Origin: Micromonospora peucetia
GTDB lineage: Bacteria; Actinomycetota; Actinomycetes; Mycobacteriales; Micromonosporaceae
Length of the DNA stretch: 64,000 bases
NCBI RefSeq assembly: GCF_900091625.1
Contig: NZ_FMIC01000002.1
Location: 5,518,001-5,582,000, forward strand
Direction of reading: 5' to 3'
This document shows, piece after piece, positions 1 through 64,000 of this stretch. The first letter of the stretch is position 1; each line of letters starts with the position of its first letter. Made by a program: the position numbers and the translations under genes. The notes under the pieces were generated by a model. The model did no database searches. It had not been told where the DNA came from and worked only from the letters and a program-made list of their open reading frames with translations.

Positions 1-1
1 C

Positions 2-289
2 ATCCGACCCCAGATGCGCGACGACCTCGCCGGCAACCCCGAAGCACGCGAGGGCATGGCCCGCTTCAACGCCGCCCTGCAGATCGGCTACTTCCTGCTC
101 GCCGTCCGCGCCGCCGGTCTGGCCGCCGGCCCCATGGCCGGCTTCGACGCCGCCGGCATCGACCGCGAGTTCTTCGCCGACAGCACCTGGAAGACCCTGC
201 TCGTGGTCAACATCGGCCGCCCCGGCGAGAACGCCTGGTTCCCGCGCCTGCCCCGCCTCGACTACACCGACGTCGTCCGGCACGCCTGA
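2..289 (+). CDS. C-terminal part of a malonic semialdehyde reductase-like nitroreductase (cut by window edge)
   Basis: This is the last 95 or so codons of a gene entering from the left, open back to the first base. The residues (FNAALQIGYFLLAVRAAGLAAGPM, followed by a GFD turn and a VVNIGRPGENAWFPRLPR tail) fit the C-terminus of the RutE/HadB type of FMN-dependent nitroreductases, which reduce malonic semialdehyde or related aldehydes with NAD(P)H. The AAGPM segment and the NIGRPG strand form part of the flavin pocket in this family. The N-terminus, and so the substrate class, cannot be judged here. It converges on the TSUP transporter gene, leaving about 40 bases between the two stops. Confidence 0.75.
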   Translation: MRPQMRDDLAGNPEAREGMARFNAALQIGYFLLAVRAAGLAAGPMAGFDAAGIDREFFADSTWKTLLVVNIGRPGENAWFPRLPRLDYTDVVRHA

Positions 290-332
290 GACGCCCCACC
301 CACCAACAACCCGACCAGTGGGTGGCGACCCC

Positions 333-1112
333 TCAGGCCGCCACCCACTGGTCGAAGCCCAACCTGCCGACCAACGCCACCACCACGACCAACAACACGA
401 CCCGCACAAAACCCGAACCACGCCGCAACGCCATCCGCGCCCCCAACGCGGCCCCGGCGATGTTGCACACCGCCATCGCCGCCCCGAGCAGCCACCACAC
501 GTGCCCGGTCGCCGCGAACACCACCAACGCGCCCAGATTCGTGCCCACGTTCACGACCTTCGCCATCGCCGAACCATGCACGAAGTCCGCACCCACCAGC
601 GCCGTGAACGCCACCACCAGAAACGTCCCCGTCCCCGGACCCACCAGCCCGTCGTACAACGCGATACCCACCCCGGCCACCAGCACCGCCACACCCACCC
701 GCACCCGGGTCCGCCGATGCGGCAGCGACACCACCCCCAACCGCGGACGCAGCACCACGAACGCCGCCACACCCACCAGCACCACCAACACCACCGGCCG
801 GTACGCCGACGCAGGCACCGCCCCCGCCAGCGCCGCACCCACCCCCGCACAACACATCGCCAACACCGCCGACGGCCCCGCCACCGCCCAGTCGATCTTC
901 GTGGACCGCGCGTACGTCACCGCCGCCGTCGTCGTACCCGCGATCGCCGTCAGCTTGTTCGTGGCCAACGCCGACACCACCGGCATCCCCGGCACCGCCA
1001 CCATCAACACCGGCAACAGCAACAGGCCACCACCACCCACCACCGCGTCGATCCAACCGGCCATGGCGGCCACGGCGAGCAGGGTGGTCAGCGACAAAGG
1101 ATCCACATCCAC
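333..1112 (-). CDS. TSUP (TauE/SafE, YfcA-like) membrane permease
   Basis: This 259-residue integral membrane protein has the build of the TSUP family: two half repeats, each opening with hydrophobic helices and a glycine-rich GGGG motif (AVVGGGGLLLLP near residue 25; a matching LYDGLVGPGTGTFL near 150), and N-K-L-T (ATNKLTAIAGTT) after the first helix pair, typical of YfcA-type members. The family exports sulfite or organosulfonates; the substrate here is unknown. The start is GTG. About eight membrane helices are apparent and there is no signal peptide. It is divergent from the neighbouring endonuclease/exonuclease/phosphatase gene with about 210 bases between starts, so both promoters probably lie there. 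No sulfur gene is adjacent. Confidence 0.85.
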   Translation of the reverse strand: MDVDPLSLTTLLAVAAMAGWIDAVVGGGGLLLLPVLMVAVPGMPVVSALATNKLTAIAGTTTAAVTYARSTKIDWAVAGPSAVLAMCCAGVGAALAGAVPASAYRPVVLVVLVGVAAFVVLRPRLGVVSLPHRRTRVRVGVAVLVAGVGIALYDGLVGPGTGTFLVVAFTALVGADFVHGSAMAKVVNVGTNLGALVVFAATGHVWWLLGAAMAVCNIAGAALGARMALRRGSGFVRVVLLVVVVALVGRLGFDQWVAA

Positions 1113-1324
1113 GGGCCGTCATTCTTCCCACCGGCACCCGCCCCACGACCCCACCTGTGGCCAGCCTCACCAGCGCCGACCAGCACCACCACATCACATG
1201 CTCACCGACCCCGAACCCGCCGCAGCCACACACCCACCGCCCCCAACGCCACGAACAACAGCACCGAGCAGAACAACACCTTCAACACCGGGTAACCCTC
1301 CCACCGCCACGTAGGGTGCAAAGC

Positions 1325-2104
1325 GTGCGCCTGGCCACCTTCAACCTGCTGCACGGCCGATCCCTCACCGACGGACTCGTCGACCCCGACCGGCTCACCG
1401 CCGCCGTCACCGCACTCGACGCCGACGTCCTCGCCCTCCAAGAGGTCGACCGCGACCAGAGCCGCAGCGGCAAACTAGACCTCACCGCCATCGCCGCCCG
1501 CGCCCTCGACGCCAGCGAACACCGCTTCGCCGCCGCTGTCGTCGGCACCCCCGGCGAACAGTTCCGCCCCCTGACCCACGACGACGACGGACACGGCGAA
1601 CCCTGCTACGGCGTCGGCCTCGTCACCCGCCACCGCGTCCACACCTGGCAGGTCACCCGACTACGCCCCGCCCCCGTACGCTCACCCGTCTACGTCCCCG
1701 GCCCCGGCGGCGGACTCATCCTCCTACACGACGAACCCCGCGTCCTGCTCGCCGCCGTCCTCGACACCCCCCACGGCCGACTCACCGTCGCCGCCACCCA
1801 CCTGTCCTTCGTCCCCGGCTGGAACGCCCACCAACTCCGCCAGAGCGTCCGCGCCCTACGCACCCTGCCCGCCCCACGCATCCTCCTCGGCGACCTCAAC
1901 CTGCCCGCCGGCGCCGCCCGGCTCCTCACCGGCTGGCGCCCCCTCGGCCGCCGCCCCACCTACCCGGCGGGGCAACCCCGCGTCCAACTCGACCACATCC
2001 TCGCCGACCGCCACGGCCTCGACCAGCTGCCACCCGTCACCGCCGTACACACACCCCTGTCCGCCATCTCCGACCACCGCCCCCTCCTGGTTGACCTCGG
2101 CTGA
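1325..2104 (+). CDS. Endonuclease/exonuclease/phosphatase (EEP) family hydrolase
   Basis: Starting at GTG 1325 the product has 259 residues and begins directly with the EEP strand RLATFNLLHGR. Further signature pieces are ALQEVDRDQSRSG (metal-binding Glu), ATHLSFVPGWN, LLGDLNLPAG (catalytic D-x-N) and SAISDHRPLLVDL (terminal S-D-H), so the whole Mg-dependent phosphodiesterase active site is present. Members act on nucleic acids, phosphoinositides or sphingomyelin; substrate cannot be assigned. No signal peptide is apparent, suggesting a cytoplasmic enzyme. Upstream in-frame codons are low-complexity Pro/His/Gln-rich sequence and look non-coding, so the later start is preferred. Confidence 0.85.
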   Translation: MRLATFNLLHGRSLTDGLVDPDRLTAAVTALDADVLALQEVDRDQSRSGKLDLTAIAARALDASEHRFAAAVVGTPGEQFRPLTHDDDGHGEPCYGVGLVTRHRVHTWQVTRLRPAPVRSPVYVPGPGGGLILLHDEPRVLLAAVLDTPHGRLTVAATHLSFVPGWNAHQLRQSVRALRTLPAPRILLGDLNLPAGAARLLTGWRPLGRRPTYPAGQPRVQLDHILADRHGLDQLPPVTAVHTPLSAISDHRPLLVDLG

Positions 2105-2199
2105 CCAGCAGCGGAGTGGACACCCCCTCGCCATCGGTCGCGTGACGCTCACCCCACCCCGCGTTGACACGACCCACGGCATCGGCGAAGGTCTCTGGC

Positions 2200-3780
2200 G
2201 TGACGGCACCCACCCCAGGCGCGACAAGCCACCACGACACCACCACCGAACAACGCCGATACGTGATCATCGGAGCCGGACCAGCCGGCCTCCAACTCAG
2301 CTACTACCTCCAGCAGGCCGGCTGCGACTACATCACCCTCGAACGCGCCGCCGCGCCCGCCGAGTTCTTCCGCCACTTCCCCCGGCACCGCCGGCTCATC
2401 TCCCTCAACAAAGTCCACACCACCAGCACCGACCCCGAGATCCGGCTGCGCTGGGACTGGAACTCCCTGCTACACGAACCCGCCGACCTGCCCTTCGCCA
2501 AGTACAGCAGCGAATACTTCCCGCACGCCGACGACATGGTGCGCTACCTCGCCGAATTCCAGCGCCACCACCAACTCGCCGTACGCTTCGACACCACCGT
2601 CGAACAGATCGAACGACTCGACGACGGCTTCCTCGTACACACCCCCGGCCGCACCCTGCACTGCCGCTGCGTCATCGTCGCCACCGGCTGGGGCCCGCCG
2701 AACATCCCCGCCATCCCCGGCATCGAACACGCCACCGGCTACGAGGACATGCACACCGACCCCGCCGCATACACCGGCCAACGCGTACTCATCCTCGGCA
2801 AGGGCAACTCCGCGTTCGAAACCGCCTCGGCCATCCTCGGCCACGCCGCCATGATCCACCTCGCCAGCCCCCGACCGCTGCGCCTGGCCTGGAACACCAA
2901 ACACCCCGGAGACGTCCGCGGCCACCACGGCGCCGTCCTCGACAGTTACCAGTTCAAGACCCTCCACTCCGTCCTCGACTGCGTCATCGACGAGATCCGC
3001 CCCCTCGGCAACCGCTACCAGGTGCACCTCACCTACACCCACGCCGACAACGAAACCGCCGTCATGGAATACGAATCCGTCCTGCGCTGCACCGGCTTCG
3101 CCATGGACACCACCCCGTTCGGCCCCACCTGCCAACCCGACATGGTGCCCAGCGGCCGGCTACCCACCACCACCGGCGACTGGCAGTCCACCAACATCGA
3201 CGGCCTCTACTTCGCCGGCACCCTCGCCCAGGACCGCGACTTCAAAAAAGCCTCCTCCGCGTTCATCGACGGCTTCCGGTACAACCTGCGCACCCTCACC
3301 GCCCTGCTCCTCGAACGCTACGAGGGCATCCCACTGCCACACGCCCACATCGACCGCGACGCCGACACCGTCACCACCCTCGTCCTCGACCGGGTCAACT
3401 GGAGCTCCGCACTGTGGACCCAGTTCGAATTCCTCTGCGACGCCCTCGTCGTCGACCCCGACGGACACCTACACCACTACACCGACCTGCCCGAGGACCA
3501 CGTCCGGGCCCGCTTCCGCGACCACCCGCACTACTACACCGTCAGCCTGCGCTGGGGCCGCGACGACTACGGCGACGTGTTCGCCATCGAACGCCACCCC
3601 CAACCCGACCGGGCCGCGGAAAGCGCCTTCATCCACCCCGTCATCCGCCGCTACCACGGCGACACCCTCGTCAACGAACTACACCTGCTCGAAGACCTGC
3701 TCGCCGAATGGCGCCGCCCCGACCGCCACATCGAACCCCTACGCGAGTACTTCGCCCGGGAACTGCACCGCGACCGCTGA
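2200..3780 (+). CDS. FAD-dependent NAD(P)-binding oxidoreductase (flavin monooxygenase-like)
   Basis: Start GTG 2200 is chosen because GAAGG lies eight bases upstream; product 526 residues. An FAD-binding Rossmann motif (IGAGPAG, about residues 24-30) opens the protein and a second dinucleotide motif (LGKGNSA, about 199-205) lies mid-protein, with the linking ATGWGPPNIPAIPG segment of class B flavoenzymes. The region FAGTLAQDRDFKKASSAFIDGFRYN resembles the FOXRED2-like branch of pyridine nucleotide-disulfide/FMO proteins. The last 170 residues form a less typical C-terminal extension. A soluble oxygenase or oxidoreductase is likely; substrate unknown. It stands alone between the EEP hydrolase and the convergent ligase gene. 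Confidence 0.82.
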   Translation: MTAPTPGATSHHDTTTEQRRYVIIGAGPAGLQLSYYLQQAGCDYITLERAAAPAEFFRHFPRHRRLISLNKVHTTSTDPEIRLRWDWNSLLHEPADLPFAKYSSEYFPHADDMVRYLAEFQRHHQLAVRFDTTVEQIERLDDGFLVHTPGRTLHCRCVIVATGWGPPNIPAIPGIEHATGYEDMHTDPAAYTGQRVLILGKGNSAFETASAILGHAAMIHLASPRPLRLAWNTKHPGDVRGHHGAVLDSYQFKTLHSVLDCVIDEIRPLGNRYQVHLTYTHADNETAVMEYESVLRCTGFAMDTTPFGPTCQPDMVPSGRLPTTTGDWQSTNIDGLYFAGTLAQDRDFKKASSAFIDGFRYNLRTLTALLLERYEGIPLPHAHIDRDADTVTTLVLDRVNWSSALWTQFEFLCDALVVDPDGHLHHYTDLPEDHVRARFRDHPHYYTVSLRWGRDDYGDVFAIERHPQPDRAAESAFIHPVIRRYHGDTLVNELHLLEDLLAEWRRPDRHIEPLREYFARELHRDR

Positions 3781-3880
3781 CCCCGACCGGGCGTGCCGGA
3801 CCAACCCCGCCAACCCACATGCCCGGCCAACCCCACACCCGCACACCGTCACCAGGGGAGGGGGCCCGGCCACGACACAC

Positions 3881-4996
3881 CTACGCCGGCTGCCGCTCAT
3901 CCACCCCCGTCCGCGCGACCAGAAAATCCACCACGTCCGCGAGCCGACCCCGACGACCCGCCGCCTCCCGCTGCCGCACCGCACCACAACCCCCCGCCAA
4001 CAACCGCTCCAACCAGCCCCGCACCAACTCCTCGTCCCCACCCGCCCGCAACACCGGCGCCAACCAGTCCACCACCTCGCCCAACACCTCCCGCGCCGGA
4101 CGCAACCGACCCGTACCAACCTCCAACAGCGCACCCTCCAGACCGTCGCGCGCCGCCCGCCAGTACGCCGCCCGCAACCACTCACCGGCAAGCTCCGGAC
4201 CATGATCACCCCGGTCCACCGCCTCCAACCCACGCACCACCAACGCCCGCACCAACGCCGCCACCAACGCCGACTCCCACGCCGACACCGGCACGTCCGC
4301 CACCCGCACCTCCAACGTCGGATACACCACCGACGGCCGGATGTCCCAGAACAGCGTCCCCGGATCCACGATCGCCCCCGCCGCCGACAACATCTCCACG
4401 ACCCGCTCGTAGTGCGCCACCGACGTGAACCGCGGCGGCGGCCCCGCCACCGGCCACCGCGGCCACACCATCGACCGCCAACTCGCGTAACCCGAATCCC
4501 GCCCCTCCCAGTACGGCGAGTTCGCCGTCACCGCGATCAACAACGGCAGATAAGCCCGCAGATGGTTGCTGACCAGCAACGCCCGCTCCCGGTCCGGCAC
4601 CTCCACATGCACGTGCAACGCGCAGATCGCCAACTCGTCGTGCAACCCCCGGAACGTCGCCGTACCCCGCTCCTGCCGAGGCCCCCGCGTCACCGGCGGC
4701 GCCGTCGCCCCCGGCAGCACCGGCGTGCCCGTGGCCACGATCCGCAACCCGTCGACCGCCGCACACTCGGCCACCACCCGACGAGCCTCCACCAACTGCT
4801 CCAACACCCCCCGCACCGACGACGTCGGATCCGTCTTCGTCTCCACGTGCAGGGACGTGATCTCACCCGACACCCGCGAACCCAACCGCGCCGCCGCCCG
4901 ATCCACCACCGCCCCCGCACCCGGCACCACACCCCGACTCACCGGATCGACCAGCAGAAACTCCTCCTCCACCCCCAACCGCGGACCCGACACCAC
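3881..4996 (-). CDS. Carboxylate-amine ligase / glutamate-cysteine ligase-like protein (YbdK family)
   Basis: The 371-residue product opens with GPRLGVEEEFLLVDP, the first ATP-grasp-like strand of the GCS2/YbdK family, followed by SLHVETKTDP, LHVHVEVPD (metal-binding His/Glu), TANSPYWEGRDSGYASWR and LFWDIRPSVVYPTLEVRVAD, all characteristic. These enzymes ligate glutamate to cysteine or another amine with ATP; in actinomycetes, which make mycothiol rather than glutathione, members serve other or unknown roles. GTG 4996 is preferred because GGAGG ends ten bases upstream; ATG 5026 is an alternative. The open frame continues to 5470 with no start supported by homology. Divergent from folD, with the riboswitch between. 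Confidence 0.83.
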   Translation of the reverse strand: MVSGPRLGVEEEFLLVDPVSRGVVPGAGAVVDRAAARLGSRVSGEITSLHVETKTDPTSSVRGVLEQLVEARRVVAECAAVDGLRIVATGTPVLPGATAPPVTRGPRQERGTATFRGLHDELAICALHVHVEVPDRERALLVSNHLRAYLPLLIAVTANSPYWEGRDSGYASWRSMVWPRWPVAGPPPRFTSVAHYERVVEMLSAAGAIVDPGTLFWDIRPSVVYPTLEVRVADVPVSAWESALVAALVRALVVRGLEAVDRGDHGPELAGEWLRAAYWRAARDGLEGALLEVGTGRLRPAREVLGEVVDWLAPVLRAGGDEELVRGWLERLLAGGCGAVRQREAAGRRGRLADVVDFLVARTGVDERQPA

Positions 4997-5212
4997 ACCA
5001 TCCCCGCCTCCCTGCACCGGCACCATGGCCTCCACTCGCGACACCGCAACGACCGCCCGACACGAACCAGGCCGACAGGGTAGCCCGAACCGGTGACGAA
5101 CGGGACACCCACAGTCAACGCCCCGACACAGGTCCCGCACCACGGTCACCCCGCCGACCCACAACCGCACCGGGGCACACCCCACCCGAACCGCTGTGGC
5201 AAGCTGACACCA

Positions 5213-5290
5213 GACGCGACTGGCGGCCAGAGGATGGGCACCAAACCATCGGGGAGCTCCACGCGCGGAGGTCGACCGCCTGGGCCCCGC
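5213..5290 (+). promoter_or_regulatory. ZTP (pfl) riboswitch
   Basis: The leader of the downstream folD paralogue carries the conserved blocks of the pfl/ZTP aptamer in order: GACTGGCG (5218-5225), TGGG (5235-5238), ACCATCGGGGAGC (5245-5257) and, after a variable hairpin, CCGCCTGGGC (5276-5285). The last block can form the pseudoknot with the conserved loop. The aptamer ends about eight bases before the purine-rich ribosome site, so translational control is plausible. Known members sense ZTP/ZMP, a signal of 10-formyl-tetrahydrofolate shortage, and commonly precede folD, purH and glyA, so the context fits. Confidence 0.93.
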
Positions 5291-5305
5291 CGGCGAAGGA
5301 GCACC

Positions 5306-6199
5306 ATGCCCACCGCCCGACTCCTGCCCGGCGCACCCGTCGCCGAACGCATCCTCACCGACGTCGCCGCCGGTGTCACCGCCCTGCGCGCCGCCGGCAC
5401 CACCCCCGGCCTCGCCACCATCCTCGTCGGCGACGACGACGCCAGCGCCGGCTACATCCGCATCAAACAACGCCAGGCCACCGAACTCGGCTTCACCTCA
5501 CCCCACGTGCACCTGCCCGCCACCGCCACCCAGGCAGACCTGCACCACGCCATCGCCGACTTCAACACCGCACCCGACGTGCACGGCCTGCTCATCCAGC
5601 ACCCCATCCCCGCACACCTCGACTACGACCGCGCCCTGCAGACCATGGACCCCGACCTCGACGTCGACGGCATGCACCCCCTCAACATGGGACGCCTCGC
5701 CCTCGGCCTGCCCGGACCCCTGCCCTGCACACCCGCCGGCATCGAAGCCCTGCTCGCCTTCCACGACATCCCCGTCGCCGGCCACGACGTCGTCATCCTC
5801 GGCCGCGGCGCCACCCTCGGCCGCCCCCTCGCCCTGCTACTCACCCAGAAACGCCCCACCGCCAACGCCGCCGTCACCGTCGTACACACCGGCGTACCCG
5901 ACTGGGCCACCCACACCCGCCGCGCCGACATCCTCATCGCCGCCGCCGGCGTCCCCGGCATCATCCGACCCGAACACGTCCGCCCCGGCGCCGTCGTCAT
6001 CGGCGGCGGCGTCCGCTACGAAGGCCGACGCCTCCTGCCCGACGTCGACGAAAGCTGCGCCGAGGTCGCCGGCGCCATCACCCCCCGCGTCGGCGGCGTC
6101 GGCCCCACCACCGTCGCCATGCTCTTCCGCAACGCCCTCGACGCCGCCCGCCGCACCACCGGCCACCCCGCTCCCGCACAACGGCCCGACGCCCGGTAA
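5306..6199 (+). CDS. folD: Bifunctional methylenetetrahydrofolate dehydrogenase/methenyltetrahydrofolate cyclohydrolase
   Basis: The 297-residue enzyme interconverts 5,10-methylene- and 10-formyl-tetrahydrofolate. Start ATG 5306 has a GAAGGAG site. The catalytic set aligns with the usual FolD numbering: Tyr50 and Lys54 (AGYIRIK), Gln98 (LLIQHPIP) and Asp121 (DVDGMHPLNMG). The Rossmann nucleotide motif is GRGATLGRP near 167-175 and the C-terminal PRVGGVGPTTVAML closes the folate site. Several motifs differ from canonical forms (IQHPIP for VQLPLP, GRGATLG for GRS-x-x-VG, GGVGPTT for GGVGPMT), as in a divergent paralogue. Regulation by the ZTP riboswitch implies induction when formyl-folate is short. 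A perfect hairpin follows the stop. Confidence 0.93.
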   Translation: MPTARLLPGAPVAERILTDVAAGVTALRAAGTTPGLATILVGDDDASAGYIRIKQRQATELGFTSPHVHLPATATQADLHHAIADFNTAPDVHGLLIQHPIPAHLDYDRALQTMDPDLDVDGMHPLNMGRLALGLPGPLPCTPAGIEALLAFHDIPVAGHDVVILGRGATLGRPLALLLTQKRPTANAAVTVVHTGVPDWATHTRRADILIAAAGVPGIIRPEHVRPGAVVIGGGVRYEGRRLLPDVDESCAEVAGAITPRVGGVGPTTVAMLFRNALDAARRTTGHPAPAQRPDAR

Positions 6200-6209
6200 A
6201 ACACCGCGG

Positions 6210-6249
6210 CCCCCGGTGCGGCGAACGACCCAGCTCGCCGCACCGGGGG
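6210..6249. terminator. Intrinsic terminator-like hairpin after folD
   Basis: Arms CCCCCGGTGCGGCGA (6210-6224) and TCGCCGCACCGGGGG (6235-6249) pair perfectly over 15 bp around a ten-base loop. There is no U tract, which is usual for actinomycete hairpin terminators. It begins about ten bases after the folD stop. Confidence 0.8.
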
Positions 6250-6258
6250 GACAGGCAC

Positions 6259-6353
6259 CCGACTCCGGCATCCGCACATCCATCACCACCACGTCCGGCC
6301 GGCAGGCTGCCACGCACATTCGTCAACGACTCCTGCACGATCCGCGTCATCAA
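6259..6353 (-). pseudogene. Scar of a deleted two-component system (kinase fragment joined to regulator fragment)
   Basis: On the minus strand one frame reads MTRIVQESLTNVR (about 6312-6350), the N-box start of a NarL-type histidine kinase ATPase domain. Directly after, in another frame, comes VAACRPDVVVMDVRMPESG (about 6259-6315), the phospho-acceptor strand of a response regulator. The order kinase then regulator is that of an operon, but everything between is missing, so a large internal deletion is the simplest reading. Neither piece has a credible start or full domain. It lies in the roughly 240-base gap between the folD terminator and the cupin gene, which holds nothing else I recognise. 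Confidence 0.5.
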
Positions 6354-6495
6354 GGAAGAAGGCGCGTTCGGGCTCTCGTCCACGATCACGACGCCCCGGT
6401 GTACGCCGCCCGGTGAGCAGCCCGCGAGGATTTTTTCATCATGCGTAGTTCCTAGCGCTCACGCCGAGCGTACGAGATGGCGAAGGATGAGCCCC

Positions 6496-6891
6496 ATGAG
6501 TAACGAACCGATCCTCCTCAGCAAGGCTCTGGCATCCTTCGACGCCCTGTGGAGCCCTCGCATCGTCACGCGGGTGAACGACTACGACGTCCGCATCGCC
6601 AAGGTCGAGGGCGAACACATCTGGCACGTCCACGACAACACCGACGAGTTCTTCCTGGTACTCGACGGAGAACTACACATCTCCTTACGCGAGCCCGCAG
6701 GGGAGCGCACGGTCCTGCTCCCACAGGGTGCGGTCTTCACCGTCCCCCGAGGCACCGAGCACAGACCTCATGCTCCGTGCGGCGCCGCAATCCTTCTGTT
6801 CGAGCCCGCCGGGACACCGACCGTGGGCGATCGCCACGACGAGATCCCGGACCACGTGGACGCAACGACCGGGCACGCACTCAACACCTGA
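6496..6891 (+). CDS. Small cupin-domain protein
   Basis: The 131-residue product is a single conserved beta-barrel: metal-site motif 1 is HVHDNTDEFFLVLDGELHI (two His and Glu present) and motif 2 is LPQGAVFTVPRGTEHRPHA. ATG 6496 is chosen because GAAGG lies nine bases upstream; the ATG at 6487 abuts that site. Cupins of this size act as isomerases, dioxygenases or ligand sensors and the sequence alone does not choose. It probably stands alone; the convergent recombinase gene ends 100 bases downstream. Confidence 0.85.
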   Translation: MSNEPILLSKALASFDALWSPRIVTRVNDYDVRIAKVEGEHIWHVHDNTDEFFLVLDGELHISLREPAGERTVLLPQGAVFTVPRGTEHRPHAPCGAAILLFEPAGTPTVGDRHDEIPDHVDATTGHALNT

Positions 6892-6991
6892 GCTGACGGC
6901 CTCCAAGGCGGGTTGCCGCAAAGAACTGTCTTCGATCGCCGCCGCCACCACACAGCGGAGACGTGACGGTGCAGAAAAGCAGCACCCGCCC

Positions 6992-8002
6992 TCACGGCCG
7001 TACGCCCGGCTCCGCCGGCAACAACCCCGCCAACGCCCGATTGGTGCGGTTGGAGCGGACCGCGTCGCGCTGCTGCCCGGCCGTCACCTCGATGTACGCC
7101 TGCGACGACGCCAACGACGCGTGCCCCAGCAACCGCATGATCTCCGCCGCGCTCGCCCCGTCCTCCGCCAACCGCGTCGCGAAGGTGTGCCGCAACGCGT
7201 GCAGGCGCGCCCCGCGCGGCACCCGGTCGTTGATGCCCGCCCGCCGGTAGCATGACTCCACCAGGTACTGCAGCCCACCCCGGCGCAGCGGCTCACCCTG
7301 ACGATCCACCAGCAGCGGCGCGTCCGGCCGCACCGTCCGCGACCCGAACCGGCGCACCCGGCTGTCCAGGTAGCCCACCAGCACCCGGTCCAGATCCGGC
7401 TCGATCGGCACCACCCGTGGCCGGCCGCCCTTGCCGGCCACGTCGACCCGCCGTTCGCCCGGACGACCGGTCAACGAACCCACCCGCAGCGCCAGCAACT
7501 CGGACAGCCGCAACCCCGCGCAGAGCGCCAACGCCAGCACCGCCAGGTCGCGCTCCGGCCACGGGTCACGCTGCCGGCCCTCCTGCCGGGCCACCGAGGC
7601 GAGCAACTGCTCGGGGGTGTCCGCGCCCCGCAGCGGCTTGGGCGCAGGGAGAGGCGCCCGGGGACGACCGACCGCCGGCATCGGGTTGCCGGCGACGATC
7701 CCGTCGGCGACCAGGAAGGAGAAGAAACTGTTCCAGGTGGACCAGGCGCGGTGTACCGAGGCGGCGGCACGGGGAGTGGCGAACCGGGCGAACGCCGCGC
7801 GCATGACGCGGGGAGTGAGGGCGGCGAGGGGCAGCGCGTCGAGGGGGAGGGGAGGGGTGGCTTCCTCGGCGGCCAGCGCGGCGACGGCACGCAGGTCCCG
7901 CCGGTACGCCTCCAGGGTGTGGGGGGAGGGCTTGCGGGTGGCGCGGGCCGTCAGGAACTCCTCGATCAGCCATTGTACCGATTCGTCCTGTTTGTCATGC
8001 AT
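6992..8002 (-). CDS. Xer-like tyrosine recombinase next to dif
   Basis: The 336-residue protein has an N-terminal SAM-like core-binding domain (about 10-110; TLEAYRRDLRAV) and the catalytic domain of phage integrases. The full active site is visible: Arg165 (CAGLRLSELLALR), Lys191 (GKGGRPR), His268 and Arg271 (LHALRHTFATRL), His294 (LLGHASLASS) and nucleophile Tyr303. The ATG at 8002 overlaps a dif-like palindrome, and the frame stays open further upstream, so the start is not certain. The size and compact form resemble XerC/XerD/XerH more than large phage integrases. Lying about 650 bases from a strong dif candidate, it may act there, or may be the integrase of an element that used dif as its target. 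Confidence 0.88.
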   Translation of the reverse strand: MHDKQDESVQWLIEEFLTARATRKPSPHTLEAYRRDLRAVAALAAEEATPPLPLDALPLAALTPRVMRAAFARFATPRAAASVHRAWSTWNSFFSFLVADGIVAGNPMPAVGRPRAPLPAPKPLRGADTPEQLLASVARQEGRQRDPWPERDLAVLALALCAGLRLSELLALRVGSLTGRPGERRVDVAGKGGRPRVVPIEPDLDRVLVGYLDSRVRRFGSRTVRPDAPLLVDRQGEPLRRGGLQYLVESCYRRAGINDRVPRGARLHALRHTFATRLAEDGASAAEIMRLLGHASLASSQAYIEVTAGQQRDAVRSNRTNRALAGLLPAEPGVRP

Positions 8003-8021
8003 AAGGGATATTATGCATGAT
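7994..8021. repeat. dif-like 11-6-11 palindrome at the recombinase start
   Basis: Left arm GTCATGCATAA (7994-8004), spacer GGGATA, right arm TTATGCATGAT (8011-8021). Ten bases of the two arms are perfect inverted repeats. The two 11-base arms, six-base spacer and inner TTAT ends match Xer recombination sites. It overlaps the ATG of the recombinase and precedes the divergent ATPase by about 40 bases, so it could instead be an operator for both. It is strikingly AT-rich for this genome. Confidence 0.6.
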
Positions 8022-8059
8022 TTTCGGGTTAGTCGGCAACGGTGGGAGAGGGGGAGAGC

Positions 8060-8653
8060 ATGCGGCGGTACGTACTGACCGGCGCGCCCGGGGCGGGCAA
8101 GACGACGCTCGCCGACGCGCTGCACCGTCGGGGATGGCTGGTCGTCAGCGAGGCGGCAACCGACGTCATCGCGGCGGAGCAGGCACGCGGCGTCACCGAA
8201 CCATGGTGCGCGGCGGCCTTCGTCGACACGGTGGCGCGGCTCCAACGGGAGCGCCGGGAGGTGCCCGGGCCGCCCGGGTCCGTGCAGATCCACGACCGGT
8301 CGCCCCTGTGCACGCTGGCCCTCGCGCGGTATCTGGGCCGCCCGCCGGGGCGCGTGCTCAACGACGAGATCGAGCGCGTGCTCCGGGAGGGCGCCTACCA
8401 GCGGCAGGTGTTCATGGTCCAGCCGCTGGGCTTCGTGACGCCCACCGCCGCCCGTCGGATCAGCTACCGGGACTCGCTGGCGTTCGCCGACGTGCACGAG
8501 CAGGTCTACCGGGCGCACGGCCACGAGCTGATCGTCCTCCCGGCCGCGCCGGTACGAGTCCGGGTCGCGCTGGTGGAGGAGCATTTGCGGCGCCTCGCCG
8601 ACCTGCCGCCCGACGAGGCCGAGGGAGGGCCCGATCCTGCTTACTTGACATAA
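8060..8653 (+). CDS. AAA family ATPase (AAA_28-type P-loop kinase-like)
   Basis: The 197-residue protein opens MRRYVLTGAPGAGKTTLADAL, with Walker A at residues 8-16. The later IHDRSPLCTLALARYLG and the C-terminal RDSLAFADVHEQVYRAHG fit the AAA_28 group of small NTPases related to nucleotide kinases and NadR-like domains. Start ATG 8060 follows GGGGAGAG. It is divergent from the recombinase, and its last codons (TTG ACA TAA) lie inside the dif candidate, so the coding end is shaped by that site. Function is unknown; it might be a nucleotide kinase or a conflict-type NTPase. Confidence 0.82.
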   Translation: MRRYVLTGAPGAGKTTLADALHRRGWLVVSEAATDVIAAEQARGVTEPWCAAAFVDTVARLQRERREVPGPPGSVQIHDRSPLCTLALARYLGRPPGRVLNDEIERVLREGAYQRQVFMVQPLGFVTPTAARRISYRDSLAFADVHEQVYRAHGHELIVLPAAPVRVRVALVEEHLRRLADLPPDEAEGGPDPAYLT

Positions 8654-8670
8654 TGTGCATTATCGAATCT
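8643..8670 (-). other. Candidate chromosomal dif site (XerCD target)
   Basis: Read on the minus strand: AGATTCGATAA (8670-8660), spacer TGCACA (8659-8654), TTATGTCAAGT (8653-8643). The right arm TTATGTCAAGT and the block CGATAAT before it match the actinobacterial dif consensus as I remember it in about 23 of 28 positions, including the full XerD-side arm. It overlaps the stop codon of the ATPase gene and lies about 50 bases from the convergent uvrA paralogue. Dif marks the terminus, where chromosome dimers are resolved. Confidence 0.8.
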
Positions 8671-8722
8671 GGCGGGTCGGGCCAGGAACCCCTTCTCACG
8701 GGCGTGCGCGAAGGCCTCCCGG

Positions 8723-11110
<2,388 letters not shown>

Positions 11111-11258
11111 CCTGTCTCCATCTGTCGGGCCGCTTCGCGATCTGGTGTCGGCGTCGCCTGGCTCGGTCTCACCGGCGTCGAGCGTTTCTGGTTCGTCGGC
11201 GCGGTCGTGGCACCGGGCGCGGTGCCACGACCGGAGGCATCTGTGCGGTGGGCTGCGG

Positions 11259-11681
11259 TCAGCGGACGGATGAGCGCAGCTCCTGAAGGCGGATCATGTT
11301 GCCCGCCGGGTCGCGGAAGGCGCAGTCGCGGACCCCGTACGGCTGCTCGGTCGGCTCCTGGACCACCTCGGCGCTGCTGGCCTCCAGCTTCGCGAAGGTG
11401 TCATCGAGGTCGGCGGTGGCCAGGTTGACGCCGAAGAAGCTGCCCTTGGCCATCAGTTCGGAGATGGTGCGGCGCTCGTCGTCGGTGAGGCCGGGGATGG
11501 CGGCCGGCGGGTGCAGGACGATGGCGGTGTCGGGCTGGTCGGCGGGGCCGACCGTGATCCAGCGCATCCCCTCGTATCCGACGTCGTTGCGGACCTCGAA
11601 GCCGAGGGTGTCGCGGTAGAAGGCCAGGGAGGCGTCCGGGTCGTTGTGCGGGAGGAAGCTGGAGTGAATGGTGATGTTCAT
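11259..11681 (-). CDS. VOC (glyoxalase/bleomycin resistance) family protein
   Basis: The 140-residue product starts MNITIHSSFLPHNDPDASLAFYRDTLGF, a typical first beta-alpha-beta unit of a VOC module, and ends VRDCAFRDPAGNMIRLQE with the second-module metal Glu. The family includes glyoxalase I, extradiol dioxygenases and drug-binding proteins; function here is open. The gene directly follows the AraC regulator, whose stop is five bases upstream, so the two form an operon and the regulator probably controls a stress linked to this protein. A GTG three codons earlier is a less likely start. Confidence 0.85.
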   Translation of the reverse strand: MNITIHSSFLPHNDPDASLAFYRDTLGFEVRNDVGYEGMRWITVGPADQPDTAIVLHPPAAIPGLTDDERRTISELMAKGSFFGVNLATADLDDTFAKLEASSAEVVQEPTEQPYGVRDCAFRDPAGNMIRLQELRSSVR

Positions 11682-11686
11682 GGCAG

Positions 11687-12136
11687 TCACGCTAGGTGCG
11701 GCGCGGGCGCCGGCGCTTCTTGATTCCTGATCGGTCTGGTGACCTGTTTCGCCACGCAGGACGGCATTCCCACGGTCGCACGCGTCTCTTGGCGCCGGTA
11801 GACGCTGGGCGGTACGCCGACCAGTTCGGTGAAGCGGGTGCTGAAGGTGCCCAGTGACGAGCAGCCGACCGTGAAGCAGATTTCGGTGACGCTGAGGTCG
11901 CCACGGCGCAGCAGGGCCATTGCCCGTTCGATGCGCCGGGTCATCAGGTAGCTGTACGGCGACTCACCGTAGGCGGCCCGGAACTGACGGCTGAGGTGTC
12001 CGGCCGACATGTGCGCGCTGCGGGCGAGCGCCTCGACGTCCAGCGGCTGCGCGTACTCCCGGTCGATCCGGTCGCGGACGCGGCGCAGCCGCGCGAGGTC
12101 ACGCAGGTGCTGTTCCGAGGCGGGTCTGCTGGTCAC
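11687..12136 (-). CDS. AraC-family transcriptional regulator, short form
   Basis: The product (149 residues from GTG 12136) consists almost wholly of the two helix-turn-helix motifs of AraC/XylS: LDVEALARSAHMSAGHLSRQFRAAYGE and LSVTEICFTVGCSSLGTFSTRFTELVGVPPSVYRR. No ligand-binding domain is present, so it may respond to dosage or a partner, as with MarA/SoxS-like forms. It is the first gene of a two-gene unit with the VOC protein. The long frame running through it and upstream is antisense to the next gene and was ignored. Confidence 0.86.
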   Translation of the reverse strand: MTSRPASEQHLRDLARLRRVRDRIDREYAQPLDVEALARSAHMSAGHLSRQFRAAYGESPYSYLMTRRIERAMALLRRGDLSVTEICFTVGCSSLGTFSTRFTELVGVPPSVYRRQETRATVGMPSCVAKQVTRPIRNQEAPAPAPHLA

Positions 12137-12249
12137 ATGCGGAATCGTACGTCGCGCCGGGGGCACCCGGCGGCGTTGCTCATGCGTGCGGGCGTGCCTG
12201 ATGCTTCCGCCGGGTGCGGGAGCCCGGTCTCCCCCACCCGGCGTGGTGT

Positions 12250-14916
12250 TCAGGCCGTGTCGAGTGCGTGGCGCAGGCGTCGGGCCTCGGTGCCGAGGCG
12301 GCTGGTCCCGCCCCGGGCGGCGAGCTCGTCCAGACCGGGCACCTCGATCCGGGTGCCGGTCGTGCTGGCCGTCTCCGCCGCCAGGCTCAGCAGGTCGGGC
12401 AGGCCGCGCGGGGGTGTGGGCGTGGCGAGTATCGCCGGCAGTGCGGCGGCGGTCAGCCGCCACACGGTCAGCGGCGCTCCGGCCAGGGCGGCGTCGCGTA
12501 GTGGTTCGAGTGCCCTGGTCAGCTTCACCAGTTGTCCGGCGATCAGCCGGCCGAGTTGCTCGCCTGTCCCGGTGGCGTCGAGTTGTCCGGCTCCGGCGAG
12601 CCCGAGCAGGGCGTCGAGGGTGGCGACCCGGTCGGCGCCGTGGCGTGCCCCGAGGCCGTAGGCCAGTGCGAGGTCGAGGGCCACGCCGCCGGGGCCGCTG
12701 CTCTCGGCGAGCAGTGGCAGCACGGCGGTGCCGTCGCGCTGGTCCATGTCCGCGGTGGCGGCCACGATGGGCAGGGTGTACGCGGCGATCACGCCTCGGT
12801 GCCCGGGCAGGATCGACGGCCAGAGGTGTGCCCAACCGGAGTGTTCGTCGCCCCCGAGGGGTGCCGGATCGGCGGTCAGCAGGCCGTACCGGTCGTCGTG
12901 TCCGTCGGGTGGGCGCAGCTCGACGAGAATGCGCCTGGGTGGCAGTTGGTCGTGTTCCCAGTCGTAGCTGCCCTTGCGGGACCGCCGGGTGACGGTGGTG
13001 GCGCGCATGACGGGTTGTGGCAGTCCGCCGGTGCGAAGCCAGGTGGCGAGCCGCTCCCCCGCCGGTGTGCCCAGTGCCGTGGCTTTGCCGGCGACTGCCT
13101 CGTCGGTGTCGGCGGGTAGCCGCAGCAGTGCCTGGGTGAGGTCCCAGTGCCAGGGTGTGCGGTCGCCGAGCGCCGCGAGCCGTTCCAGCAGGGTGAGCGG
13201 GTCGAGCAGGCCGTTGGCCGAGGTGGGGGTGGCGAGCAGGCCGGGGTGTCCGGGTTCGTTGGCGTGGGCGCCGATCTCGAGGAGGCGGGCCCGCAGTAGC
13301 CGGTGTGGTGCGGGCATCCGGGGGTTGGTGGCGATCAGTTCCGGCTGCGGTGTCGTCCGGTCGGTGCGGCGTACGGCGGCGAGCAGTGCCTCCCACCGGC
13401 TGCGTCGTCGGGCCTGCTGGTCGGTGGCTGCGGCGGTGGTGAGCACGTCGACGACCACCTCGCAGAGGCAGAGGGGGTCGTAGCGGTGTTCGTTGCCCCA
13501 GGACCAGTGTCGGCGTTCGATGACGGGGGTGAGGGCGGTGTGCACCCGGGTGCTGTCGGTCGTGGTGAGCCGGACGAGTCCGTCGAGGATGCGGTCCAGG
13601 GGTGCGCCCTGTGACTGGGTGCCGAGCAGGGCGGCGACCTCTTCGGCGAGTTCGTCGACGTCGGTGATGGGGGTGGGTGCCGGTGCGGGTGGTGCGGGTG
13701 GGGGCAGGTCGTCGGCGCGTGGTCGGGCGAACGCCCGGCCGGTGCCGGTTGCCGTGGGGTCGTGTCCGTGGCGGGTGGCCAGGGTGTTGGCGCGGTCGCG
13801 CAGCTCGACGGCGGGGTGTTCGGCGGCGACGGCGATGACTTCGGCGATCTGGGTGGCGCGGTCGCGGTGTTGGCGGGCCAGCCGGTCGAGCCAGCTGAGC
13901 TGGGCCTTCACGAGTGTTTTGTCTGGTCGTAGCAGCACGTCCCGGGAGGTGTCGAGAACGGCGTCGATTTCGAGGTCGGGTAGTTGTCGTAGTGCCTTCT
14001 GCGCCATGGTGGCGGTCGGGGCTGGTGCGTCGGTGAGCAGGCGGAGGTAGTCGGTGGCGCGGGTGGCGACCTCGGCGGTGGTGGGTTCGAGCTCGGTGAG
14101 CAGGATGGTGAAGGCGCGCAGGGCCACCGCCCGGTCGCCGCGCAGCAGTCGGCCGATCGCACCGTCGATCAGGGTCTTGCGGTCGATGGAGCCCTCGGTG
14201 GCGAGCCGGGCCAGCGCGGTCGGCAGGACGTGCCGTTGTCGTTCGTCCCCGGTCGTGGTGACCTCGTCGAACATCATCCGGGAGCCGAGGCCGTCCACCT
14301 CGAACAGTCGGGGCAGCATGGCGGTGAGGAACGGGTCGGCGCGTAGCCGCTCGATCAGGGGTGTCGACTGGTTGGCGCGTCGGTCCGGCTGTTCCACCGA
14401 GTTCAGCCACAGCTCGACGAACCGGTCGTTGGTTGGTGGCGCGGTTTCCGTGACACGCAGCAGTGCGGCGAGGAACCGCCAGCGCTCGACCCAGGTCTGC
14501 TGGTTGGCTTTCGCGGCCAGCCGGTGGGCCAGGTCGCCGAGCCAGGTGATGCCGCGTTCCTCGGCGACCTGTGACACCAGGGTGGCGGCGCGTTCACCGT
14601 AGGGGTTGATCGTGTTGCGGGTGAGGATCGTCGCGGCCTGTGCGGCGGTGGGTAGGCAGCCGACCACGGCGGCTGCCAGGGCGGTGCTGGAGCCGGCGGT
14701 CCACCAGGTGGCTTGTTGCCGCTGCTTGAACCAGGTCGTCAGGTCGCCGCCGATTTCCCGGCGGCGCTGCTCGGGCAGCTCGGCCAGGGCCGCCGCGACC
14801 TGGTTGGCGAGGCCGCTCTGGACGAGGTCGAGCAGGTCACTGGTGCCGCCGGCGGCCAGTTCCCGACGGCGCCGTAGGGTGCTCTTCATCAGCAGTGTCT
14901 GCTGCGCCCGGCTCAC
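12250..14916 (-). CDS. Large DUF6493-like helical-repeat protein paired with a SWIM zinc-finger protein
   Basis: This 888-residue soluble protein shows no catalytic motif. It is alpha-helical and leucine/alanine-rich with HEAT-like spacing (for example ALRAFTILLTELEP, AQKALRQLPDLEIDAVLDTS), a Pro-rich linker near 420-440 and a C-terminal half with VVDVLTTAAATDQ and LRPPDGHDDRYGLL. I recognise it as resembling the DUF6493 family that accompanies SWIM-domain genes. GTG 14916 is chosen because it overlaps the upstream stop as GTGA with GAGGAG before it, a classic coupled start. The partner's nucleic-acid-binding motif suggests a joint role as scaffold and binder. No MoxR or VWA gene, often linked to SWIM genes elsewhere, is nearby. 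Confidence 0.72.
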   Translation of the reverse strand: MSRAQQTLLMKSTLRRRRELAAGGTSDLLDLVQSGLANQVAAALAELPEQRRREIGGDLTTWFKQRQQATWWTAGSSTALAAAVVGCLPTAAQAATILTRNTINPYGERAATLVSQVAEERGITWLGDLAHRLAAKANQQTWVERWRFLAALLRVTETAPPTNDRFVELWLNSVEQPDRRANQSTPLIERLRADPFLTAMLPRLFEVDGLGSRMMFDEVTTTGDERQRHVLPTALARLATEGSIDRKTLIDGAIGRLLRGDRAVALRAFTILLTELEPTTAEVATRATDYLRLLTDAPAPTATMAQKALRQLPDLEIDAVLDTSRDVLLRPDKTLVKAQLSWLDRLARQHRDRATQIAEVIAVAAEHPAVELRDRANTLATRHGHDPTATGTGRAFARPRADDLPPPAPPAPAPTPITDVDELAEEVAALLGTQSQGAPLDRILDGLVRLTTTDSTRVHTALTPVIERRHWSWGNEHRYDPLCLCEVVVDVLTTAAATDQQARRRSRWEALLAAVRRTDRTTPQPELIATNPRMPAPHRLLRARLLEIGAHANEPGHPGLLATPTSANGLLDPLTLLERLAALGDRTPWHWDLTQALLRLPADTDEAVAGKATALGTPAGERLATWLRTGGLPQPVMRATTVTRRSRKGSYDWEHDQLPPRRILVELRPPDGHDDRYGLLTADPAPLGGDEHSGWAHLWPSILPGHRGVIAAYTLPIVAATADMDQRDGTAVLPLLAESSGPGGVALDLALAYGLGARHGADRVATLDALLGLAGAGQLDATGTGEQLGRLIAGQLVKLTRALEPLRDAALAGAPLTVWRLTAAALPAILATPTPPRGLPDLLSLAAETASTTGTRIEVPGLDELAARGGTSRLGTEARRLRHALDTA

Positions 14917-16250
14917 ACCCGCTCCTCGGCCCGCTCGACGGTCAGCATCCGGGTGGCCAGGGCGTGCCGGCACGGCCCCCGTTGACCGCGGTGCTTGGCC
15001 CACCAGGGGCAGGTGCAGGTGAGGTTGCCGTCGGGCAGTTGGCGGGCCCGGTAGACCTGGTCGCCGCTGCGGATCGTGGCGGTCGTTCCGTCGAGTTCGA
15101 CGGCTCCGGTGTCGAGGAGTGCGCGGGCGCCGACCAGGCGGGGGTTGTCGCGTTCGGCGCGGCCCGCGTCGTAGGGCATGACGCGGTGGAAGTATGCGGC
15201 CTCGGAGACGTCGTATCCGACGCGGCCGGCGGTGCCGAGCTGGGCGAGTGCGGCGCGGACCCGGGCCGGGTCGATGCCGGTGTCGCTCGCCAGCCGGTCC
15301 ACGTCGATGGTGGGGTCCCAGGAGAGTACGGCGGTGACGAGGTTGGCGTCGTCGACCACGTCGTCGCCGGCGAGTGCGGTGAGTGCGGCGCCTTCGCCGG
15401 AGAATCCGCGGTACGGCTCGGGTGAGAGGGTGAGGGAGAGTCGCAGCGCGCCGGTGTCGAGTTCCCAGGTGCTCGGTACGGGTGCTGAGCCGGCGGCGAC
15501 GGTCGGTCCGTACACCCGCAGGGTCTGGGCGAAGCGGAGCATGCCGCGCAGGGCGGTCAGGCGGCTCGCTCCGGCGAGGCAGACGGCGCCGGGGACGGGC
15601 CGGGAGGTCAGTCGCAGCGACTTTCCGGCCGGCACCGCCCAGAGCACGGACCGGTCGCTGGTGGTGGGCAGTCGGCGCAGGAACGTCGCGGCCTCGGTGG
15701 CGGGGATCTCGGCTCGGGGTTCGAACGCGGCGGCCAGGATCTGGACCTCGGCGAAGCCGCGTAGCCAGCGCACCGGGAGGGGGACCTTCTTTTCCACGAC
15801 CGGGCCGTCCATGGTGGAGACGGTCAGGTCGTCGGGGCCGACGGACAGGTGCAGGGGGTCGAGGCCGCCGACGCGGGCCAGTGCCTCCCGGAGTGGGTTG
15901 TTGACGTCGACGTTGGTGGTGCCGTGCTCGACCACGTCGCCGTCGATGCCGGCGGGCAGGGTGTCGAGGCGGGCGTAGACGCCGCAGCAGCCGGAGAAGG
16001 ATTCGAACCGGAGCCGGTCGCGGCTGCCGGTGACGACGGGGTCGAGGCTGGCCGGGCTGACCGGCCGGTGGTAGCGGGTCCGGGCCACCTCGGCGACGGC
16101 CAGTAGGCCGACGGCTGCGGCCTGCGGGGTGGTGAGGAACCCGGTGAAGAAGCGGGGGTTCGGGGTGGGGCCGCCGCTGGTCTGCAGGGCGAGTCCGCCC
16201 TGGCCGAGGGCGGAGGATCCGAGATACCGGTACGTCTGGACTGCGCTCAC
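14913..16250 (-). CDS. SWIM zinc-finger protein
   Basis: The 445-residue protein ends with a clear SWIM finger, LTCTCPWWAKHRGQRGPCRHALA: Cys-x-Cys, then Cys-x-His, a small zinc module that binds DNA or protein. The preceding 370 residues form a conserved but uncharacterised region (LGSSALGQGGLALQTSGG at the N-terminus, and FESFSGCCGVYARLD near 110-125). Start GTG 16250. It overlaps the DUF6493-like gene by four bases, so the two are translated together and likely work as a complex. A strong hairpin just upstream isolates the pair from the SDR operon, so it has its own promoter. Confidence 0.82.
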   Translation of the reverse strand: MSAVQTYRYLGSSALGQGGLALQTSGGPTPNPRFFTGFLTTPQAAAVGLLAVAEVARTRYHRPVSPASLDPVVTGSRDRLRFESFSGCCGVYARLDTLPAGIDGDVVEHGTTNVDVNNPLREALARVGGLDPLHLSVGPDDLTVSTMDGPVVEKKVPLPVRWLRGFAEVQILAAAFEPRAEIPATEAATFLRRLPTTSDRSVLWAVPAGKSLRLTSRPVPGAVCLAGASRLTALRGMLRFAQTLRVYGPTVAAGSAPVPSTWELDTGALRLSLTLSPEPYRGFSGEGAALTALAGDDVVDDANLVTAVLSWDPTIDVDRLASDTGIDPARVRAALAQLGTAGRVGYDVSEAAYFHRVMPYDAGRAERDNPRLVGARALLDTGAVELDGTTATIRSGDQVYRARQLPDGNLTCTCPWWAKHRGQRGPCRHALATRMLTVERAEERV

Positions 16251-16289
16251 GTTCGCGGACAGTAGAGGACGCCTGCGACAGGAACCAGC

Positions 16290-16313
16290 GGCGCGGTCGT
16301 CGCCGACCGCGCC
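16290..16313. terminator. Hairpin between the SDR gene and the SWIM operon
   Basis: GGCGCGGTCG (16290-16299) and CGACCGCGCC (16304-16313) pair perfectly over 10 bp around a four-base loop. It lies after the SDR stop on the minus strand and 40 bases before the SWIM start, suiting termination of the SDR transcript. Confidence 0.6.
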
Positions 16314-16359
16314 GGTGGGATTCTGATCTGGTCCAGGGTTTCCGGGGCTGGGTGGCGGG

Positions 16360-17088
16360 TCAGAGGCCGCCGGCGACGCGCAGGATGGTGCCGGTGGTGT
16401 AGGTGGCGTCGGGGCCGAGCAGCCAGGCGATGGCTCCGGCGACCTCGTCGGGTTCGCCGGGGCGGCCCAGCGGGATGCGGGCGGCGGCCTGCTCGGGTCG
16501 GTCGGGTTGACCGGACAGGGCGTGGATTTCGGTGCGGATGATGCCGGGGGCGACGGCGTTGACGCGGATGCCTCGGGGGGCGAGTTCCTTGGCGAGGCCG
16601 ATGGTCAGGGCGTCGGTGGCGGCTTTGACGGCGGCGTAGTGGACGTACTCGCCGGGGCTGCCGAGGGTGGCGGCGACGGAGGAGACGTTGACGATGGCGG
16701 CGTCGGCGACCATCCGGCGGGCGGCCTGCTGGGCGCAGAGGACGTAGCCGATGAGGTTGACGTCGACGACGTCGCGCAGGTCGGTGGGGTCGAGGTCGAC
16801 GAAGGCGCCGATGGGGCTGGTGATGCCGGCGTTGTTGACCAGGCCGGTGATCGGGCCGAGGTCGGCGGCGGCGTCGAAGAGGGCGGTGACGTGGTCGGGG
16901 TCGCGGGTGTCGGCGGGGACGGCGAGGCCGCGTACGCCGGTGGCTTCGATGTCGGCGAGCACGGCGGTGGCGGCGGTGTGGTCGCGGCGGTAACTGAAGG
17001 CGACGTGGTGCCCGGCGTGGGCGAGGCGGCGGGCGGTGGCCGCGCCGATGCCGCGGCTGCCGCCGGTGATGACGGTGACCGGTTTCAT
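16360..17088 (-). CDS. Short-chain dehydrogenase/reductase (3-oxoacyl-ACP reductase type)
   Basis: The 242-residue SDR has the NADP-binding TGGSRGIGAATARRL (from residue 8), NNAGI, the catalytic serine in VNVSSVAATLGSPG and Tyr-x-x-x-Lys in YVHYAAVKAA, and the RGIRVNAVAPG strand. It ends TTGTILRVAGGL, typical of FabG-like classical SDRs. GGAGAAG precedes the ATG. It probably reduces a 3-keto group, but acyl-ACP cannot be told from sugar or secondary-metabolite substrates. It follows the HTH/PH-like pair after 68 bases on the same strand and may share their transcript. Confidence 0.9.
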   Translation of the reverse strand: MKPVTVITGGSRGIGAATARRLAHAGHHVAFSYRRDHTAATAVLADIEATGVRGLAVPADTRDPDHVTALFDAAADLGPITGLVNNAGITSPIGAFVDLDPTDLRDVVDVNLIGYVLCAQQAARRMVADAAIVNVSSVAATLGSPGEYVHYAAVKAATDALTIGLAKELAPRGIRVNAVAPGIIRTEIHALSGQPDRPEQAAARIPLGRPGEPDEVAGAIAWLLGPDATYTTGTILRVAGGL

Positions 17089-17156
17089 GGGCTTGTTCTT
17101 CTCCTGCTGTCTGACGGGCGACGTCACCGGGCGGCGCGTCGTGGGGTTGGTGGCGC

Positions 17157-17510
17157 TCAGGTGGCGTGGCGGATGGCGGCGGCGATGGTGGGTGCGGTGG
17201 GGTCGGACAGCAGGATCTCGTCGTAGCCGGTGGCGGTGCGGTCGACGGTGAGGTGCAGGCCGGGTTGGCCGGCGCGGGCGGACACGAGTTGTCGGGGTCC
17301 ACCGAAGATGCCCCAGGTGCCGATCTTGACGAAGCCGGAGACGGTGAGGCCGCTGCGGGCGCCGCGGGCCAGGCGCAGCGGTTCGGCGACGGTGGTGACG
17401 TCCCGGACGGCGGTCAGGGGCACGGTCAGTTGTTGTCGCCTGGTCCACATCCGTTCGGCGGCGGTGAAGCGGATGTGGAGGTGGCCGGGTGTGAGGGTGG
17501 TGGTGGCCAT
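17157..17510 (-). CDS. Small PH-like protein of unknown function
   Basis: The 117-residue protein begins LTPGHLHIRFTAAERMWTRRQQLTVPL and runs through VSGFVKIGTWGIFGGPRQLV to TGYDEILLSDPTAPTIAAAI. This beta-rich pattern resembles small bacterial PH-like proteins seen in actinobacteria: strand, AVRDVTTV turn, KIGTW core, ARAGQPGLHLTVD hairpin, C-terminal helix. It has no membrane helix or catalytic signature. Its ATG shares one base with the stop of the upstream regulator (TGATG), so it is translationally coupled and likely tied to the regulator's function. Confidence 0.75.
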   Translation of the reverse strand: MATTTLTPGHLHIRFTAAERMWTRRQQLTVPLTAVRDVTTVAEPLRLARGARSGLTVSGFVKIGTWGIFGGPRQLVSARAGQPGLHLTVDRTATGYDEILLSDPTAPTIAAAIRHAT

Positions 17511-18088
17511 CAGGTGGGTCCTTTCGTGGTGTCCGGGTCGTGGGTGTGGGGTGGGTCGACCGGCAGTAGGACGGTGGCGAGTAGCCGGGGCGTCCGGTCG
17601 GCGGTCGGTTCGTGGCGTACGAGTGGGAGCAGGAGTGCGCTGAGGTCCTGGCCGAGTCGGGCCAGTTCGGCGTCGCTGAGGTGCAGCACGAGTTGCTGGT
17701 AGCCGACGCCGTCGGCGGCGTAGTCGATGTGCTCGCGGTCGAGGTAGCGGGTGAACTCCGACAGCAGGCTCGACACGAAGGCGGTGAACCAGCGGGTGTG
17801 GTCGTCGCGGGTGGCGGCGGCGAGGGCGGTGGCGTCGGGTGTGATGCCCCCGTCGGGCAGCGCGTAGACGCGTTCGGTGGCGCCACCGACGCGTCGTTCC
17901 TCGGCGATCTCGATCAGGCCGGCCCGGACCAGGGTGGCCAGGTGCCGGTAGAGGGTCGCCTGGGGGACGTCGGGCAGGGCGGCGGCGAGGTCGCGGGTGG
18001 TGCGGCGGGCGCCGGCGACGGCGCGCAGGATCCGGATCCGTACCGGGTGCAGGGCCAGGTCGGACCATCGGTTGGGCGAGGTGTCCAC
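17510..18088 (-). CDS. ArsR-like winged-helix regulator
   Basis: From GTG 18088 the product has 192 residues. The N-terminal half is a winged helix (LALHPVRIRILRAVAGARRTTRDLAAALPDVPQATLYRHLATLVRAGLIEIAEER, with the TERVYALPDGG wing), of the HTH_20/ArsR-like type. The C-terminal half is helical (TRYLDREHIDYAADGVGYQQLVLHLSDAEL) and may bind a ligand or dimerise. It leads an operon with the PH-like protein and perhaps the SDR. The AT-rich stretch upstream (TATCA-N10-TGATA at about 18103-18122) is a possible autoregulatory operator. The divergent peroxiredoxin starts 100 bases away. Confidence 0.82.
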   Translation of the reverse strand: MDTSPNRWSDLALHPVRIRILRAVAGARRTTRDLAAALPDVPQATLYRHLATLVRAGLIEIAEERRVGGATERVYALPDGGITPDATALAAATRDDHTRWFTAFVSSLLSEFTRYLDREHIDYAADGVGYQQLVLHLSDAELARLGQDLSALLLPLVRHEPTADRTPRLLATVLLPVDPPHTHDPDTTKGPT

Positions 18089-18187
18089 GACCCAGACGTT
18101 ATCATTCTCAATAGTGATAGCGGTAGCGGGAGGCAGGATCGCATACGCTTCGGCGCACTGCGGTGTCGACGGTGGAGGTGCGCGAAA

Positions 18188-18649
18188 GTGGCGGGTGTGG
18201 GTGTCGGGGACGTGGTGCAGGACTTCGAGCTGCCCGACGAGACGGGCACGCCACGGCGGCTGTCGGAGTTCCTGGCCGCCGGGCCGGTGGTGCTGTTCTT
18301 CTATCCGGCGGCGATGACCCGGGGGTGCACGGCGGAGAGCTGCCACTTCCGGGATCTGGCGGCGGAGTTCGCGGCGTTGGGCGCGAGCCGGGTGGGGATC
18401 AGCCGGGACCCGGTGGCGAAGCAGGCGGAGTTCTCCCGGCAGCACGGGTTCGACTATCCGTTGCTGTCGGATGCGGACGCGACGGTGGCGGATCTGTTCG
18501 GGGTGCGGCGGCGGTTGCCGCTGGGCGCGCTGAGTACCCGGCGGATGACCTTCGTGATCGGCACCGACCGACGGGTGCTCGAGGTGGTCCACAGTGAGCT
18601 GAACATGAACGAGCACGCGGACGCGGCGTTGCGGGCGCTGGGGGGTTGA
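18188..18649 (+). CDS. Peroxiredoxin (BCP/AhpC-TSA type)
   Basis: The 153-residue thiol peroxidase carries the BCP-like active site PAAMTRGCTAESCHFRDL: peroxidatic Cys with Thr and a second Cys five residues on as likely resolving residue. DFELPDETGTPRRLSEF is the usual opening and GISRDPVAKQAEFSRQHGFDYPLLSD the next conserved block. It reduces peroxides in the cytoplasm, in this lineage probably with thioredoxin- or mycoredoxin-type donors. Start GTG 18188. It shares a short promoter region with the divergent regulator operon. Confidence 0.9.
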   Translation: MAGVGVGDVVQDFELPDETGTPRRLSEFLAAGPVVLFFYPAAMTRGCTAESCHFRDLAAEFAALGASRVGISRDPVAKQAEFSRQHGFDYPLLSDADATVADLFGVRRRLPLGALSTRRMTFVIGTDRRVLEVVHSELNMNEHADAALRALGG

Positions 18650-18721
18650 TCTTCCGCTTGTCGGGCCGGACTGGTATCAAGGCAGGCGTCTGAACAGGTG
18701 TACGAGGGGAAGAGGTTGCTG

Positions 18722-19408
18722 ATGGGTGCCGCTGGCCAGGGTTTGTCCACTGACGAGGTGCAGAACATCCGGGAGTCGCTGGCCGCGGGTCGCAAGCCGA
18801 AGGTGGTGTTCACCGCCTCGGCGGGTCAGATCGCCGGCCAGGTGGGTCAGGTGGTGGAGCTGACCGACCCGGCGGTCTCGGACGAGTTCGTGGTGGTCCG
18901 CTTCGGTCGCGACGAGTTGCCCTTCTCCCCCACCGACGTGGCGGTGGCGCCGCGGGGCGCCGGACGCAAGGCGGCGGAGCCGCAGCCGGAGCCGCAGGTG
19001 GAGGCAGTGCCGGCGGAGCCGGAGTTCGTGTTGGACCGGCCGCGGGAGCCGGCGCCGAGGGAGGAGCCGAAGGTGGAGACGACGGACGCGAAGCCGGCAC
19101 CGGCGCGGCGGCCGGTGAAGGCGGTGAAGCCGAAGGGCCCGGCGGGGCTGACGGTGACGCTGGCGTACGCCGACGGTGAGTGGACGGTGGCGGCGCAGCA
19201 GGGCAGCAAGTCCCTCGCGAAGCCGTACGTGGTGAAGCCGGCGGAGGCGCTGCGGATGGTGGCGCTGGTGGACGTGCCGGGGGTGCACGAGGCGGTGGAG
19301 CAGATCATGGGTGCCGAGCGGGCCGAGGCGGAGCAGCAGGCGGAGAAGCTGCGCGCGGAGCTGGCGGAGATCGAGGCGCGGTTGGCGGAGTTGCGCGAGG
19401 CGCGCTGA
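18722..19408 (+). CDS. Conserved actinobacterial protein, DUF6319-like
   Basis: Start ATG 18722 follows GGGGAAGAGG. The 228-residue protein has three parts: an N-terminal compact domain (GLSTDEVQNIRESLAAGRKPKVVFTASAGQIAGQ to FVVVRFGRDELPFSPTD); a low-complexity Pro/Glu/Lys/Ala linker (about 80-140); and a C-terminal domain ending in an alanine/glutamate coiled coil (GAERAEAEQQAEKLRAEL onward). I recall similar actinobacterial proteins grouped as DUF6319. The basic, proline-rich linker suggests nucleic-acid or ribosome contact, but this is inference. An 11-bp stem terminator follows. Confidence 0.75.
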   Translation: MGAAGQGLSTDEVQNIRESLAAGRKPKVVFTASAGQIAGQVGQVVELTDPAVSDEFVVVRFGRDELPFSPTDVAVAPRGAGRKAAEPQPEPQVEAVPAEPEFVLDRPREPAPREEPKVETTDAKPAPARRPVKAVKPKGPAGLTVTLAYADGEWTVAAQQGSKSLAKPYVVKPAEALRMVALVDVPGVHEAVEQIMGAERAEAEQQAEKLRAELAEIEARLAELREAR

Positions 19409-19419
19409 GCCCGGTGGTA

Positions 19420-19460
19420 CGGCGGCGGGGTGGGTGGCACGATCACCTGCCCCGCCGCCG
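19420..19460. terminator. Bidirectional terminator hairpin
   Basis: CGGCGGCGGGG (19420-19430) pairs with CCCCGCCGCCG (19450-19460), an 11-bp perfect stem with a 19-base loop. It sits between convergent genes (DUF6319-like protein and MarR) and can serve both. Confidence 0.75.
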
Positions 19461-19465
19461 CGTGT

Positions 19466-19927
19466 TCAGCGCCGTGGCCGGGTGTGGTGGTCCAGGAGTT
19501 TGCCGAGCAGGCGGGTGAGCTGTTCGCGTTCGGTGCTGGTGAGCGGGGCGAGCAGGGTTTCCTGGACCTCGGCGAGGGCCTGCCCCATGCGGTGCAGTTC
19601 GGTGCGCCCGGCGGCGGTCAGGGTGATGACGTTGCGGCGCCGATCGGTGGGGTCGGGGGCGCGGACGACGAGATCGCGGGCGGTGAGTTCGTTGACGGTG
19701 GCGACGACGTCGCTGCGGTCGATGCCGCCGCGGCGGCCGAGGTCGGCCTGGCTGGCGGGGCCGAACTCGTCGAGGGTGGCGAGGACCCGGTAGTGGTAGC
19801 CGCGGGCGCCGACGCCGGCGAAGCTGTCGCCGACGAGCCGGCTGGCGTGGGCGGCGGTCTGGGTGAGTAGCCAGCTAGGGGTGGTGCGCAGCCGGGCGGG
19901 GGGTTCCTGCTCGCCGATGTGGTGCAT
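19466..19927 (-). CDS. MarR-family regulator of the adjacent MFS pump
   Basis: The 153-residue product has the MarR winged helix (ASQADLGRRGGIDRSDVVATVNELTARDLVVRAPDPTDRRRNVITLT), including the basic DPTDRRR wing, with dimerisation helices at both ends. It is divergent from the MFS transporter; three GTTGGT-type palindromes fill the 100 bases between, so it very likely represses both genes and is released by a transported drug or phenolic ligand. Confidence 0.92.
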   Translation of the reverse strand: MHHIGEQEPPARLRTTPSWLLTQTAAHASRLVGDSFAGVGARGYHYRVLATLDEFGPASQADLGRRGGIDRSDVVATVNELTARDLVVRAPDPTDRRRNVITLTAAGRTELHRMGQALAEVQETLLAPLTSTEREQLTRLLGKLLDHHTRPRR

Positions 19928-19947
19928 GGGGTGAGCCTACCGTAATC

Positions 19948-20005
19948 GTTGGTGGGACCCACTATTGCTGTTAATGTTGGTCGCACCAACGTTGGCGCTA
20001 CCAAC
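19948..20005. promoter_or_regulatory. Three tandem MarR operators, consensus GTTGGT-N3-ACCAAC
   Basis: Three 15-base sites: GTTGGTGGGACCCAC (19948-19962), GTTGGTCGCACCAAC (19976-19990) and GTTGGCGCTACCAAC (19991-20005). The second and third abut; the first is offset by 28 bases from the second, nearly three helical turns. All lie between the marR and MFS starts, the expected place for a repressor's cognate sites. Confidence 0.85.
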
Positions 20006-20027
20006 ATTTTCGGTGAAGGGATCCCTC

Positions 20028-21440
20028 ATGTCCGCAGCCACCGCGACCGCTCTGCCGGCCGCGACCGATCGACGCCGCTGGCAGGCCCTGGGCTGGGTCG
20101 CCACCGGCCAACTCATGATCGCCGCCGATGCGACGATCATGAACATCGCCCTGCCCACCGTGCAGCGCGACCTGGCCCTCTCCCCCGCCCAGACGCAGTG
20201 GGTCGTCACCGCCTTCGCGCTCTGCTACGGCGGGTTCCTGCTGCTCGGCGGGCGACTGTCGGCGCGCTGGGGCCGCCGCCGCTGCCTGCTGGTCGGCCTC
20301 GGCGTCTTCGCGGCGGCCTCCCTGCTCGGCGGACTGGCGCAGGGCCCGGCCATGATCATCACCGCCCGGGCGTTGCAGGGCCTCGCCGGTGCCCTGTTCA
20401 CCCCCTCGGTGCTTGCCCTGATCGGCACCGCCTTCCCCGCCGGCGCCGCCCGGGCCCGGGCGTTCGGCCGCTACGGCACCGTCATGGGCAGCAGCACCGG
20501 CGTCGGCCTGCTGCTCGGCGGCGTCCTCACCGACCTGGCCGGGTGGCGGTGGAGCCTGCTGGTCGCCGTCCCGATCGCCGCCCTGGCCGCCGTCGGAATC
20601 CTGCGTACCGTCGACGACGGGCCCGGCCACGGCGGCGCGCCGGTCGACCTGGTCGGCGCGGTCCTGGCCACCGCCGGGCTGATGACCCTGGTGTACGGGT
20701 TCAGCCGGGTCGAGGCCGCCGGCTGGGGCACGCCGTCGACCCTGGGCGCCCTCGCCACCGGCACCGTCCTGCTGGCGGCCTTCATCGCCACGCAACGGCG
20801 GGTGGCGCACCCGCTGCTACCACCGCGGGTGGTCCTCGACCGGCGGCGCGGCGGAGCGTACCTGGCGGTGCTGGCCATGGCGGTGGGCAACTTCGCCGCG
20901 TTCTTCTTCCTCACCTTCCACCTACAGGACGTGCTCGGCTTCCCGCCCGTGCTGGCCGGGCTGGCGTTCCTGCCCTACACCGTGGCCATCGTCGTCGGGG
21001 TACGCGTCGCCCGCCGGCTGCTCGCCGACGCACCGGTGCGTCGGCTGCTGGTGCCCGGCCTGCTGGCCACCGCGACCGGGCTGGCCCTGCTCGGCCTGCT
21101 GCGCCCGGACAGCACCTACCCGACCCTGCTGCTGCCGGTGATCGTGCTGCTCGGCCTGGGCAACGCACTCGTGCTGGCCACGGCCAACAGCGTCGCCACG
21201 CAGAACACCGGTCCGGACGCCGGCGTGGCGGGGGCCACCGTGATGACCGCGATGCAGGTCGGCTCGTCGCTGGGCGTGGCACTGCTGGGCAGCGTCGCCG
21301 CAGCGGTCACCGACGGCCACGGCGGCACCCACACCGAGGCCACCGTGCACGGCTACGCGGTAGCGGGCCTGGTCGCCGCCGTGATGCTCACCGTGGCCGG
21401 CGTGATCGTGCGCGCCGTCCTCGGCTCCGGGCGCCGGTGA
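20028..21440 (+). CDS. MFS drug efflux transporter (DHA2/EmrB-QacA family)
   Basis: The 470-residue permease shows the DHA2 pattern: ATIMNIALPTVQRDLALSP in TM1, GGRLSARWGRRR (motif A), RALQGLAGALFTPSVLALI (TM4) and many further helices to the end, consistent with 12-14 spans. Start ATG 20028 follows GAAGGG. It likely extrudes hydrophobic drugs in exchange for protons and is repressed by the divergent MarR. A very strong 18-bp terminator hairpin follows. Confidence 0.92.
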   Translation: MSAATATALPAATDRRRWQALGWVATGQLMIAADATIMNIALPTVQRDLALSPAQTQWVVTAFALCYGGFLLLGGRLSARWGRRRCLLVGLGVFAAASLLGGLAQGPAMIITARALQGLAGALFTPSVLALIGTAFPAGAARARAFGRYGTVMGSSTGVGLLLGGVLTDLAGWRWSLLVAVPIAALAAVGILRTVDDGPGHGGAPVDLVGAVLATAGLMTLVYGFSRVEAAGWGTPSTLGALATGTVLLAAFIATQRRVAHPLLPPRVVLDRRRGGAYLAVLAMAVGNFAAFFFLTFHLQDVLGFPPVLAGLAFLPYTVAIVVGVRVARRLLADAPVRRLLVPGLLATATGLALLGLLRPDSTYPTLLLPVIVLLGLGNALVLATANSVATQNTGPDAGVAGATVMTAMQVGSSLGVALLGSVAAAVTDGHGGTHTEATVHGYAVAGLVAAVMLTVAGVIVRAVLGSGRR

Positions 21441-21453
21441 CGTGACGGGATGC

Positions 21454-21499
21454 GGCCAGGGGGCCGACGCGGAAGAAGTGTCGCGTCGGCCCCCTGGCC
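21454..21499. terminator. Strong bidirectional terminator
   Basis: GGCCAGGGGGCCGACGCG (21454-21471) and its exact complement (21482-21499) form an 18-bp stem with a ten-base loop between the convergent MFS and cydB genes. Confidence 0.88.
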
Positions 21500-21546
21500 G
21501 GTGCGGGTGGCGGCGGCGGGGCCCACGGCCACCCGGCGGGGGCGGG

Positions 21547-22545
21547 TCAGTGCTGCGGGATGTGGGCCACCCCGATGCGCTTGCGGAACACCCAGTACGT
21601 CCAGCCCTGGTAGGCCAGCACGATCGGGGTGAACACCACCGCCACCCAGGTCATGATCTTCAGGGTGTAGGGGGTGGAGGCGGCGTTGGTGGCCGTCAGC
21701 GTCCCGGCCGCGTCGAGGGTGGAGGGCAGCACGTTCGGGAACAGCGCCGCGAACAGCGTCGCCACGGCCAGCGCGATCGCCACGGCGGTGCCGGTGAACG
21801 CCCAGCCCTCGCGGCGTACCCGGGCGGCGGCGAGACCACCGAGCAGGGCCAGTGCCGCGCCGACGGCGAACACGACGGCGGCCGGGCTCGAACGGATGGT
21901 CAACGTCCAGCTCAGGAACGCCACCGCGAGCACGGCGGTGGCCACGCCCAGGCGTACCGCGAGCGCGCCGGCGCGCTCGCGGACGTCGCCGACGGTCTTC
22001 AGCGCGATGAACACGGCGCCGTGGGTGAGGAACAGCGCCGCGGTGGTCGCGCCGCCGAGCAGGGCGTACGGGTTGAGGAGGTTGAGCAGGCCGCCGACGT
22101 ACTCGTGCTCGGCGTCCAGTGGCACGCCGCGCAGGATGTTGGCGAACGCCACGCCCCACAGCACCGCCGGCACCGTCGAGCCGATGAAGATCGCCATGTC
22201 CCAGCGGCGCTTCCAGGACGCCTCGGGACGCTTGTGGCGGTACTCGAAGGCGACCCCGCGGATGATCAGGGCCAGCAGGATCAGCAGCAGCGGCAGGTAG
22301 AAGCCGGAGAACAGGGTGGCGTACCACTCGGGGAACGCGGCGAACATGGCGCCGCCGGCGGTGATCAGCCAGACCTCGTTGCCGTCCCAGACCGGGCCGA
22401 TGGTGTTGATCAGGACGCGGCGTTCCTTGTCGTTGCGGCCGAGTACGGGCAGCAGCATGCCGACGCCGAAGTCGAATCCCTCGAGGATGAAGTACCCGGT
22501 GAACAGGACCGCGACGAGCAGGAACCAGATGGTGGTGAGTTCCAC
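21547..22545 (-). CDS. cydB: Cytochrome bd oxidase subunit II
   Basis: The 332-residue membrane protein begins MELTTIWFLLVAVLFTGYFILEGFDFGVGML, the nearly invariant CydB N-terminus with the GFDFG motif, then RRVLINTIGPVWDGNEVWLITAGGAMFAAFP. Hydrophobic spans continue to TYWVFRKRIG. It pairs with CydA to form the high-affinity quinol oxidase that reduces O2 to water without proton pumping. It is 15 bases downstream of cydA on the same transcript. The cydDC exporter genes that often follow are absent; the MFS gene converges instead. Confidence 0.97.
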   Translation of the reverse strand: MELTTIWFLLVAVLFTGYFILEGFDFGVGMLLPVLGRNDKERRVLINTIGPVWDGNEVWLITAGGAMFAAFPEWYATLFSGFYLPLLLILLALIIRGVAFEYRHKRPEASWKRRWDMAIFIGSTVPAVLWGVAFANILRGVPLDAEHEYVGGLLNLLNPYALLGGATTAALFLTHGAVFIALKTVGDVRERAGALAVRLGVATAVLAVAFLSWTLTIRSSPAAVVFAVGAALALLGGLAAARVRREGWAFTGTAVAIALAVATLFAALFPNVLPSTLDAAGTLTATNAASTPYTLKIMTWVAVVFTPIVLAYQGWTYWVFRKRIGVAHIPQH

Positions 22546-22560
22546 GGTTGTCTCCGGTGA

Positions 22561-23976
22561 TCAGTAGGCGAACGCGAGCGGGCGCTCGGCGTCGTCGTCG
22601 GTGTCGTCGGTCTCCGGCGCCGGGGTGAGGTCGGGCACGCCGGCCTTGGCGTAGCGCAGCAGCAGTTTGACCTCGACCACGGCGAGGGCGGCGTAGATGA
22701 GGGTGAAGGCGGTGAACGAGGTGAGCACCTCGGCCATGGAGACGCTGCGGGACACGCCGTCGCGGGTGAGCATCTCGCCGAAGACGATCCACGGCTGGCG
22801 ACCCATCTCGGTGAAGATCCAGCCGAAGGAGTTCGCCGCGAGGGGCAGCAGCGGCATGACCAGGCCGGCGCGCAGCAGCCACTTGCTGGTGGGCGTACGG
22901 CCCTTGCGCTGGCTCCAGAGCACCAGCAGGGCGATCGCGGCGGCAGCCATCCCGAAGGCGATCATGAAGCGGAAACTCCAGTAGGTGACCGGGATGATCG
23001 GGGTGTAGCTGCCGGCGCCGTACTGCGCGGCGTACTGGGCCTGCAGGTCGTTGATGCCCTGCACGGTGCCGTTCGGGTCGCCGGTGCCCAGCCAGGACAG
23101 CAGGTGCGGGATCTTGAGGGCGAACACCTCGCGGCTGCCGTCGAGGCTACCGATGGTGAGTACGGAGAACGAGGCGGGCGACTCGGTGGTGTAGAGGCCC
23201 TCGGCGGCGGCCATCTTCATCGGCTGTACCTCGGTCATGATCTTGCCCTGGATGTCACCGGTGAAGGCGACGGCGGCGGCGGAGATCAGGGTGACCCAGG
23301 AGCCGAACTTCGCGGCGAACCGGTAGGCGGGGGTGTCGGCGGAGTCGCGGTTGCGCACCAGGTGCCACATGGCGACGGCGACCAGCAGCGAGCCGGCCAC
23401 CAGGAACGCGCCGGCGATGGTGTGCGGGAAGGTGATCATGGCGACCTTGTTGGTCAGCACGGCCATGAAGTCGGTGAGTTCGGCGCGGCCGGTGTCGGGG
23501 TTGATCCGGTAGCCGACCGGGTTCTGCATGAACGAGTTCGCCGCGAGGATGAAGTACGCGCTGAGGTTGCTGCCGATCGCGGCGGCCCAGATGGCGGCTA
23601 GGTGCAGCCGCTTGGGCAGCCGGTCCCAACCGAAGATCCACAGGCCGATGAAGGTCGACTCGAGGAAGAACGCGACCAGCGCTTCGATAGCCAGGGGGGC
23701 GCCGAAGATGTCGCCGACGAAGCGGGAGTAGTCGCTCCAGTTCATGCCGAACTGGAACTCCTGCACGATGCCGGTCACCACGCCCATGGCGAAGTTGATC
23801 AGGAAGAGCTTGCCGTAGAACTTGGTGAGCTTCAGGTACTTCTCGTCGCCGGTGCGGTGCCACATCGTCTGGAGGATCGCCACCAGCACGGACAGGCCGA
23901 TGGTCAGCGGTACGAAAAGAAAGTGGTAGACGGTGGTGACACCGAACTGCCAGCGGGCGACGTCCAACGCGTCCAC
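22561..23976 (-). CDS. cydA: Cytochrome bd oxidase subunit I
   Basis: The 471-residue protein starts (GTG) MDALDVARWQFGVTTVYHFLFVPLTIGLSVL with the conserved heme-ligand His in the first helix, and carries FLFNFAMG-like LFLINFAMGVVTGIVQEFQFGMNW, then the GRQPWIVFGEMLTRDGVS segment near the quinol site. About nine helices. It holds hemes b558, b595 and d. Bd oxidase is favoured under low oxygen or with sulfide/NO stress. Repeated ACTAC/GTAGT palindromes just upstream of the start suggest control by a repressor or a redox regulator. Confidence 0.97.
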   Translation of the reverse strand: MDALDVARWQFGVTTVYHFLFVPLTIGLSVLVAILQTMWHRTGDEKYLKLTKFYGKLFLINFAMGVVTGIVQEFQFGMNWSDYSRFVGDIFGAPLAIEALVAFFLESTFIGLWIFGWDRLPKRLHLAAIWAAAIGSNLSAYFILAANSFMQNPVGYRINPDTGRAELTDFMAVLTNKVAMITFPHTIAGAFLVAGSLLVAVAMWHLVRNRDSADTPAYRFAAKFGSWVTLISAAAVAFTGDIQGKIMTEVQPMKMAAAEGLYTTESPASFSVLTIGSLDGSREVFALKIPHLLSWLGTGDPNGTVQGINDLQAQYAAQYGAGSYTPIIPVTYWSFRFMIAFGMAAAAIALLVLWSQRKGRTPTSKWLLRAGLVMPLLPLAANSFGWIFTEMGRQPWIVFGEMLTRDGVSRSVSMAEVLTSFTAFTLIYAALAVVEVKLLLRYAKAGVPDLTPAPETDDTDDDAERPLAFAY

Positions 23977-23999
23977 CAGTAACCCCCCAGGCTGTGCAT

Positions 24000-24024
24000 A
24001 CTACGAGACGTAGTAGATACTACT
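24000..24024. promoter_or_regulatory. Overlapping palindromes upstream of cydA
   Basis: ACTACG-AGA-CGTAGT (24000-24014) is a perfect palindrome and overlaps a second, AGTAG-ATA-CTACT (24012-24024); a third set of related half sites (TACTGCTCGTCGTA) follows. They lie 24-60 bases before the cydA start on the minus strand and about 150 bases from the divergent acyltransferase. This is a likely multi-site operator; the protein is unknown. Confidence 0.6.
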
Positions 24025-24172
24025 GCTCGTCGTAGACGATCCGGCAGGGGCGGGGGTCCCGAAGCGACCCGGGACCAATGACCCTGATCACCACTGCCGG
24101 ACGGCCCGGTCGCCGGGCGAGGCGTGCCCCGCACCCCACGACCGGGGTCCCGCATGCGACCATTGCGCGCTG

Positions 24173-24946
24173 ATGGACACCACCCGGCCGACCTGGCAGC
24201 CGCCGCTGATCTGGCGCGCCGCACAACTGTTCGCCCGCCTCGTCGTCGCGATCGTGGCCCGGCTGGAGGTCAGCGGCGACGTGCCCGCGGCACTGCGCCG
24301 GGGCCCACTGATCCTGGCCGCCAACCACATCAGCCCGTTCGACCCCGTCGTGCTCGCCGCCGCCTGCCGCACCCGGGGCGTCGCCCCGCGGATCATGGCC
24401 ACCGGCGGGCTGTTCCGTACCCCCCTGATCGGCACCGCGATGCGCCGCGCCGGGCACCTGCGCGTCGACCGGGGCACCGCCGCCGTCGGCCGCGCCCTCG
24501 ACGACGCCGCGGCGGCGGTCTCCGCCGGCTCGGTGATCCTGGTCTACCCGGAGGGCCGCATCGGCCTGGACCCCGGCATGTGGCCCGAACGCGGCAAGAC
24601 CGGCACCGCCCGCCTCGCCCTCACCTGCGGCGCCCCGGTGATCCCGGTCGCCCAGTGGGGCTCGCACGAGGTGGTGCCCTACCGCGCCCCGAAGGGACTG
24701 CCGCGCGGCGTCGCCCGCGCGGTGTGGCACCGCCCGGTGCTGCGCGTGCACTTCGGCGACCCCGTCGACCTGGCCGACCTCACCCACGGCGCACCCGGCG
24801 CCGCCCGCCAGGCCACCGACCGGATCATCGACGCCGTCACCGATGCCCTCGGGCCGCTGCGCCCCGACGAACCCGAGCGCCCCCGGCACGTCGACCCCGG
24901 TCGACCGACCGACACCAGCCGCTCGCACCGCCGGCCAGCCGGCTGA
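24173..24946 (+). CDS. 1-acylglycerol-3-phosphate acyltransferase-like (PlsC family)
   Basis: The 257-residue protein has the acyltransferase motifs in order: NHISPFD (motif I, His and Asp catalytic, about residue 50), RVDRGTAAVGRAL (II), YPEGRIGLDPGMWPERGKTGTARLAL (III) and APVIPVAQWGSHE (IV). A hydrophobic N-terminal stretch suggests membrane association. It acylates lysophosphatidate or another lipid acceptor. The last 30 residues are low-complexity and polar. The following GDPD gene suggests a small lipid-turnover cluster. Confidence 0.9.
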   Translation: MDTTRPTWQPPLIWRAAQLFARLVVAIVARLEVSGDVPAALRRGPLILAANHISPFDPVVLAAACRTRGVAPRIMATGGLFRTPLIGTAMRRAGHLRVDRGTAAVGRALDDAAAAVSAGSVILVYPEGRIGLDPGMWPERGKTGTARLALTCGAPVIPVAQWGSHEVVPYRAPKGLPRGVARAVWHRPVLRVHFGDPVDLADLTHGAPGAARQATDRIIDAVTDALGPLRPDEPERPRHVDPGRPTDTSRSHRRPAG

Positions 24947-24995
24947 TTCACGGGTGGCCATCGGGCGGCCACCGGAGGCCGGGCATACTCCCCGC

Positions 24996-25757
24996 GTGGA
25001 CCACGCCTACCTCGACGGCCCCGCACCGCTGGCGTTCGCCCACCGTGGCGGCGCCGCCGAGGGCGACGAGAACACCGCCGCGGCGTTCGCCCGCGCGATC
25101 GGGCTCGGCTACCGGTACGTCGAGACCGACGTGCACGGCACCGCCGACGGCATCGCGGTGGTCTTCCACGACGCCACGCTGACCCGGGTCACCGGCGAGC
25201 CGGGGCGCATCGCCGACCTGCGCTGGGCCGACCTGGCCTCGGTACGCGTCGGCGGCGCCGCCGTGGTCCCCCGCCTCGACGAGGTCCTCGACGCCTGGCC
25301 GCAGGTGCGGTTCAACATCGACGTCAAGGCCGACGGCGGCGTCGATGCGACCGTGGCCGCCGTCGGGCGTGCCAAGGCCGGCGACCGGGTGCTGCTGGCC
25401 TCGTTCAGCGACGCCCGGCTGGCCCTGCTGCGCGTCCTCACGCAGGGACGGGTCGCCACCAGTCTCGGCATGCGCGGGGTGGCCCGGCTGCGGATGGCCT
25501 CCCTGACCGGGCGGGCGCTGCGACTGCCTCCGTCGGTGGTCGCCGCGCAGGTGCCGGTGCGTTACGGGCGGGTGCCCGTGGTGGACCGCCGGTTCCTGCG
25601 GTATGCCCACCGACTCGGCCTGCACGTGCACGTCTGGACGATCGACGAACCTGCCGAAATGCACGAGTTACTTGATCTTGGGGTGGATGGCATCATGACC
25701 GATCACGTCGGCGTGCTGCGCGACGTCTACCGCAGCCGCGGCCACTGGGCCGCCTGA
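24996..25757 (+). CDS. Glycerophosphodiester phosphodiesterase
   Basis: From GTG 24996 the product has 253 residues of GDPD barrel: AFAHRGGAAEGDENT (catalytic HRG with Glu/Asn), YVETDVHGTADGIAVVFHDATLTRVTG (E-x-D and HD), FNIDVKA and the C-terminal VHVWTIDEPAEMHELLDLGVDGIMTDH. It hydrolyses glycerophosphodiesters to glycerol-3-phosphate and an alcohol. No signal peptide, so probably cytoplasmic. It follows the acyltransferase by 49 bases and precedes the UMF1-type transporter by 16, so the three may be one transcript. Confidence 0.93.
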   Translation: MDHAYLDGPAPLAFAHRGGAAEGDENTAAAFARAIGLGYRYVETDVHGTADGIAVVFHDATLTRVTGEPGRIADLRWADLASVRVGGAAVVPRLDEVLDAWPQVRFNIDVKADGGVDATVAAVGRAKAGDRVLLASFSDARLALLRVLTQGRVATSLGMRGVARLRMASLTGRALRLPPSVVAAQVPVRYGRVPVVDRRFLRYAHRLGLHVHVWTIDEPAEMHELLDLGVDGIMTDHVGVLRDVYRSRGHWAA

Positions 25758-25773
25758 ACGCCGAAGGACCCCG

Positions 25774-27162
25774 ATGGCCGAGACCGTCACCCCCACGGTG
25801 GGCGACACCCCCGCCCCGGCGAGCACCCGCCGCGAACGCAGCGGCTGGTACTTCTACGACTGGGCGATGTCCGCCTTCTCCACCACCGTCATCACCGTGT
25901 TCCTCGGCCCGTTCCTGACCACCGTCACCGAACTCGCCGCCGGCTGCGAACTCGGCGCCGACACCTGCTCCGGGTACGTCTACCCGCTCGGCATCAAGGT
26001 CGCCGCCGGCTCGTACTTTCCGTACCTGGTGTCGTTGTCGGTGTTCCTCACCGTGTTCGTGCTGCCGATCATCGGCGCGATCGCCGACCGGTCGGCACAC
26101 AAGAAGCGGCTGCTCGCCGCCGCCGCGTTCACCGGCGCCGGCGCCACCATCGGCATGCTCTTCGTCACCGGCGACCGGTACCTGCTCGGCGGGGTGCTGT
26201 TCATGGTCGCCAACATCGCCTTCGGCGCCGGAGTGGTGGTCTACAACTCCTTCCTGCCACAGCTCGGCGGCCCCGACGACCGCGACGGCATCTCCAGCCG
26301 CGGCTGGGCACTGGGCTACCTGGGCGGCGGCGTGCTGCTGGCGCTCAACCTCGTCGCGGTCAGCATGCTCGGCGAGGAGGGCAACCACCACCGCACCCTC
26401 GACCTGGCCCGCTGGTCGATCGTGTCCGCCGGCGTGTGGTGGGCGGTGTTCACCCTGGTCCCGCTGCGCTGGCTGCGGGAGCACCCCACCGCCGCCGCGC
26501 TGGCCGGCGGTAACCCGGTCACCGACGGGTTCCGGCAGCTCGGCCGCACCCTGCGCGAGATCAAGGCGTACCCGCTGACGCTGTTCTTCCTGCTCGCCTT
26601 CCTGGTCTACAACGACGGTATCCAGACCGTCATCGCCCTGGCCAGCCAGTACGGCACCGAGGAGCTGAAGCTCGGGCAGACCACCCTGATCATCACGATC
26701 CTGCTGGTGCAGTTCCTCGCCTTCGGCGGCGCGCTGCTGCTCGGCGCCCTCGCCAAGCGCATCGGCGCCTGGAAGACCGTGCTGATCAGCCTGGTGCTGT
26801 GGACCGGGGTGATCCTCGGCGCGTTCCGGCTGCCCGCTGAGGCGCCGCTGCCGTTCATGATCCTCGGCGCCGCCATCGGCCTGGTGCTCGGCGGCAGCCA
26901 GGCCCTGAGCCGGTCGCTGTTCAGCCAGCTCATCCCCGCCGGCAAGGAGGGCGAGTACTACGGCTTCTACGAGATCAGCGACAAGGGCACCAGCTGGCTC
27001 GGCCCGCTGGCCTTCGGCATCGTGTTCCAGCTCACCAACTCCTACCGGGTGGGCCTGGTCTCCCTGCTGATCTTCTTCGTCGTCGGGTTCCTGCTGCTGC
27101 TGGCCGTGCCGATCCGCCGGGCCATCGTCGCCGCCGGCAACACCCCGCCCCGGGTGCTCTGA
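25774..27162 (+). CDS. MFS transporter, UMF1/Atg22-like
   Basis: The 462-residue protein carries the UMF1-family opening RSGWYFYDWAMSAFSTTVITVFLGPF, then IIGAIADRSAHKKRLL (motif A-like), NSFLPQLGGPDDRDGISSRGWALGYLGGG and GLVLGGSQALSRSLFSQLIPAGKEGEYYGFYEISDKGTSWLGP. All are typical of the bacterial proteins related to yeast Atg22, which move amino acids or other small solutes. About 12 membrane helices. GAAGGA precedes the ATG. The substrate is unknown. Confidence 0.92.
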   Translation: MAETVTPTVGDTPAPASTRRERSGWYFYDWAMSAFSTTVITVFLGPFLTTVTELAAGCELGADTCSGYVYPLGIKVAAGSYFPYLVSLSVFLTVFVLPIIGAIADRSAHKKRLLAAAAFTGAGATIGMLFVTGDRYLLGGVLFMVANIAFGAGVVVYNSFLPQLGGPDDRDGISSRGWALGYLGGGVLLALNLVAVSMLGEEGNHHRTLDLARWSIVSAGVWWAVFTLVPLRWLREHPTAAALAGGNPVTDGFRQLGRTLREIKAYPLTLFFLLAFLVYNDGIQTVIALASQYGTEELKLGQTTLIITILLVQFLAFGGALLLGALAKRIGAWKTVLISLVLWTGVILGAFRLPAEAPLPFMILGAAIGLVLGGSQALSRSLFSQLIPAGKEGEYYGFYEISDKGTSWLGPLAFGIVFQLTNSYRVGLVSLLIFFVVGFLLLLAVPIRRAIVAAGNTPPRVL

Positions 27163-27247
27163 GCCGGGCGGAGCGCGCCGGGGGGTCCGGACCGGGCGGA
27201 CCGCGCCGGCCTGATCGAGTGACGTCGATCGGCTAGGCTGCCCGACC

Positions 27248-27961
27248 GTGACCGACCACGCCGCCGCCCCGACCTGCCTGGCGCACCCGCCGCTGGGCCC
27301 CGACGACTCCCCCGCCCGATGTGCCGCGGCGCGGGGCGTGGACGGGCGTCCGCTACACGCGGCGGCGTTGAAGTTCTTCTGGGGGCCGATGGACTGCGGC
27401 AAGTCCACGATGGCGTTGCAGATGAACCACAATCACGCCCGGCAGGGCCGCCGCGGCCTGGTCACCACCCGCATCGACCGCTCGCTCGGCCCACAGGTCA
27501 CCACCCGCATCGGCCTCGCGCACGAGGCCATCGAGGTCACCGACGAGGTGGACCTGCGAACTCTCGTGCGCGACAACTGGGCCGAGGGCGTCCGCGTCGA
27601 CTACCTGATCTGCGACGAGGCGTCGTTCTACAACCTGGAACACATCGAGCAGATGGCCGAGCTGGTCGACAGCTACGACGTCGACGTGTACGCGTTCGGG
27701 CTGGCCACCGACTTCCGGTCCTGCCTGTTCCCGGCGGCGCAGCGGCTGTTCGAACTGGCCGACGAGGTGGCCCGCATCCAGGTCGAAGTGCTCTGCTGGT
27801 GCGGCCGGGAAGGGCTGCTCAACGCCCGGGTGGTCGGCGGCCGGGTGGTCCGCGAGGGCCAACAGGTCGTGATCGGAGACACCGTGGACAGCGCCGACGT
27901 GCGCTACCAGGTGCTCTGCCGCCGACACCACCGCGCAGGCGAACTCGGCCCTGGCCGCTGA
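27248..27961 (+). CDS. tdk: Thymidine kinase (TK1 family)
   Basis: The 237-residue protein holds the TK1 P-loop FFWGPMDCGKSTMALQ (about 44-58), the DEASF metal/substrate strand (LICDEASFYNLEHIEQM, equivalent to the DEAQF motif) and the lasso-domain zinc ligands CWCGREG and CRRHH. It phosphorylates thymidine for salvage with ATP. The first 40 residues are a variable extension, so the true GTG start may be later. The convergent gene behind leaves only three bases between stops. Confidence 0.92.
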   Translation: MTDHAAAPTCLAHPPLGPDDSPARCAAARGVDGRPLHAAALKFFWGPMDCGKSTMALQMNHNHARQGRRGLVTTRIDRSLGPQVTTRIGLAHEAIEVTDEVDLRTLVRDNWAEGVRVDYLICDEASFYNLEHIEQMAELVDSYDVDVYAFGLATDFRSCLFPAAQRLFELADEVARIQVEVLCWCGREGLLNARVVGGRVVREGQQVVIGDTVDSADVRYQVLCRRHHRAGELGPGR

Positions 27962-27964
27962 CGG

Positions 27965-28423
27965 TCAGTACGGGTCACCGCACACCCGCCAGTCCCCGTC
28001 CTCCCGCACCACCGACAGCTTCCGCTCCTCGGTGAGGCCACTGTCACGGGTCAGCCGCACCGCGACCGTGCCGCGCGGGCTGCCACCCCGGGTCGCCACC
28101 GACACGTCAACGATCTCGTAGCCGTTGACCACCGGCGGGGTGCGCAGCCAACTGGTGAACCCGATCGGGCTCCACCGGCTGCGCGCGTCGGCGCAGAGCC
28201 GGTCGTACGCGCCGTCGGTGTCGCCCGCCGCCACCGACCGCAGGAACCCGTCGGCGGTCTCCCGCACCGGGCCGCTGGCCTGCGTGACCACCTGCACGTT
28301 CCAGGCGCCCAGCCCGGCCACCCCGATGCAGCACAACAGCACGGTCACGCCCGCGAACACCAGGCCGGTACGCGCCGGGCGGTGCCGACGGGCCGGCCGG
28401 CTCCACGGCTGCTCAGCGCCCAC
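27965..28423 (-). CDS. Membrane-anchored protein with an NTF2-like extracytoplasmic domain
   Basis: The 152-residue product has a basic N-terminus (RPARRHRPARTG), one membrane helix (LVFAGVTVLLCCIGVAGLGAW, about 21-41) and an outside domain (AADGFLRSVAAGDTDGAYDRLCADARSR to LSVVREDGDWRVCGDPY) of the DUF4878/NTF2-like pattern often found in actinobacterial lipoprotein-like or anchored proteins. Two Cys in the outer part could form a disulfide. Function unknown. It lies upstream of the response-regulator gene's end on the same strand, but the 121-base gap argues against tight linkage. Confidence 0.75.
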   Translation of the reverse strand: MGAEQPWSRPARRHRPARTGLVFAGVTVLLCCIGVAGLGAWNVQVVTQASGPVRETADGFLRSVAAGDTDGAYDRLCADARSRWSPIGFTSWLRTPPVVNGYEIVDVSVATRGGSPRGTVAVRLTRDSGLTEERKLSVVREDGDWRVCGDPY

Positions 28424-28544
28424 CCGTCGACCGTAGAGAACCGGCGGGCCCGCCCGCAGGAAAGTCGGCTCTGTCGCCCCCGCCGCCGTGTCGTCCCCGC
28501 GTCGTACGGCCGGATCGGGGTCCGGCCCTGCCCGCCGAGTTCGC

Positions 28545-29192
28545 TCACGGCTCGATGAGCCCGGCCCGGATGGCGTAGCGGGTGAGCTCGAGTCGGTCTT
28601 TGAGGCCGAGTTTCTGCAGCAGGTTGGCCCGGTGCCGCTCGACGGTCTTGACGCTTATGAACAGCAGGCGGGCGATCTCCTTGGACGAGTGACCCTCGGC
28701 GACGAGCTTGAGGATCTCCTCCTCCCGCTCGGTGATGGCCCTGGCCGGCAGGCTCTCGCCCCGTGCCGTGCGTTCCAGGTAGGTGCGGATGAGGGCGTTG
28801 ATGGCGCCGGGATAGAGGAACGGTTCGTCGCGTACGGCCGCGCGGCAGGCCTCCACCAGGTCGCGGTCCGCGACGGACTTGAGCACGTAGCCGTTGGCGC
28901 CGACCTTGAGAGCTTCGAAGAAGTACTGCTCGTTGTCGTACATCGTCAGGATGAGGATGCGCAGGCCCGGCTGCTGCCGGGACAGCTCCCGGGCCGCCTG
29001 CAGGCCGGTCAGCCGTGGCATGGCGATGTCGAGGATGGCCAGGTCGGGGCGCTCGGTCTGGGCCAGGGCGATGGCCTCGGCGCCATCGCCGGCCTCGGCG
29101 ACGACCGTCAGGTCCGGTTCGCTGTCGAGGATGAGGCGCACGCCCCGGCGCACCAGGGCGTGGTCGTCGGCGAGCAGGATGCGGGTGGTCAC
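28545..29192 (-). CDS. NarL/FixJ-family response regulator
   Basis: The 215-residue regulator has a receiver domain (RILLADDHALVRRGVRLIL; phospho-acceptor Asp in LAILDIAMPRLTG; Thr/Lys in LTMYDNEQYFFEALKVGANGYVLKS) and a LuxR DNA-binding domain (ITEREEEILKLVAEGHSSKEIARLLFISVKTVERHRANLLQKL). It overlaps the kinase stop by four bases (ATGA), marking a cognate pair. Confidence 0.94.
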   Translation of the reverse strand: MTTRILLADDHALVRRGVRLILDSEPDLTVVAEAGDGAEAIALAQTERPDLAILDIAMPRLTGLQAARELSRQQPGLRILILTMYDNEQYFFEALKVGANGYVLKSVADRDLVEACRAAVRDEPFLYPGAINALIRTYLERTARGESLPARAITEREEEILKLVAEGHSSKEIARLLFISVKTVERHRANLLQKLGLKDRLELTRYAIRAGLIEP

Positions 29193-30145
29193 GGCCGGCC
29201 CTCCCGGTCACCGACCGGCACCCGCAACCGCACCTCGGTGCCGCCGGCCGGGCCGGGCGCCACGGCCAGCTGGGCGCCGATGAGCAGGGCCCGTTCGCGC
29301 ATGCCACGCACGCCGGCGCCCTCGGCGGCGTCGCCGATGCCCCGGCCGTCGTCGCGGATGCGCAGCTGCACGTGGCCCGGTTGACGGACCAGGGACAACT
29401 CGACGGTGGTGGCCCGGGCATGCCGGACGGTGTTGGTGAGGGCCTCCTGCGCCACCCGGTAGAGCACCAGTTCGACCTCGCCCTCGAAGACAGGCAGGTC
29501 CGGGTCGAGGTGCTGGCGCACGGACACCTCGGTGTGCCCGGTGACCTCCGTGACGAGCGCCTTGAGAGCGCTGGTCAGGCCGAGTTCCTCCAGCACGCCG
29601 GGGCGCAGCCGCCGCGCGATGCGGCGGATCTCGTCGAGGCTGTCGCGGGTGGTCTCCTGCACCTGGGCGAGCTGGGCGCGGACCGGTTCGGGAGCGTGCC
29701 GGGCGACCTGTTTGAGTTCGAGCAGGACCGCGGTCAGGGTCTGGCCGACCTCGTCGTGCAGTTCCTGGGCGACGCGGCGACGCTCGGCCTCCTGGGCGGA
29801 CAGGGCGCTGGCGGCGCTGGAGGCCCGCTCCGCCTCCAGCCGGTCGATCATGGCGTTGAAGGCGCGGATCAGGTCCGCGATGCCGGCCTGCCCGGCCGGG
29901 ACCGGGCGGGGCTCGGGCTGGAGCAGGTCGATGGTGGTCATGGCCCGGGTCAGCCGGTGCAGCGGCGCCAGGCCGACCCGCAGCAGCGCGGCGTTGGCGA
30001 CAAGCATCGCGGCGAGACCCACGGTCAGGACGACGGCCTCGGTGAGCAGGACCGGGGTGGACACCGTGACCGGGCCGAGCAGCAGCAACATGGCGGCGAC
30101 GAGCACGGCGGCGTTGAGCAGGAAAATCCGCCAGAACAGCGACAC
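29189..30145 (-). CDS. NarL-type sensor histidine kinase with HAMP domain
   Basis: GTG 30145 is chosen because GGGGAGG precedes it and the residues that follow (SLFWRIFLLNAAVLVAAMLLLLG) form the first membrane helix; 318 residues result. Two N-terminal helices flank almost no sensor loop, then a HAMP linker (LLQPEPRPV...LIRAFNAMIDRLEAE), HisKA_3 (RRVAQELHDEVGQTLTAVLLELKQV, phospho-His) and HATPase (RVAQEALTNTVRHARATTVEL; IRDDGRGIG; GVRGMRERALLIGAQL). With so small an outer loop the stimulus is probably membrane-borne. It controls the partner regulator; target genes are unknown. Confidence 0.92.
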   Translation of the reverse strand: MSLFWRIFLLNAAVLVAAMLLLLGPVTVSTPVLLTEAVVLTVGLAAMLVANAALLRVGLAPLHRLTRAMTTIDLLQPEPRPVPAGQAGIADLIRAFNAMIDRLEAERASSAASALSAQEAERRRVAQELHDEVGQTLTAVLLELKQVARHAPEPVRAQLAQVQETTRDSLDEIRRIARRLRPGVLEELGLTSALKALVTEVTGHTEVSVRQHLDPDLPVFEGEVELVLYRVAQEALTNTVRHARATTVELSLVRQPGHVQLRIRDDGRGIGDAAEGAGVRGMRERALLIGAQLAVAPGPAGGTEVRLRVPVGDREGRP

Positions 30146-30298
30146 GACGGTGCCTCCCCTTCCGGCCCGGATCCGACGCCGTCCGGCGCCGGCAGTTGTC
30201 TGCGGGTCGGACCGCGACAGGCCGGCACGCTTCGCGGCGGTGGTCACCCTCATCATGGTCAGCCTGTCGGCCGGGGCACGTCCTGTAAATGCGTGCCC

Positions 30299-30370
30299 AC
30301 ACCCATTATTCCGAGCCCGCCGGGCCGCCGAACAGCCTGGTCACCGGTAGGGCCGGCGGCAAATGGGTGT
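30299..30370. promoter_or_regulatory. Possible structured leader RNA upstream of the transporter operon
   Basis: ACACCCATT (30299-30307) and AATGGGTGT (30362-30370) are perfectly complementary and enclose a GC-rich inner fold (GCCGCCG against CGGCGGC just inside the closing stem). Further small hairpins follow (GGAGCC/GGCTCC; CGTCCG/CGGACG) before the leader peptide. I do not recognise a known riboswitch class. The rest of the 374-base gap between the kinase gene and the small reading frame shows no gene. Confidence 0.35.
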
Positions 30371-30519
30371 CAGCCCCGATGTCGACCCGCGCCGCAGCGA
30401 TGACCATGAACGCGAGACCGGGGCCGGGAGCCGCTCCGGGCTCCGATTCCCCCTGCCCGGCTCCGCCCCGACGCCGTCCGTGCGGACGTCGCCCACCGTG
30501 CCGAACCCCGGAGGATCCT

Positions 30520-30633
30520 GTGAACCGTCATCTCATGGTGGCCGAGCCCACACCACCGGAAGCCGCCGTCACGGTCACCTGCGCGCACCGCCTGCCCGGC
30601 GCGGAGAACGGCCCGCCGGGTGGATGCCCGTGA
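30520..30633 (+). CDS. Small upstream coupled peptide (37 aa)
   Basis: GTG 30520 has a near-ideal GGAGG five bases upstream. The 37-residue product (MVAEPTPPEAAVTVTCAHR in its middle, ending in PGGCP) has no known domain. Its stop overlaps the next gene's GTG as GTGA, so its translation probably delivers ribosomes to the transporter. It could be a regulatory leader peptide or a small functional subunit. Confidence 0.5.
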   Translation: MNRHLMVAEPTPPEAAVTVTCAHRLPGAENGPPGGCP

Positions 30634-31928
30634 GCGCCTGGCCCGCCCTCGCGGCGATCGTCATCTTCACGGTCGCGTTCGTCTTCATCGCCACCGAGAA
30701 GATCAACCGGGTCGCGGTGGTGCTGGGCGCCGCCGGCCTGATGGCCGCGCTCGGGCTCGTGCCCGGCTCGGACGTGTTCTACTCGCACCAGGCCGGCATC
30801 GACTGGGATGTCATCTTCCTGCTGCTCGGCATGATGATCATCGTCGGGGTGATCAAGCAGACCGGTGTCTTCGAGTTCCTGGCGATCTGGGCCGCACAGC
30901 GCTCCCAGGGACGGCCGTACCGGCTGATGGTGCTGCTCGTCGTGCTCACCGGGGTCACCTCGCCGTTCCTGGACAGCGTCACCACGGTCATGCTGGTCGC
31001 CCCGATCACCATCTCCGTGTGCCGCCGGCTCGGCATCCCCGCCGCGCCGTATCTGATCGCCGAGGTGTTGGCCGCCAACATCGCCGGCACGGCCACCCTG
31101 ATCGGCGACCCGCCCAACATCATCATCGGTAGCCGGGCCGGGCTGAGCTTCAACGACTTCCTGTTGCACATGACCCCGGTCGCGGTGCTGATGTTCCTGG
31201 CGTTCCTGGTGCTGGCGCGGGTCATGTTCCGTCGGTCGTTCGTGTACCGCCCCGAGCGGTTCGAGGCCGTGCGCGACATGGACGCCCGCGCCGCCATCAC
31301 CGACCCGAAGATGTTGACCCGCTGCCTCGTCGTGCTCACCCTGGTGATCGCCGCGTTCATGCTGCACACCGTGATCCACGTCGACGTGGCCGTCGTCGCG
31401 CTGCTCGGCGCCGGCCTGATGATCCTGGTGACCAGGGCCGACCGGGCGGCCTACCTCGGCGAGGTCGAGTGGCCGACTCTGGTGTTCTTCACCGGCCTGT
31501 TCGTGATGGTCGCCGGCCTGACCGAGACCGGAGTGATCAGCCGGATCGGCGAATGGGCCAGCGACGCCGTCGACGGCAACTACTCGGTGGCGGCGGCCGG
31601 TCTGGTCTTCGGCTCGGCGGTGCTCGGCGCGTTCTTCGACAACATCCCCTACACCGCGACCATGGCGCCGATCGTCGAGGGCCTCGTCGCCGGGACCCCG
31701 GATGCGGGCACCGGCCAGGCGTTGTGGTGGGCCTTCGCGCTGGGCGCCGACCTCGGCGGCAACGGCACGGCCGTGGCGGCCAGCGCCAACATCGTCGTGC
31801 TGGGCATCGCCGCCCGATCCGGCGAGCCGATCAGCTTCTGGCAGTTCACCCGGTACGGCATCGTCACCACGGTCGTGACCACCGTGATCGCCTGGGCGTA
31901 CGTGTGGCTGCGCTACTTCGCGACGTAG
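30630..31928 (+). CDS. Ion transporter of the ArsB/NhaD (IT) superfamily
   Basis: The 432-residue permease has about 11-12 helices in two repeats. Signature pieces are ATEKINRVAVVLGAAGLM, FLLLGMMIIVGVIKQTGVFEFLAIW, TGVTSPFLDSVTTVMLVAPIT and ANIAGTATLIGDPPNIIIGS in the first half; LVFFTGLFVMVAGLTETGVI and SAVLGAFFDNIPYTATMAPIV in the second. These match ArsB/NhaD/CitMHS-like carriers: Na+/H+, arsenite or dicarboxylates. No arsenic gene is adjacent. GTG 30630 is preferred for its coupling; ATG 30624 is possible. The KhtT-like protein 100 bases downstream suggests a regulated cation/proton carrier. Confidence 0.88.
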   Translation: MSAWPALAAIVIFTVAFVFIATEKINRVAVVLGAAGLMAALGLVPGSDVFYSHQAGIDWDVIFLLLGMMIIVGVIKQTGVFEFLAIWAAQRSQGRPYRLMVLLVVLTGVTSPFLDSVTTVMLVAPITISVCRRLGIPAAPYLIAEVLAANIAGTATLIGDPPNIIIGSRAGLSFNDFLLHMTPVAVLMFLAFLVLARVMFRRSFVYRPERFEAVRDMDARAAITDPKMLTRCLVVLTLVIAAFMLHTVIHVDVAVVALLGAGLMILVTRADRAAYLGEVEWPTLVFFTGLFVMVAGLTETGVISRIGEWASDAVDGNYSVAAAGLVFGSAVLGAFFDNIPYTATMAPIVEGLVAGTPDAGTGQALWWAFALGADLGGNGTAVAASANIVVLGIAARSGEPISFWQFTRYGIVTTVVTTVIAWAYVWLRYFAT

Positions 31929-32034
31929 CCGCCACCGGCGACGGGACGGACGTGCACCCCGCCCGCGCCGCTCGGCCAGCCACCTGGTCCGGCCGAGCCG
32001 GCCAATCCGCTCCGCAACACGACAGGAGGCAATG

Positions 32035-32520
32035 ATGCAGATAGAACGTATGCCGCTGCCCGGCATCGGTGTCGGCTACACCCTGCACACCAGCGAAGGG
32101 CAGGTGCTCGGGGTCGTCTGCCACCGCAGCGGCCGGCGCGACATCGTCGTCTACGCGCCCGGTGACCCGGACACCGTCGAACGGTCCGTGGCACTGAGCC
32201 CGACGGAGGCGCAGGAGGTGGCCGAACTGCTGCACCCCGTCGCCACCATCGACCACGTCACGCACCTGGAACGGCACCGGGAGGCGGTCAGCGTCGCCGA
32301 ACTGCCGATCACGGCCGCGTCGCCCTACGACGGTCGGACCCTGGCAGAGGCGGTGGCCCGCACCCAGGGGGTGAGCGTCATCGCCGTCATCCGCGGCGAA
32401 CGCACGATCACCGCACCGGGGCTCGGGCACGTCCTGGCCCACGGCGACATCCTGATCGTCGCCGGGGGCCAGCAGAGCATCGGCGCGCTGAGCCGCGCGC
32501 TCGTGCACACGGACCCGTAG
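32035..32520 (+). CDS. KhtT/TrkA-C-type regulatory subunit of a cation:proton antiporter
   Basis: The 161-residue soluble protein has an N-terminal small domain (IERMPLPGIGVGYTLHTSEGQVLGVVCHRSGRRDIVVY) as in KhtT, and a C-terminal TrkA_C/RCK_C domain (AELPITAASPYDGRTLAEAVARTQGVSVIAVIRGERTI to LAHGDILIVAGGQQSIGALSRAL). Such subunits gate K+ or Na+/H+ antiporters and can bind c-di-AMP. ATG 32035 lies five bases after GGAGG. Same direction as the transporter, so the two probably form one system. Confidence 0.85.
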   Translation: MQIERMPLPGIGVGYTLHTSEGQVLGVVCHRSGRRDIVVYAPGDPDTVERSVALSPTEAQEVAELLHPVATIDHVTHLERHREAVSVAELPITAASPYDGRTLAEAVARTQGVSVIAVIRGERTITAPGLGHVLAHGDILIVAGGQQSIGALSRALVHTDP

Positions 32521-32551
32521 GCCGCCCGGCAGCACAGTCGCCGCGACCTCG

Positions 32552-32584
32552 CCGGTGTAAGGAAGGGCCCCTTCCTTACACCGG
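32552..32584. repeat. 33-base perfect palindrome (AAGGAAGGGCCC type)
   Basis: CCGGTGTAAGGAAGGG (32552-32567), one central C, and its exact complement (32569-32584). Sixteen-bp stems with almost no loop. I remember this AAGGAAGGGGCCC-type palindrome as widespread between Micromonosporaceae genes. It lies between the convergent KhtT-like and integrase genes, so it may also end both transcripts. A half copy (AAGGAAGGGCCC) occurs near 49868. Confidence 0.75.
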
Positions 32585-32617
32585 GTCGGCGTTGTAGGAG
32601 TTCGGCGCGTCGCCGAC

Positions 32618-33616
32618 TCAGCCGCGGCGGCGGGCCCGGGCGGCCCAGATGGCGTACGCGGGGTCGCGGTCGAGGTTGTGCCGGTCCCGGTCGTAGCGGC
32701 GGGTGGTACGCGGATCGGCGTGGCCCATCGCGTCCTGCACGTCCTCCAGGGGCACGCCCTCAGCGCGGGCGGTGGTGGCGAACGCGTGCCGCAGCGAGTG
32801 CGGCGACAGCCGCGCCCACGCCGGGATGCCGGCCGTCCGGGCCAGCCGGCGCACCAGCCGGAACATCGCGTGCCGGTCCAGCCGGGACCCGCTGGCGGTG
32901 ACCAGCAGCGGGCCGGTCAACTCGGGCACCGTCACGCCCTGCGCGGCGGCCCGCTGTGCCAGGTAGGCGTCGAGCGCGTACGCGGTGCCGGGGGTCAGGG
33001 CACGACGGCGGGGCTTGCCGCCCTTGCCGACGAACCGCACGCTGCGGTGACCCCGCTCGGCGCCGAGGTCGGCCAGGTCGAGCGAGACCAGCTCACCCAC
33101 GCGCAGCCCGAGGTCGGCCAGCAGCGCGATCGCGGCCCGGTTGCGGACGGCGGTCGGCCCGGTGTCGGCCTCGGCGGCGGCGAGCAGCGCGTCGACCTCC
33201 TCAGGGGCGAGGCCCACGGTGGCGGAGTGGTCCCGGTCGAGCCGGGGACGGTCGGCGCCGGCAACCGGGTTGGCCTCGACCGCGCGCAGCTTGACCAGGA
33301 AGTCGTACCAGCTGGACAGGGCGGAGAGCCGGCGGGCGACGGTGGCCGGGGTGAGCGGCTTGCCGGTACGCACACCGAGCGTGACCTCCAGCGCCCGGCC
33401 GTACTCGTTGACGTGCAGGAAGTTCGCCTGCAGGGGGTCCAGTTCGCGTGCGTCGCACCAGGCGAGCCAGCCGGCGACGTCCCGCCGGTACGCGTCGCGG
33501 GTGTGCTCGGACAACCGCCGGTTACGCAGCCACGCCTCGGTGAAGTCGACGGGCCCGCCGGGCAGGGCCAGCGGAGTGGGCTGACTCGGCCGCGCCGGAG
33601 CGTTCGGGGAGAACAT
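32618..33616 (-). CDS. Site-specific tyrosine recombinase (integrase family)
   Basis: The 332-residue protein has an N-terminal core-binding domain (TEAWLRNRRLSEHTRDAYRRDV, about 25-110) and a complete catalytic set: Arg172 (LGLRVGELVSLD), Lys198 (GKGGKPR), His273/Arg276 (SPHSLRHAFATTARAEGV), His299 (MGHADPRTT) and Tyr308. Residues after the nucleophile (RDRHNLDRDPAYAIWAARARRRG) are typical of actinobacterial XerC/D-like integrases. No element borders or excisionase gene are visible, so it may be a domesticated chromosomal recombinase. It is one of two such genes in the window. Confidence 0.9.
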   Translation of the reverse strand: MFSPNAPARPSQPTPLALPGGPVDFTEAWLRNRRLSEHTRDAYRRDVAGWLAWCDARELDPLQANFLHVNEYGRALEVTLGVRTGKPLTPATVARRLSALSSWYDFLVKLRAVEANPVAGADRPRLDRDHSATVGLAPEEVDALLAAAEADTGPTAVRNRAAIALLADLGLRVGELVSLDLADLGAERGHRSVRFVGKGGKPRRRALTPGTAYALDAYLAQRAAAQGVTVPELTGPLLVTASGSRLDRHAMFRLVRRLARTAGIPAWARLSPHSLRHAFATTARAEGVPLEDVQDAMGHADPRTTRRYDRDRHNLDRDPAYAIWAARARRRG

Positions 33617-33663
33617 GCGAAAAAGGTTCTCAGCTTCGGGTCGGGAACGGGAGGAGGCGCGCC

Positions 33664-35286
33664 CTACACGATCGTGGCCACCGCCGGCTCCTCGACGACC
33701 CGCTGGTCGGCGAACCGCCAGCGCCGGTGGACACCGACCGCCTCGGCGAACCAGGCGTCGTGGCTGGCCATCACAAGTGTGCCCCGGAACTGCCGCAGCG
33801 CCTCCTCCACCACGTCGAGGGCGTCGAAGTCGAGATAGTTCGTCGGCTCGTCGAGCAGCAGCACCCGCGCCGGGCTGTTCACCAGCACCGCGAGCAGCAA
33901 CCGGCGCAGCTCACCGGCGGAGAGCAGCCGCAGCGGCGCGTCCCACTGGTCCGCGCCGAACAGGTGGGCGTCGAGCAGGCGTTCGGCGTCGTCGACGTAC
34001 ACCGGCACCCGGGAGCGGAAGAAGTCGCGGACGGTGACGTCGGTACGCAGCGCGTCGTGGGTCTGCGGCAGCACGGCGATCCGCTCGCCCGCGACGGGGT
34101 CGTGGCCGCCGGCGAGGGCTCGCAGCAGGGTGGTCTTGCCGGTGCCGTTCGCGCCGGTGAGCAGGATCCGGTCACCTGTGCGAACGGTCAGGTCGACGCG
34201 GTCGAGCAGCACCCGGCCGCCGGCGCGCAACGTCAGGCCCCGCGCCCGAAACACCTCCCGGTCGTCGGTGGTCTCCTGCGGGAACGCCAGCGTCAGCGGC
34301 GGCCGGGTACGGGGCTCGGCGAGCCAACGGATCGAGTCCATCTGCCGGCGCAGCCGCCGCTCCCGAGCCTTGGCCTTCTTCGCCACCTTCTTGGCGTAGC
34401 GGCGCTGCTGGTCCGCGCCGAGGCCGCTGCGTACCGTCTCCTCCACCCCGCGGGCCTGCTGCTTGGTGCGGTCGATGTCGGCCAGCCAACGGCGGTGGTC
34501 CTTCTGCTGGGCCTCGTAGTCCAGCAGCAGCCGCTGCCAGCGGCGGATCTTCTCCGCCCGGTAGTCGGTGTAGCCGCCGGTGTAGGTCTGCGGCGCCTCG
34601 TGGATGCCGTCCAGCTCGACGATCCGGGTCACCGTGCGGTCCAGGAACGCCCGGTCGTGGCTGACCACCAGCACCGCGCCGGGAAACGCCGCCAGCCAGT
34701 CGCCGAGCCAGGCGATGCCGTCAGCGTCGAGATGGTTGGTCGGCTCGTCCAGCACCAGCAGGTCGGGGGTGTGCAGCAGCACCCGGGCGAGGGTGAGCCG
34801 GGCCTGCTCGCCGCCACTGACCCGGCGCAGCGGCGTGTCGTCGTGCAGGTGGTCGATGTCGAGGCGCTGACGGACCTCCGTCAGCCGGGCCTGCGCCCGC
34901 CAGCCGTCCAGGGCCGCCCACCGCTCCTGCGCGTCGCCGTACTCGGCGAGCACAGAGCTGTCGCCGTCGGCCATCCGCCGTTCGAGATCACGCAGCCGCG
35001 CGGCCAGCGGATCCAGCTCGCCGAGCCCGGCGGCGAGGAACTGCCCGACGGTGGCGTCCGGGTCCGGCACCTGCTGCGCGAAATAGCCGATCCGGATGCC
35101 GGGGGCCAGGGCGACGTGCCCGTCCGACGGCGGTTCCTCGCCGGTGAGGACCCGCAGCAGGGTGGACTTGCCCACTCCGTTCGGACCGACGAGGCCGACC
35201 CGGTCGCCGGCGTTCAGAACGAGCTCGACGTCGGTGAACAGCGGCTCGGCGTCGTAGTGCTTGCTGACGGACACGACCTTCAACAC
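33664..35286 (-). CDS. ABC-F family ATP-binding protein
   Basis: The 540-residue soluble protein contains two ABC domains without membrane helices: GPNGVGKSTLLRVLTG with VSGGEQARLTLARVLL, then GANGTGKTTLLRALAG with LLSAGELRRLLLAVLV, where the second signature is degenerate (SAGEL). Between lies a charged, Arg-rich linker (RAEKIRRWQRLLLDYEAQQKDHRRWLADIDRTKQ to KKAKARERRLRRQ), the P-site tRNA interaction motif region. Such proteins act on ribosomes, as translation factors or antibiotic protection proteins. GTG 35286 follows GGAGG. The class of drug, if any, is unknown. Confidence 0.9.
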   Translation of the reverse strand: MLKVVSVSKHYDAEPLFTDVELVLNAGDRVGLVGPNGVGKSTLLRVLTGEEPPSDGHVALAPGIRIGYFAQQVPDPDATVGQFLAAGLGELDPLAARLRDLERRMADGDSSVLAEYGDAQERWAALDGWRAQARLTEVRQRLDIDHLHDDTPLRRVSGGEQARLTLARVLLHTPDLLVLDEPTNHLDADGIAWLGDWLAAFPGAVLVVSHDRAFLDRTVTRIVELDGIHEAPQTYTGGYTDYRAEKIRRWQRLLLDYEAQQKDHRRWLADIDRTKQQARGVEETVRSGLGADQQRRYAKKVAKKAKARERRLRRQMDSIRWLAEPRTRPPLTLAFPQETTDDREVFRARGLTLRAGGRVLLDRVDLTVRTGDRILLTGANGTGKTTLLRALAGGHDPVAGERIAVLPQTHDALRTDVTVRDFFRSRVPVYVDDAERLLDAHLFGADQWDAPLRLLSAGELRRLLLAVLVNSPARVLLLDEPTNYLDFDALDVVEEALRQFRGTLVMASHDAWFAEAVGVHRRWRFADQRVVEEPAVATIV

Positions 35287-35312
35287 GGGTGATCCTCCGC
35301 GGGACGACGGGC

Positions 35313-35348
35313 GGGGGGCGGGTGGCCGCACCGGCCGTCCCGCCCCCC
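35313..35348. terminator. Terminator hairpin after hsp20
   Basis: GGGGGGCGGG (35313-35322) and CCCGCCCCCC (35339-35348) pair over 10 bp; the 16-base loop has its own GGCCG/CGGCC pairing. It begins ten bases beyond the hsp20 stop and upstream of the ABC-F start on the same strand. Confidence 0.75.
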
Positions 35349-35358
35349 GGTGTCGGGA

Positions 35359-35784
35359 TCAGGCGTTGATCTCCTTGCGACCGTTGCCGGTGGCGGTGAC
35401 GGTGACCCGGCGGGGCCTGGCCCGCTGCGCGACGGGGATCCGCAGGGTCAGCACGCCGTTGTCGTAGCCGGCCTCGAGCCTGTCGGTGTCGAGGGTGTCG
35501 CCGAGGAAGAGCCGCCGGGTGAAGGTGCCCATCGGGCGTTCTGCGGCGACGAGCTCGACGTTGTCACCGGCCGGGCGCCGCCGCTCGGCGCGTACGGTCA
35601 GCACGTTGCGCTCGACCGTGCAGTCGATGCTGTCCGGATCGACGCCGGGCAGGTCAAGCACCGCGTGGAACCAGTCGCCGTCACGGTAGGCATCCAGCGG
35701 CATGACCGCGGGGCGCGCGGCGGTGCCGAAGAACTGCTCGGTGATCCGGTCGATCTCACGGAACGGGTCGGTACGCATCAGCAT
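35359..35784 (-). CDS. Small heat-shock protein (Hsp20/alpha-crystallin)
   Basis: The 141-residue chaperone opens MLMRTDPFREIDRITEQFFGTAARPAVMPLDAYRDGDWFHAVLDLPGVDPDSIDCTVERNVLTVRAER and ends with the alpha-crystallin GVLTLRIPVAQRARPRRVTV, which includes the I-x-V-type C-terminal anchor (LRIPV). It forms large oligomers that hold unfolding proteins. An inverted repeat related to heat-shock repressor sites lies upstream. Confidence 0.95.
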   Translation of the reverse strand: MLMRTDPFREIDRITEQFFGTAARPAVMPLDAYRDGDWFHAVLDLPGVDPDSIDCTVERNVLTVRAERRRPAGDNVELVAAERPMGTFTRRLFLGDTLDTDRLEAGYDNGVLTLRIPVAQRARPRRVTVTATGNGRKEINA

Positions 35785-35818
35785 GGTCCAGCCTCCTCGG
35801 GTCTCCTGGCCGAAGGTC

Positions 35819-35845
35819 CTTGAGTTGAGCCGGAGCGACTCAACT
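35819..35845. promoter_or_regulatory. HAIR-like heat-shock operator upstream of hsp20
   Basis: AGTTGAG (35823-35829) and CTCAACT (35839-35845) are perfect inverted repeats nine bases apart, overlapped on the left by CTTGAGT (35819-35825). CTTGAGT-N7-ACTCAAG is the HspR HAIR element; the spacing here differs, so it may be a variant HspR site or another regulator's. It lies 35-60 bases before the hsp20 start. Confidence 0.6.
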
Positions 35846-35880
35846 CTCCCTTATGTGTTTAGCGCAGCCCGGCCGCGTCG

Positions 35881-36315
35881 TCAACTCAGGACCTTCTCGA
35901 ACCAGTGCTCGGCATAGACGCCGTCGTTGAACGCCGGGATCTCCCGATAGCCGTGCCGGGCGTACAGGGTGCGGGCCTCGACCAGGTCGCTGCGGGTGTC
36001 CAGCCGGATCCGGGTGATCCCGGCGGCACTGGCCCGCTCCTGCACGGCGGCGAGCAGGGCCGCTCCGCCGCCGTGTCCGCGGTGGTCGGGGCGCACGTAC
36101 ACCCGGGTCAGCTCCGCCAAGCCCGGTCGGTACCGCAGCCCGACGCAGGCGGCCGGAACCCCGACGCGATACGCGACCAGCAGGATGCCGGTGGGCGCGG
36201 CCAAGTCGTCGCTCGGATCGTCGGCCATCGCCGCCGCGACCTCGCCCGGGCGGACCGGACGGCCGTGGTAGCGGCGGGCCATCTCCTCGAAGTACGCCTC
36301 AAGCAGGGCCGCCAC
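35881..36315 (-). CDS. GNAT-family N-acetyltransferase
   Basis: The 144-residue protein has the GNAT core: LLVAYRVGVPAACVGLRYRPGLAELTRVYVRPDHRGHGGGAALLAAVQERA (acetyl-CoA loop R-G-H-G-G-G-A) and RIRLDTRSDLVEARTLYARHGYREI. The first start is GTG 36315; upstream in-frame codons (RPDRPE) look domain-like, but a TGA 66 bases before leaves no other start codon, so the N-terminus is short or a rare start is used. Substrate unknown. Confidence 0.86.
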   Translation of the reverse strand: MAALLEAYFEEMARRYHGRPVRPGEVAAAMADDPSDDLAAPTGILLVAYRVGVPAACVGLRYRPGLAELTRVYVRPDHRGHGGGAALLAAVQERASAAGITRIRLDTRSDLVEARTLYARHGYREIPAFNDGVYAEHWFEKVLS

Positions 36316-36341
36316 CTCAGGCCGGTCGGGCCGGGTCGGGG

Positions 36342-36359
36342 CCGTCTGGGAGCAGACGG
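36342..36359. terminator. Small hairpin after the DUF2087 gene
   Basis: CCGTCTG (36342-36348) pairs with CAGACGG (36353-36359), a 7-bp stem with a GGAG loop, lying 17 bases after the DUF2087 stop on the minus strand. Weak but well placed. Confidence 0.45.
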
Positions 36360-36375
36360 TTTCCGGTGCGGACGA

Positions 36376-36894
36376 TCAGTCGCCGATGCGCCAGTAGACA
36401 CCCTGCTCCCGGGCCATCAGCTGCTCGTCAACCAGGTATCGGCGCAGCGCCGCGTGGTCGCAGCCGCCGCGCTCGCACCAGTGCCGCAACACCTCGTCCA
36501 CCGCCCGCTCGGGATAGCGCACCCCCGGTTCGAAGGACTTCGCCACGTGCGCCAGCACCACCCGCCGCCGGCCGCGCTGCGCCGGCAGGCCGGTCAGCCT
36601 GCCGTCGCTCACGAACGTGCGCAGCACCCGGTCGGTGGGGTCGTCGGCCGGACGGGGAACCGACGGCGTGCGGGCCGCCTCCCGCAGCCGGTCGGCGTCC
36701 ACTCGCAGGTCACGGTCACCGCCGGTGACCAGGCCCGCGTCGACGAGCCGCCGGATCGCGGTGACCACCTGCCGCGCCGACAGGCCCGTCCGGCCGGCCA
36801 CCGCCGGGGCGTCGGCGCCGCCCAGCACGATCGCCGCGAAGACCTGCCGCCGTACGTCGTCGGCGAGGGCCCCCGCCAGAGCCTGTGCTGTCAT
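36376..36894 (-). CDS. DUF2087 domain protein with N-terminal HTH
   Basis: From ATG 36894 the product has 172 residues. The first 80 form a winged helix (ALADDVRRQVFAAIVLGGADAPAVAGRTGLSARQVVTAIRRLVDAGLV). The C-terminal 80 are the DUF2087 module (RVLRTFVSDGRLTGLPAQRGRRRVVLAHVAKSFEPGVRYPERAVDEVLRHWC to LVDEQLMAREQGVYWRIG). DUF2087 occurs in DNA-binding, ArsR-linked proteins. Likely a transcription regulator; signal unknown. Confidence 0.85.
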   Translation of the reverse strand: MTAQALAGALADDVRRQVFAAIVLGGADAPAVAGRTGLSARQVVTAIRRLVDAGLVTGGDRDLRVDADRLREAARTPSVPRPADDPTDRVLRTFVSDGRLTGLPAQRGRRRVVLAHVAKSFEPGVRYPERAVDEVLRHWCERGGCDHAALRRYLVDEQLMAREQGVYWRIGD

Positions 36895-36982
36895 GCCGAC
36901 CACCCTGCCAGCCGACACACGCGGGCCGCACGTCATTTCCGGCGGTACGGCCCGAGCGGCGGGCCGCCGTGCGCGAGGCCGG

Positions 36983-37480
36983 TCAGTCGCCCGGCTGATC
37001 GGCGCGCAGCACCACCCGGCGCAGCAGGTCGGACAGTTGCCGTCGCTCGTGCGGGGCGAGGGCGGCCAGCAGCCGGTGCTCCTCGGCGCCCCGCCCGTCC
37101 ATGGCCCCGTGCCAGGCCGCCTGTCCCGACTCGGTCAGCTCCACGTCGACGCGCCGCCGGTCGGTGGTGGACGGAATCCGGTGCACGAAGCCGCGTCGGA
37201 CCAGCGCGTCGACCCGGGCGGTGACGGAGGCGGGAGCCATCGCCAGGTCGCGGGCCAGGTCCGACGGGGCTGCCCGACCGCCCCGCCCGGCCAGGGCGTG
37301 CAGGGTGTCGTACTCGTGTCCGTGCAGGTCGAGGCCGACCAGGGTCCGCTCCTTGGCCTCGCGCAGGTGGCGGGTGAGGAACTGGATCCGGGTCACTGCC
37401 CCTTCGACGTCGGGGTCGAGCGTCGGCAGGATCGGTTGCCAGCGCTCGACGTGCCGGTCGACGTGGTCACGGTCGCTCAT
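36983..37480 (-). CDS. MarR-family regulator of the divergent MFS gene
   Basis: The 165-residue protein has the MarR winged helix: APSDLARDLAMAPASVTARVDALVRRGFVHRIPSTTDRRRVDVELT, with the TTDRRR wing, between dimerisation helices. It is divergent from an MFS transporter, with two TTCGA-type palindromes in the 69 bases between, so it probably represses itself and the pump. Confidence 0.92.
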   Translation of the reverse strand: MSDRDHVDRHVERWQPILPTLDPDVEGAVTRIQFLTRHLREAKERTLVGLDLHGHEYDTLHALAGRGGRAAPSDLARDLAMAPASVTARVDALVRRGFVHRIPSTTDRRRVDVELTESGQAAWHGAMDGRGAEEHRLLAALAPHERRQLSDLLRRVVLRADQPGD

Positions 37481-37516
37481 GCCGCCAAGCCTATGCCGAC
37501 GCCGAAATATTCGCTG

Positions 37517-37537
37517 TCGAAAGATTCGACGTCGAAT
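37517..37537. promoter_or_regulatory. Two overlapping MarR operators
   Basis: TCGAA-AGA-TTCGA (37517-37529) overlaps ATTCGACGTCGAAT (37524-37537), a perfect 14-base palindrome; a further AATATTC lies upstream. All fall between the divergent marR and MFS starts. Confidence 0.75.
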
Positions 37538-37549
37538 TACATTGTCCGG

Positions 37550-38770
37550 GTGACCCACCCCCTCCGCGTACGCCCGTTCCGGCTGCTCTTCCTGGGCCGT
37601 ACCGTCTCCGCAGTCGGCGACGCCGTCGTGCCCACCGCCCTCGCCCTGGCCGTGCTCCGGGCGACCGGCTCCACCGGTGCCCTCGCCCTCGTGCTGGCCT
37701 GCGCGGTGGTGCCCCGCCTGCTCCTGTTGCCCCTCGGCGGCGTGCTCGCCGACCGTCTCGACGCCCGTCGGGTCGCGATCATCGCCGACCTCGTGCGCTG
37801 CCTCACGCAACTCTGCGTCGGCGTCGAACTGCTCGGCGACGCCTCGCTCGCCGTGATCGCGGTGGCCGCCGCGGCCGGTGGCGCCGCCGGCGCGTTCGCC
37901 CTGCCCACCGCCTCACCCCTGGTCGCCGGCACGGTCGAGGCGCCCCAGCGGCAGCAGGCCAACGCCCTGATGGGCGTCACCGCCAACGCCAGCCGCCTCG
38001 CCGGCCCCGCCCTCGCCGGCGCGCTGATCTGGGCCGTCGGACCAGGCTGGGCGTTCGTCCTCGACGCCGCGACGTTCGCGCTCAGCGCGCTGCTGCTCAC
38101 CGTCGTCCGGATCCGCCACGTCCCGATGCCGAAACGGAGCGTCCTCGCCGACCTCGCACACGGTTGGCGGGAGGTCCGCAGCCGTGACTGGTTCTGGACC
38201 AGCCTGCTCGGCCACGGCGTGTGGAACGGCGCCGCCGCCGTCCTGACGACCCTTGGCCCGGCGATCGCGGTGCGTCGCCTCGGCGGCGAGGGCGTCTGGG
38301 TGCTGATGCTCCAGGCCGGCGCCGTCGGCATGCTCGCCGGCTCGCTGCTCGCCGCCCGGATTCACCCCCGCCGACCGGTGCTGGTGGCCAACCTCGGGCT
38401 GGCCAGCTACGCCGCGCCGCTGGCCCTGCTCGCCGTCGCCGCGCCCGCCCCGCTCGTCATCGCCGCCTACGGGGTCGCGCTGACCGCCCTCGGCTATCTC
38501 AACCCGGTCTGGCAGACCGTCGTGCAGGGCCAGTTCCCGCCGCACGTCCTCGCCCGCGTCACCTCGTACGACTGGCTGGTCTCCCTCGGTGCGATGCCGC
38601 TGGGTTACGCCCTCGCGCCCGTCGCCGCCCGGGCCTGGGGCGACTCGGTGCCGCTGCTCACGGCCAGCGCGCTGGTCCTCGTCGCCTGCGCGGGCACCGC
38701 CGCCGTGCCCGGCGTACGGCGGCTCACCGCGCCGCACGACGAGGTGAGCCGGCGCACGGTGAGCGCGTGA
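37550..38770 (+). CDS. MFS transporter (efflux type, DHA3-like)
   Basis: Start GTG 37550 gives 406 residues. The opening RPFRLLFLGRTVSAVGDAVVPTALALAVLRATGS is the usual TM1 of MFS_3/enterobactin-exporter-like proteins; PLGGVLADRLDARRVAIIADLVR is motif A, followed by about 12 spans to AWGDSVPLLTASALVLVACAG. Probably a drug or siderophore exporter controlled by the divergent MarR. Confidence 0.9.
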   Translation: MTHPLRVRPFRLLFLGRTVSAVGDAVVPTALALAVLRATGSTGALALVLACAVVPRLLLLPLGGVLADRLDARRVAIIADLVRCLTQLCVGVELLGDASLAVIAVAAAAGGAAGAFALPTASPLVAGTVEAPQRQQANALMGVTANASRLAGPALAGALIWAVGPGWAFVLDAATFALSALLLTVVRIRHVPMPKRSVLADLAHGWREVRSRDWFWTSLLGHGVWNGAAAVLTTLGPAIAVRRLGGEGVWVLMLQAGAVGMLAGSLLAARIHPRRPVLVANLGLASYAAPLALLAVAAPAPLVIAAYGVALTALGYLNPVWQTVVQGQFPPHVLARVTSYDWLVSLGAMPLGYALAPVAARAWGDSVPLLTASALVLVACAGTAAVPGVRRLTAPHDEVSRRTVSA

Positions 38771-38831
38771 CCGGTGGTGGTCACGACCGACCCCGCCGAC
38801 CCGCGCCGCCGCCGGACCCCGGCACGGCCCG

Positions 38832-39464
38832 TCAGCGGCGGATCAGGCCACGGGCCCTGGCGGCGGCGACGGCGGCGGTACGGGAGTCGACGCCGAGCTT
38901 GCCGTAGACGTGCACCAGGTGCGTCTTGACGGTGGCCTGACTGAGGTGCAGCCGCAGACTGATCTGCTGGTTGGACAGCCCGTCGGCGACGAGCTGCAGG
39001 ACCTCGGTCTCGCGGCGGCTCAGGGCGGTACCGGGGGTGCGCATCCGGTCGATCAGCCGGTGCGCGACGGTCGGGGCGAGAGCGGACCGGCCGGCGGCGG
39101 CGGCGCGTACGGCCGCGGCGAGCTCTTCGGGCGGGGCGTCCTTGAGCAGGTACCCGGTCGCGCCGGCCTCGACGGCCGCGAGGATGTCGGCGTCGGTGTC
39201 GTAGGTGGTCAACACCAGCACGACGGGGCCGTCCGGGCGTGCGGTGATGGCGGCGGTGGCGGCGGCGCCGTGCATGCCCGGGCCGAACTGGAGGTCCATG
39301 AGCACCACGTCGATCCGCTCCCGTTCGGCGAGCGCGACGGCCCGCTCGGCGGTCGCGGCCTCGGCGACCACCTCGAAGTCGGGCTCGGTGGCGAGGACGG
39401 CACGCAGCCCGGCGCGTACGACCGGGTGGTCGTCGGCGAGCAGCAGCCGGATCGGATCTCTCAC
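38832..39464 (-). CDS. NarL/FixJ-family response regulator (partner of the adjacent kinase)
   Basis: The 210-residue regulator (GTG 39464) has receiver motifs IRLLLADDHPVVRAGLRAVL, VVLMDLQFGPGMHG and VLTTYDTDADILAAVEAGATGYLLKDAP, and a LuxR domain (LSRRETEVLQLVADGLSNQQISLRLHLSQATVKTHLVHVYGKL). Its start overlaps the kinase stop as GTGA. Together with the kinase it probably acts at the ATCAACC/GGTTGAT site that faces the ABC exporter. Confidence 0.94.
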   Translation of the reverse strand: MRDPIRLLLADDHPVVRAGLRAVLATEPDFEVVAEAATAERAVALAERERIDVVLMDLQFGPGMHGAAATAAITARPDGPVVLVLTTYDTDADILAAVEAGATGYLLKDAPPEELAAAVRAAAAGRSALAPTVAHRLIDRMRTPGTALSRRETEVLQLVADGLSNQQISLRLHLSQATVKTHLVHVYGKLGVDSRTAAVAAARARGLIRR

Positions 39465-40666
39465 GCGCCCGCCCCCGACGCACCGGTGCCCGGAAACGCG
39501 AAACTGACGGCCAACGTGGTGCCCCGGCCGGGCGCCGACTCCACGGCCAGGGCGCCACCGAGTTCCTCGGCCCGGGCACGCATCGCGGCCAGCCCGAACC
39601 CTCCGTCGCCGCCCGGCCTGCCGGCGTCGTCGACGTCGAAGCCCGCGCCGTCGTCCACCACGTCGAGGACGACGCCGGAGTCCCGGTATCGCAGGGTCAC
39701 GTCGGCACGGCTCGCCCCGGCATGGTGAACGGTGTTGGCCAACGCGGACTGCGCGATCCGCAGCAGGGCCACCTCGTGACCGGTCGGCAGCCGCACCGCC
39801 GTCCCGTCGAGATGCAGACGCACCGCCAGCCCGGACCGGTCGGCGGTCGCGGCGCACAGCCGCCGCAACGCCGCCGGCAGCGAGCCGCCGTCGAGGCCGG
39901 GCGGGGTCAGCGCGCGGACGAACCGGCGGGCCTCGGCGAGGTTGTCCTGCGCGGTCCGGCGGGCCTGCTCGACGTGGCCGGCCGCCACGTCGAGCTGGTC
40001 GGGAATGGCCCGCTGGGCGGCACGCAGCAGCAGTTGGATGCTCGACAGCCCCTGGGCGAGGGTGTCGTGGATCTCGCGGGCCAGGCGTTCGCGTTCGGCG
40101 AGGACACCGGCGGCGTGTTCGGCGGTGGCCAGCTCGGCGCGGGTGGCGGTCAGCTGCTCGATCAACCGCTGGCGGCGCTCGCTCTCCCGGTACAACGCCT
40201 GGTAGCCGAGCACGGTGCCGACCGCGACCGCGGCGCCGATGCCGGGACCGATCACCGCGCCCGGCGTGAGCGTCCCCTGATGGGCGGCGACACCGACGAC
40301 CGCCACCACGGTCGTCGCCGCCACCGCGAGGGTCCCCCAGCGGGTGGGCAGCAGAAACAGGTGCAGCAGGAACAGCGGGAACGCGAACCACACCCCGTCC
40401 GGGGTCAGCACCAGCAGCACCAGCCACCCGGCCGTCAACACCGCCAGCCACGCCGCCGCGGCGCCTCGGGATCGGCGGACCAGTGGCAGCGCCGCCCCGG
40501 CGGCGTAGACGACGGCCAGCAGCACCGACGCCGCGAGTACGGCGGCACGCTGCGGCCCCTGTCCGGCGAGGGCCCGTACGGCGGCGACCGCGAGGAGCAC
40601 CGCGACCAGCAGGTGCAGGCAGACGCGCAGCACCCGCAGCGGCCGAGCGAGCGATTCCGGGTTCAC
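39461..40666 (-). CDS. NarL-type sensor histidine kinase with multi-helix membrane sensor
   Basis: The 401-residue kinase has about five or six N-terminal membrane helices (VLRVCLHLLVAVLLAVAAVRALAG onward to about 145), HisKA_3 (RLAREIHDTLAQGLSSIQLLLRAAQ) and HATPase (IAQSALANTVHHAGASRADV; VVDDGAGFD; GLAAMRARAEELGGAL). Lacking a large outer domain, it resembles intramembrane-sensing kinases paired with ABC exporters that detect membrane-active compounds. It is divergent from such an exporter. Confidence 0.93.
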   Translation of the reverse strand: MNPESLARPLRVLRVCLHLLVAVLLAVAAVRALAGQGPQRAAVLAASVLLAVVYAAGAALPLVRRSRGAAAAWLAVLTAGWLVLLVLTPDGVWFAFPLFLLHLFLLPTRWGTLAVAATTVVAVVGVAAHQGTLTPGAVIGPGIGAAVAVGTVLGYQALYRESERRQRLIEQLTATRAELATAEHAAGVLAERERLAREIHDTLAQGLSSIQLLLRAAQRAIPDQLDVAAGHVEQARRTAQDNLAEARRFVRALTPPGLDGGSLPAALRRLCAATADRSGLAVRLHLDGTAVRLPTGHEVALLRIAQSALANTVHHAGASRADVTLRYRDSGVVLDVVDDGAGFDVDDAGRPGGDGGFGLAAMRARAEELGGALAVESAPGRGTTLAVSFAFPGTGASGAGA

Positions 40667-40701
40667 GATGTGTCCAGGCTAGGACGCCGACGGCCGCCGC
40701 C

Positions 40702-40719
40702 ATCAACCAAAAGGTTGAT
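40702..40719. promoter_or_regulatory. Operator ATCAACC-N4-GGTTGAT between kinase and ABC exporter
   Basis: A perfect inverted repeat with 7-base arms and an AAAA spacer, AT-rich against its surroundings, 36 bases before the kinase start and 129 bases before the permease start. Size and symmetry suit a NarL-type regulator dimer. Confidence 0.65.
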
Positions 40720-40847
40720 CCTGACGTACACAGTTCGACGTCGCGAACCCGATCGGCGGCGCGATGGCGACGGCCGTGATCCGGACGACGGTTGGTGCCG
40801 GGGCCGCCACCGCGCCCCTCCCCCGCTACCGGAAGGCCGATGCGATC

Positions 40848-41918
40848 GTGTTCGTCGCGTGGAGAGATCTACGGTTCGCCAAGGGCCGGTTCGCCCTGAT
40901 GGGAACGGTCGTCACGCTGATGACGCTGCTGGTGGTCCTGCTGTCCGGGCTGACCGCCGGCCTCGGCCGGGGCAGCACCTCGGCCATCTCCGACCTGCCC
41001 GCCGACCACCTGGTGTTCTCCGCCCCGGCCGACGGGCAGAAACTCTCGTTCACCGAGTCGACCGTCACCCGGGAACAGTGGCTACGCTGGCAGGCCGTGC
41101 CGGGAGTGACCGGCGCCGCGCCGCTCGGTATCGCCACCACCCGGGTCAGCGTCGGCGACCGCAGCGCCGCGCTGTCCGCGTTCGGCGTCCCGCCCGGGTC
41201 GGGCCTGGCGCCCGACGCCCTCGCCGCCGGGCAGGCCGTGCTGTCCCAGGAAGCGGCCGACGCCCTGGGCGCCGGGCCGGGACAGACCGTGTTCGTCGGC
41301 GGACGCCCGCTGAAGATCGCCGCGGTGGCCGGGGACGCCTCGCACAGCCACACCCCGGTGATCTGGACCGACCTGGCCGACTGGCAGAGCCTGGCCCCCG
41401 GTGCCGACGGTGACGCCGCGACGGTCGTCGCGCTGACGACCACCCGCGACGTCGACCTGGCCGCCGCCGACCGGCAGCTGCGCACCCACACGGTCACCCG
41501 CTCGGCGGCGCTGTCCGCCATCGGCTCGTACACCGCCGAGAACGGGTCGCTGCAACTCATGCGCGGCATGCTGTTCGCGATCTCCGCGCTGGTCATCGGT
41601 GCGTTCTTCACCGTGTGGACCATCCAGCGCGCGGCGGACATCGCGGTGCTGAAGGCACTCGGCGCCAGCACCGGCCACCTGCTACGCGACGCGCTCGGAC
41701 AGGCCCTGGTGCTGCTGCTCGCCGGCACGGCCGCAGGCACCGCACTCGCGGTCACGATCGGTGCGGCGGCAGCCGGCACGGTGCCGTTCGCGCTCACCGC
41801 CGGATCCGTGCTGTTCCCGGCCGCCGTGATGATCGCGCTCGGCGCGACCGGCGCCGCCCTGTCCATCCGCCGGATCACCTCCGTCGACCCGCTGATCGCC
41901 CTGGGGAGCGCCCGATGA
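40848..41918 (+). CDS. ABC transporter permease (FtsX/DevC-like)
   Basis: GTG 40848 is favoured because GGAAGG lies upstream and the residues FVAWRDLRFAKGRFALMG match the usual opening; ATG 40764 is possible. The 356-residue protein has an N-terminal helix (VVTLMTLLVVLLSGLTAGLG), a long outer domain (about 60-220; SFTESTVTREQWLRWQAVPGV) and three C-terminal helices with MRGMLFAISALVIGAFFTVWTIQRAADIAVLKALGAST. This is the FtsX/MacB-like mechanotransmission fold. It overlaps the ATPase start by four bases. Likely an exporter of lipid or peptide compounds. Confidence 0.88.
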   Translation: MFVAWRDLRFAKGRFALMGTVVTLMTLLVVLLSGLTAGLGRGSTSAISDLPADHLVFSAPADGQKLSFTESTVTREQWLRWQAVPGVTGAAPLGIATTRVSVGDRSAALSAFGVPPGSGLAPDALAAGQAVLSQEAADALGAGPGQTVFVGGRPLKIAAVAGDASHSHTPVIWTDLADWQSLAPGADGDAATVVALTTTRDVDLAAADRQLRTHTVTRSAALSAIGSYTAENGSLQLMRGMLFAISALVIGAFFTVWTIQRAADIAVLKALGASTGHLLRDALGQALVLLLAGTAAGTALAVTIGAAAAGTVPFALTAGSVLFPAAVMIALGATGAALSIRRITSVDPLIALGSAR

Positions 41919-42595
41919 GTCTCGACCTCGCCGACGTCACGCTGACCTATCCCGACGGCGACACCCGGCTGACCGCGCTCGACCGGGTCAGCCTGAGCGT
42001 GCCGGCGGGCACCACCACCGCCGTCATCGGACCCTCCGGCTCCGGCAAGTCGAGCCTGCTGGCGGTGGCCGCCACCCTGATCACCGCCGATTCGGGAACG
42101 GTGGTCGTCGCCGGCACCGACACCACGCGGCTCGGCCGCCGGGAGACGACCGCGCTGCGCCGCGAGAAAATCGGAATCGTCTTCCAACAGCCCAACCTCA
42201 TCGCCTCGCTGACCGCCGCCGAACAGTTGCGGGTGATCGCCCACCTCGCCGGCGGTTCCCGCCGCGCCGGACACGACCGCGCCGCGGAACTGCTGGCCGC
42301 GGTGGGGCTGACCGGGCAGGCCGACCGTCGTCCGCACCAGCTCTCCGGCGGCCAACGCCAGCGGGTCAACATCGCCCGCGCCCTGATGAACGACCCGGCG
42401 GTGCTGCTGGTCGACGAGCCCACCAGCGCGTTGGACCACGACCGCGGTGCGGCGATCATCGAGCTGGTCACCGACCTCACCCGGCAGCGTGGCACCGCCA
42501 CCGTCCTGGTCACCCACGACCGGGGGCACCTGCACCGCGTCGACGCGGTCGCCGAGATGGTCGACGGCCGGCTGTGCCTGCCGGCCCCGGCCTGA
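41915..42595 (+). CDS. ABC transporter ATP-binding protein (MacB/LolD type)
   Basis: The 226-residue ATPase has Walker A GPSGSGKSSLL, Q-loop FQQPNLIASLTAAEQL, signature LSGGQRQRVNIARALM, Walker B LLVDEPTSALDHDRG and H-loop VLVTHDRGH. It is coupled to the permease (ATGA). The pair plus the divergent two-component system form a sense-and-respond efflux module. Confidence 0.94.
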   Translation: MSLDLADVTLTYPDGDTRLTALDRVSLSVPAGTTTAVIGPSGSGKSSLLAVAATLITADSGTVVVAGTDTTRLGRRETTALRREKIGIVFQQPNLIASLTAAEQLRVIAHLAGGSRRAGHDRAAELLAAVGLTGQADRRPHQLSGGQRQRVNIARALMNDPAVLLVDEPTSALDHDRGAAIIELVTDLTRQRGTATVLVTHDRGHLHRVDAVAEMVDGRLCLPAPA

Positions 42596-42685
42596 ACACG
42601 CCCGCGCGAGGCGGCCGGCTCTGCGCGACGCGGCCCGGTGCGGCAGAGTGTCACCGTTGGCTCGGGGCGAGGGAGGGCGGAGTTC

Positions 42686-44149
42686 GTGGAGGGTCCGACG
42701 GGGGTGGTGTTTCCGAAGACCGACACGGGACGCAGTACGTCTGCGCTCGGGCGGTCGGTCGTCGCCGACGCCCTACGTGCCGTCGATCCGGTGGGTGCGC
42801 GCTCGACGGAACACGAGACGAACTGGCGGCACGGATACCTCGGGCACTTCCGGCGGCTCGTCGAGGCCGGGCTGCTCTCCCGCGACGCCGCGGTGACGAT
42901 CGCCCGGGACGGGCTCGCCTCGCTGCATCGCCGGATGGCGGTGCTCCGCGCCGACGGCACCGAGATCGGCCTCGGCGACGTGTTCGCCACGCCCACCGAG
43001 GCCGAGCAGCTCCAGACAGCGACGGTAACCGGCACCGGCGAGGTCGAGCGCGAACTGTCGCTGCCGTACCGGGGCCAACGGCTGCGCGGCGACGACCTGC
43101 GCCGCCGGCTCGACGCGTGGGTCACCGCCGGCGTCGTCGAGCCGTCCTGCGCCGACGCGGTACGTGCCGTCATGGCCAACCCGGACTGGCTCGACCTGCG
43201 CGACCAGCGCATCGTGGTGCTCGGCGCGGGCGCGGAGATGGGCCCGCTGCCGTCCGTGTTGCGCTGGGGTGGCGATGTCGTCGCGGTCGACCTGCCACGC
43301 CCGGAGATCTGGCGGCGTCTGCTGCACACGACGCGCCGCTCCGGGGGCCGGCTGCACCTGCCAGTCCCGGCCGGCGCGGACCCCGGGGAAGACGCGTTGG
43401 CCGCCCGTGCCGGCGCCGACCTGTTGCACAACCTTCCGCAGGTGGCCGACTGGCTGCTCGGTGTCGACGGCCGGCTCGTCCTCGGCAACTACGTCTATGC
43501 CGACGGTGCGACCAACGTCCGGGTCGCCACGGCGGTCGACGCGCTCACTGTCCGGTTGCAGGACCGCCGTGACGACGTGGCGCTCGCGTTCCTGGCCACC
43601 CCCACCGACGTCTTCGCCGTTCCCGGTGACGCGGTACAGCACGCCGAACGGGGCTATGCGGCGCGCGGCATCGTCCGCCGGTCGCTGCGGGTGGCCTCCG
43701 GCGGCAGGCTCCTGCACCGCAACTACCCGCCGGGCGTCGACCCGGGCGTCAACGACAGCCTCGTCCCCCAACAGGGCCCCAACTACGCGCTGGCGAAACG
43801 GATGCAGCGGTGGCGGGCGACGGCGGCCCGGGACGCCGGGGCGACGGTGTCGTTCACGGTCGCCCCGCCCACCCGGACCCGCTCGGTGCTGCGCAACCGG
43901 GCGCTGGCCGCCGCGTACGCCGGTGCGCACCGCTTCGGCATCGAGGTGTTCGACCCGGCGACCAGCAACACGCTGATGGCCGCGCTCCTGGTGCACGACC
44001 TGCGCACCGGCGGCGGCCCGGCGCTGCCACACCCGTGGCAGGACGAGGCGTACGGTGCGGCGCACGGCGGGCTGTGGCGGGTGCCGTACGCCCCGCGCAG
44101 CGCCCTGGGCCTCGCCGTTCTGCTCGGTCTCGGCGGCGCACGGGCCTGA
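42686..44149 (+). CDS. Uncharacterised 487-residue protein with a Rossmann-like segment
   Basis: GTG 42686 is chosen for the GGGAGGGCGGAG upstream. The protein is soluble. Its centre reads RDQRIVVLGAGAEMGPLPSVLRWGGDVVAVDLPRPEIWRRLL, a Rossmann-type nucleotide loop (G-x-G-x-x-x-G). The N-terminal 150 residues are helical (LRAVDPVGARSTEHETNWRHGYLGHFRRLVEAGLLSRDAA) and the C-terminus ends with ALLVHDLRTGGGPALPHPWQDEAYGAAHGGLWRVPYAP. A conserved-looking NDSLVPQQGPNYALAKRMQRWR lies near 380. I do not recognise a named family; an NAD(P)- or SAM-binding enzyme is possible. It stands alone after the ABC genes. Confidence 0.7.
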   Translation: MEGPTGVVFPKTDTGRSTSALGRSVVADALRAVDPVGARSTEHETNWRHGYLGHFRRLVEAGLLSRDAAVTIARDGLASLHRRMAVLRADGTEIGLGDVFATPTEAEQLQTATVTGTGEVERELSLPYRGQRLRGDDLRRRLDAWVTAGVVEPSCADAVRAVMANPDWLDLRDQRIVVLGAGAEMGPLPSVLRWGGDVVAVDLPRPEIWRRLLHTTRRSGGRLHLPVPAGADPGEDALAARAGADLLHNLPQVADWLLGVDGRLVLGNYVYADGATNVRVATAVDALTVRLQDRRDDVALAFLATPTDVFAVPGDAVQHAERGYAARGIVRRSLRVASGGRLLHRNYPPGVDPGVNDSLVPQQGPNYALAKRMQRWRATAARDAGATVSFTVAPPTRTRSVLRNRALAAAYAGAHRFGIEVFDPATSNTLMAALLVHDLRTGGGPALPHPWQDEAYGAAHGGLWRVPYAPRSALGLAVLLGLGGARA

Positions 44150-44274
44150 CCCGCCCCGCGCTGCCCGCCAGAATGGACGACGTCGCCCACGCCATCGGCC
44201 GGTTCCGAGGGTACGGCCTGATGGAGAACCACGGCGGCAACGGCGTGGGCCACGCCATGCATGAGGACCCGTGC
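44150..44274 (+). pseudogene. Fragment of a methionine aminopeptidase
   Basis: Right after the preceding stop, one frame reads ARMDDVAHAIGRFRGYGL, ENHGGNGVGHAMHEDP, matching the C-terminal part of type I MetAP (normally D-x-S-H-A-I and G-H-G-I-G-x-x-M-H-E-D-P). Only about 40 residues remain, the metal-binding His of GHGIG is Asn, and the frame decays after the HEDP motif. The rest of this 200-base gap up to the MFS stop shows nothing else. Confidence 0.6.
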
Positions 44275-44350
44275 GCTGTTTGGCGGCCGGAGGACCCTGC
44301 TTCCTTCAGGTCTGCGCCGTCCTGGTGCACGGACGGGGTGGCCCAGATCC

Positions 44351-45721
44351 TCACCGGGGAGCGGCTGTCGGGGTGCTCCGGCCGCCGGCTCCATGTCCAG
44401 CAGGCTGCCGTGGGCCACTGGCACGCGCCGGCAGCAGCACGACGATGAGCACAGCGCCGAGCGCCATACAGACCGCGCCCGCCGTGAGCCCGCCTGAGTA
44501 GCCCATGATGGCCAGCGCGGCCACCCCGACGGCGCCGCCGATCTGCTGGACGGAGGTGAACAGGGCCGAGCCGAGACCGGCGTCCTCCTCGGTGGTGCCG
44601 TCGACCGCGGCTACGGCCATGACGGGCAGGCTCAGCCCGTTGCCCACGCTCAGTATGAGCATGCCGGGCAGGACGTGGACGGCGTAGGAGTCGCCCGCCC
44701 CCACCCCGGACAGCAGCAACAGGCCGGCGATGTTGACCAGGAACGCCAGCAGGAGTGCCCAGCGCGTCCCGATTCTGAACGAGATGCGGGAGGACAGCCA
44801 CATGCCCGCCAGGATGCCGGCGCCGTAGGGCAGGTAGGCGATGCCGGCCAGGAGCGGGCTGTACCCCAGAACGGTCTGCACCTGGATCATCAGCAGGAAC
44901 GACATCGCGTACATCGCCATCGAGAACAGCAGGGTCGCGCCGTTGGCGACCGCCCGCGTCCGCGAGGCCAGGAACGACCTGGGCACCAGCGGCGCCACCG
45001 CCCGCGACTCTGCCACCACGAACGCCACCGCCAACGCGGCGGACAGCACGACGGCGCCGATGACGATCGGATCGCTCCAGCCGGTCTCACCGGCCCGCAG
45101 CAGTCCGTACACCAGCGACACTGCGGCACCGGTGACCAGGACCGCGCCGGGAACGTCGAGGTGGCGCCGGCCGGGGACGCGGGACTCGGGAACCAGGCGG
45201 GGGAACAGCGCCAGGGCCACGGCGACGACGGGCAGGTTGATCAGGAAGATCCCGCGCCAGGACACCAGGTCGGTCAGCGCTCCGGACAGCACCAGGCCCG
45301 AGGTTCCGCCCAGGGCCGCGATGCCGCCCCAGATGCCCAGTGCCTTGGCCCGCTCCTCCGGCCCCGGATGCAGCAACATGATCATCGACATCGCCGCCGG
45401 GCTGGCCATCGCAGAACCCGCGCCCTGCACGAACCGCCCGGTCACGAGCTGCCATGGCTCCTGCGCGAGCCCGCAGGCCAGGCTGGCCACGCCGAACAGC
45501 GCCACGCCAATGAGGAAGACACGGCGGCGGCCCAGCAGATCCGCCATCCGGCCGCACAGCAGTAGCAGCCCGCCGAAGGCCAGGAAGTAGGCGTTGACGA
45601 CCCAGGGCAACCCGGACGCGCTGAAGCCCAGCTCATCGCGGATGCTGGGCAGGGCCACGTTCACGACGGTGTCATCGAGCACGAGCATGAACTGGACAAG
45701 ACACAACACGATCATCGGCAC
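44351..45721 (-). CDS. MFS drug transporter (DHA2/EmrB-QacA family)
   Basis: The 456-residue permease starts within TM1 (VLCLVQFMLVLDDTVVNVALPSIRDELGFS), then GRMADLLGRRRVFLIG (motif A) and GRFVQGAGSAMASPAAMSMIMLL (TM4), and ends after about 14 helices with a Pro/Gly-rich tail. The N-terminus is short by 10-20 residues compared with relatives; GTG 45721 is the only start. It is divergent from an AraC regulator 25 bases away, so the pair form a regulated efflux unit. Confidence 0.9.
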   Translation of the reverse strand: MPMIVLCLVQFMLVLDDTVVNVALPSIRDELGFSASGLPWVVNAYFLAFGGLLLLCGRMADLLGRRRVFLIGVALFGVASLACGLAQEPWQLVTGRFVQGAGSAMASPAAMSMIMLLHPGPEERAKALGIWGGIAALGGTSGLVLSGALTDLVSWRGIFLINLPVVAVALALFPRLVPESRVPGRRHLDVPGAVLVTGAAVSLVYGLLRAGETGWSDPIVIGAVVLSAALAVAFVVAESRAVAPLVPRSFLASRTRAVANGATLLFSMAMYAMSFLLMIQVQTVLGYSPLLAGIAYLPYGAGILAGMWLSSRISFRIGTRWALLLAFLVNIAGLLLLSGVGAGDSYAVHVLPGMLILSVGNGLSLPVMAVAAVDGTTEEDAGLGSALFTSVQQIGGAVGVAALAIMGYSGGLTAGAVCMALGAVLIVVLLPARASGPRQPAGHGAGGRSTPTAAPR

Positions 45722-45746
45722 CTGACGACGCTATGACCCGCCGCAT

Positions 45747-46517
45747 TTGGCCACAATCCGCGACGAGGCCAAGCTGTATCGCATGGAGGACATGGGCGCG
45801 ATCATCGTCGGCCACTTCCCGCTGGCCTCGGGAGAGTGGATTCCCCCGCACAGTCACACCCACCACCAGCTCGCCTGGACCCGGCGCGGCGTCCTTAGCG
45901 TCGGGGTGGGCGAGGTGTACTGGGTCCTGCCGCCCACCAGGGCGCTGTGGCTGCCCGCGGGCGTCACCCACAGGACCGGTGCGACCCGCGACGCGGTGCT
46001 GTGCAGCCTCTACCTGGCGCCGGAGCGCTGTCCGCTGGACTGGCCCGAGCCCACGGCGGTCGGCGTCGACAGTCTGCTGGCCGAGCTGATCGGGTACCTG
46101 GCCCGTACCGACCTCACCGACGATGCGCGGTCGCGCGCCGAGGCGGTGCTGCCCGACCTGCTGCGCCCGCTGCCCACCCGGCCCATCGACGTACCGCGAC
46201 CCACCGACGAGCGTGTCCGGGTAGTGGCGGCCGCCCTGCTGGCGAACCCGGCCGACCCGCGCGGCCTGGAGGCTCACGCCCGCGCGGCGGGCGTGAGCCG
46301 GCGGACGTTGACGCGGCTGTTCGTGCGCGACACGGGCATGAGCTTCGACCATTGGCGAACGCAGGTACGGCTGCGCGCCGCCCTGCCGCTGCTGGCCGAG
46401 GGGCAGCCGGTATCGCGGGTGGCGCACAGCGTGGGGTACGCCACGGCGAGCGCGTTTCTGGCGGCCTTCCGCCGTACGGTCGGCACCACACCCCGGCGCT
46501 ACCTGCTCAGTCGCTGA
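45747..46517 (+). CDS. AraC-family regulator with cupin sensor domain
   Basis: TTG 45747 gives 256 residues; ATG 45783 is an alternative. The N-terminal half is an AraC cupin (GEWIPPHSHTHHQLAWTRRGVLSVGVGEVYWVLPPTRALWLPAGVTH), rich in His. The C-terminal half is a double HTH (GLEAHARAAGVSRRTLTRLFVRDTGMSFDHWRTQVRLRAALPLLAEGQPVSRVAHSVGYATASAFLAAFRRTVGTTPRRY). It is divergent from and very close to the MFS gene, and likely its regulator. Confidence 0.9.
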   Translation: MATIRDEAKLYRMEDMGAIIVGHFPLASGEWIPPHSHTHHQLAWTRRGVLSVGVGEVYWVLPPTRALWLPAGVTHRTGATRDAVLCSLYLAPERCPLDWPEPTAVGVDSLLAELIGYLARTDLTDDARSRAEAVLPDLLRPLPTRPIDVPRPTDERVRVVAAALLANPADPRGLEAHARAAGVSRRTLTRLFVRDTGMSFDHWRTQVRLRAALPLLAEGQPVSRVAHSVGYATASAFLAAFRRTVGTTPRRYLLSR

Positions 46518-46621
46518 CTGCTGCTGGCGGTCGCCTTCGTGGCGCAAGTCCCACGAGCGTCAGTGCTGGCCGGCCCGGCGAGGCATCTCGGCTTCCATCG
46601 TGGACATAGGCACGGCCGCCG

Positions 46622-47320
46622 TCAGTGTGCTTCCAAGACGAAGAAGATGAAGCAGATGAAAGCTGTTCGGTCGCCGAGCCCGGGCGGCAGGAGCTCGCGT
46701 GGGGTGTCGGGTAAGAAGGGAGGCTCACTGATGACCGCGATGCGGAAGCCAGCCTCGGTGAACGCGTCGGTCATGGCGTGCAAGGGGCGGTGCCAAAAGG
46801 TCAGCACCGCGCGCTCGTCGCCGAAGGTGTACTCGTCCGAGTACTGCGTGACGGAGAAGTAGTCGGCACTGGGGTCGCTCGCCTCGAGGACGCGGGGGTG
46901 GTTGACCGACAGGAGGAGGCGGCCACCGGGCTTCAGCACGCGCCGCAGCTCGGACAGGGGTGCCTTCCAGTCTTGCAGGTAGTGCAGCACGAGCGAGACG
47001 ACGACATCATCGAACGCGCCGTCGGCGAACGGTAGCGGCAGGCTGATGTCGGCTACCTGTAGGTCGGCGTCCTCACCCAGCCTCTTTCGCGCCAGTTCGA
47101 CCATGGCAGGGCTGGAGTCGAAACCGGTCACGACGGCGCCCCTCGCACGGAGGGCTTCGGACAGGGGTCCGGAGCCGCACCCTGCATCGAGCATTCGACG
47201 ACCCCGGACATCGCCGGCGAGTTCGAGCATTGCCGGTCGCTCGTAGTGCGCGTTGAAGAGGCCTGACTCGTTCTCTCTCGAGTAGCTCTGGGCGAAGCCG
47301 TCGTAGTGGTCGGCCCTCAT
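46622..47320 (-). CDS. Class I SAM-dependent methyltransferase (UbiE/Methyltransf_11 type)
   Basis: The 232-residue protein carries motif I MLDAGCGSGPLSEALRARGA, FDSSPAMVELARKRLG (motif II), LPFADGAFDDVVVSLVLHYLQDW and LRRVLKPGGRLLLSVNHP (motif III). It is the typical Methyltransf_11 layout for small-molecule methylation. The ATG follows GAGGA. The substrate is unknown; no biosynthetic cluster is apparent beside it. Confidence 0.93.
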   Translation of the reverse strand: MRADHYDGFAQSYSRENESGLFNAHYERPAMLELAGDVRGRRMLDAGCGSGPLSEALRARGAVVTGFDSSPAMVELARKRLGEDADLQVADISLPLPFADGAFDDVVVSLVLHYLQDWKAPLSELRRVLKPGGRLLLSVNHPRVLEASDPSADYFSVTQYSDEYTFGDERAVLTFWHRPLHAMTDAFTEAGFRIAVISEPPFLPDTPRELLPPGLGDRTAFICFIFFVLEAH

Positions 47321-47817
47321 CAAGTCCTCGCTTCTTCGGGTGCTTGCCGGGCGGGAGGAACCCGGTCGATGTTGGCACATGTCGTCGATGTTCCTCGGGC
47401 CCCTCCCAGTGCAGCCAAAACGGCTGGGAGGGGCCCGCGACAACATCCGGGTCAGCGTCCAACACGATCAGCCGCTCCAGCCATGACCAGCGGATCGTCC
47501 ACCAAGAGTTGACCGACCGCAGCCGCCCCTTGCCTGGCGCCTCGACGGTCGCACATAACAGTCATTATGGTGTCTGCTCGATTTGCACCCTTCGTCCCAC
47601 CTGATTACTGGTTTACTATTACCAGTAATCTAGTAACAGATGAAGGGTGCGTCCCCACCCAGGAAGGCCCGTCCGTAGTTCCCATGTCGGTTCTCGGCGA
47701 TACTGGCGAGCGCGCTGTGTAGGTGGCGGACTCGTGGCGAGCAAGTTGGCGAGGGGCTGCCGAAGCCTTCGGCGAGCCGGACACCTGCAGCACGCCGCCC
47801 TGCTCGAAAATCGGCGT
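47321..47817. other. Gene-poor 0.5-kb gap containing a nested inverted repeat
   Basis: This stretch between the divergent methyltransferase and the next gene has no convincing coding frame. Its AT-rich centre (about 47560-47640) holds the nested inverted repeat annotated separately. The rest is ordinary GC-rich sequence with no recognised motif. Confidence 0.6.
47585..47650. repeat. Nested inverted repeat (cruciform-like) in an AT-rich island
   Basis: Inner arms GATTACTGGT (47603-47612) and ACCAGTAATC (47621-47630) are perfect and enclose TTACTATT. Outer arms GCACCCTTCGTC (47585-47596) and GATGAAGGGTGC (47639-47650) match at 11 of 12. The AT content is far above the surrounding sequence. It may be an operator, an attachment site or a transposon end. 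Confidence 0.65.
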
Positions 47818-48540
47818 GTGACGACGACTTCTTTTGTGCGGCAGGCAGCCGACTCCTCTCCCGCGCTGCACTACTACGTGATCTACGACAGTGCTGGCGT
47901 GCCGGAAGGGCTGCTGGCCGAGGAGTTCCTGCTCGCGGCGGACTACTCCTCAGCCGGGCTGGTGAGTGGTGGCTGGAGCCGGTCGGAGGGCCGCTGGCGC
48001 GACGCGTCGGCCACCAGTCGGCGCTTACGCCTCGACGCCGCGCTGCGGAAGCGAGTGACGCCCGTCGGCCGGACAACGGCGGCGGCGTTCTACCGGGACC
48101 TTTGCGGCGCCGACCTGCCGGACGAGCCCGCGCTGCGGGCGTGCTTTGGCGCCCCTCCAGCTCAGCCGCCGTCCGCCTTGCGGTTGAGCGGTTCCGAGCC
48201 CAGGCCGGGGTTCCGCGAGACGCGTGTCTACCGGATCCTGTTCGCCGACGAGCTGAGCCCGGACGGCCTCGCGGCACTCAGTGAGGCGTGGCAGATGCCG
48301 GTCACCGGCGACCTCGCGGAGCCCGAGGTGCGCATCCTGGGCGCGGTACGCCGTCAGGTCTCCGGCGACGCCTTCCGCTGGGATCTGCGCCGGGTCGCTG
48401 CGGGTGCCGCATGGGGGCTGGACGTAACCTGCGATCTTCTCGGGGATCGTGATGAGGCGGTCGGCGTGCTGCTGCGCGGTTTGACGACCCAGATGCGGCA
48501 GCAGGGGATGATCCCTGTCACCGTCGATCGGTTCCGCTGA
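47818..48540 (+). CDS. Hypothetical 240-residue protein
   Basis: GTG 47818 begins TTTSFVRQAADSSPALHYYVIYDSAGVPEGLLAEEFLLA; the open frame reaches further upstream but without coding character. The soluble protein has a strand-rich N-terminus, a middle with FYRDLCGADLPDEPALRACF and a C-terminus ending GLTTQMRQQGMIPVTVDRFR. No family is recognised. Codon use is like that of its neighbours, so it is probably real. Confidence 0.6.
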   Translation: MTTTSFVRQAADSSPALHYYVIYDSAGVPEGLLAEEFLLAADYSSAGLVSGGWSRSEGRWRDASATSRRLRLDAALRKRVTPVGRTTAAAFYRDLCGADLPDEPALRACFGAPPAQPPSALRLSGSEPRPGFRETRVYRILFADELSPDGLAALSEAWQMPVTGDLAEPEVRILGAVRRQVSGDAFRWDLRRVAAGAAWGLDVTCDLLGDRDEAVGVLLRGLTTQMRQQGMIPVTVDRFR

Positions 48541-48635
48541 GTGGTTACGGCCCGGTGTCAGCGGCTTCACCGATCAGAGATCCTTCGCCACGTCGTCAGT
48601 TCTGTTTCCTCGCACCGGTGGAAGGATTGCTGACC

Positions 48636-49643
48636 ATGACCGATGCCAGACTGCCGGGCGCCGACGAGGCCACGTTCATCGCGGCGGTCCGCTCAGGTGA
48701 CACGACGCGGTTCGCACGAATCACGGAGCGTCACCGGCGTGAGTTGCAGGTGCACTGCTACCGGATGCTTGCGAACTACGAGGACGCCCAGGACATGACG
48801 CAGGAGACGTTCCTGCGAGCGTGGAACAAGCGGGCGTCGTTCAAGGGCCACGCGGCCCTGCGGACCTGGCTGTACCGGATCGCGACGAACGCCTGCCTCG
48901 ACTTCCTGGAGAAGCGCAACGACCGCACACCCGTACCGTCCGAGCTGGCGGACGTCGGCTCCGAGGTGCTGTACCTCCAGCCGTACCCCGACCGGATGCT
49001 CCCCGAGGACCCGCAGGAATCGGTGGTGGCGCGGGAAACGGTCGAGCTGGCTTTCATCGTTGCCGTCCAGCACCTGCCACCGCGGCAGCGGGCGGTGTTC
49101 ATCCTGCGCGACGTCCTCGGCTGGCCGGCGTCGAAGGCCGCCGACGCCCTCGAGCTGACCGTCGCATCGGTGACCAGCGCACTGCAGCGGGCGCGCGTGA
49201 CGATGCGCGAGCAGCTGCCCGCCCGCCGCCTCGACTGGCGGAGCCCCGCCACGCACGAGCTGTCGAACGACGAGCGCGCTGTGGTGAAGTCCTATATCGA
49301 CACCCATGAGCGCAACGACCTCGACGGGCTGATGGCCCTGCTGCGCGACGACCTGCGCTTCGTAATGCTGCCCGAGGCGGGCACCTCGGTCATCACGGCC
49401 AAGGACGCGGTGGACGGCTGGGTCTCCGGTGGGCTCTTCCAGCCCGGCTACGACGACTGGCGCTGTATCACCACGACGGTCAACCGCATGCCTGCCGCCG
49501 TGCTGTACCTCCGCACCCCCAACGACCCGGAGTACCGGTTGTTCAACATCGCGGTCCTGCACATCGTCGACGGGAAGGTCGCCGAACTCACCGGATTCGA
49601 CGCCACCGACAAACCATGGCTGGACCTGCCCGCGACACTGTGA
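48636..49643 (+). CDS. ECF sigma-70 factor with C-terminal SnoaL-like domain
   Basis: The 335-residue protein has sigma region 2 (VHCYRMLANYEDAQDMTQETFLRAWNKRASFKGHAALRTWLYRIATNACLDFLE), region 4 (LPPRQRAVFILRDVLGWPASKAADALELTVASVTSALQRARVTMREQL) and a C-terminal NTF2/SnoaL domain (SYIDTHERNDLDGLMALLRDDLRFVMLPEAG to FDATDKPWLDLPATL). This is the TIGR02960-like group, in which the fused domain replaces a separate anti-sigma factor and tunes activity, perhaps by ligand. Start ATG 48636 follows GAAGGA. No anti-sigma gene is adjacent. Confidence 0.92.
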   Translation: MTDARLPGADEATFIAAVRSGDTTRFARITERHRRELQVHCYRMLANYEDAQDMTQETFLRAWNKRASFKGHAALRTWLYRIATNACLDFLEKRNDRTPVPSELADVGSEVLYLQPYPDRMLPEDPQESVVARETVELAFIVAVQHLPPRQRAVFILRDVLGWPASKAADALELTVASVTSALQRARVTMREQLPARRLDWRSPATHELSNDERAVVKSYIDTHERNDLDGLMALLRDDLRFVMLPEAGTSVITAKDAVDGWVSGGLFQPGYDDWRCITTTVNRMPAAVLYLRTPNDPEYRLFNIAVLHIVDGKVAELTGFDATDKPWLDLPATL

Positions 49644-49744
49644 TCACCCACGTCCCCATCGTCGACGAGTCCAGCGCACGGGCCACCGTCACCGAAGTCA
49701 CCGCGAAATGAGCACCCCGACCAGCTGAACACCAAGGCGACAAC

Positions 49745-49789
49745 GCATAACGCCGCCCCGCCGGCGTTGCCGGCGGGGCGGCGTTATGC
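49745..49789. terminator. Very strong 21-bp hairpin
   Basis: GCATAACGCCGCCCCGCCGG plus C (49745-49765) pairs perfectly with 49769-49789 around a three-base GTT loop. It lies between convergent genes (sigma factor and DHFR-like). The rest of this 324-base gap has no gene; it includes a half copy of the AAGGAAGGGCCC palindrome near 49868. Confidence 0.85.
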
Positions 49790-49967
49790 CCGAAGAACAT
49801 CGTCACAATCAACGACGCCGTCGTCGCTCATCTCCAGCAAGTCGGTCAACAGCTCACTCGGAACGCAAGGAAGGGCCCGGGGAAGGTTCCCTCACAGCCG
49901 AGGATCATGGTGAGCACGCCAGGAAGGATTTCGACCTGGCCTTACGAGCCGGGCAGCTGGCCCGTGC

Positions 49968-50552
49968 TCATCGCCTCGTCTCGTATCGGGTCAGCCCTAC
50001 GCCGCCGGGAAATATCCGCGTCTCGACCAGGTTCAAGTTCACCCAGGTGTCCAACGCGGGGAAGAACGGCGTGCCGCCGCCCACCAGGACCGGGCGGGTG
50101 ACCAGCACGTACTCGTCGATCAGCCCGGCCCGCATGGCCGCCCCGGCAAGCGTCGCGCCGCCGATGTCCATCGGGCCGCCGTCCTCGGCCTTGAGCCGGG
50201 TGATCTCGGCGACCGCGTCGCCGGTGACCAGGCGCGTGTTCCAGTCGACCTTGTCGATCGTCGAGGAGAACACCACCTTCGGCATGTCCCGCCAGCGGCG
50301 GGCGAACTCGATCTCCGCCGGTGTGGCGCCGGGCTGCTGGTCGGCGGTCGGCCAGTGAGGACTCATCGCCTCCCACAGCTTGCGCCCATACAGCGCCAGG
50401 CCCGTCGCCCCCACCCGGTCGGACCACCACTGGAACAGCTCATCGCTCGATGACGAGTCCGGTCCCTCACCCCCACTCCAGCCGAGGTCGTCGCCGGGAG
50501 CGGCGATGTAGCCGTCCAGGGTCACGTTCATGCCGAAGGTCAGTTTCCGCAT
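49968..50552 (-). CDS. Dihydrofolate reductase-like (RibD C-terminal) family protein
   Basis: The 194-residue protein starts MRKLTFGMNVTLDGYIAAPGDDLGW, typical of the RibD_C/YwjB group, and contains LALYGRKLWEAM, PKVVFSSTIDKVDWNTRLV, DIGGATLAGAAMRAGLIDEYVLVTRPVLVGGGTPFF. It binds NADPH and reduces an unknown pterin-, flavin- or other substrate. GGGAGG precedes the ATG. Confidence 0.92.
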   Translation of the reverse strand: MRKLTFGMNVTLDGYIAAPGDDLGWSGGEGPDSSSSDELFQWWSDRVGATGLALYGRKLWEAMSPHWPTADQQPGATPAEIEFARRWRDMPKVVFSSTIDKVDWNTRLVTGDAVAEITRLKAEDGGPMDIGGATLAGAAMRAGLIDEYVLVTRPVLVGGGTPFFPALDTWVNLNLVETRIFPGGVGLTRYETRR

Positions 50553-50668
50553 CGTGCCAGCCTCCCGTAGGTCGATCTCACACGTACAGACGGGCGCGGC
50601 GCGGAAAACTAATCGGTGCGCGATCTGCGTCCGCAGGCAGTCCCCAGCACTAACTCTCGGATGAACGG

Positions 50669-50689
50669 ACAGTGACGGGCCGTCACTGT
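50669..50689. promoter_or_regulatory. 21-base palindrome upstream of the DHFR-like gene
   Basis: ACAGTGACGG (50669-50678) and CCGTCACTGT (50680-50689) are perfect inverted repeats around one base. It lies 117 bases before the DHFR-like start on the minus strand and could be an operator. Confidence 0.5.
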
Positions 50690-50718
50690 GCGCCCGTGTC
50701 AGGGTCGTAGCGCGTCCT

Positions 50719-50835
50719 TCACGAAAGATCCTTCTCCCGGTCGGCGTTCGCGGGCGATGAACGACGTGCGGCGAGTGTGGCCACGAACCCCTCGTACGCA
50801 GCCACCTGGTCATCGGACAGAAACCCCACAGGCAC
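50719..50835 (-). pseudogene. Possible remnant of a Tn3-family transposase N-terminus (DUF4158-like)
   Basis: A 38-codon frame reads VPVGFLSDDQVAAYEGFVATL and then runs into a stop. The phrase FLSDDQ-x-x-x-Y-x-x-F is like the opening of DUF4158 in Tn3-type TnpA proteins. Nothing downstream continues the protein. Confidence 0.3.
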
Positions 50836-51201
50836 AGCCGCACAACGTACGCCGACTCAACCGGCCACCACGGCACCAGCCCCAAGATCATCCTTATCGC
50901 TACTGGCGGAAGGATCTTCCTCAACCCCGAGGTCGTCCGCCATGGAGGGCGTAGGAGACGGCCGCCCGGCACGCCTGGCATGACGGACCCGCCATGATCG
51001 AGGGGCTGCTCCGAGCGGCCGAAGCCGGCGCGGACCAGCTGCACGTCGGGCCGCTAGCCCATGCCCGCGAAGCAGGTTGGGCGCTCGCTCCCGACGGCAG
51101 TCGCCGTGATCTCTACCGGCCATCACCGAGCCGGAGGACCCGAAGGTTCTGGCACTGACCGGTGTGTTGCCAACCGGCGGGGTGGGAACGAAGATCGCCG
51201 C

Positions 51202-51552
51202 ATGGCAGTCAGCAGGATCGTTCCGGACTTCAAGAGCATGTCACTGGAGGCGGCCAAGGCCTTCTACACGCAGGTCCTCGGGCTACAGGTGGTGATGGAC
51301 CACGGCTGGATCGTGACGCTGGCGGACCCCGGGAATCCCCACGTGCAGTTGAGTCTCATGACCCACGACGCGACCGCTCGCGTCGTCCCGGTTGCCTCGA
51401 TCCAGGTCGACGACGTGGAAGCGAGCTACCAGGCCGCCCGGGCTGCGGGAGCCGAGATCGTGCACGAGTTGACCGAGGAACCGTGGGGCGTGCGGCGGTT
51501 CTTCGTCAGGGATCCTGACGGCCACGTGATCAATGTGCTCGCGCACGACTGA
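51202..51552 (+). CDS. VOC family protein (glyoxalase-like)
   Basis: The 116-residue protein reads RIVPDFKSMSLEAAKAFYTQVLGLQVVMDHGWIVTLADPGNPHVQLSLM, followed by IQVDDVEASYQAARAAGAEIVHELTEEPWGVRRFFVRDPDGHVINVLAH. Both beta-alpha-beta units of a VOC module are present, with the terminal RDPDGHVINV. Function unknown. It stands alone. Confidence 0.87.
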   Translation: MAVSRIVPDFKSMSLEAAKAFYTQVLGLQVVMDHGWIVTLADPGNPHVQLSLMTHDATARVVPVASIQVDDVEASYQAARAAGAEIVHELTEEPWGVRRFFVRDPDGHVINVLAHD

Positions 51553-51855
51553 ACTGAGTACGGTCACCACCCACGCCGAAGGTTTCATCAGGATCACGAC
51601 GATCTGGCTCATGGCCGCCCGCCCGGCCGGTGAGCAGACCAGACTCCGGCCCGGTTCGGTGAGCAGGCCACGGCGCCCGCAGTAGCGCAGCGTCTGCCGC
51701 GGTGGCGACCTCGCCGCTGTGCAGCGCGCTCACGCCGGCGGCCCGGTCGGCGAGGGCCTCCACGCCCACGTGCGCGACCGGCACGTGCACGTCGAGGCGC
51801 ACCGCGTCACCGGACTTACAGTACAGCTTCCGCTGAATACAGCATGTGATGTACT
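51553..51855. other. 300-base gap before the metal operon
   Basis: No confident gene. On the minus strand a frame (RLDVHVPVAHVGVEALADRA, about 51700-51810) has coding-like character but matches no family I recognise, and may be a remnant. The operator of the arsR operon lies at its right end. Confidence 0.45.
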
Positions 51856-51858
51856 GTG
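51819..51858. promoter_or_regulatory. Likely ArsR operator ACAGTACA...TGTACTGT
   Basis: ACAGTACA (51819-51826) and TGTACTGT (51851-51858) are perfect inverted repeats 24 bases apart, the second reaching the arsR start codon. Further TACAGC repeats lie between. The AT-rich region and position fit an autoregulated metal operon promoter. Confidence 0.6.
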
Positions 51859-52194
51859 CTGGCCGTGGAGACGTTGACGCACGGGCAGGTGCTCGCCCGT
51901 TTCGGTCATGCCCTGTCCGACCCGGTCCGGGCCCGGCTTTTGCTCGCTCTGCGCGACGGGCCCGGATACCCCGCGGAGCTGGCAGACCTACTGGGTACCA
52001 GCCGGCAGAACCTGTCCAACCATCTGGCGTGTCTGCGGGGCTGCGGTCTGGTCGTCGCTGTCCCGCAGGGCCGGCGCACCCGCTACGAGTTGGCCGACGC
52101 CCGGCTCGCCCATGCCCTGGGCGACCTGCTCGGCCTGGTCCTGGCGGTCGACCCGGCCGTATGCCCGGCCACCGAGTCCGACAGGTGCTGCTGA
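51856..52194 (+). CDS. ArsR-family metal-sensing repressor
   Basis: The 112-residue protein (GTG 51856 or 51865) has an ArsR winged helix: ALSDPVRARLLLALRDGPGYPAELADLLGTSRQNLSNHLACLRGCGLVVAVPQGRRTRYELAD. Cysteines in CLRGCG on the recognition-helix side and in the tail CPATESDRCC are plausible metal ligands, as in CmtR-like sensors for Cd/Pb or Zn. Its stop shares a base with the cation transporter start (TGATG), so it heads the operon. Confidence 0.92.
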   Translation: MLAVETLTHGQVLARFGHALSDPVRARLLLALRDGPGYPAELADLLGTSRQNLSNHLACLRGCGLVVAVPQGRRTRYELADARLAHALGDLLGLVLAVDPAVCPATESDRCC

Positions 52195-52895
52195 TGGCCA
52201 CCCCGTTGCCGCTGCTGTCGACCGGCCCGACCCCGGCGCGGCGGGCGCTGCTGGCCCGGCGGGTCCGGTGGCTGGTCGCCGCGACCATCGCCTACAACAC
52301 CGTTGAAGCGGTCGTGGCGATCACCGCCGGCACCCTGGCCTCGTCGACCGCGCTGATCGGCTTCGGTCTGGACTCCGTCATCGAGGTTGCCTCGGCCGCT
52401 GCGGTGGCGTGGCAGTTCTCCAGCGCCGACCACGAGCGCCGGGAACGGACCGCGCTGCGGATCATCGCCGTGTCGTTCTTCGCCCTCGCCGCGTACGTCG
52501 GCGTCGAGTCGGTGCGGGCGCTGCTCGGCGCCGAGCGTGCCGAGCACTCCACCATCGGCCTCGCCCTCGCCGCGGTGTCGCTGGCGGTGATGCCGGTGTT
52601 GTCGGCCTCGCAGCGCCGCGCTGGCCGGGAACTTGGCTCCCGGTCGGCGGTCGCCGACTCCAGGCAGACCCTGCTGTGTACCTACCTGTCCGCGGTGCTG
52701 CTGGTCGGGCTCGCGGTCAACTCGCTGTTCGGGTGGTGGTGGGCCGACCCCGCCGCCGCTCTGGTCATCGCCGCCGTCGCGATCAAGGAAGGCCGCGAAG
52801 CCTGGCGCGGCGAGAGCTGCTGTTCTCCCACCACTGCGCCTGCGGCGGCCGGCGACTGCGCGGACGGCTGCTGCACCCCGGAGCAGCCGCGATGA
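52194..52895 (+). CDS. Cation diffusion facilitator family transporter
   Basis: The 233-residue protein has six helices (YNTVEAVVAITAGTLASSTALIGFGLDSVIEVASAAAVAWQF onward; GFGLDSVIE replaces the usual H-x-x-x-D metal site) and a second SRQTLLCTYLSAVLLVGLAVNSLFGWWWADPAAALVIAAVAIKEG. The tail is Cys-rich (GESCCSPTTAP, then GDCADGCCTPEQPR), likely a metal-binding end. No large cytoplasmic C-terminal domain is present. It probably exports Zn, Co or Cd under ArsR control. Confidence 0.9.
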   Translation: MATPLPLLSTGPTPARRALLARRVRWLVAATIAYNTVEAVVAITAGTLASSTALIGFGLDSVIEVASAAAVAWQFSSADHERRERTALRIIAVSFFALAAYVGVESVRALLGAERAEHSTIGLALAAVSLAVMPVLSASQRRAGRELGSRSAVADSRQTLLCTYLSAVLLVGLAVNSLFGWWWADPAAALVIAAVAIKEGREAWRGESCCSPTTAPAAAGDCADGCCTPEQPR

Positions 52896-53515
52896 CGGCT
52901 GCCCTCGCACTGTGCCTCTACCTGCTCGGCCTGGCGTTGGCGTTCGGGTGGCGCAGCCTCGCCCAATGGCGGGCCTCCGGCGACACCGGGCTGCGGCTCG
53001 ACACCGGCCCGACCGGATCGGTCAGCTGGTGGGCCAAACTGCTGTTCATCGCCGCACTGCTGCTCGGCATCGCCGGCCCCGCCGCCGGGATCGCCGGCGC
53101 GGACCCGGTCGCCGCCCTCGACCTCGACCCGATCCGGATGGCCGGGCTGGTCCTGGCCGTCACCGGTGTGGCCGCGACCCTCGCCACCCAACTCGCGATG
53201 GGCGCCTCGTGGCGGATCGGCGTCGACCCGGACGAGCGCACCACACTGGTCACCACCGGCCCGTTCGCGCTGGCACGCAACCCCATCTTCACCGCCATGA
53301 TCGCCACCAGCCTCGGTCTCACCGCGATGGTGCCCAACCCGGTCTCACTTGCCGCCACCACTGTCCTCATCGCCTCGATCCAGCTCCAGGTCCGCGCCGT
53401 CGAAGAGCTATACCTCACCCGCACCCACGGTGGCGACTACACCGGGTACGCCGTACGCGTCGGCCGCTTCTGCCCCGGCATCGGCCGCCGCCAGCCAACA
53501 CCGGTCAACCGCTGA
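52892..53515 (+). CDS. Isoprenylcysteine carboxyl methyltransferase-like membrane protein
   Basis: The 207-residue protein has about five helices and a C-terminal ICMT-type core: GASWRIGVDPDERTTLVTTGPFALARNPIFTAMIATSLG and VRAVEELYLTRTHGGDYTGYAVRVGRFCPG. Bacterial members of the ICMT/PEMT group (NnrU-like) occur in metal-resistance operons. Coupled to the CDF gene by an ATGA overlap. Its role in metal efflux is unknown; it may modify a membrane lipid. Confidence 0.85.
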   Translation: MTAALALCLYLLGLALAFGWRSLAQWRASGDTGLRLDTGPTGSVSWWAKLLFIAALLLGIAGPAAGIAGADPVAALDLDPIRMAGLVLAVTGVAATLATQLAMGASWRIGVDPDERTTLVTTGPFALARNPIFTAMIATSLGLTAMVPNPVSLAATTVLIASIQLQVRAVEELYLTRTHGGDYTGYAVRVGRFCPGIGRRQPTPVNR

Positions 53516-53605
53516 TCGTTGGCTTTCGCTGGAAACTACGGCCGGGCCGGGTGGGGCAAAGGAATGTCAGATGCGGACAGTCACGCGCGTCAGTACATTG
53601 AGGTG

Positions 53606-54442
53606 ATGACAGGGCCCACGGTGCTGATCTCGGCCGACATGGAGGGAATCTCGGGGATCGTCCACCCGACCGAGACGAACCCGGACAGATACGACTACGA
53701 CCGCTCTCGCAGGCTGATGACGGCCGAGGTGAACGCGGCCATCCTCGGTGTGCTCGAGGCGGAGCCTGACGCAGCCGTGCTGGTGGCAGACGCCCACGGG
53801 CCCTTTCGCAACCTCCTGCCCGAGGAACTCGACCGGCGAGCACGACTCGTCCGTGGTCAGCCCCGCCCGCTGGGCATGGTGGCCGGACTCGAGTTGGGGG
53901 CCGACGCCCTGCTGTTGGTCGGATATCACGCGCGCGCTGGTTCGGGTCCAGCGGTGCTGGCCCACACGATGAGCGGTGCGGTGCTCGACGTACGGCTCAA
54001 CGGGCGGCCGACGGGCGAGATCGGCCTGAACGCCACGGTGGCGGGTCACTTCGGTGTGCCGGTGGTGCTGCTCAGCGGTGACGACGTCGCGTGCGCCGAA
54101 CTGCGCGACCTGGTCCCCGGCGCGGTGACCGTCGAGGTCAAGCACGCGCTGGGCCAGGCCGCGGCGGTGACCCTGCATCCCGGTGAGGCCCAGGAGCGCC
54201 TCCGGCGGGCAGCCACCACGGCGGTACGCCAGCGCGCACAGGTACCGCCGCTGACCCTCCCCGGTCCCATCGACGTCGAGGTCGACCTGTACAGCCCTGC
54301 GACCGTGGACCTGGCGACGCTGGTTCCCGGGTTCGCTCGCGCACCTGGCGCGCGGACGGTGACATTCACCGGCCGGGACATGGCCGAGGCGTACCGAGGG
54401 GTGCAACTGCTCGTGCAACTCGGCCAGATCAAGCCTGGCTGA
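53606..54442 (+). CDS. M55 family D-aminopeptidase (DppA-like)
   Basis: The 278-residue protein has the DppA pattern: VLISADMEGISGIV (metal Asp and Glu), MTAEVNAAILGVLEAEPDAAVLVADAHGPFRNLLPEEL (D-x-H), LLVGYHARAGSGPAVLAHTMSGAVLDVRLNGRPTGEIGLNATVAGHFGVPVVLLSGDD. It is a self-compartmentalising zinc peptidase acting on D-Ala peptides. Start ATG 53606 follows TTGAGG. No dpp transporter genes are adjacent. Confidence 0.93.
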   Translation: MTGPTVLISADMEGISGIVHPTETNPDRYDYDRSRRLMTAEVNAAILGVLEAEPDAAVLVADAHGPFRNLLPEELDRRARLVRGQPRPLGMVAGLELGADALLLVGYHARAGSGPAVLAHTMSGAVLDVRLNGRPTGEIGLNATVAGHFGVPVVLLSGDDVACAELRDLVPGAVTVEVKHALGQAAAVTLHPGEAQERLRRAATTAVRQRAQVPPLTLPGPIDVEVDLYSPATVDLATLVPGFARAPGARTVTFTGRDMAEAYRGVQLLVQLGQIKPG

Positions 54443-54573
54443 CCGTTCTCCGCAGTCACCGGCACTGACAACCGTGCGCCTGGGGCGCGCGTGATTGCCT
54501 CCAGGCTCGGGGCTTCCCGCAGGCATGAGCCGCCGAGCCGGCTGCGGATGATCTCTGGTGGTATGAATGCTGG

Positions 54574-55371
54574 GTGACGCCACAGTCAGACAGCGCGGCA
54601 CTGGCCGTTGCGGGGCACTTCGCCGGAGCCTGCGCCGATATCGTCGGCACGTCGGTCCGATCGGTGATCCTGCACGGCTCACTCGCCGGCGGCGACTTCC
54701 GCCCCGGCCGTAGTGACATCGACCTGCTCATCGTGGTTGAGGGTGGGCTACCGGACGCGCAGGTCGACGCGCTGGAGAACCTCGTACGCCGGGCCGATCT
54801 CGGCGGTGCGAGCGGCATCGATCTGCATGTCGTGGCCGCCGATGTCGCCGGCGCGCCGACCCGGATGCCGCCGATGGAGCTGCACATCGGCCGGTACGAC
54901 GGCTCATCTGTCGGGGTCGAGGTCGAGTCGCGGGTGGCCGCCGCGCCCGACCTACCGGCCGAGCTGTCCATGGCTCGCGCAGCCGGGCGCGCCCTGATCG
55001 GCGCGCAGCCGCACGACGTGATCGCGCCGGTGCGGGCCGACTGGATCCGCGAGCGGGGCAGGCACTGGCTGAAGATCTGGCGGTGCCATACCGACGACAC
55101 GGAAGACGCCGTGCACATGGTGCTCACCGCCTGCCGGATCTGGCGTTTCGCGGTCGACGGGGTGCACTCCCCCAAGTCGGAGGCTGCCCGGTGGGCCCTG
55201 AACCAGGATCCGTCGCTGACAGCGGTCGGGCAGGCCCTCCATCAGTACACAGTCGATCCGGCCGCGCCGATCGGCGAAGCCGGCATTGCCCACCTGTTGG
55301 ACACCGTGCTACGTGAGACCGCGTCCCCCTCGTCCCCTGTCAGCGGTGGTCGTTCTCCTTCAACTCGATGA
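54574..55371 (+). CDS. Aminoglycoside nucleotidyltransferase-like protein (AadA/DUF4111 type)
   Basis: The 265-residue protein carries the nucleotidyltransferase loop VILHGSLAGGDFRPGRSDIDLLIVVEGG (GS and D-x-D catalytic residues) and a helical C-terminal domain (WLKIWRCHTDDTEDAVHMVLTACRIWRFAVDG, SKSEAARWALNQDP-like) as in ANT(3'')/AadA and DUF4111 proteins. It may adenylylate an aminoglycoside, or another hydroxyl compound. Start GTG 54574. Its end overlaps the convergent SnoaL gene by about 30 bases. Confidence 0.87.
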   Translation: MTPQSDSAALAVAGHFAGACADIVGTSVRSVILHGSLAGGDFRPGRSDIDLLIVVEGGLPDAQVDALENLVRRADLGGASGIDLHVVAADVAGAPTRMPPMELHIGRYDGSSVGVEVESRVAAAPDLPAELSMARAAGRALIGAQPHDVIAPVRADWIRERGRHWLKIWRCHTDDTEDAVHMVLTACRIWRFAVDGVHSPKSEAARWALNQDPSLTAVGQALHQYTVDPAAPIGEAGIAHLLDTVLRETASPSSPVSGGRSPSTR

Positions 55372-55705
55372 CCCAGGCGCGCCGCTCGGCGATCCTGCCG
55401 TCACGCATGACGAACACCTCGGCCATCGACATGCGCATCTCCTCGCCGTTGTCGCGCCGCACCGAGCCGATGAGCTCCGCCATGACCGTGTCGCCCTGCT
55501 CCACCATGCGTACGACCTCCAGGTGGGGCGGCGGCACGAAACCCGGCCCCTCGATCGCGGCGTCGTACGCCTCCTTGCCCTTGAGGTTGAAGGCGCCGAA
55601 CACCGTCCACTCGATGTCGTCGGTGAGGCAGGACAGGATCTGCGCGTGGTCGTTCTTGCGGAAACCGTCCAAGTAGGTCTCGACGGTCTGGGTGTTACGT
55701 GACAT
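55340..55705 (-). CDS. SnoaL-like (NTF2-fold) protein
   Basis: The 121-residue protein begins TQTVETYLDGFRKNDHAQILSCLTDDIEWTVFGAFNLKGKEAYDAAI and ends MSMAEVFVMRDGRIAERRAWVIEL, typical of SnoaL/ketosteroid-isomerase-like single-domain proteins. Function unknown; could be an isomerase or stress protein. Confidence 0.87.
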   Translation of the reverse strand: MSRNTQTVETYLDGFRKNDHAQILSCLTDDIEWTVFGAFNLKGKEAYDAAIEGPGFVPPPHLEVVRMVEQGDTVMAELIGSVRRDNGEEMRMSMAEVFVMRDGRIAERRAWVIELKENDHR

Positions 55706-55811
55706 GGGCGGTGTCCCCTCGTCCTCGGCGGGCCTGCCCGATGGCAGACCCGCCGAAGCTAACCCGGCGGTACGACAGCAGGCCCGTGGGACGCGCCGGC
55801 CGGCACGGATC

Positions 55812-56258
55812 TCAGGACGGGGCCTGCCGGGACCGGTGGTTGGTGTGCTTGCGGGCCGCGAAGTCGTACGCCTCGGTCAGCAGCCGCCGCACCGTGTCCA
55901 CGGTCGCCTCGCCGGGGTTCACCACGCACACCCAGTGTTGCCGGGCGTAGACCGGATGCGGCAGGACGGTGTCCGTCACGGTGTGGTCGATGTCGCCGTC
56001 CGACCCGTGCCGCCGTGGAAACAGCGCGCCGTACGCCGACCGGGTCAGCCCGATGTTGAGCCGCCACGCGTCCGGCCTGCTCAGCGCGGAGGCGTCGTCG
56101 TAGTGGTCGCCGGTCACGATCGTCGCGAACGGCAGCTGCCGATCGGCGGGCAGATCCCGGTCGGGGTCGTAGATGAAGAAGGTGTCCCCGTTCGCCTCGA
56201 GGGTGTCAACCCCGTCGAAGGTCTCGCAGACGTACCGCGTCATGTCCTCAACGTCCAT
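55812..56258 (-). CDS. DUF6194 family protein
   Basis: The 148-residue protein reads MTRYVCETFDGVDTLEANGDTFFIYDPDRDLPADRQLPFATIVTGDHYDDASALSRPDAWRLNIGL, then HPVYARQHWVCVVNPGEATVDTVRRLLTEAYDFAARKH, matching the DUF6194 family of small soluble actinobacterial proteins as I recall. Function unknown. A small AT-rich palindrome TTTCA-T-TGAAA lies about 14 bases before the start codon. Confidence 0.82.
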   Translation of the reverse strand: MDVEDMTRYVCETFDGVDTLEANGDTFFIYDPDRDLPADRQLPFATIVTGDHYDDASALSRPDAWRLNIGLTRSAYGALFPRRHGSDGDIDHTVTDTVLPHPVYARQHWVCVVNPGEATVDTVRRLLTEAYDFAARKHTNHRSRQAPS

Positions 56259-56361
56259 GCCTCAATTTTTTCATTGAAATGCTTGTTGAGGCTTACGCCC
56301 CATTTCTGTCATCTCCAGATGGGAATCCCTCAAATCCGGGCACAACCCGGCCGGTCACGTC

Positions 56362-56424
56362 GGGGTTGTCGCGACGCGTCGTGCGGTGTTGTTCACGGGT
56401 CAGGGCTCGCAGCGCGCCGGTCAC
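56362..56424 (+). pseudogene. Fragment of an acyltransferase (FabD or PKS AT domain)
   Basis: One frame reads RRAVLFTGQGSQRAGH, the strongly conserved opening of malonyl/acyl transferase domains (F-T-G-Q-G-S-Q-R-x-G-M). The match ends at once where the next fragment begins in another frame, so only about 15-20 residues of the domain survive. Confidence 0.5.
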
Positions 56425-56631
56425 CAACCCGCTGTCCGGTACGCCCACCGGCGACCTTCCCGACGCCGGGAAGGGTCTGACCGGGCTCGCCGAGCGGGTG
56501 GCCCTCGCTGGCGGCACCATCGAGCACGGCGTCGCCAGCGGGTCCTTCCGGCTGACCAGCCGACTATCCTGGCCGGCGTGACGTCAGGCCCGATCCGGGC
56601 GCTGCTCGCCCACGACACCGACGACGGCTGA
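56417..56631 (+). pseudogene. Remnant of a histidine kinase C-terminus and response regulator N-terminus
   Basis: From 56417 to 56581 the frame reads NPLSGTPTGDLPDAGKGLTGLAERVALAGGTIEHG, then SFRLTSRLSWPA and a stop: the G2 box and end of a NarL-type kinase. Overlapping that stop as GTGA, a second frame (56578-56631) starts VTSGPIRALLAHDTDDG, the first strand of a receiver domain, and stops. The kinase-regulator order and coupling are kept but both genes are mere stumps. Confidence 0.62.
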
Positions 56632-56668
56632 GGGCGGCACGGGCAAACCGTGCCGGTGCCGCCCTCAG
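56628..56668. terminator. Hairpin after the regulator stump and Ddn-hemerythrin gene
   Basis: CTGAGGGCGGCAC (56628-56640) pairs with GTGCCGCCCTCAG (56656-56668); the loop itself can pair (GGCACGG with CCGTGCC). It lies at the stop of the convergent Ddn-hemerythrin gene, four bases after it. Confidence 0.75.
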
Positions 56669-56671
56669 TCG

Positions 56672-57511
56672 CTACGCCTGGTCGGTGCCGTCGAGGACGG
56701 GGATGAGCTGCTCCTCCTCGTACGCCAGGTGGGCCTCCAGTTCGGTGGTGAGACGCTCGACCTCCCGGCGGGCCTCGGCCGGGTCGGCGTCGGGGTCGCC
56801 GATCACCTGTTGGAGGCGTTCGACGAGCGCCGCGATGCGACGGTGTTCCTCGCGCAGCCGCGCCAGCGTCGGGGCGAGGTCCGGACGTTGCCCCTCCAGC
56901 CCGGCGAACATCCCCGCGTCCTCGTTGCGGTGGTGGTGGTGCAGGCCCTGGCAGACGGTCAGGCAGTTCACCCGCAGCTGGGCACCCAGACCCGCACCGG
57001 AGCGGGCCACCTCGTCGCGGATCAGTGCCAGTTCCCGGCGGAACGCGTCGTGGACCAGCTTGAGCGCCGCGCCCCACGACGGCGCCTCCGGCGGCCCGCC
57101 AGCTACCTGGTGCAACGCCACCACGGGAATCACCCGGGACGTCTTCGCCTGGTACGCGGCCCAACCCGGATCGGCCTCCACGGCCCGGGCGAAGATCTCG
57201 TCGCGTTCGGCGCCGGTCAGCACCTCCGCGCGCGCCTGGTAGGTGAAGACCCCGTCCTCGACGGTGGCGGACGGGTCGGCGAGGAGGTTGTGGTACCAGG
57301 CCGGGTGCCTCGGGGCGCCACCGGCGGAGGCGATGACAAGGATGCGTTGCTCACCGTCGGGCAGGTAGCCGACCGGGGTGGTGTGCGGGGCGCCGGAGCG
57401 GGCGCCGGTGGTGGTGAGCAGGATCAGCCGGGCCCCCTCGAAGGGCCCGCCTACCCGGCCGGAATTGGCGCGGAACTCGTCGATGATCTGCTGGTTGAAG
57501 TCGTTGGGCAA
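56672..57511 (-). CDS. Fusion of F420-dependent nitroreductase (Ddn-like) and hemerythrin (HHE) domain
   Basis: TTG 57511 gives 279 residues starting LPNDFNQQIIDEFRANSGRVGGPFEGARLILLTTTGARSGAPHTTPVGYLPDGEQRILVIASAGGAPRHPAWYHNLLADPSATVEDG, the full deazaflavin-dependent nitroreductase module (about 1-135). A helical HHE/hemerythrin domain follows (VHDAFRRELALIRDEVA, QGLHHHHRNEDAGMF, LREEHRRIAALVERLQQVIG, LEAHLAYEEEQLIPVL), with His and Glu residues for a di-iron site. One protein thus joins F420H2-based reduction with an O2/NO-binding type of domain. Longer in-frame starts exist but lack homology. Confidence 0.9.
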   Translation of the reverse strand: MPNDFNQQIIDEFRANSGRVGGPFEGARLILLTTTGARSGAPHTTPVGYLPDGEQRILVIASAGGAPRHPAWYHNLLADPSATVEDGVFTYQARAEVLTGAERDEIFARAVEADPGWAAYQAKTSRVIPVVALHQVAGGPPEAPSWGAALKLVHDAFRRELALIRDEVARSGAGLGAQLRVNCLTVCQGLHHHHRNEDAGMFAGLEGQRPDLAPTLARLREEHRRIAALVERLQQVIGDPDADPAEARREVERLTTELEAHLAYEEEQLIPVLDGTDQA

Positions 57512-58139
57512 TGCTCTGCTCTCTGCTCGGCAGGAGGATGCGGCCACGGTGGATCGCCCGCCCGGCGACCGGTGGCGGCAAGGACGCGGGTACGCCGGCG
57601 TACGACCGGCGTGGACGGTGGGGAATGCGAGAGGAGATGTGCGCTGCGGTGGACGTGGCGTCGACACCGGCAGGTGCGGGGCGTCGGCGGGCCGCGGGCC
57701 CGCCCCCGGCTCAACTGATGGCCGGGTGCCCTGTCCGCTTGTGGCCCATGGCCGACCCGGCAGTCACGGGTTCGACCCTAGTGCGGGTGGCGACGGCGGG
57801 CAAGCGCCATCCGGGTTGCCGGAGTCGGGGTGTTGGTAGCCGTTGCTCTGACCGCCAGGGCGCGGGCAGGGCCGAACGGTTACCGGTCGCGCCCGTTGTC
57901 GACGACCGTGCGGAGCTGTCAAACCAGACACCTCACACCAGACTGCGAATATGCAGACCGACAACCTGCTGGCGTACGCCGGTCAGGTCAGTGGGCGGCC
58001 CGACGACGGCCACCTGCCGTTCGACCTGGTCGTCTCCCCCGCTGCCGAGGTGCTGCGGTGGCTGACCGGTCGGGGCGAGTTGCCCGGTCAGGCCCGGCGC
58101 GCGTCCTGGGCGTGGCGGGCGGCGGTGGACTGACCGGGG
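57512..58139. other. Gap with one small possible gene
   Basis: About 440 bases upstream of the Ddn-hemerythrin start show no recognised gene. A GGGTTCGACCC motif near 57767 resembles a tRNA T-arm but has no cloverleaf around it. The only candidate coding frame is the 60-codon one at 57951. Confidence 0.5.
57951..58133 (+). CDS. Small hypothetical protein (60 aa)
   Basis: ATG 57951 begins MQTDNLLAYAGQVSGRPDDGHLPFDLVVSPAAEVLRWL and ends 60 residues on. It has ordinary composition and good codon bias but no strong ribosome site or known family. It converges on the DUF1992 gene with six bases between. It could be real or the tail of an eroded gene. Confidence 0.4.
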   Translation: MQTDNLLAYAGQVSGRPDDGHLPFDLVVSPAAEVLRWLTGRGELPGQARRASWAWRAAVD

Positions 58140-58607
58140 CTACACCGCCCGGCGGCGCCAGGGCGGTAGCCAGCCTCGCCGACGCGACGGAGCCGACGGA
58201 GCCGGTGCCGGGAACGAGGCGACGGCCTCCCGCTCGGAGCGCCAGCCGCGGAGCACGTTGTCGGCGCTGACCGGGCGCACCGAGACCCGGGGGCCGATGG
58301 GCGTGCGCAGCCAGGAGACGATCTGGGCGTTGAGGTCGGCGACGAACGCGCGTACGGATTCCTCGGTCGGCAGGTCCCGCACGTCGTCGGGCAGCTGCTC
58401 GATCCGGCGGCGCAGTCGCAGTGGCGTCGGCAGCAGCAGATCGGTGGGGATCTTCTCCCGCTCCAGGAAGCTCTTGATCCACCACGACTCGTCGTACGGC
58501 TGGCCACTGCCGGGAATGGGCTTGCCCATGCCCGGGAGGTTGTCGAACTCGCCCTGCTCCTGCGCCGCGCGGATCCGCGCCTCGACCGACGCTTCCCAGC
58601 TGTCCAC
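58140..58607 (-). CDS. DUF1992 (DnaJ-homologue subfamily C28-like) protein
   Basis: GTG 58607, with GGAGG nine bases upstream, gives 155 residues. The opening SWEASVEARIRAAQEQGEFDNLPGMGKPIPGSGQPYDESWWIKSFLEREKIPTDLLLP is the DUF1992 signature (E-F-x-N-L-P-G-x-G-K-P). The last 40 residues are basic. The family is related to DNAJC28; function in bacteria is unknown. Confidence 0.9.
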   Translation of the reverse strand: MDSWEASVEARIRAAQEQGEFDNLPGMGKPIPGSGQPYDESWWIKSFLEREKIPTDLLLPTPLRLRRRIEQLPDDVRDLPTEESVRAFVADLNAQIVSWLRTPIGPRVSVRPVSADNVLRGWRSEREAVASFPAPAPSAPSRRRGWLPPWRRRAV

Positions 58608-58668
58608 CTGCCGACACCTCCCCGGTCCCCACGGTAACGCGGCCACCCGTTTCGGGGCCGACGCAAGC

Positions 58669-59235
58669 TCAGCGCCCCGACCGGGACGGGCATTCCTGGG
58701 CGGGTTCGGCCCAGCGGGCGTGCCGGTGGCCGTCGCGGGGAAACGGCGGCCGGGCCGGCAGCACCTCCTGGAAGGGGTAGCCGGCCTTCTCCGCGACCCG
58801 GCAGGATGCCGGGTTGTCGATCTGGTGCATCAGGTCCAGCCGCCGCAAGCCGGCCAACCGGGCGAACGCCCATTCGGTGACCGCCGTCAGGGCGCGCGGG
58901 GCGACGCCCCTGCCCCGGGCCGGCGCGGCGGTCCAGTAGCCGACCTCGGCGTCCTCGCCGCCCTCGGTGACGTTCTTGAGGATCACCTGTGCCACCAGGG
59001 TTTCGCCGGTCGGCGACGGCTCGAGCACAGCGAAGCTGAACCGGTGTCCGTCGTCCCAGTCCCGGCGCGCCGCGGTCAGGAACCGGCGCGCCTCGGCGAT
59101 CGTGGTCACCGGCGCCCGGGTCCAGCGCCGCAGCACCGGGTCGCGGTACGCGGCGATCAGGGCGGTGGCGTCGTCGTCGCGCCAGGGACGCAGTAGGAGT
59201 TCCGGCAGGGTCGGGGTGGGCGGGGCGCACAGCAT
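58669..59235 (-). CDS. GNAT-family N-acetyltransferase (RimJ/RimL-like)
   Basis: The 188-residue protein (ATG 59235) reads LLLRPWRDDDATALIAAYRDPVLRRWTRAPVTTIAEARRFL, VGYWTAAPARGRGVAPRALTAVTEWAFARLAGLRRLDLMHQIDNPASCRVAEKAGYPFQEVL. This is the Acetyltransf_3 (RimJ/L-like) layout, with the R-G-R-G-V-A acetyl-CoA loop. Substrate unknown. Confidence 0.92.
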   Translation of the reverse strand: MLCAPPTPTLPELLLRPWRDDDATALIAAYRDPVLRRWTRAPVTTIAEARRFLTAARRDWDDGHRFSFAVLEPSPTGETLVAQVILKNVTEGGEDAEVGYWTAAPARGRGVAPRALTAVTEWAFARLAGLRRLDLMHQIDNPASCRVAEKAGYPFQEVLPARPPFPRDGHRHARWAEPAQECPSRSGR

Positions 59236-59314
59236 CGGCACAGTGTGCCGGCGTCGACGTCGGCGGTGGGGGCGGGCGGTGACGCCGGGCCGGTCGTGAC
59301 GGGCCCGGCGGTCG

Positions 59315-59790
59315 CTGGGCGACGCCGAGCCCGGCGGCCGGCTCACCCAGACCTGGTACGCCGACGCCGCGGAACTGCCCGACCTGCTCGGCTCCGACGC
59401 CACCTACCTGTACCACCGGGGCGATCCGCTGTACCCGTTCGGCCACAGGCTCAGCTGCACCCGCTTCGACTACGCTGGCCCGCGGTTGAGCGCGGCCAAG
59501 GCGACTGCTTGCCGGTGTCCGCTCCGGTGAGCCGGCCGAGCCGACTGCGGGCGAGGAGGTCGAGGGTGAGCGTCGAGGTCACCAACGCCGGCGACCGGCC
59601 CGGCGAGGAGCTCGTGCAGCTCTGCACCCGGCAGCGGCGCTCCCGCGGCGAGCAGCCCCTGCGCCAGCTGCGCAACTTCGCCCGGATCAGCCTCGCACCC
59701 GGGCAGCGGCAGGTGGTCCGGGTGGTCGACACCCTGGTCGTACGCGGCGACGAGGCCACCGCCGACGACCGGACGGCTGGAGCGCCACCC
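59315..59790 (+). pseudogene. Remnant of a GH3 beta-glucosidase C-terminus, frameshifted
   Basis: One frame (to 59530) reads GDAEPGGRLTQTWYADAAEL, then YLYHRGDPLYPFGHRLSCTRFDY, matching the end of the GH3 C-terminal domain (Y-P-F-G-H-G-L-S-Y-T-x-F). After a stop, another frame (from about 59566) reads VSVEVTNAGDRPGEELVQLC, RQLRNFARISLAPGQRQVV: the fibronectin-III-like domain that follows in GH3 enzymes. The N-terminal barrel is missing. Clearly a decayed gene. Confidence 0.75.
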
Positions 59791-60103
59791 GGACGTGTCG
59801 GGACTGATCGTGCAGAACGAGGCCGCCGTGGGCCCGGTGCTGGCCACGCTGCCCGCCCTGGGCCGCCGGGTGCCACAGGACGTGTCGGTGGTCGCCGTCT
59901 GCCCGGAGCAGTTCGCCGAGCAGGCCAGCCCGATGCTCACCGCCGTGCCGGTCCCCGCCGAGGAGATCGGCACGCGGGCCGTCGCGCTGCTGATGCGCAA
60001 GCTCGGCGACGAGGCAGTGCCGGAGGTAACCCTGCTGGAACCCCGGCTGACGGTACGCGACAGCACCGCCGTCCCCGCCCCGGCGGTGGAGGCCGGCCGG
60101 TGA
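59775..60103 (+). pseudogene. Remnant of a LacI-family regulator C-terminus
   Basis: The frame reads RLERHPDVSGLIVQNEAAVGPVLATLPALGRRVPQDVSVVAVCPEQFAEQ, then LTAVPVPAEEIGTRAVALLM and RLTVRDSTAVPAPA: about 105 residues of the periplasmic-binding-like sensor half of a LacI regulator, fused abruptly to the GH3 debris. The HTH half is gone. The rest of the 984-base gap (59236-60219) has no intact gene. Confidence 0.72.
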
Positions 60104-60219
60104 CCGCCGGGCCGACCGCATCGTCGACACCGCCCCGCCATCCGCTGGGAGACGCGTTCTCACCTTCGACGCGCTCGCCGCTGGAAATGGCCTTCGGCAC
60201 GCGGGGCTGACCCCGGTGG

Positions 60220-60729
60220 TCAGAGCGCGTCGGGCCGGCCGAGCGCGGGATGTCGCTCGCCGGGGCCGGCGTGCCAGACGGGGGCTTCCTCGCGCAGTGT
60301 GGTGTCGATGCGCAGCCGCGCCCACTCGTCGATCTCCGGCAGGTCGGCCGGGTCGAACCAGGCCACCTCGGTGGACTCGTCGTCGTTGACCCCCGGCTCG
60401 CCGCCCACCGCCCGGCACCGGAACCACACGTTCAGGTACTCGCAGGCGTCGCCGTTGGGGTAGACGACCCGGTGCGTGGCGACGCCGGCGACTCGCTCGA
60501 TGCGCACGTGCACGCCGGTCTCCTCGTACACCTCCCGCAGGACGGCGTCGGCGGGCTGCTCGCCGGGGTCGATCTGGCCGGCGGGCAGCGACCAGCGGCC
60601 GTTGTCGGCGCGCCGGGCCAGCAGCACCCGCCCGGCGTCGTCGCGGACGACCGCGCTGACTCCGGGCAGCAGGAGCAGGTCGCGGCCTACGTGGGCGCGC
60701 AGCCTGGCGACGTACGGGGAGACGGCCAC
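60220..60729 (-). CDS. NUDIX hydrolase
   Basis: The 169-residue protein has the Nudix box GQIDPGEQPADAVLREVYEETGV (G-x5-E-x7-R-E-U-x-E-E-x-G-U, complete) after LLPGVSAVVRDDAGRVLLARRADNGRWSLPA. It hydrolyses a nucleoside diphosphate-linked substrate, possibly oxidised nucleotides. Start GTG 60729. It follows the SDR gene by nine bases on the same strand and may be the last gene of that operon. Confidence 0.94.
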   Translation of the reverse strand: MAVSPYVARLRAHVGRDLLLLPGVSAVVRDDAGRVLLARRADNGRWSLPAGQIDPGEQPADAVLREVYEETGVHVRIERVAGVATHRVVYPNGDACEYLNVWFRCRAVGGEPGVNDDESTEVAWFDPADLPEIDEWARLRIDTTLREEAPVWHAGPGERHPALGRPDAL

Positions 60730-60738
60730 CCGGTCACG

Positions 60739-61563
60739 CTAGCCGGTGGCGTCGCGGTGCCGGCGCAGCATCCCGGCGGCCAGCGGCGCGGCGTCCAGGT
60801 CACCGGCGGCGATCCGGGTGGCGACGGTACGCCGAACGAGCCGGTCGGCCAGCGTCGGCGCGTGCCGGGCGACGGCCAACTCGAAGCGTCCGCGCCTGGT
60901 GGTGGCCACGTCCCGGGGCGCCCGCCGGGCGGTGGCGGCGCGCAGGATCGCCGCGACGACCCCCTGCACCGTCTCCGGGCGGGACACCCCCTCCAGCGAC
61001 AGGCCGGCGTCGGCGGTGCTGTCGTGGATCGGCGAGGCGACCATGCTCGGGTAGACGACGCTCACCCCGACGTGGGTGCCCACCTCGTGGCGCAGCGCGT
61101 CGGCGTAGGCGACCAGCGCCCGCTTGCTGACCCCGTACGCGGCGGCCAGCGGCAGCGGCAGCAGGGCCATCCGGCTGGCGACGAAGACCACCCGTCCGCG
61201 CGCGGCCTCCAGGGCGGGCAGCGCGGCGGCGGTGGTCCGCCAGGCGGCGAGCAGGTTCACCTCCAGTTGCTGGCGCACCACCTCGTCCGGCGGCAGTTCG
61301 GCCGGAGCGGGCCCGCCGACACCGGCATTGTTGACCAGCAGGTCCAGCCCGCCGAGCCGGTCCACGGCGGCGGCGACCGTCGGCGGCACGGCGTCCGGGT
61401 CGGTCAGGTCGCAGCCGAGCACCGGCACGCCGTCGATGCTGCCCGGCTGGCGGTCGACGCCGACGACCCGGGCTCCGGCGGCGGTGAGCGCGGCACACAG
61501 CTGCCGGCCGAAGGTGCCGCTGGCCCCGGTAACCAGCACCCTGCGCTGGGCCAGCGCGCTCAC
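60739..61563 (-). CDS. Short-chain dehydrogenase/reductase coupled to the flavin monooxygenase
   Basis: The 274-residue SDR (GTG 61563) has VLVTGASGTFGRQLCAALTAAGARVVGVD, NNAGVGG, VVFVASRMALLPLPLAAAYGVSKRALVAYADALRHE (catalytic Ser, Tyr, Lys) and a basic C-terminus. It overlaps the monooxygenase stop by four bases, so both are made together. A classic arrangement for Baeyer-Villiger/SDR-type ketone or alcohol degradation. Confidence 0.92.
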   Translation of the reverse strand: MSALAQRRVLVTGASGTFGRQLCAALTAAGARVVGVDRQPGSIDGVPVLGCDLTDPDAVPPTVAAAVDRLGGLDLLVNNAGVGGPAPAELPPDEVVRQQLEVNLLAAWRTTAAALPALEAARGRVVFVASRMALLPLPLAAAYGVSKRALVAYADALRHEVGTHVGVSVVYPSMVASPIHDSTADAGLSLEGVSRPETVQGVVAAILRAATARRAPRDVATTRRGRFELAVARHAPTLADRLVRRTVATRIAAGDLDAAPLAAGMLRRHRDATG

Positions 61564-62885
61564 GCCGTGGCTCCGGTGGCGCGCGCCCGGCGAGTGCCGG
61601 CGGCCAGTTCCCGCCCCAGCTCGACCAGGTACGCGTCGAAGTCCACCCGCATCGCGGGCCGGCGTTGCCCCCACCGGGCGGTGGCGGCGCGCAGCTCGGC
61701 CCGGCAGGCGGCACGCTGCCGGTCCGGCTCGGGCAGGGCGTAGCGGCCGGACAGCTGCGCCGCGACCAGCTTGGCCTGCGCCTCGACCAGCGGGAACGCG
61801 GCACCGGTGGACTGCATCAGCCCGACGAACGCCAACCCGGGCGCGTCGAGGTGGAAGACGTGCCGGTACAGCGCCAGGGTGTCCGCCCCGTCGCCGAGCA
61901 GCGCGGGATCGAGGAACGGGATCTCGACCCGGTAGCCGGTGCACCAGATGACCAGGTCGATCTCGTCGGTGCGGCCGTCGGTGAAGGTGACGCGCTCGCC
62001 GTCGAAGCCGGCGATGCCGGGGCGGGGCTCGATCTCGCCGTGGGCCAGCCGGGACAGCAGCCCGTCGGAGAGCGTCGGGTGGTCCTGGAGGAAGCCGTGG
62101 GTGGGGGCGGGCAGGCCGTAGCGGGCGGGCGGGCCGACGGTCGCGGCGAGCATCCGCTGGGTGATGCGCTGGCGCAGCCGCCACGGCAGCCGTCGGGCGA
62201 GGGCCCCGTTGAGGGTGTCCGATGGGCGCCCCAGCAGGTGTTTCGGCACCACCCAGACGCCCCGGCGCAACGACAGCAGGGTGCGCCGGGCCGCGTACGA
62301 GGCGTCCACGGCGATGTCCATCGCGGAGTTGCCGCCGCCGACGACCAGGACCCGCCGGCCGGCGAGCTGCTCGGGACCCCGGTAGGCGTGGCTGTGCATC
62401 TGCGTCGCGGTACCGGTGCCCGGGTGCTCAGGGGTGGGCGGTTTCGGCACCCGGTTGTGGCCGTTGGCGACGACCACGGCGTCGACGGTGACGTCGATCG
62501 GGCCGTCGGGTCCGTCGGCGTGCACCGTCCACCGGCCGTCGGGTTCGCGGACGACCCGGTCGACGGTGTGCCGCAGCCGCACCATGTCGTGCAGCCCGAA
62601 CCGGTCGGCGTAGTCGGTGAGCCAGCCGGCGACCCGGGCGTGGTCAGGGTAGTCGGGCCAGTGCGCCGGCATCGGGTGGTCGGCGAACTCGGTGCGCGCC
62701 TTGCTGGTGTTCAGGTGCAGGGTCCGGTACGCGGGCGAGCCAGGTGTCCCGTACACCCAGAGGCCGCCGACCCGCTCGGCCGTCTCGAAGCAGACGGCGG
62801 GCACGCCGACGTCGGCGAGCGCCTTGAGGGTGGCCAGTCCGGCCGCGCCTGCGCCGATGACCGCCACGGTTGGCTGTGCGCCCAT
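61560..62885 (-). CDS. Flavin-containing monooxygenase
   Basis: The 441-residue protein has FAD motif VAVIGAGAAGLATLKAL, ERVGGLWVYGTPGSPAYRTLHLNTSK, NADPH motif VLVVGGGNSAMDIAVDAS, and IDLVIWCTGYRVEIPFLDP (the FMO ATGY-like end). ATG 62885 follows GGAAGGAG. FMOs oxygenate N, S or carbonyl compounds. A perfect 28-base palindrome lies just upstream, and a TetR gene lies upstream on the same strand, marking it as an inducible catabolic or detoxifying enzyme. Confidence 0.93.
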   Translation of the reverse strand: MGAQPTVAVIGAGAAGLATLKALADVGVPAVCFETAERVGGLWVYGTPGSPAYRTLHLNTSKARTEFADHPMPAHWPDYPDHARVAGWLTDYADRFGLHDMVRLRHTVDRVVREPDGRWTVHADGPDGPIDVTVDAVVVANGHNRVPKPPTPEHPGTGTATQMHSHAYRGPEQLAGRRVLVVGGGNSAMDIAVDASYAARRTLLSLRRGVWVVPKHLLGRPSDTLNGALARRLPWRLRQRITQRMLAATVGPPARYGLPAPTHGFLQDHPTLSDGLLSRLAHGEIEPRPGIAGFDGERVTFTDGRTDEIDLVIWCTGYRVEIPFLDPALLGDGADTLALYRHVFHLDAPGLAFVGLMQSTGAAFPLVEAQAKLVAAQLSGRYALPEPDRQRAACRAELRAATARWGQRRPAMRVDFDAYLVELGRELAAGTRRARATGATA

Positions 62886-62898
62886 CGCCGACTCCTTC

Positions 62899-62926
62899 CC
62901 ATTATCCAACGTGCGTTGGATAATGG
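62899..62926. promoter_or_regulatory. 28-base palindromic TetR operator upstream of the monooxygenase operon
   Basis: CCATTATCCAACG (62899-62911), TG, then CGTTGGATAATGG (62914-62926): 13-base perfect arms, AT-rich relative to the genome, between the TetR stop and the FMO ribosome site. A related site lies upstream of tetR. Confidence 0.85.
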
Positions 62927-62944
62927 CCCGGTGCGGGCGGCGCG

Positions 62945-63604
62945 TCAAGGCGTCGCCGACCCGTACAGGCCGTCGAGGAAGCGGTGTACGAACGCGCGGA
63001 ACTCCCGCCGCTCGCGCGCCTGTGACCCCCCGGCGGCGGCCAGGGCCACCACGTGACCGTGCACCGCCCACACCAGGCTGCGCACCGTCACGTGCGGCGT
63101 CGGCTCGACCAGCGCCCCGCTCGTCGCGGCGGCGGTCAGCAGGTCGGCGACCAGCCGGTACAGCGGGGCCGCGTACGACTCGTCGAGCTCGGCGTGTCGC
63201 TGCGGCTCCAGCCAGCGACGCAGCCACAACGCGGTGGTCTCCGGCCGGTCCTCCAGGAAGTCCACGAACACGTCCACCAGCTCGTGCAACGCGCGCCGAA
63301 CCTCGGCCGGCCCGCCGTCCAGCGCGGTACGGGCCCGCCCGGCCGCCGCCTCCAGCACCTCCCGCTCGGCGGCGAAGACCCGGGCGAAGCAGGCGTCGTA
63401 GAGCTGCGCCTTCGTACCCATGTGGTGCGAGACCGTGGCGACGTCGACGCCGGCCGCCGCCGCGACCTCCCGCAGCCCGACGGCGTCGAAGCCACGCCGG
63501 GCGAACAGCGCGGTCGCGGCGGTGAGCACCACCTCCCGGGTGGGTCGGGTCTCCTCACGACGGGGCCGCCCGGGTCGGCGACGAGGCATGGTCATGGCCG
63601 CCAT
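62945..63604 (-). CDS. TetR-family transcriptional regulator
   Basis: The 219-residue protein (ATG 63604; ATG 63595 possible) has a TetR HTH (TREVVLTAATALFARRGFDAVGLREVAAAAGVDVATVSHHMGTKAQLYDACF) and a helical ligand domain. It lies directly upstream of the FMO-SDR operon and divergent from a transporter. ATCCA-type palindromes occur in both intergenic regions, so it likely represses all three. Confidence 0.92.
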   Translation of the reverse strand: MAAMTMPRRRPGRPRREETRPTREVVLTAATALFARRGFDAVGLREVAAAAGVDVATVSHHMGTKAQLYDACFARVFAAEREVLEAAAGRARTALDGGPAEVRRALHELVDVFVDFLEDRPETTALWLRRWLEPQRHAELDESYAAPLYRLVADLLTAAATSGALVEPTPHVTVRSLVWAVHGHVVALAAAGGSQARERREFRAFVHRFLDGLYGSATP

Positions 63605-63615
63605 TCTGCCCCTAC

Positions 63616-63635
63616 AATCCAGCATCCGTTGGATT
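63616..63635. promoter_or_regulatory. Second TetR operator, between tetR and the transporter
   Basis: AATCCAGCATCCGTTGGATT (63616-63635) shares CGTTGGAT and ATCCA half sites with the larger operator at 62899. It lies 12 bases before the tetR start and 32 before the divergent transporter start. Confidence 0.75.
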
Positions 63636-63666
63636 GCGGGCGGCGCGCCCGGAGAGGAAGGCCGCC

Positions 63667-64000
63667 ATGACCGGGCTCGACCAACAACCGACAACCAGCA
63701 CGGACGCCACCACCCTGCCCCGCGGAGCACTGCTCGGCTTCGCCACCGGCTCCCTCGGCATGGGCGTCTGGGTGACGGTCCCCGGCCTGCTGCTGCTCTA
63801 CTTCCTCACCGACGTGCTGGCTGTCGCCCCCTGGCTGGCCGGCCTGGCGCTGCTGCTGCCGAAGATCGCCGACGTGCTGCTGCACCCCTGGGTCGGGCAC
63901 CGCTGCGACGTCGAGCAGGCACGCCGAGGCAACCGACGCCGGCTGCTGCTGCTCGGCTGCGCCCTGCCGCTTGCCTTCGCCACGCTGTTCGCCGTGCCCG
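63667..64000 (+). CDS. GPH/MFS-type sugar transporter, N-terminus (cut by window edge)
   Basis: ATG 63667 follows GAGGAAGG. The first 111 residues show a polar start, then GALLGFATGSLGMGVWVTVPGLLLLYFLTDVLAVAPWLAGLALLLPKIADVLLHPWVGHRCD, matching MelB-like glycoside-pentoside-hexuronide carriers (TM1-2 and the K-x-x-D-x-x-x-x-P motif). The gene continues beyond the window. Its substrate may belong with the FMO pathway. Confidence 0.85.
   Translation, partial: MTGLDQQPTTSTDATTLPRGALLGFATGSLGMGVWVTVPGLLLLYFLTDVLAVAPWLAGLALLLPKIADVLLHPWVGHRCDVEQARRGNRRRLLLLGCALPLAFATLFAVP

Follow-up and report, generated by a model that had tools for sequence, protein, structure and literature searches.

The dif site of Micromonospora peucetia lies between islands of reversed strand bias that may record synthesis outward from the terminus

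The 28-bp sequence at positions 8643-8670 of the window (the whole 64,000-nucleotide stretch analysed here, which is C2:5518001-5582000 of the Micromonospora peucetia contig C2, 7,269,546 b long) is a genuine dif site, ordinary in kind, and it sits between hyperskewed islands, with a GC skew of ~-0.35 on the left and ~+0.2 on the right and an origin-like polarity. On each side, the strand that leads 5'->3' outward from dif is depleted of A and C and enriched in G and T. This bias is located at the terminus, is strand-specific, is independent of gene direction and recurs in relatives. It appears to be mutational, and it could have been left by DNA synthesis directed outward from the dif/Xer locus. 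A working dif together with such a footprint is, as a whole, the account that we regard as rather probable. As far as our literature search reached, a dif-centred hyperskew is unreported: no earlier report of one in Micromonosporaceae or in the probable Frankiaceae was found in the openly licensed literature, including the available parts of PMC3025954, PMC3364876, PMC3317982, PMC4182475, PMC5993296 and PMC10331603.

The elements that the argument needs are the following.
8643..8670, minus strand: dif, 28 bp in the form 11-6-11; pattern match, single copy, conserved in relatives
8060..8653, plus strand: ATPase of the AAA_28 family (PF13521, 102.9 bits), with its TAA stop in dif
6992..8002, minus strand: dif-linked Xer-like tyrosine recombinase, reading away from dif (start chosen by eye)
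8723..11110, minus strand: UvrA-like ABC ATPase, in island C (at 35 of the searched loci it lies on the right of dif)
5315..6199, plus strand: folD, in island B
3881..4960, minus strand: GCS2, glutamate-cysteine-ligase-like, in island B
C2:5491258-5505565: island A, G+T-rich on the plus strand, the pgsA to gcvP block
C2:5514901-5525607: island B, whose part in the window is 1..7607; plus strand C+A-rich
7729..19981 (C2:5525729-5537981): island C, plus strand G+T-rich, GC skew +0.18
C2:5589349-5603079: island D, C+A-rich on the plus strand, the fxsA-lnt-lysine aminomutase block

The plus strand of 8643-8670 reads ACTTGACATAA TGTGCA TTATCGAATCT. On the minus strand this is AGATTCGATAA (XerC arm), the centre TGCACA and TTATGTCAAGT (XerD arm), exactly as a first-pass annotation of this DNA had placed it; the arms are named by analogy with known dif sites. 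The same annotation had taken the XerD-side arm for the actinobacterial one, and 10 of its 11 bases are indeed identical to those of the dif published for Actinoplanes SE50/110, CAGGTCGATAATGTATATTATGTCAACT (PMC3364876, available part). A loose dif pattern (≤3 mismatches) had a single match in the window, and 100 dinucleotide shuffles gave no match at all. With the same tolerance the 28-mer matched once in the whole 7.37-Mb, two-contig genome, where the 28-mer read backward as a control gave no match. A chance occurrence was rejected, since the site is unique in the genome and absent from the shuffles. Dif is at C2:5526643 and the sole dnaA match at C2:2069260, the antipode of which is at ~5.704 Mb; if C2 is a complete circle, dif is 177 kb from the antipode, or 2.4% of the 7.27-Mb chromosome.

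Among 121 genomes of the genus (120 taken from a larger group, plus our own), exactly one match with ≤3 mismatches was present in 100 and none in 21. Uniqueness of the 28-mer and its presence in related species, by which the annotation had proposed to check the site, both agree with a chromosomal dif. Two dif copies flanking a mobile element were not found, at ≤3 mismatches, in our genome or in the 121 genus genomes. A looser pattern had matches in 88 of 150 genomes of the family (28 of 44 genera) and in 101 of 197 genomes of the class. Conservation was analysed in 80 named loci, the best 80 of 114 retrieved with the Xer protein; these and the other genome sets overlap in species, and the loci are hence not independent. 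The mean major-base frequency was 0.89 over the 28 columns of dif, 0.55 over the 25 b to the left and 0.43 over the 22 b to the right, a contrast that is partly built in, given that the alignment pattern covers most dif columns. We have very little doubt that the 28-mer would act as the chromosomal dif of this Micromonospora, its biochemistry being taken over from the known dif/Xer system. As a separate observation, the 25 bases before the XerD arm (0.55) often carry GAGGGGA or a G run, as seen in the first 40 of the 80 loci, which is possibly a motif or a terminator.

A strand-polar motif converges on this site. Strand-polar 8-mers were collected from two regions of our own chromosome, one from 40 to 200 kb left of dif and the other from 90 to 250 kb right of it, and the top ones were TGGGGGAG (26:0) and CGGGGGAG (23:1). 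In the window, the heptamer GGGGGAG is distributed as follows.
7843..8056, plus strand: three GGGGGAG left of dif, at 7843, 7922 and 8050, all pointing to dif
10052..58040, minus strand: nine GGGGGAG right of dif, at 10052, 12229, 13054, 18925, 20180, 27307, 40818, 55167 and 58034, all pointing to dif
All 12 copies are thus directed at dif, and with a shuffle expectation of 22 the motif is oriented, not frequent. In the part of the terminus outside the discovery regions (-40 to +90 kb), 31 copies pointed toward dif and 1 away. Within ≤10 kb on each side in the 80 named loci the count was 623 toward and 6 away, and of the 79 loci in which the flip of orientation could be located, 78 had dif within its bracket; the named loci were not blind for GGGGGAG, CTCCCCCG having previously been among their strand-asymmetric 8-mers. 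Permuted controls in the same loci gave toward:away counts of 17:34 (AGGGGGG), 106:190 (GAGGGGG), 195:101 (GGAGGGG), 242:71 (GGGAGGG), 282:115 (GGGGAGG) and 112:17 (GGGGGGA).

In wide profiles, [TC]GGGGGAG pointed toward dif in 75 of 77 copies in our genome (partly in-sample), 38 of 40 in genome G006, 33 of 33 in G153, 41 of 41 in G294 and 19 of 28 in G344. Over 19 sampled 20-kb pieces of our chromosome, 40 copies were directed toward dif and 6 away along the dnaA-dif axis. Outside the family, GGGGGAG counts (toward:away, ≤10 kb) were 43:7 in f18, 45:0 in f20, 11:1 in f2, 22:0 in f27, 31:1 in f17 and 29:1 in f26, f34 and f4 together; family members lacking a linked Xer gave 31:5. We conclude that the dif site is the convergence point of a motif of the FtsK-orienting type, which FtsK would read as GGGGGAG. 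The first-pass claim that the window holds the terminus is borne out by this convergence, together with the uniqueness of dif and its near-antipodal position to dnaA.

The E. coli FtsK-orienting motif (KOPS) is GGGNAGGG. Here that sequence was enriched in the inward direction over the 80 loci, at 5.9 times expectation on the left and 2.6 times on the right (outward, 0.9 and 0.8 times), but it gave no clean flip in any of the five wide profiles and was rejected as the polar motif. As in the KOPS/AIMS systems described in the available part of PMC5993296, a strand-polar motif points to dif and flips across it; unlike there, GGGGGAG is the clearest motif, a candidate for FtsK, and it runs against the local composition bias. 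GGGGGAG is not present in the main text of PMC5993296 or PMC3025954, and its convergence may offer a simple dif locator for many actinobacteria.

The stop codon of the AAA_28 ATPase gene, TAA at 8651-8653, is formed by dif positions 9-11, so that the overlap noticed in the annotation exists. Its explanation, that an insertion had made the ATPase frame end in dif, did not survive. An AAA_28 homologue was found near dif in the same orientation at only 27 of 121 loci searched (species overlap between sets), and its end varies: the stop is the TAA inside dif at 11 of the 27, lies 23-808 b before it at 12 and beyond it at 4. Dif is the constant partner and the gene the variable one, and therefore it is the gene that came to lie against dif; insertion of dif into the gene was rejected. 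As the sequence reads, dif has evidently supplied a stop codon to its neighbour.

The chromosome around these elements is almost free of skew. In 19 sampled pieces of C2 the GC skew ranged from -0.023 to +0.020. Over a 464-kb stretch the 5-kb skew step peaks at 0.405, at a point 1.16 kb left of dif; at distances over 20 kb the best step was 0.258, and the maximum over 779 points of the 19 pieces was 0.241. Of the steps in the opposite sense the strongest, -0.324, falls between islands A and B, at 9.2 kb on the left of dif. The part of island B in the window has a GC skew of -0.26 overall, with -0.33 to -0.40 per kb at 0-6 kb, and weaker islands are found further right of island D. Bins of 2 kb exceeding 0.15 numbered 21 of 231 near dif vs 4 of 200 in 20 sampled pieces (the small contig C1 contributes one of these pieces and one of the four high bins); two of the high bins are in genes that, in our estimation, resemble those of an integrative element. 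Away from the terminus, a C+A-rich stretch of its own (L031 5180-10032, C2 ~3.605-3.610 Mb) holds genes that we take to be like an integrative element's.

The annotation had proposed to test whether the cumulative GC skew changes sign near dif, a shift that goes along with dif sites without defining them. A switch is present locally, 1.1-1.2 kb from dif, but its polarity is that of an origin, and the sampled chromosome has almost no skew to switch; a genome-wide skew switch at dif was rejected on that ground. The usual pattern is a G+T-rich leading strand (PMC5291525, available part), and the polarity at dif is the reverse. Papers on relatives use G+C skew to place oriC or to suggest replichores (PMC4182475 and PMC3364876, in the parts available), and other species may have a weak global skew. 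In comparison with actinobacterial XerC/XerD dif sites, the form 11-6-11, the conserved XerD-side arm, the single copy, the location opposite oriC and the converging polar motifs are the same. What differs here is that the sampled chromosome is nearly skewless, that the local switch is reversed and extreme, and that an extra Xer adjoins dif in most Micromonosporaceae loci seen.

The local switch recurs in relatives. Among 20 relatives of the genus, 19 have a negative skew over the left 5 kb; over the right 5 kb it is positive in 19, 7 of them at <0.05. In the named loci, the median skew 1-6 kb downstream of Xer was +0.256 (n=70 with enough sequence, none negative) and 1-7 kb upstream of Xer -0.161 (n=80, 3 positive). 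On average the left side switched inside the Xer gene, stayed at ~-0.25 out to ~4 kb and reached zero at ~8 kb; the right side started at 0.04 beside dif, rose to 0.20 by 3 kb and was down to 0.06 at 8.75 kb. In genome G100 (L084), dif is inverted relative to Xer and the skew blocks and lies ~2 kb inside one of them, and the switch remains at Xer. Twenty loci were examined from 12 further genera of the family. A homologue of Xer (53-77% identity) was present at ≤10 kb in 15 of them, and the majority of the 15 repeated the pattern, weakly in some (G184, G201, G214). The five loci lacking a linked Xer (genera g18 twice, g44 twice, and g23) gave weak, absent or opposite signals, with normal left polarity in g18 and part of g44, and a negative right side in g23.

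Outside the family, the pattern was found in f18, which we take to be Frankiaceae. All four f18 loci had a strong right-hand skew starting at dif (+0.12 to +0.47 per kb), and the left side was weakly negative in two of the four, so that the pattern is mainly one-sided. In two wide profiles the onset was within ~500 b of dif, and the skew was strongest beside dif and decayed over 14-22 kb. No Xer of the dif-linked kind was found in f18 genomes at E 1e-20, and the adjacent Xer was accordingly rejected as a necessary cause. Family f17 had a moderate version in 2 of 3 loci. In f20, f2, f27, f34, f4 and f26, 12 of 13 loci had weak normal polarity or none, bar single 1-kb bins. The 13th locus (L247 of genome G362, f2) was negative left of dif only, with -0.13 to -0.26 at 1-5 kb; the three other f2 loci seen lacked this pattern.

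The skew follows the DNA strand, not gene direction. At third codon positions of island B, read on the plus strand, the GC and AT skews were -0.65 and +0.88 in plus genes (n=3) and -0.40 and +0.78 in minus genes (n=4), with a background near 0.1. Pooling 20 genus loci (G100, whose dif is inverted relative to the others, was omitted), the GC/AT values to the left were -0.44/+0.46 in 69 plus genes and -0.24/+0.47 in 55 minus genes; to the right they were 0.02/-0.27 in 56 plus genes and 0.39/-0.39 in 72 minus genes. The folD gene was found left of dif at 38 loci, on the plus strand in 4 and on the minus strand in 34. On the coding strand its GC/AT skews were -0.77/+0.93 in plus copies and +0.53/-0.87 in minus copies, and its chromosomal GC bias was negative in 4 of 4 and 33 of 34, respectively.

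The skew also depends on the distance from dif. The keto-amino skew is -0.29 and -0.37 in two genes of the window that lie at -6.5 and -4.8 kb; in G006, where the homologues are at -79 and -75 kb, it is -0.07 and -0.03, the GCS2 homologue at -75 kb being unskewed. Conversely, other genes are skewed in G006 at <7 kb from dif, and unskewed or less so in our genome at 9-21 kb. In skewed zones the dinucleotides TT, GG, TG and GT are all up ~2-3 fold, and no single 7-mer is far above Markov expectation. The fourfold-site divergence from G006 was 0.255 where both genomes are skewed (18 genes), 0.295 where neither is (27 genes) and 0.370 where one genome is skewed or values are intermediate (30 genes). 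It is not raised where both are skewed, and therefore a higher overall mutation rate in skewed zones is not supported by this comparison.

A mechanism consistent with these observations can be proposed. FtsK, oriented by the converging GGGGGAG, would reach dif, where XerC/XerD would resolve chromosome dimers. The bias might come from A-to-G and C-to-T changes where a strand is exposed or displaced, or from G-T wobble errors in a nascent strand; both sources would need synthesis or unwinding that proceeds from the dif/Xer locus outward for ~8-20 kb, against the incoming forks. By strand geometry, an incoming fork would expose and enrich the opposite strand, and 5' resection of a break at dif would leave that opposite strand single; outward synthesis or unwinding fits. 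Outward synthesis from the dif/Xer locus is a reading that we favour tentatively, at a little under even chances, and its trigger is more tentative still: the likeliest source would be recombination-dependent or fork-fusion synthesis at the terminus, and an alternative trigger might be strand opening by the dif-linked Xer. In E. coli, synthesis of this kind is described when control by RecG or by exonuclease is lost. New divergent forks form there after fork fusion, with outward synthesis from the terminus when fusion is uncontrolled (PMC4999828), and recG mutants over-replicate the terminus (PMC4999828, PMC6125675; available parts of both). The likeness to this recG over-replication is synthesis outward from the terminus region; there the data come from mutants and replication profiles, whereas here there is a sequence footprint only, with a much shorter reach.

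Several findings count against outward synthesis from dif. In Micromonospora the left switch is inside the Xer gene and not at dif, and in G100 dif is inside one block with the switch at Xer. Islands A and D and an extra island of G006, all of inward polarity, are unaccounted for. The 12 loci in six other families that lack the pattern, the five Xer-less loci of the family and the divergence from G006 also weigh against it. The wider proposal, that in wild-type Micromonosporaceae and the probable Frankiaceae the dif locus regularly starts outward mutagenic synthesis over ~10 kb, like the flank of a small origin, with the linked Xer helping to open the left side in Micromonosporaceae, is in our view possible but doubtful. 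Replication's end and the last kilobases before division are hard to see in living cells. With whole-chromosome skew largely missing here, a terminus process stands out with its direction, reach and start, and base composition seems to record terminus events, which makes outward synthesis in wild-type cells directly testable.

The same outward direction could result from repair. Double-strand breaks linked to division near dif would be followed by strand-invasion repair synthesis outward, and this, not fork fusion, would make the skew. Each 3' end crossing the break would then make and displace the keto-rich strand. E. coli recB mutants lose the dif/TerC zone at division, at the point where skew and KOPS converge, and this loss depends neither on dimer resolution by XerCD nor on where the forks meet (PMC5638614, available part). 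Damage on the single strands left by 5' resection would, however, give the opposite polarity, and the mainly one-sided pattern of the probable Frankia is not obviously a break signature; we consider this origin of the skew unlikely.

Transcription outward from the Xer/dif locus, or R-loops, could instead expose the non-template strand and bias it. The left keto-rich strand does start inside the Xer gene and is the Xer sense strand in the 80 named loci, and islands A and D are largely co-directional with keto-rich coding strands. Against this, folD keeps its chromosomal bias in either orientation. On the right side of the probable Frankia, 17 of 21 genes, called by a simple GC-by-codon-position rule, face dif, against the keto-rich strand, and a homologue of an island-D gene (g187) has there kept its direction in a zone of opposite skew. 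In genome G426 the Xer gene faces dif, with C+A-rich third positions on its sense strand. On the evidence of folD, the island B genes, the probable Frankia and G426, we rejected gene direction or transcription as the main cause, and a transcriptional origin in general seems to us quite improbable.

The dif-linked Xer bears on whether the 28-mer is the XerC/XerD site at all, or a private site of this neighbour in the manner of XerS/difSL. The protein scores 161 bits with the XerC model and 135 bits with the XerD model, far below both family cut-offs, and has the catalytic R, K, H, R, H and Y in all 81 aligned sequences. All 20 genus relatives have its gene next to dif, 19 on the left and 1 on the right, and it lies within 3.2 kb of dif, on a constant relative strand, in all 80 named loci, which were found by Xer protein and cannot show how often dif lacks Xer. 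In an earlier survey xerC genes were mostly near dif (PMC3025954, available part), and in XerS/difSL and XerH/difH too the recombinase gene is linked to dif at the terminus (PMC2731167, available part); this genome departs from those systems in carrying XerC-like and XerD-like genes at other places and in having a site of the two-recombinase form. The XerD-like gene at C2:6754802 scores 309.7 bits with the XerD model and 273 with XerC, and the XerC-like gene at C2:457579-458607, in two pieces, 219.2 + 73.9 with XerC and 198.9 + 51.5 with XerD; all these scores are below the curated cut-offs, which only 4 of 14 (XerD) and 2 of 14 (XerC) controls passed. Because the genome has more than one Xer, linkage alone does not make the dif-linked one XerS-like. 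Dif-like sites and motif convergence also occur in genomes with no such Xer at E 1e-20, and a private site is very improbable. The dif-linked Xer looks like an additional Xer kept by selection, and it may have a role in dimer resolution, dif upkeep or the left-hand skew.

Imported DNA, such as an element integrated at dif with its own composition, is hardly tenable as the source of the skewed blocks. Some block edges are sharp, content differs between species, and of the high sampled bins mentioned above two are presumably in element genes and one on the small contig, but homologues of skewed genes are unskewed far from dif, no more than one dif copy was found per genome, and a given gene shows the local bias whichever way it reads. 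Equally hard to credit is a skew selected through oriented repeats, for FtsK or another protein, that make one strand G+T-rich: an oriented GGGGGAG does exist here, but it points the opposite way and so lies on the G-poor strand, and a repeated motif as the cause was rejected with the keto dinucleotides rising together, no outstanding 7-mer and a third-position AT skew, up to ~0.9, too general for a motif; no protein-binding sites that could make up most of the excess were seen.

Some observations concern the wider neighbourhood. Islands A and D consist of ordinary conserved genes with inward polarity, recur in G006 and, in another genus, G153, and lie ~8-80 kb from dif in the three genomes; the extra inward-polarity island of G006 is at -62 to -50 kb. 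In the small genome G380 (L248, f26), gcvP and other block-A homologues lie directly against dif, an arrangement that suggests an old neighbourhood of block A and dif. A further Xer-like recombinase of 332 aa is encoded in the window at 32618-33616 on the minus strand, ~24 kb right of dif, and is 32% identical to the dif-linked Xer.
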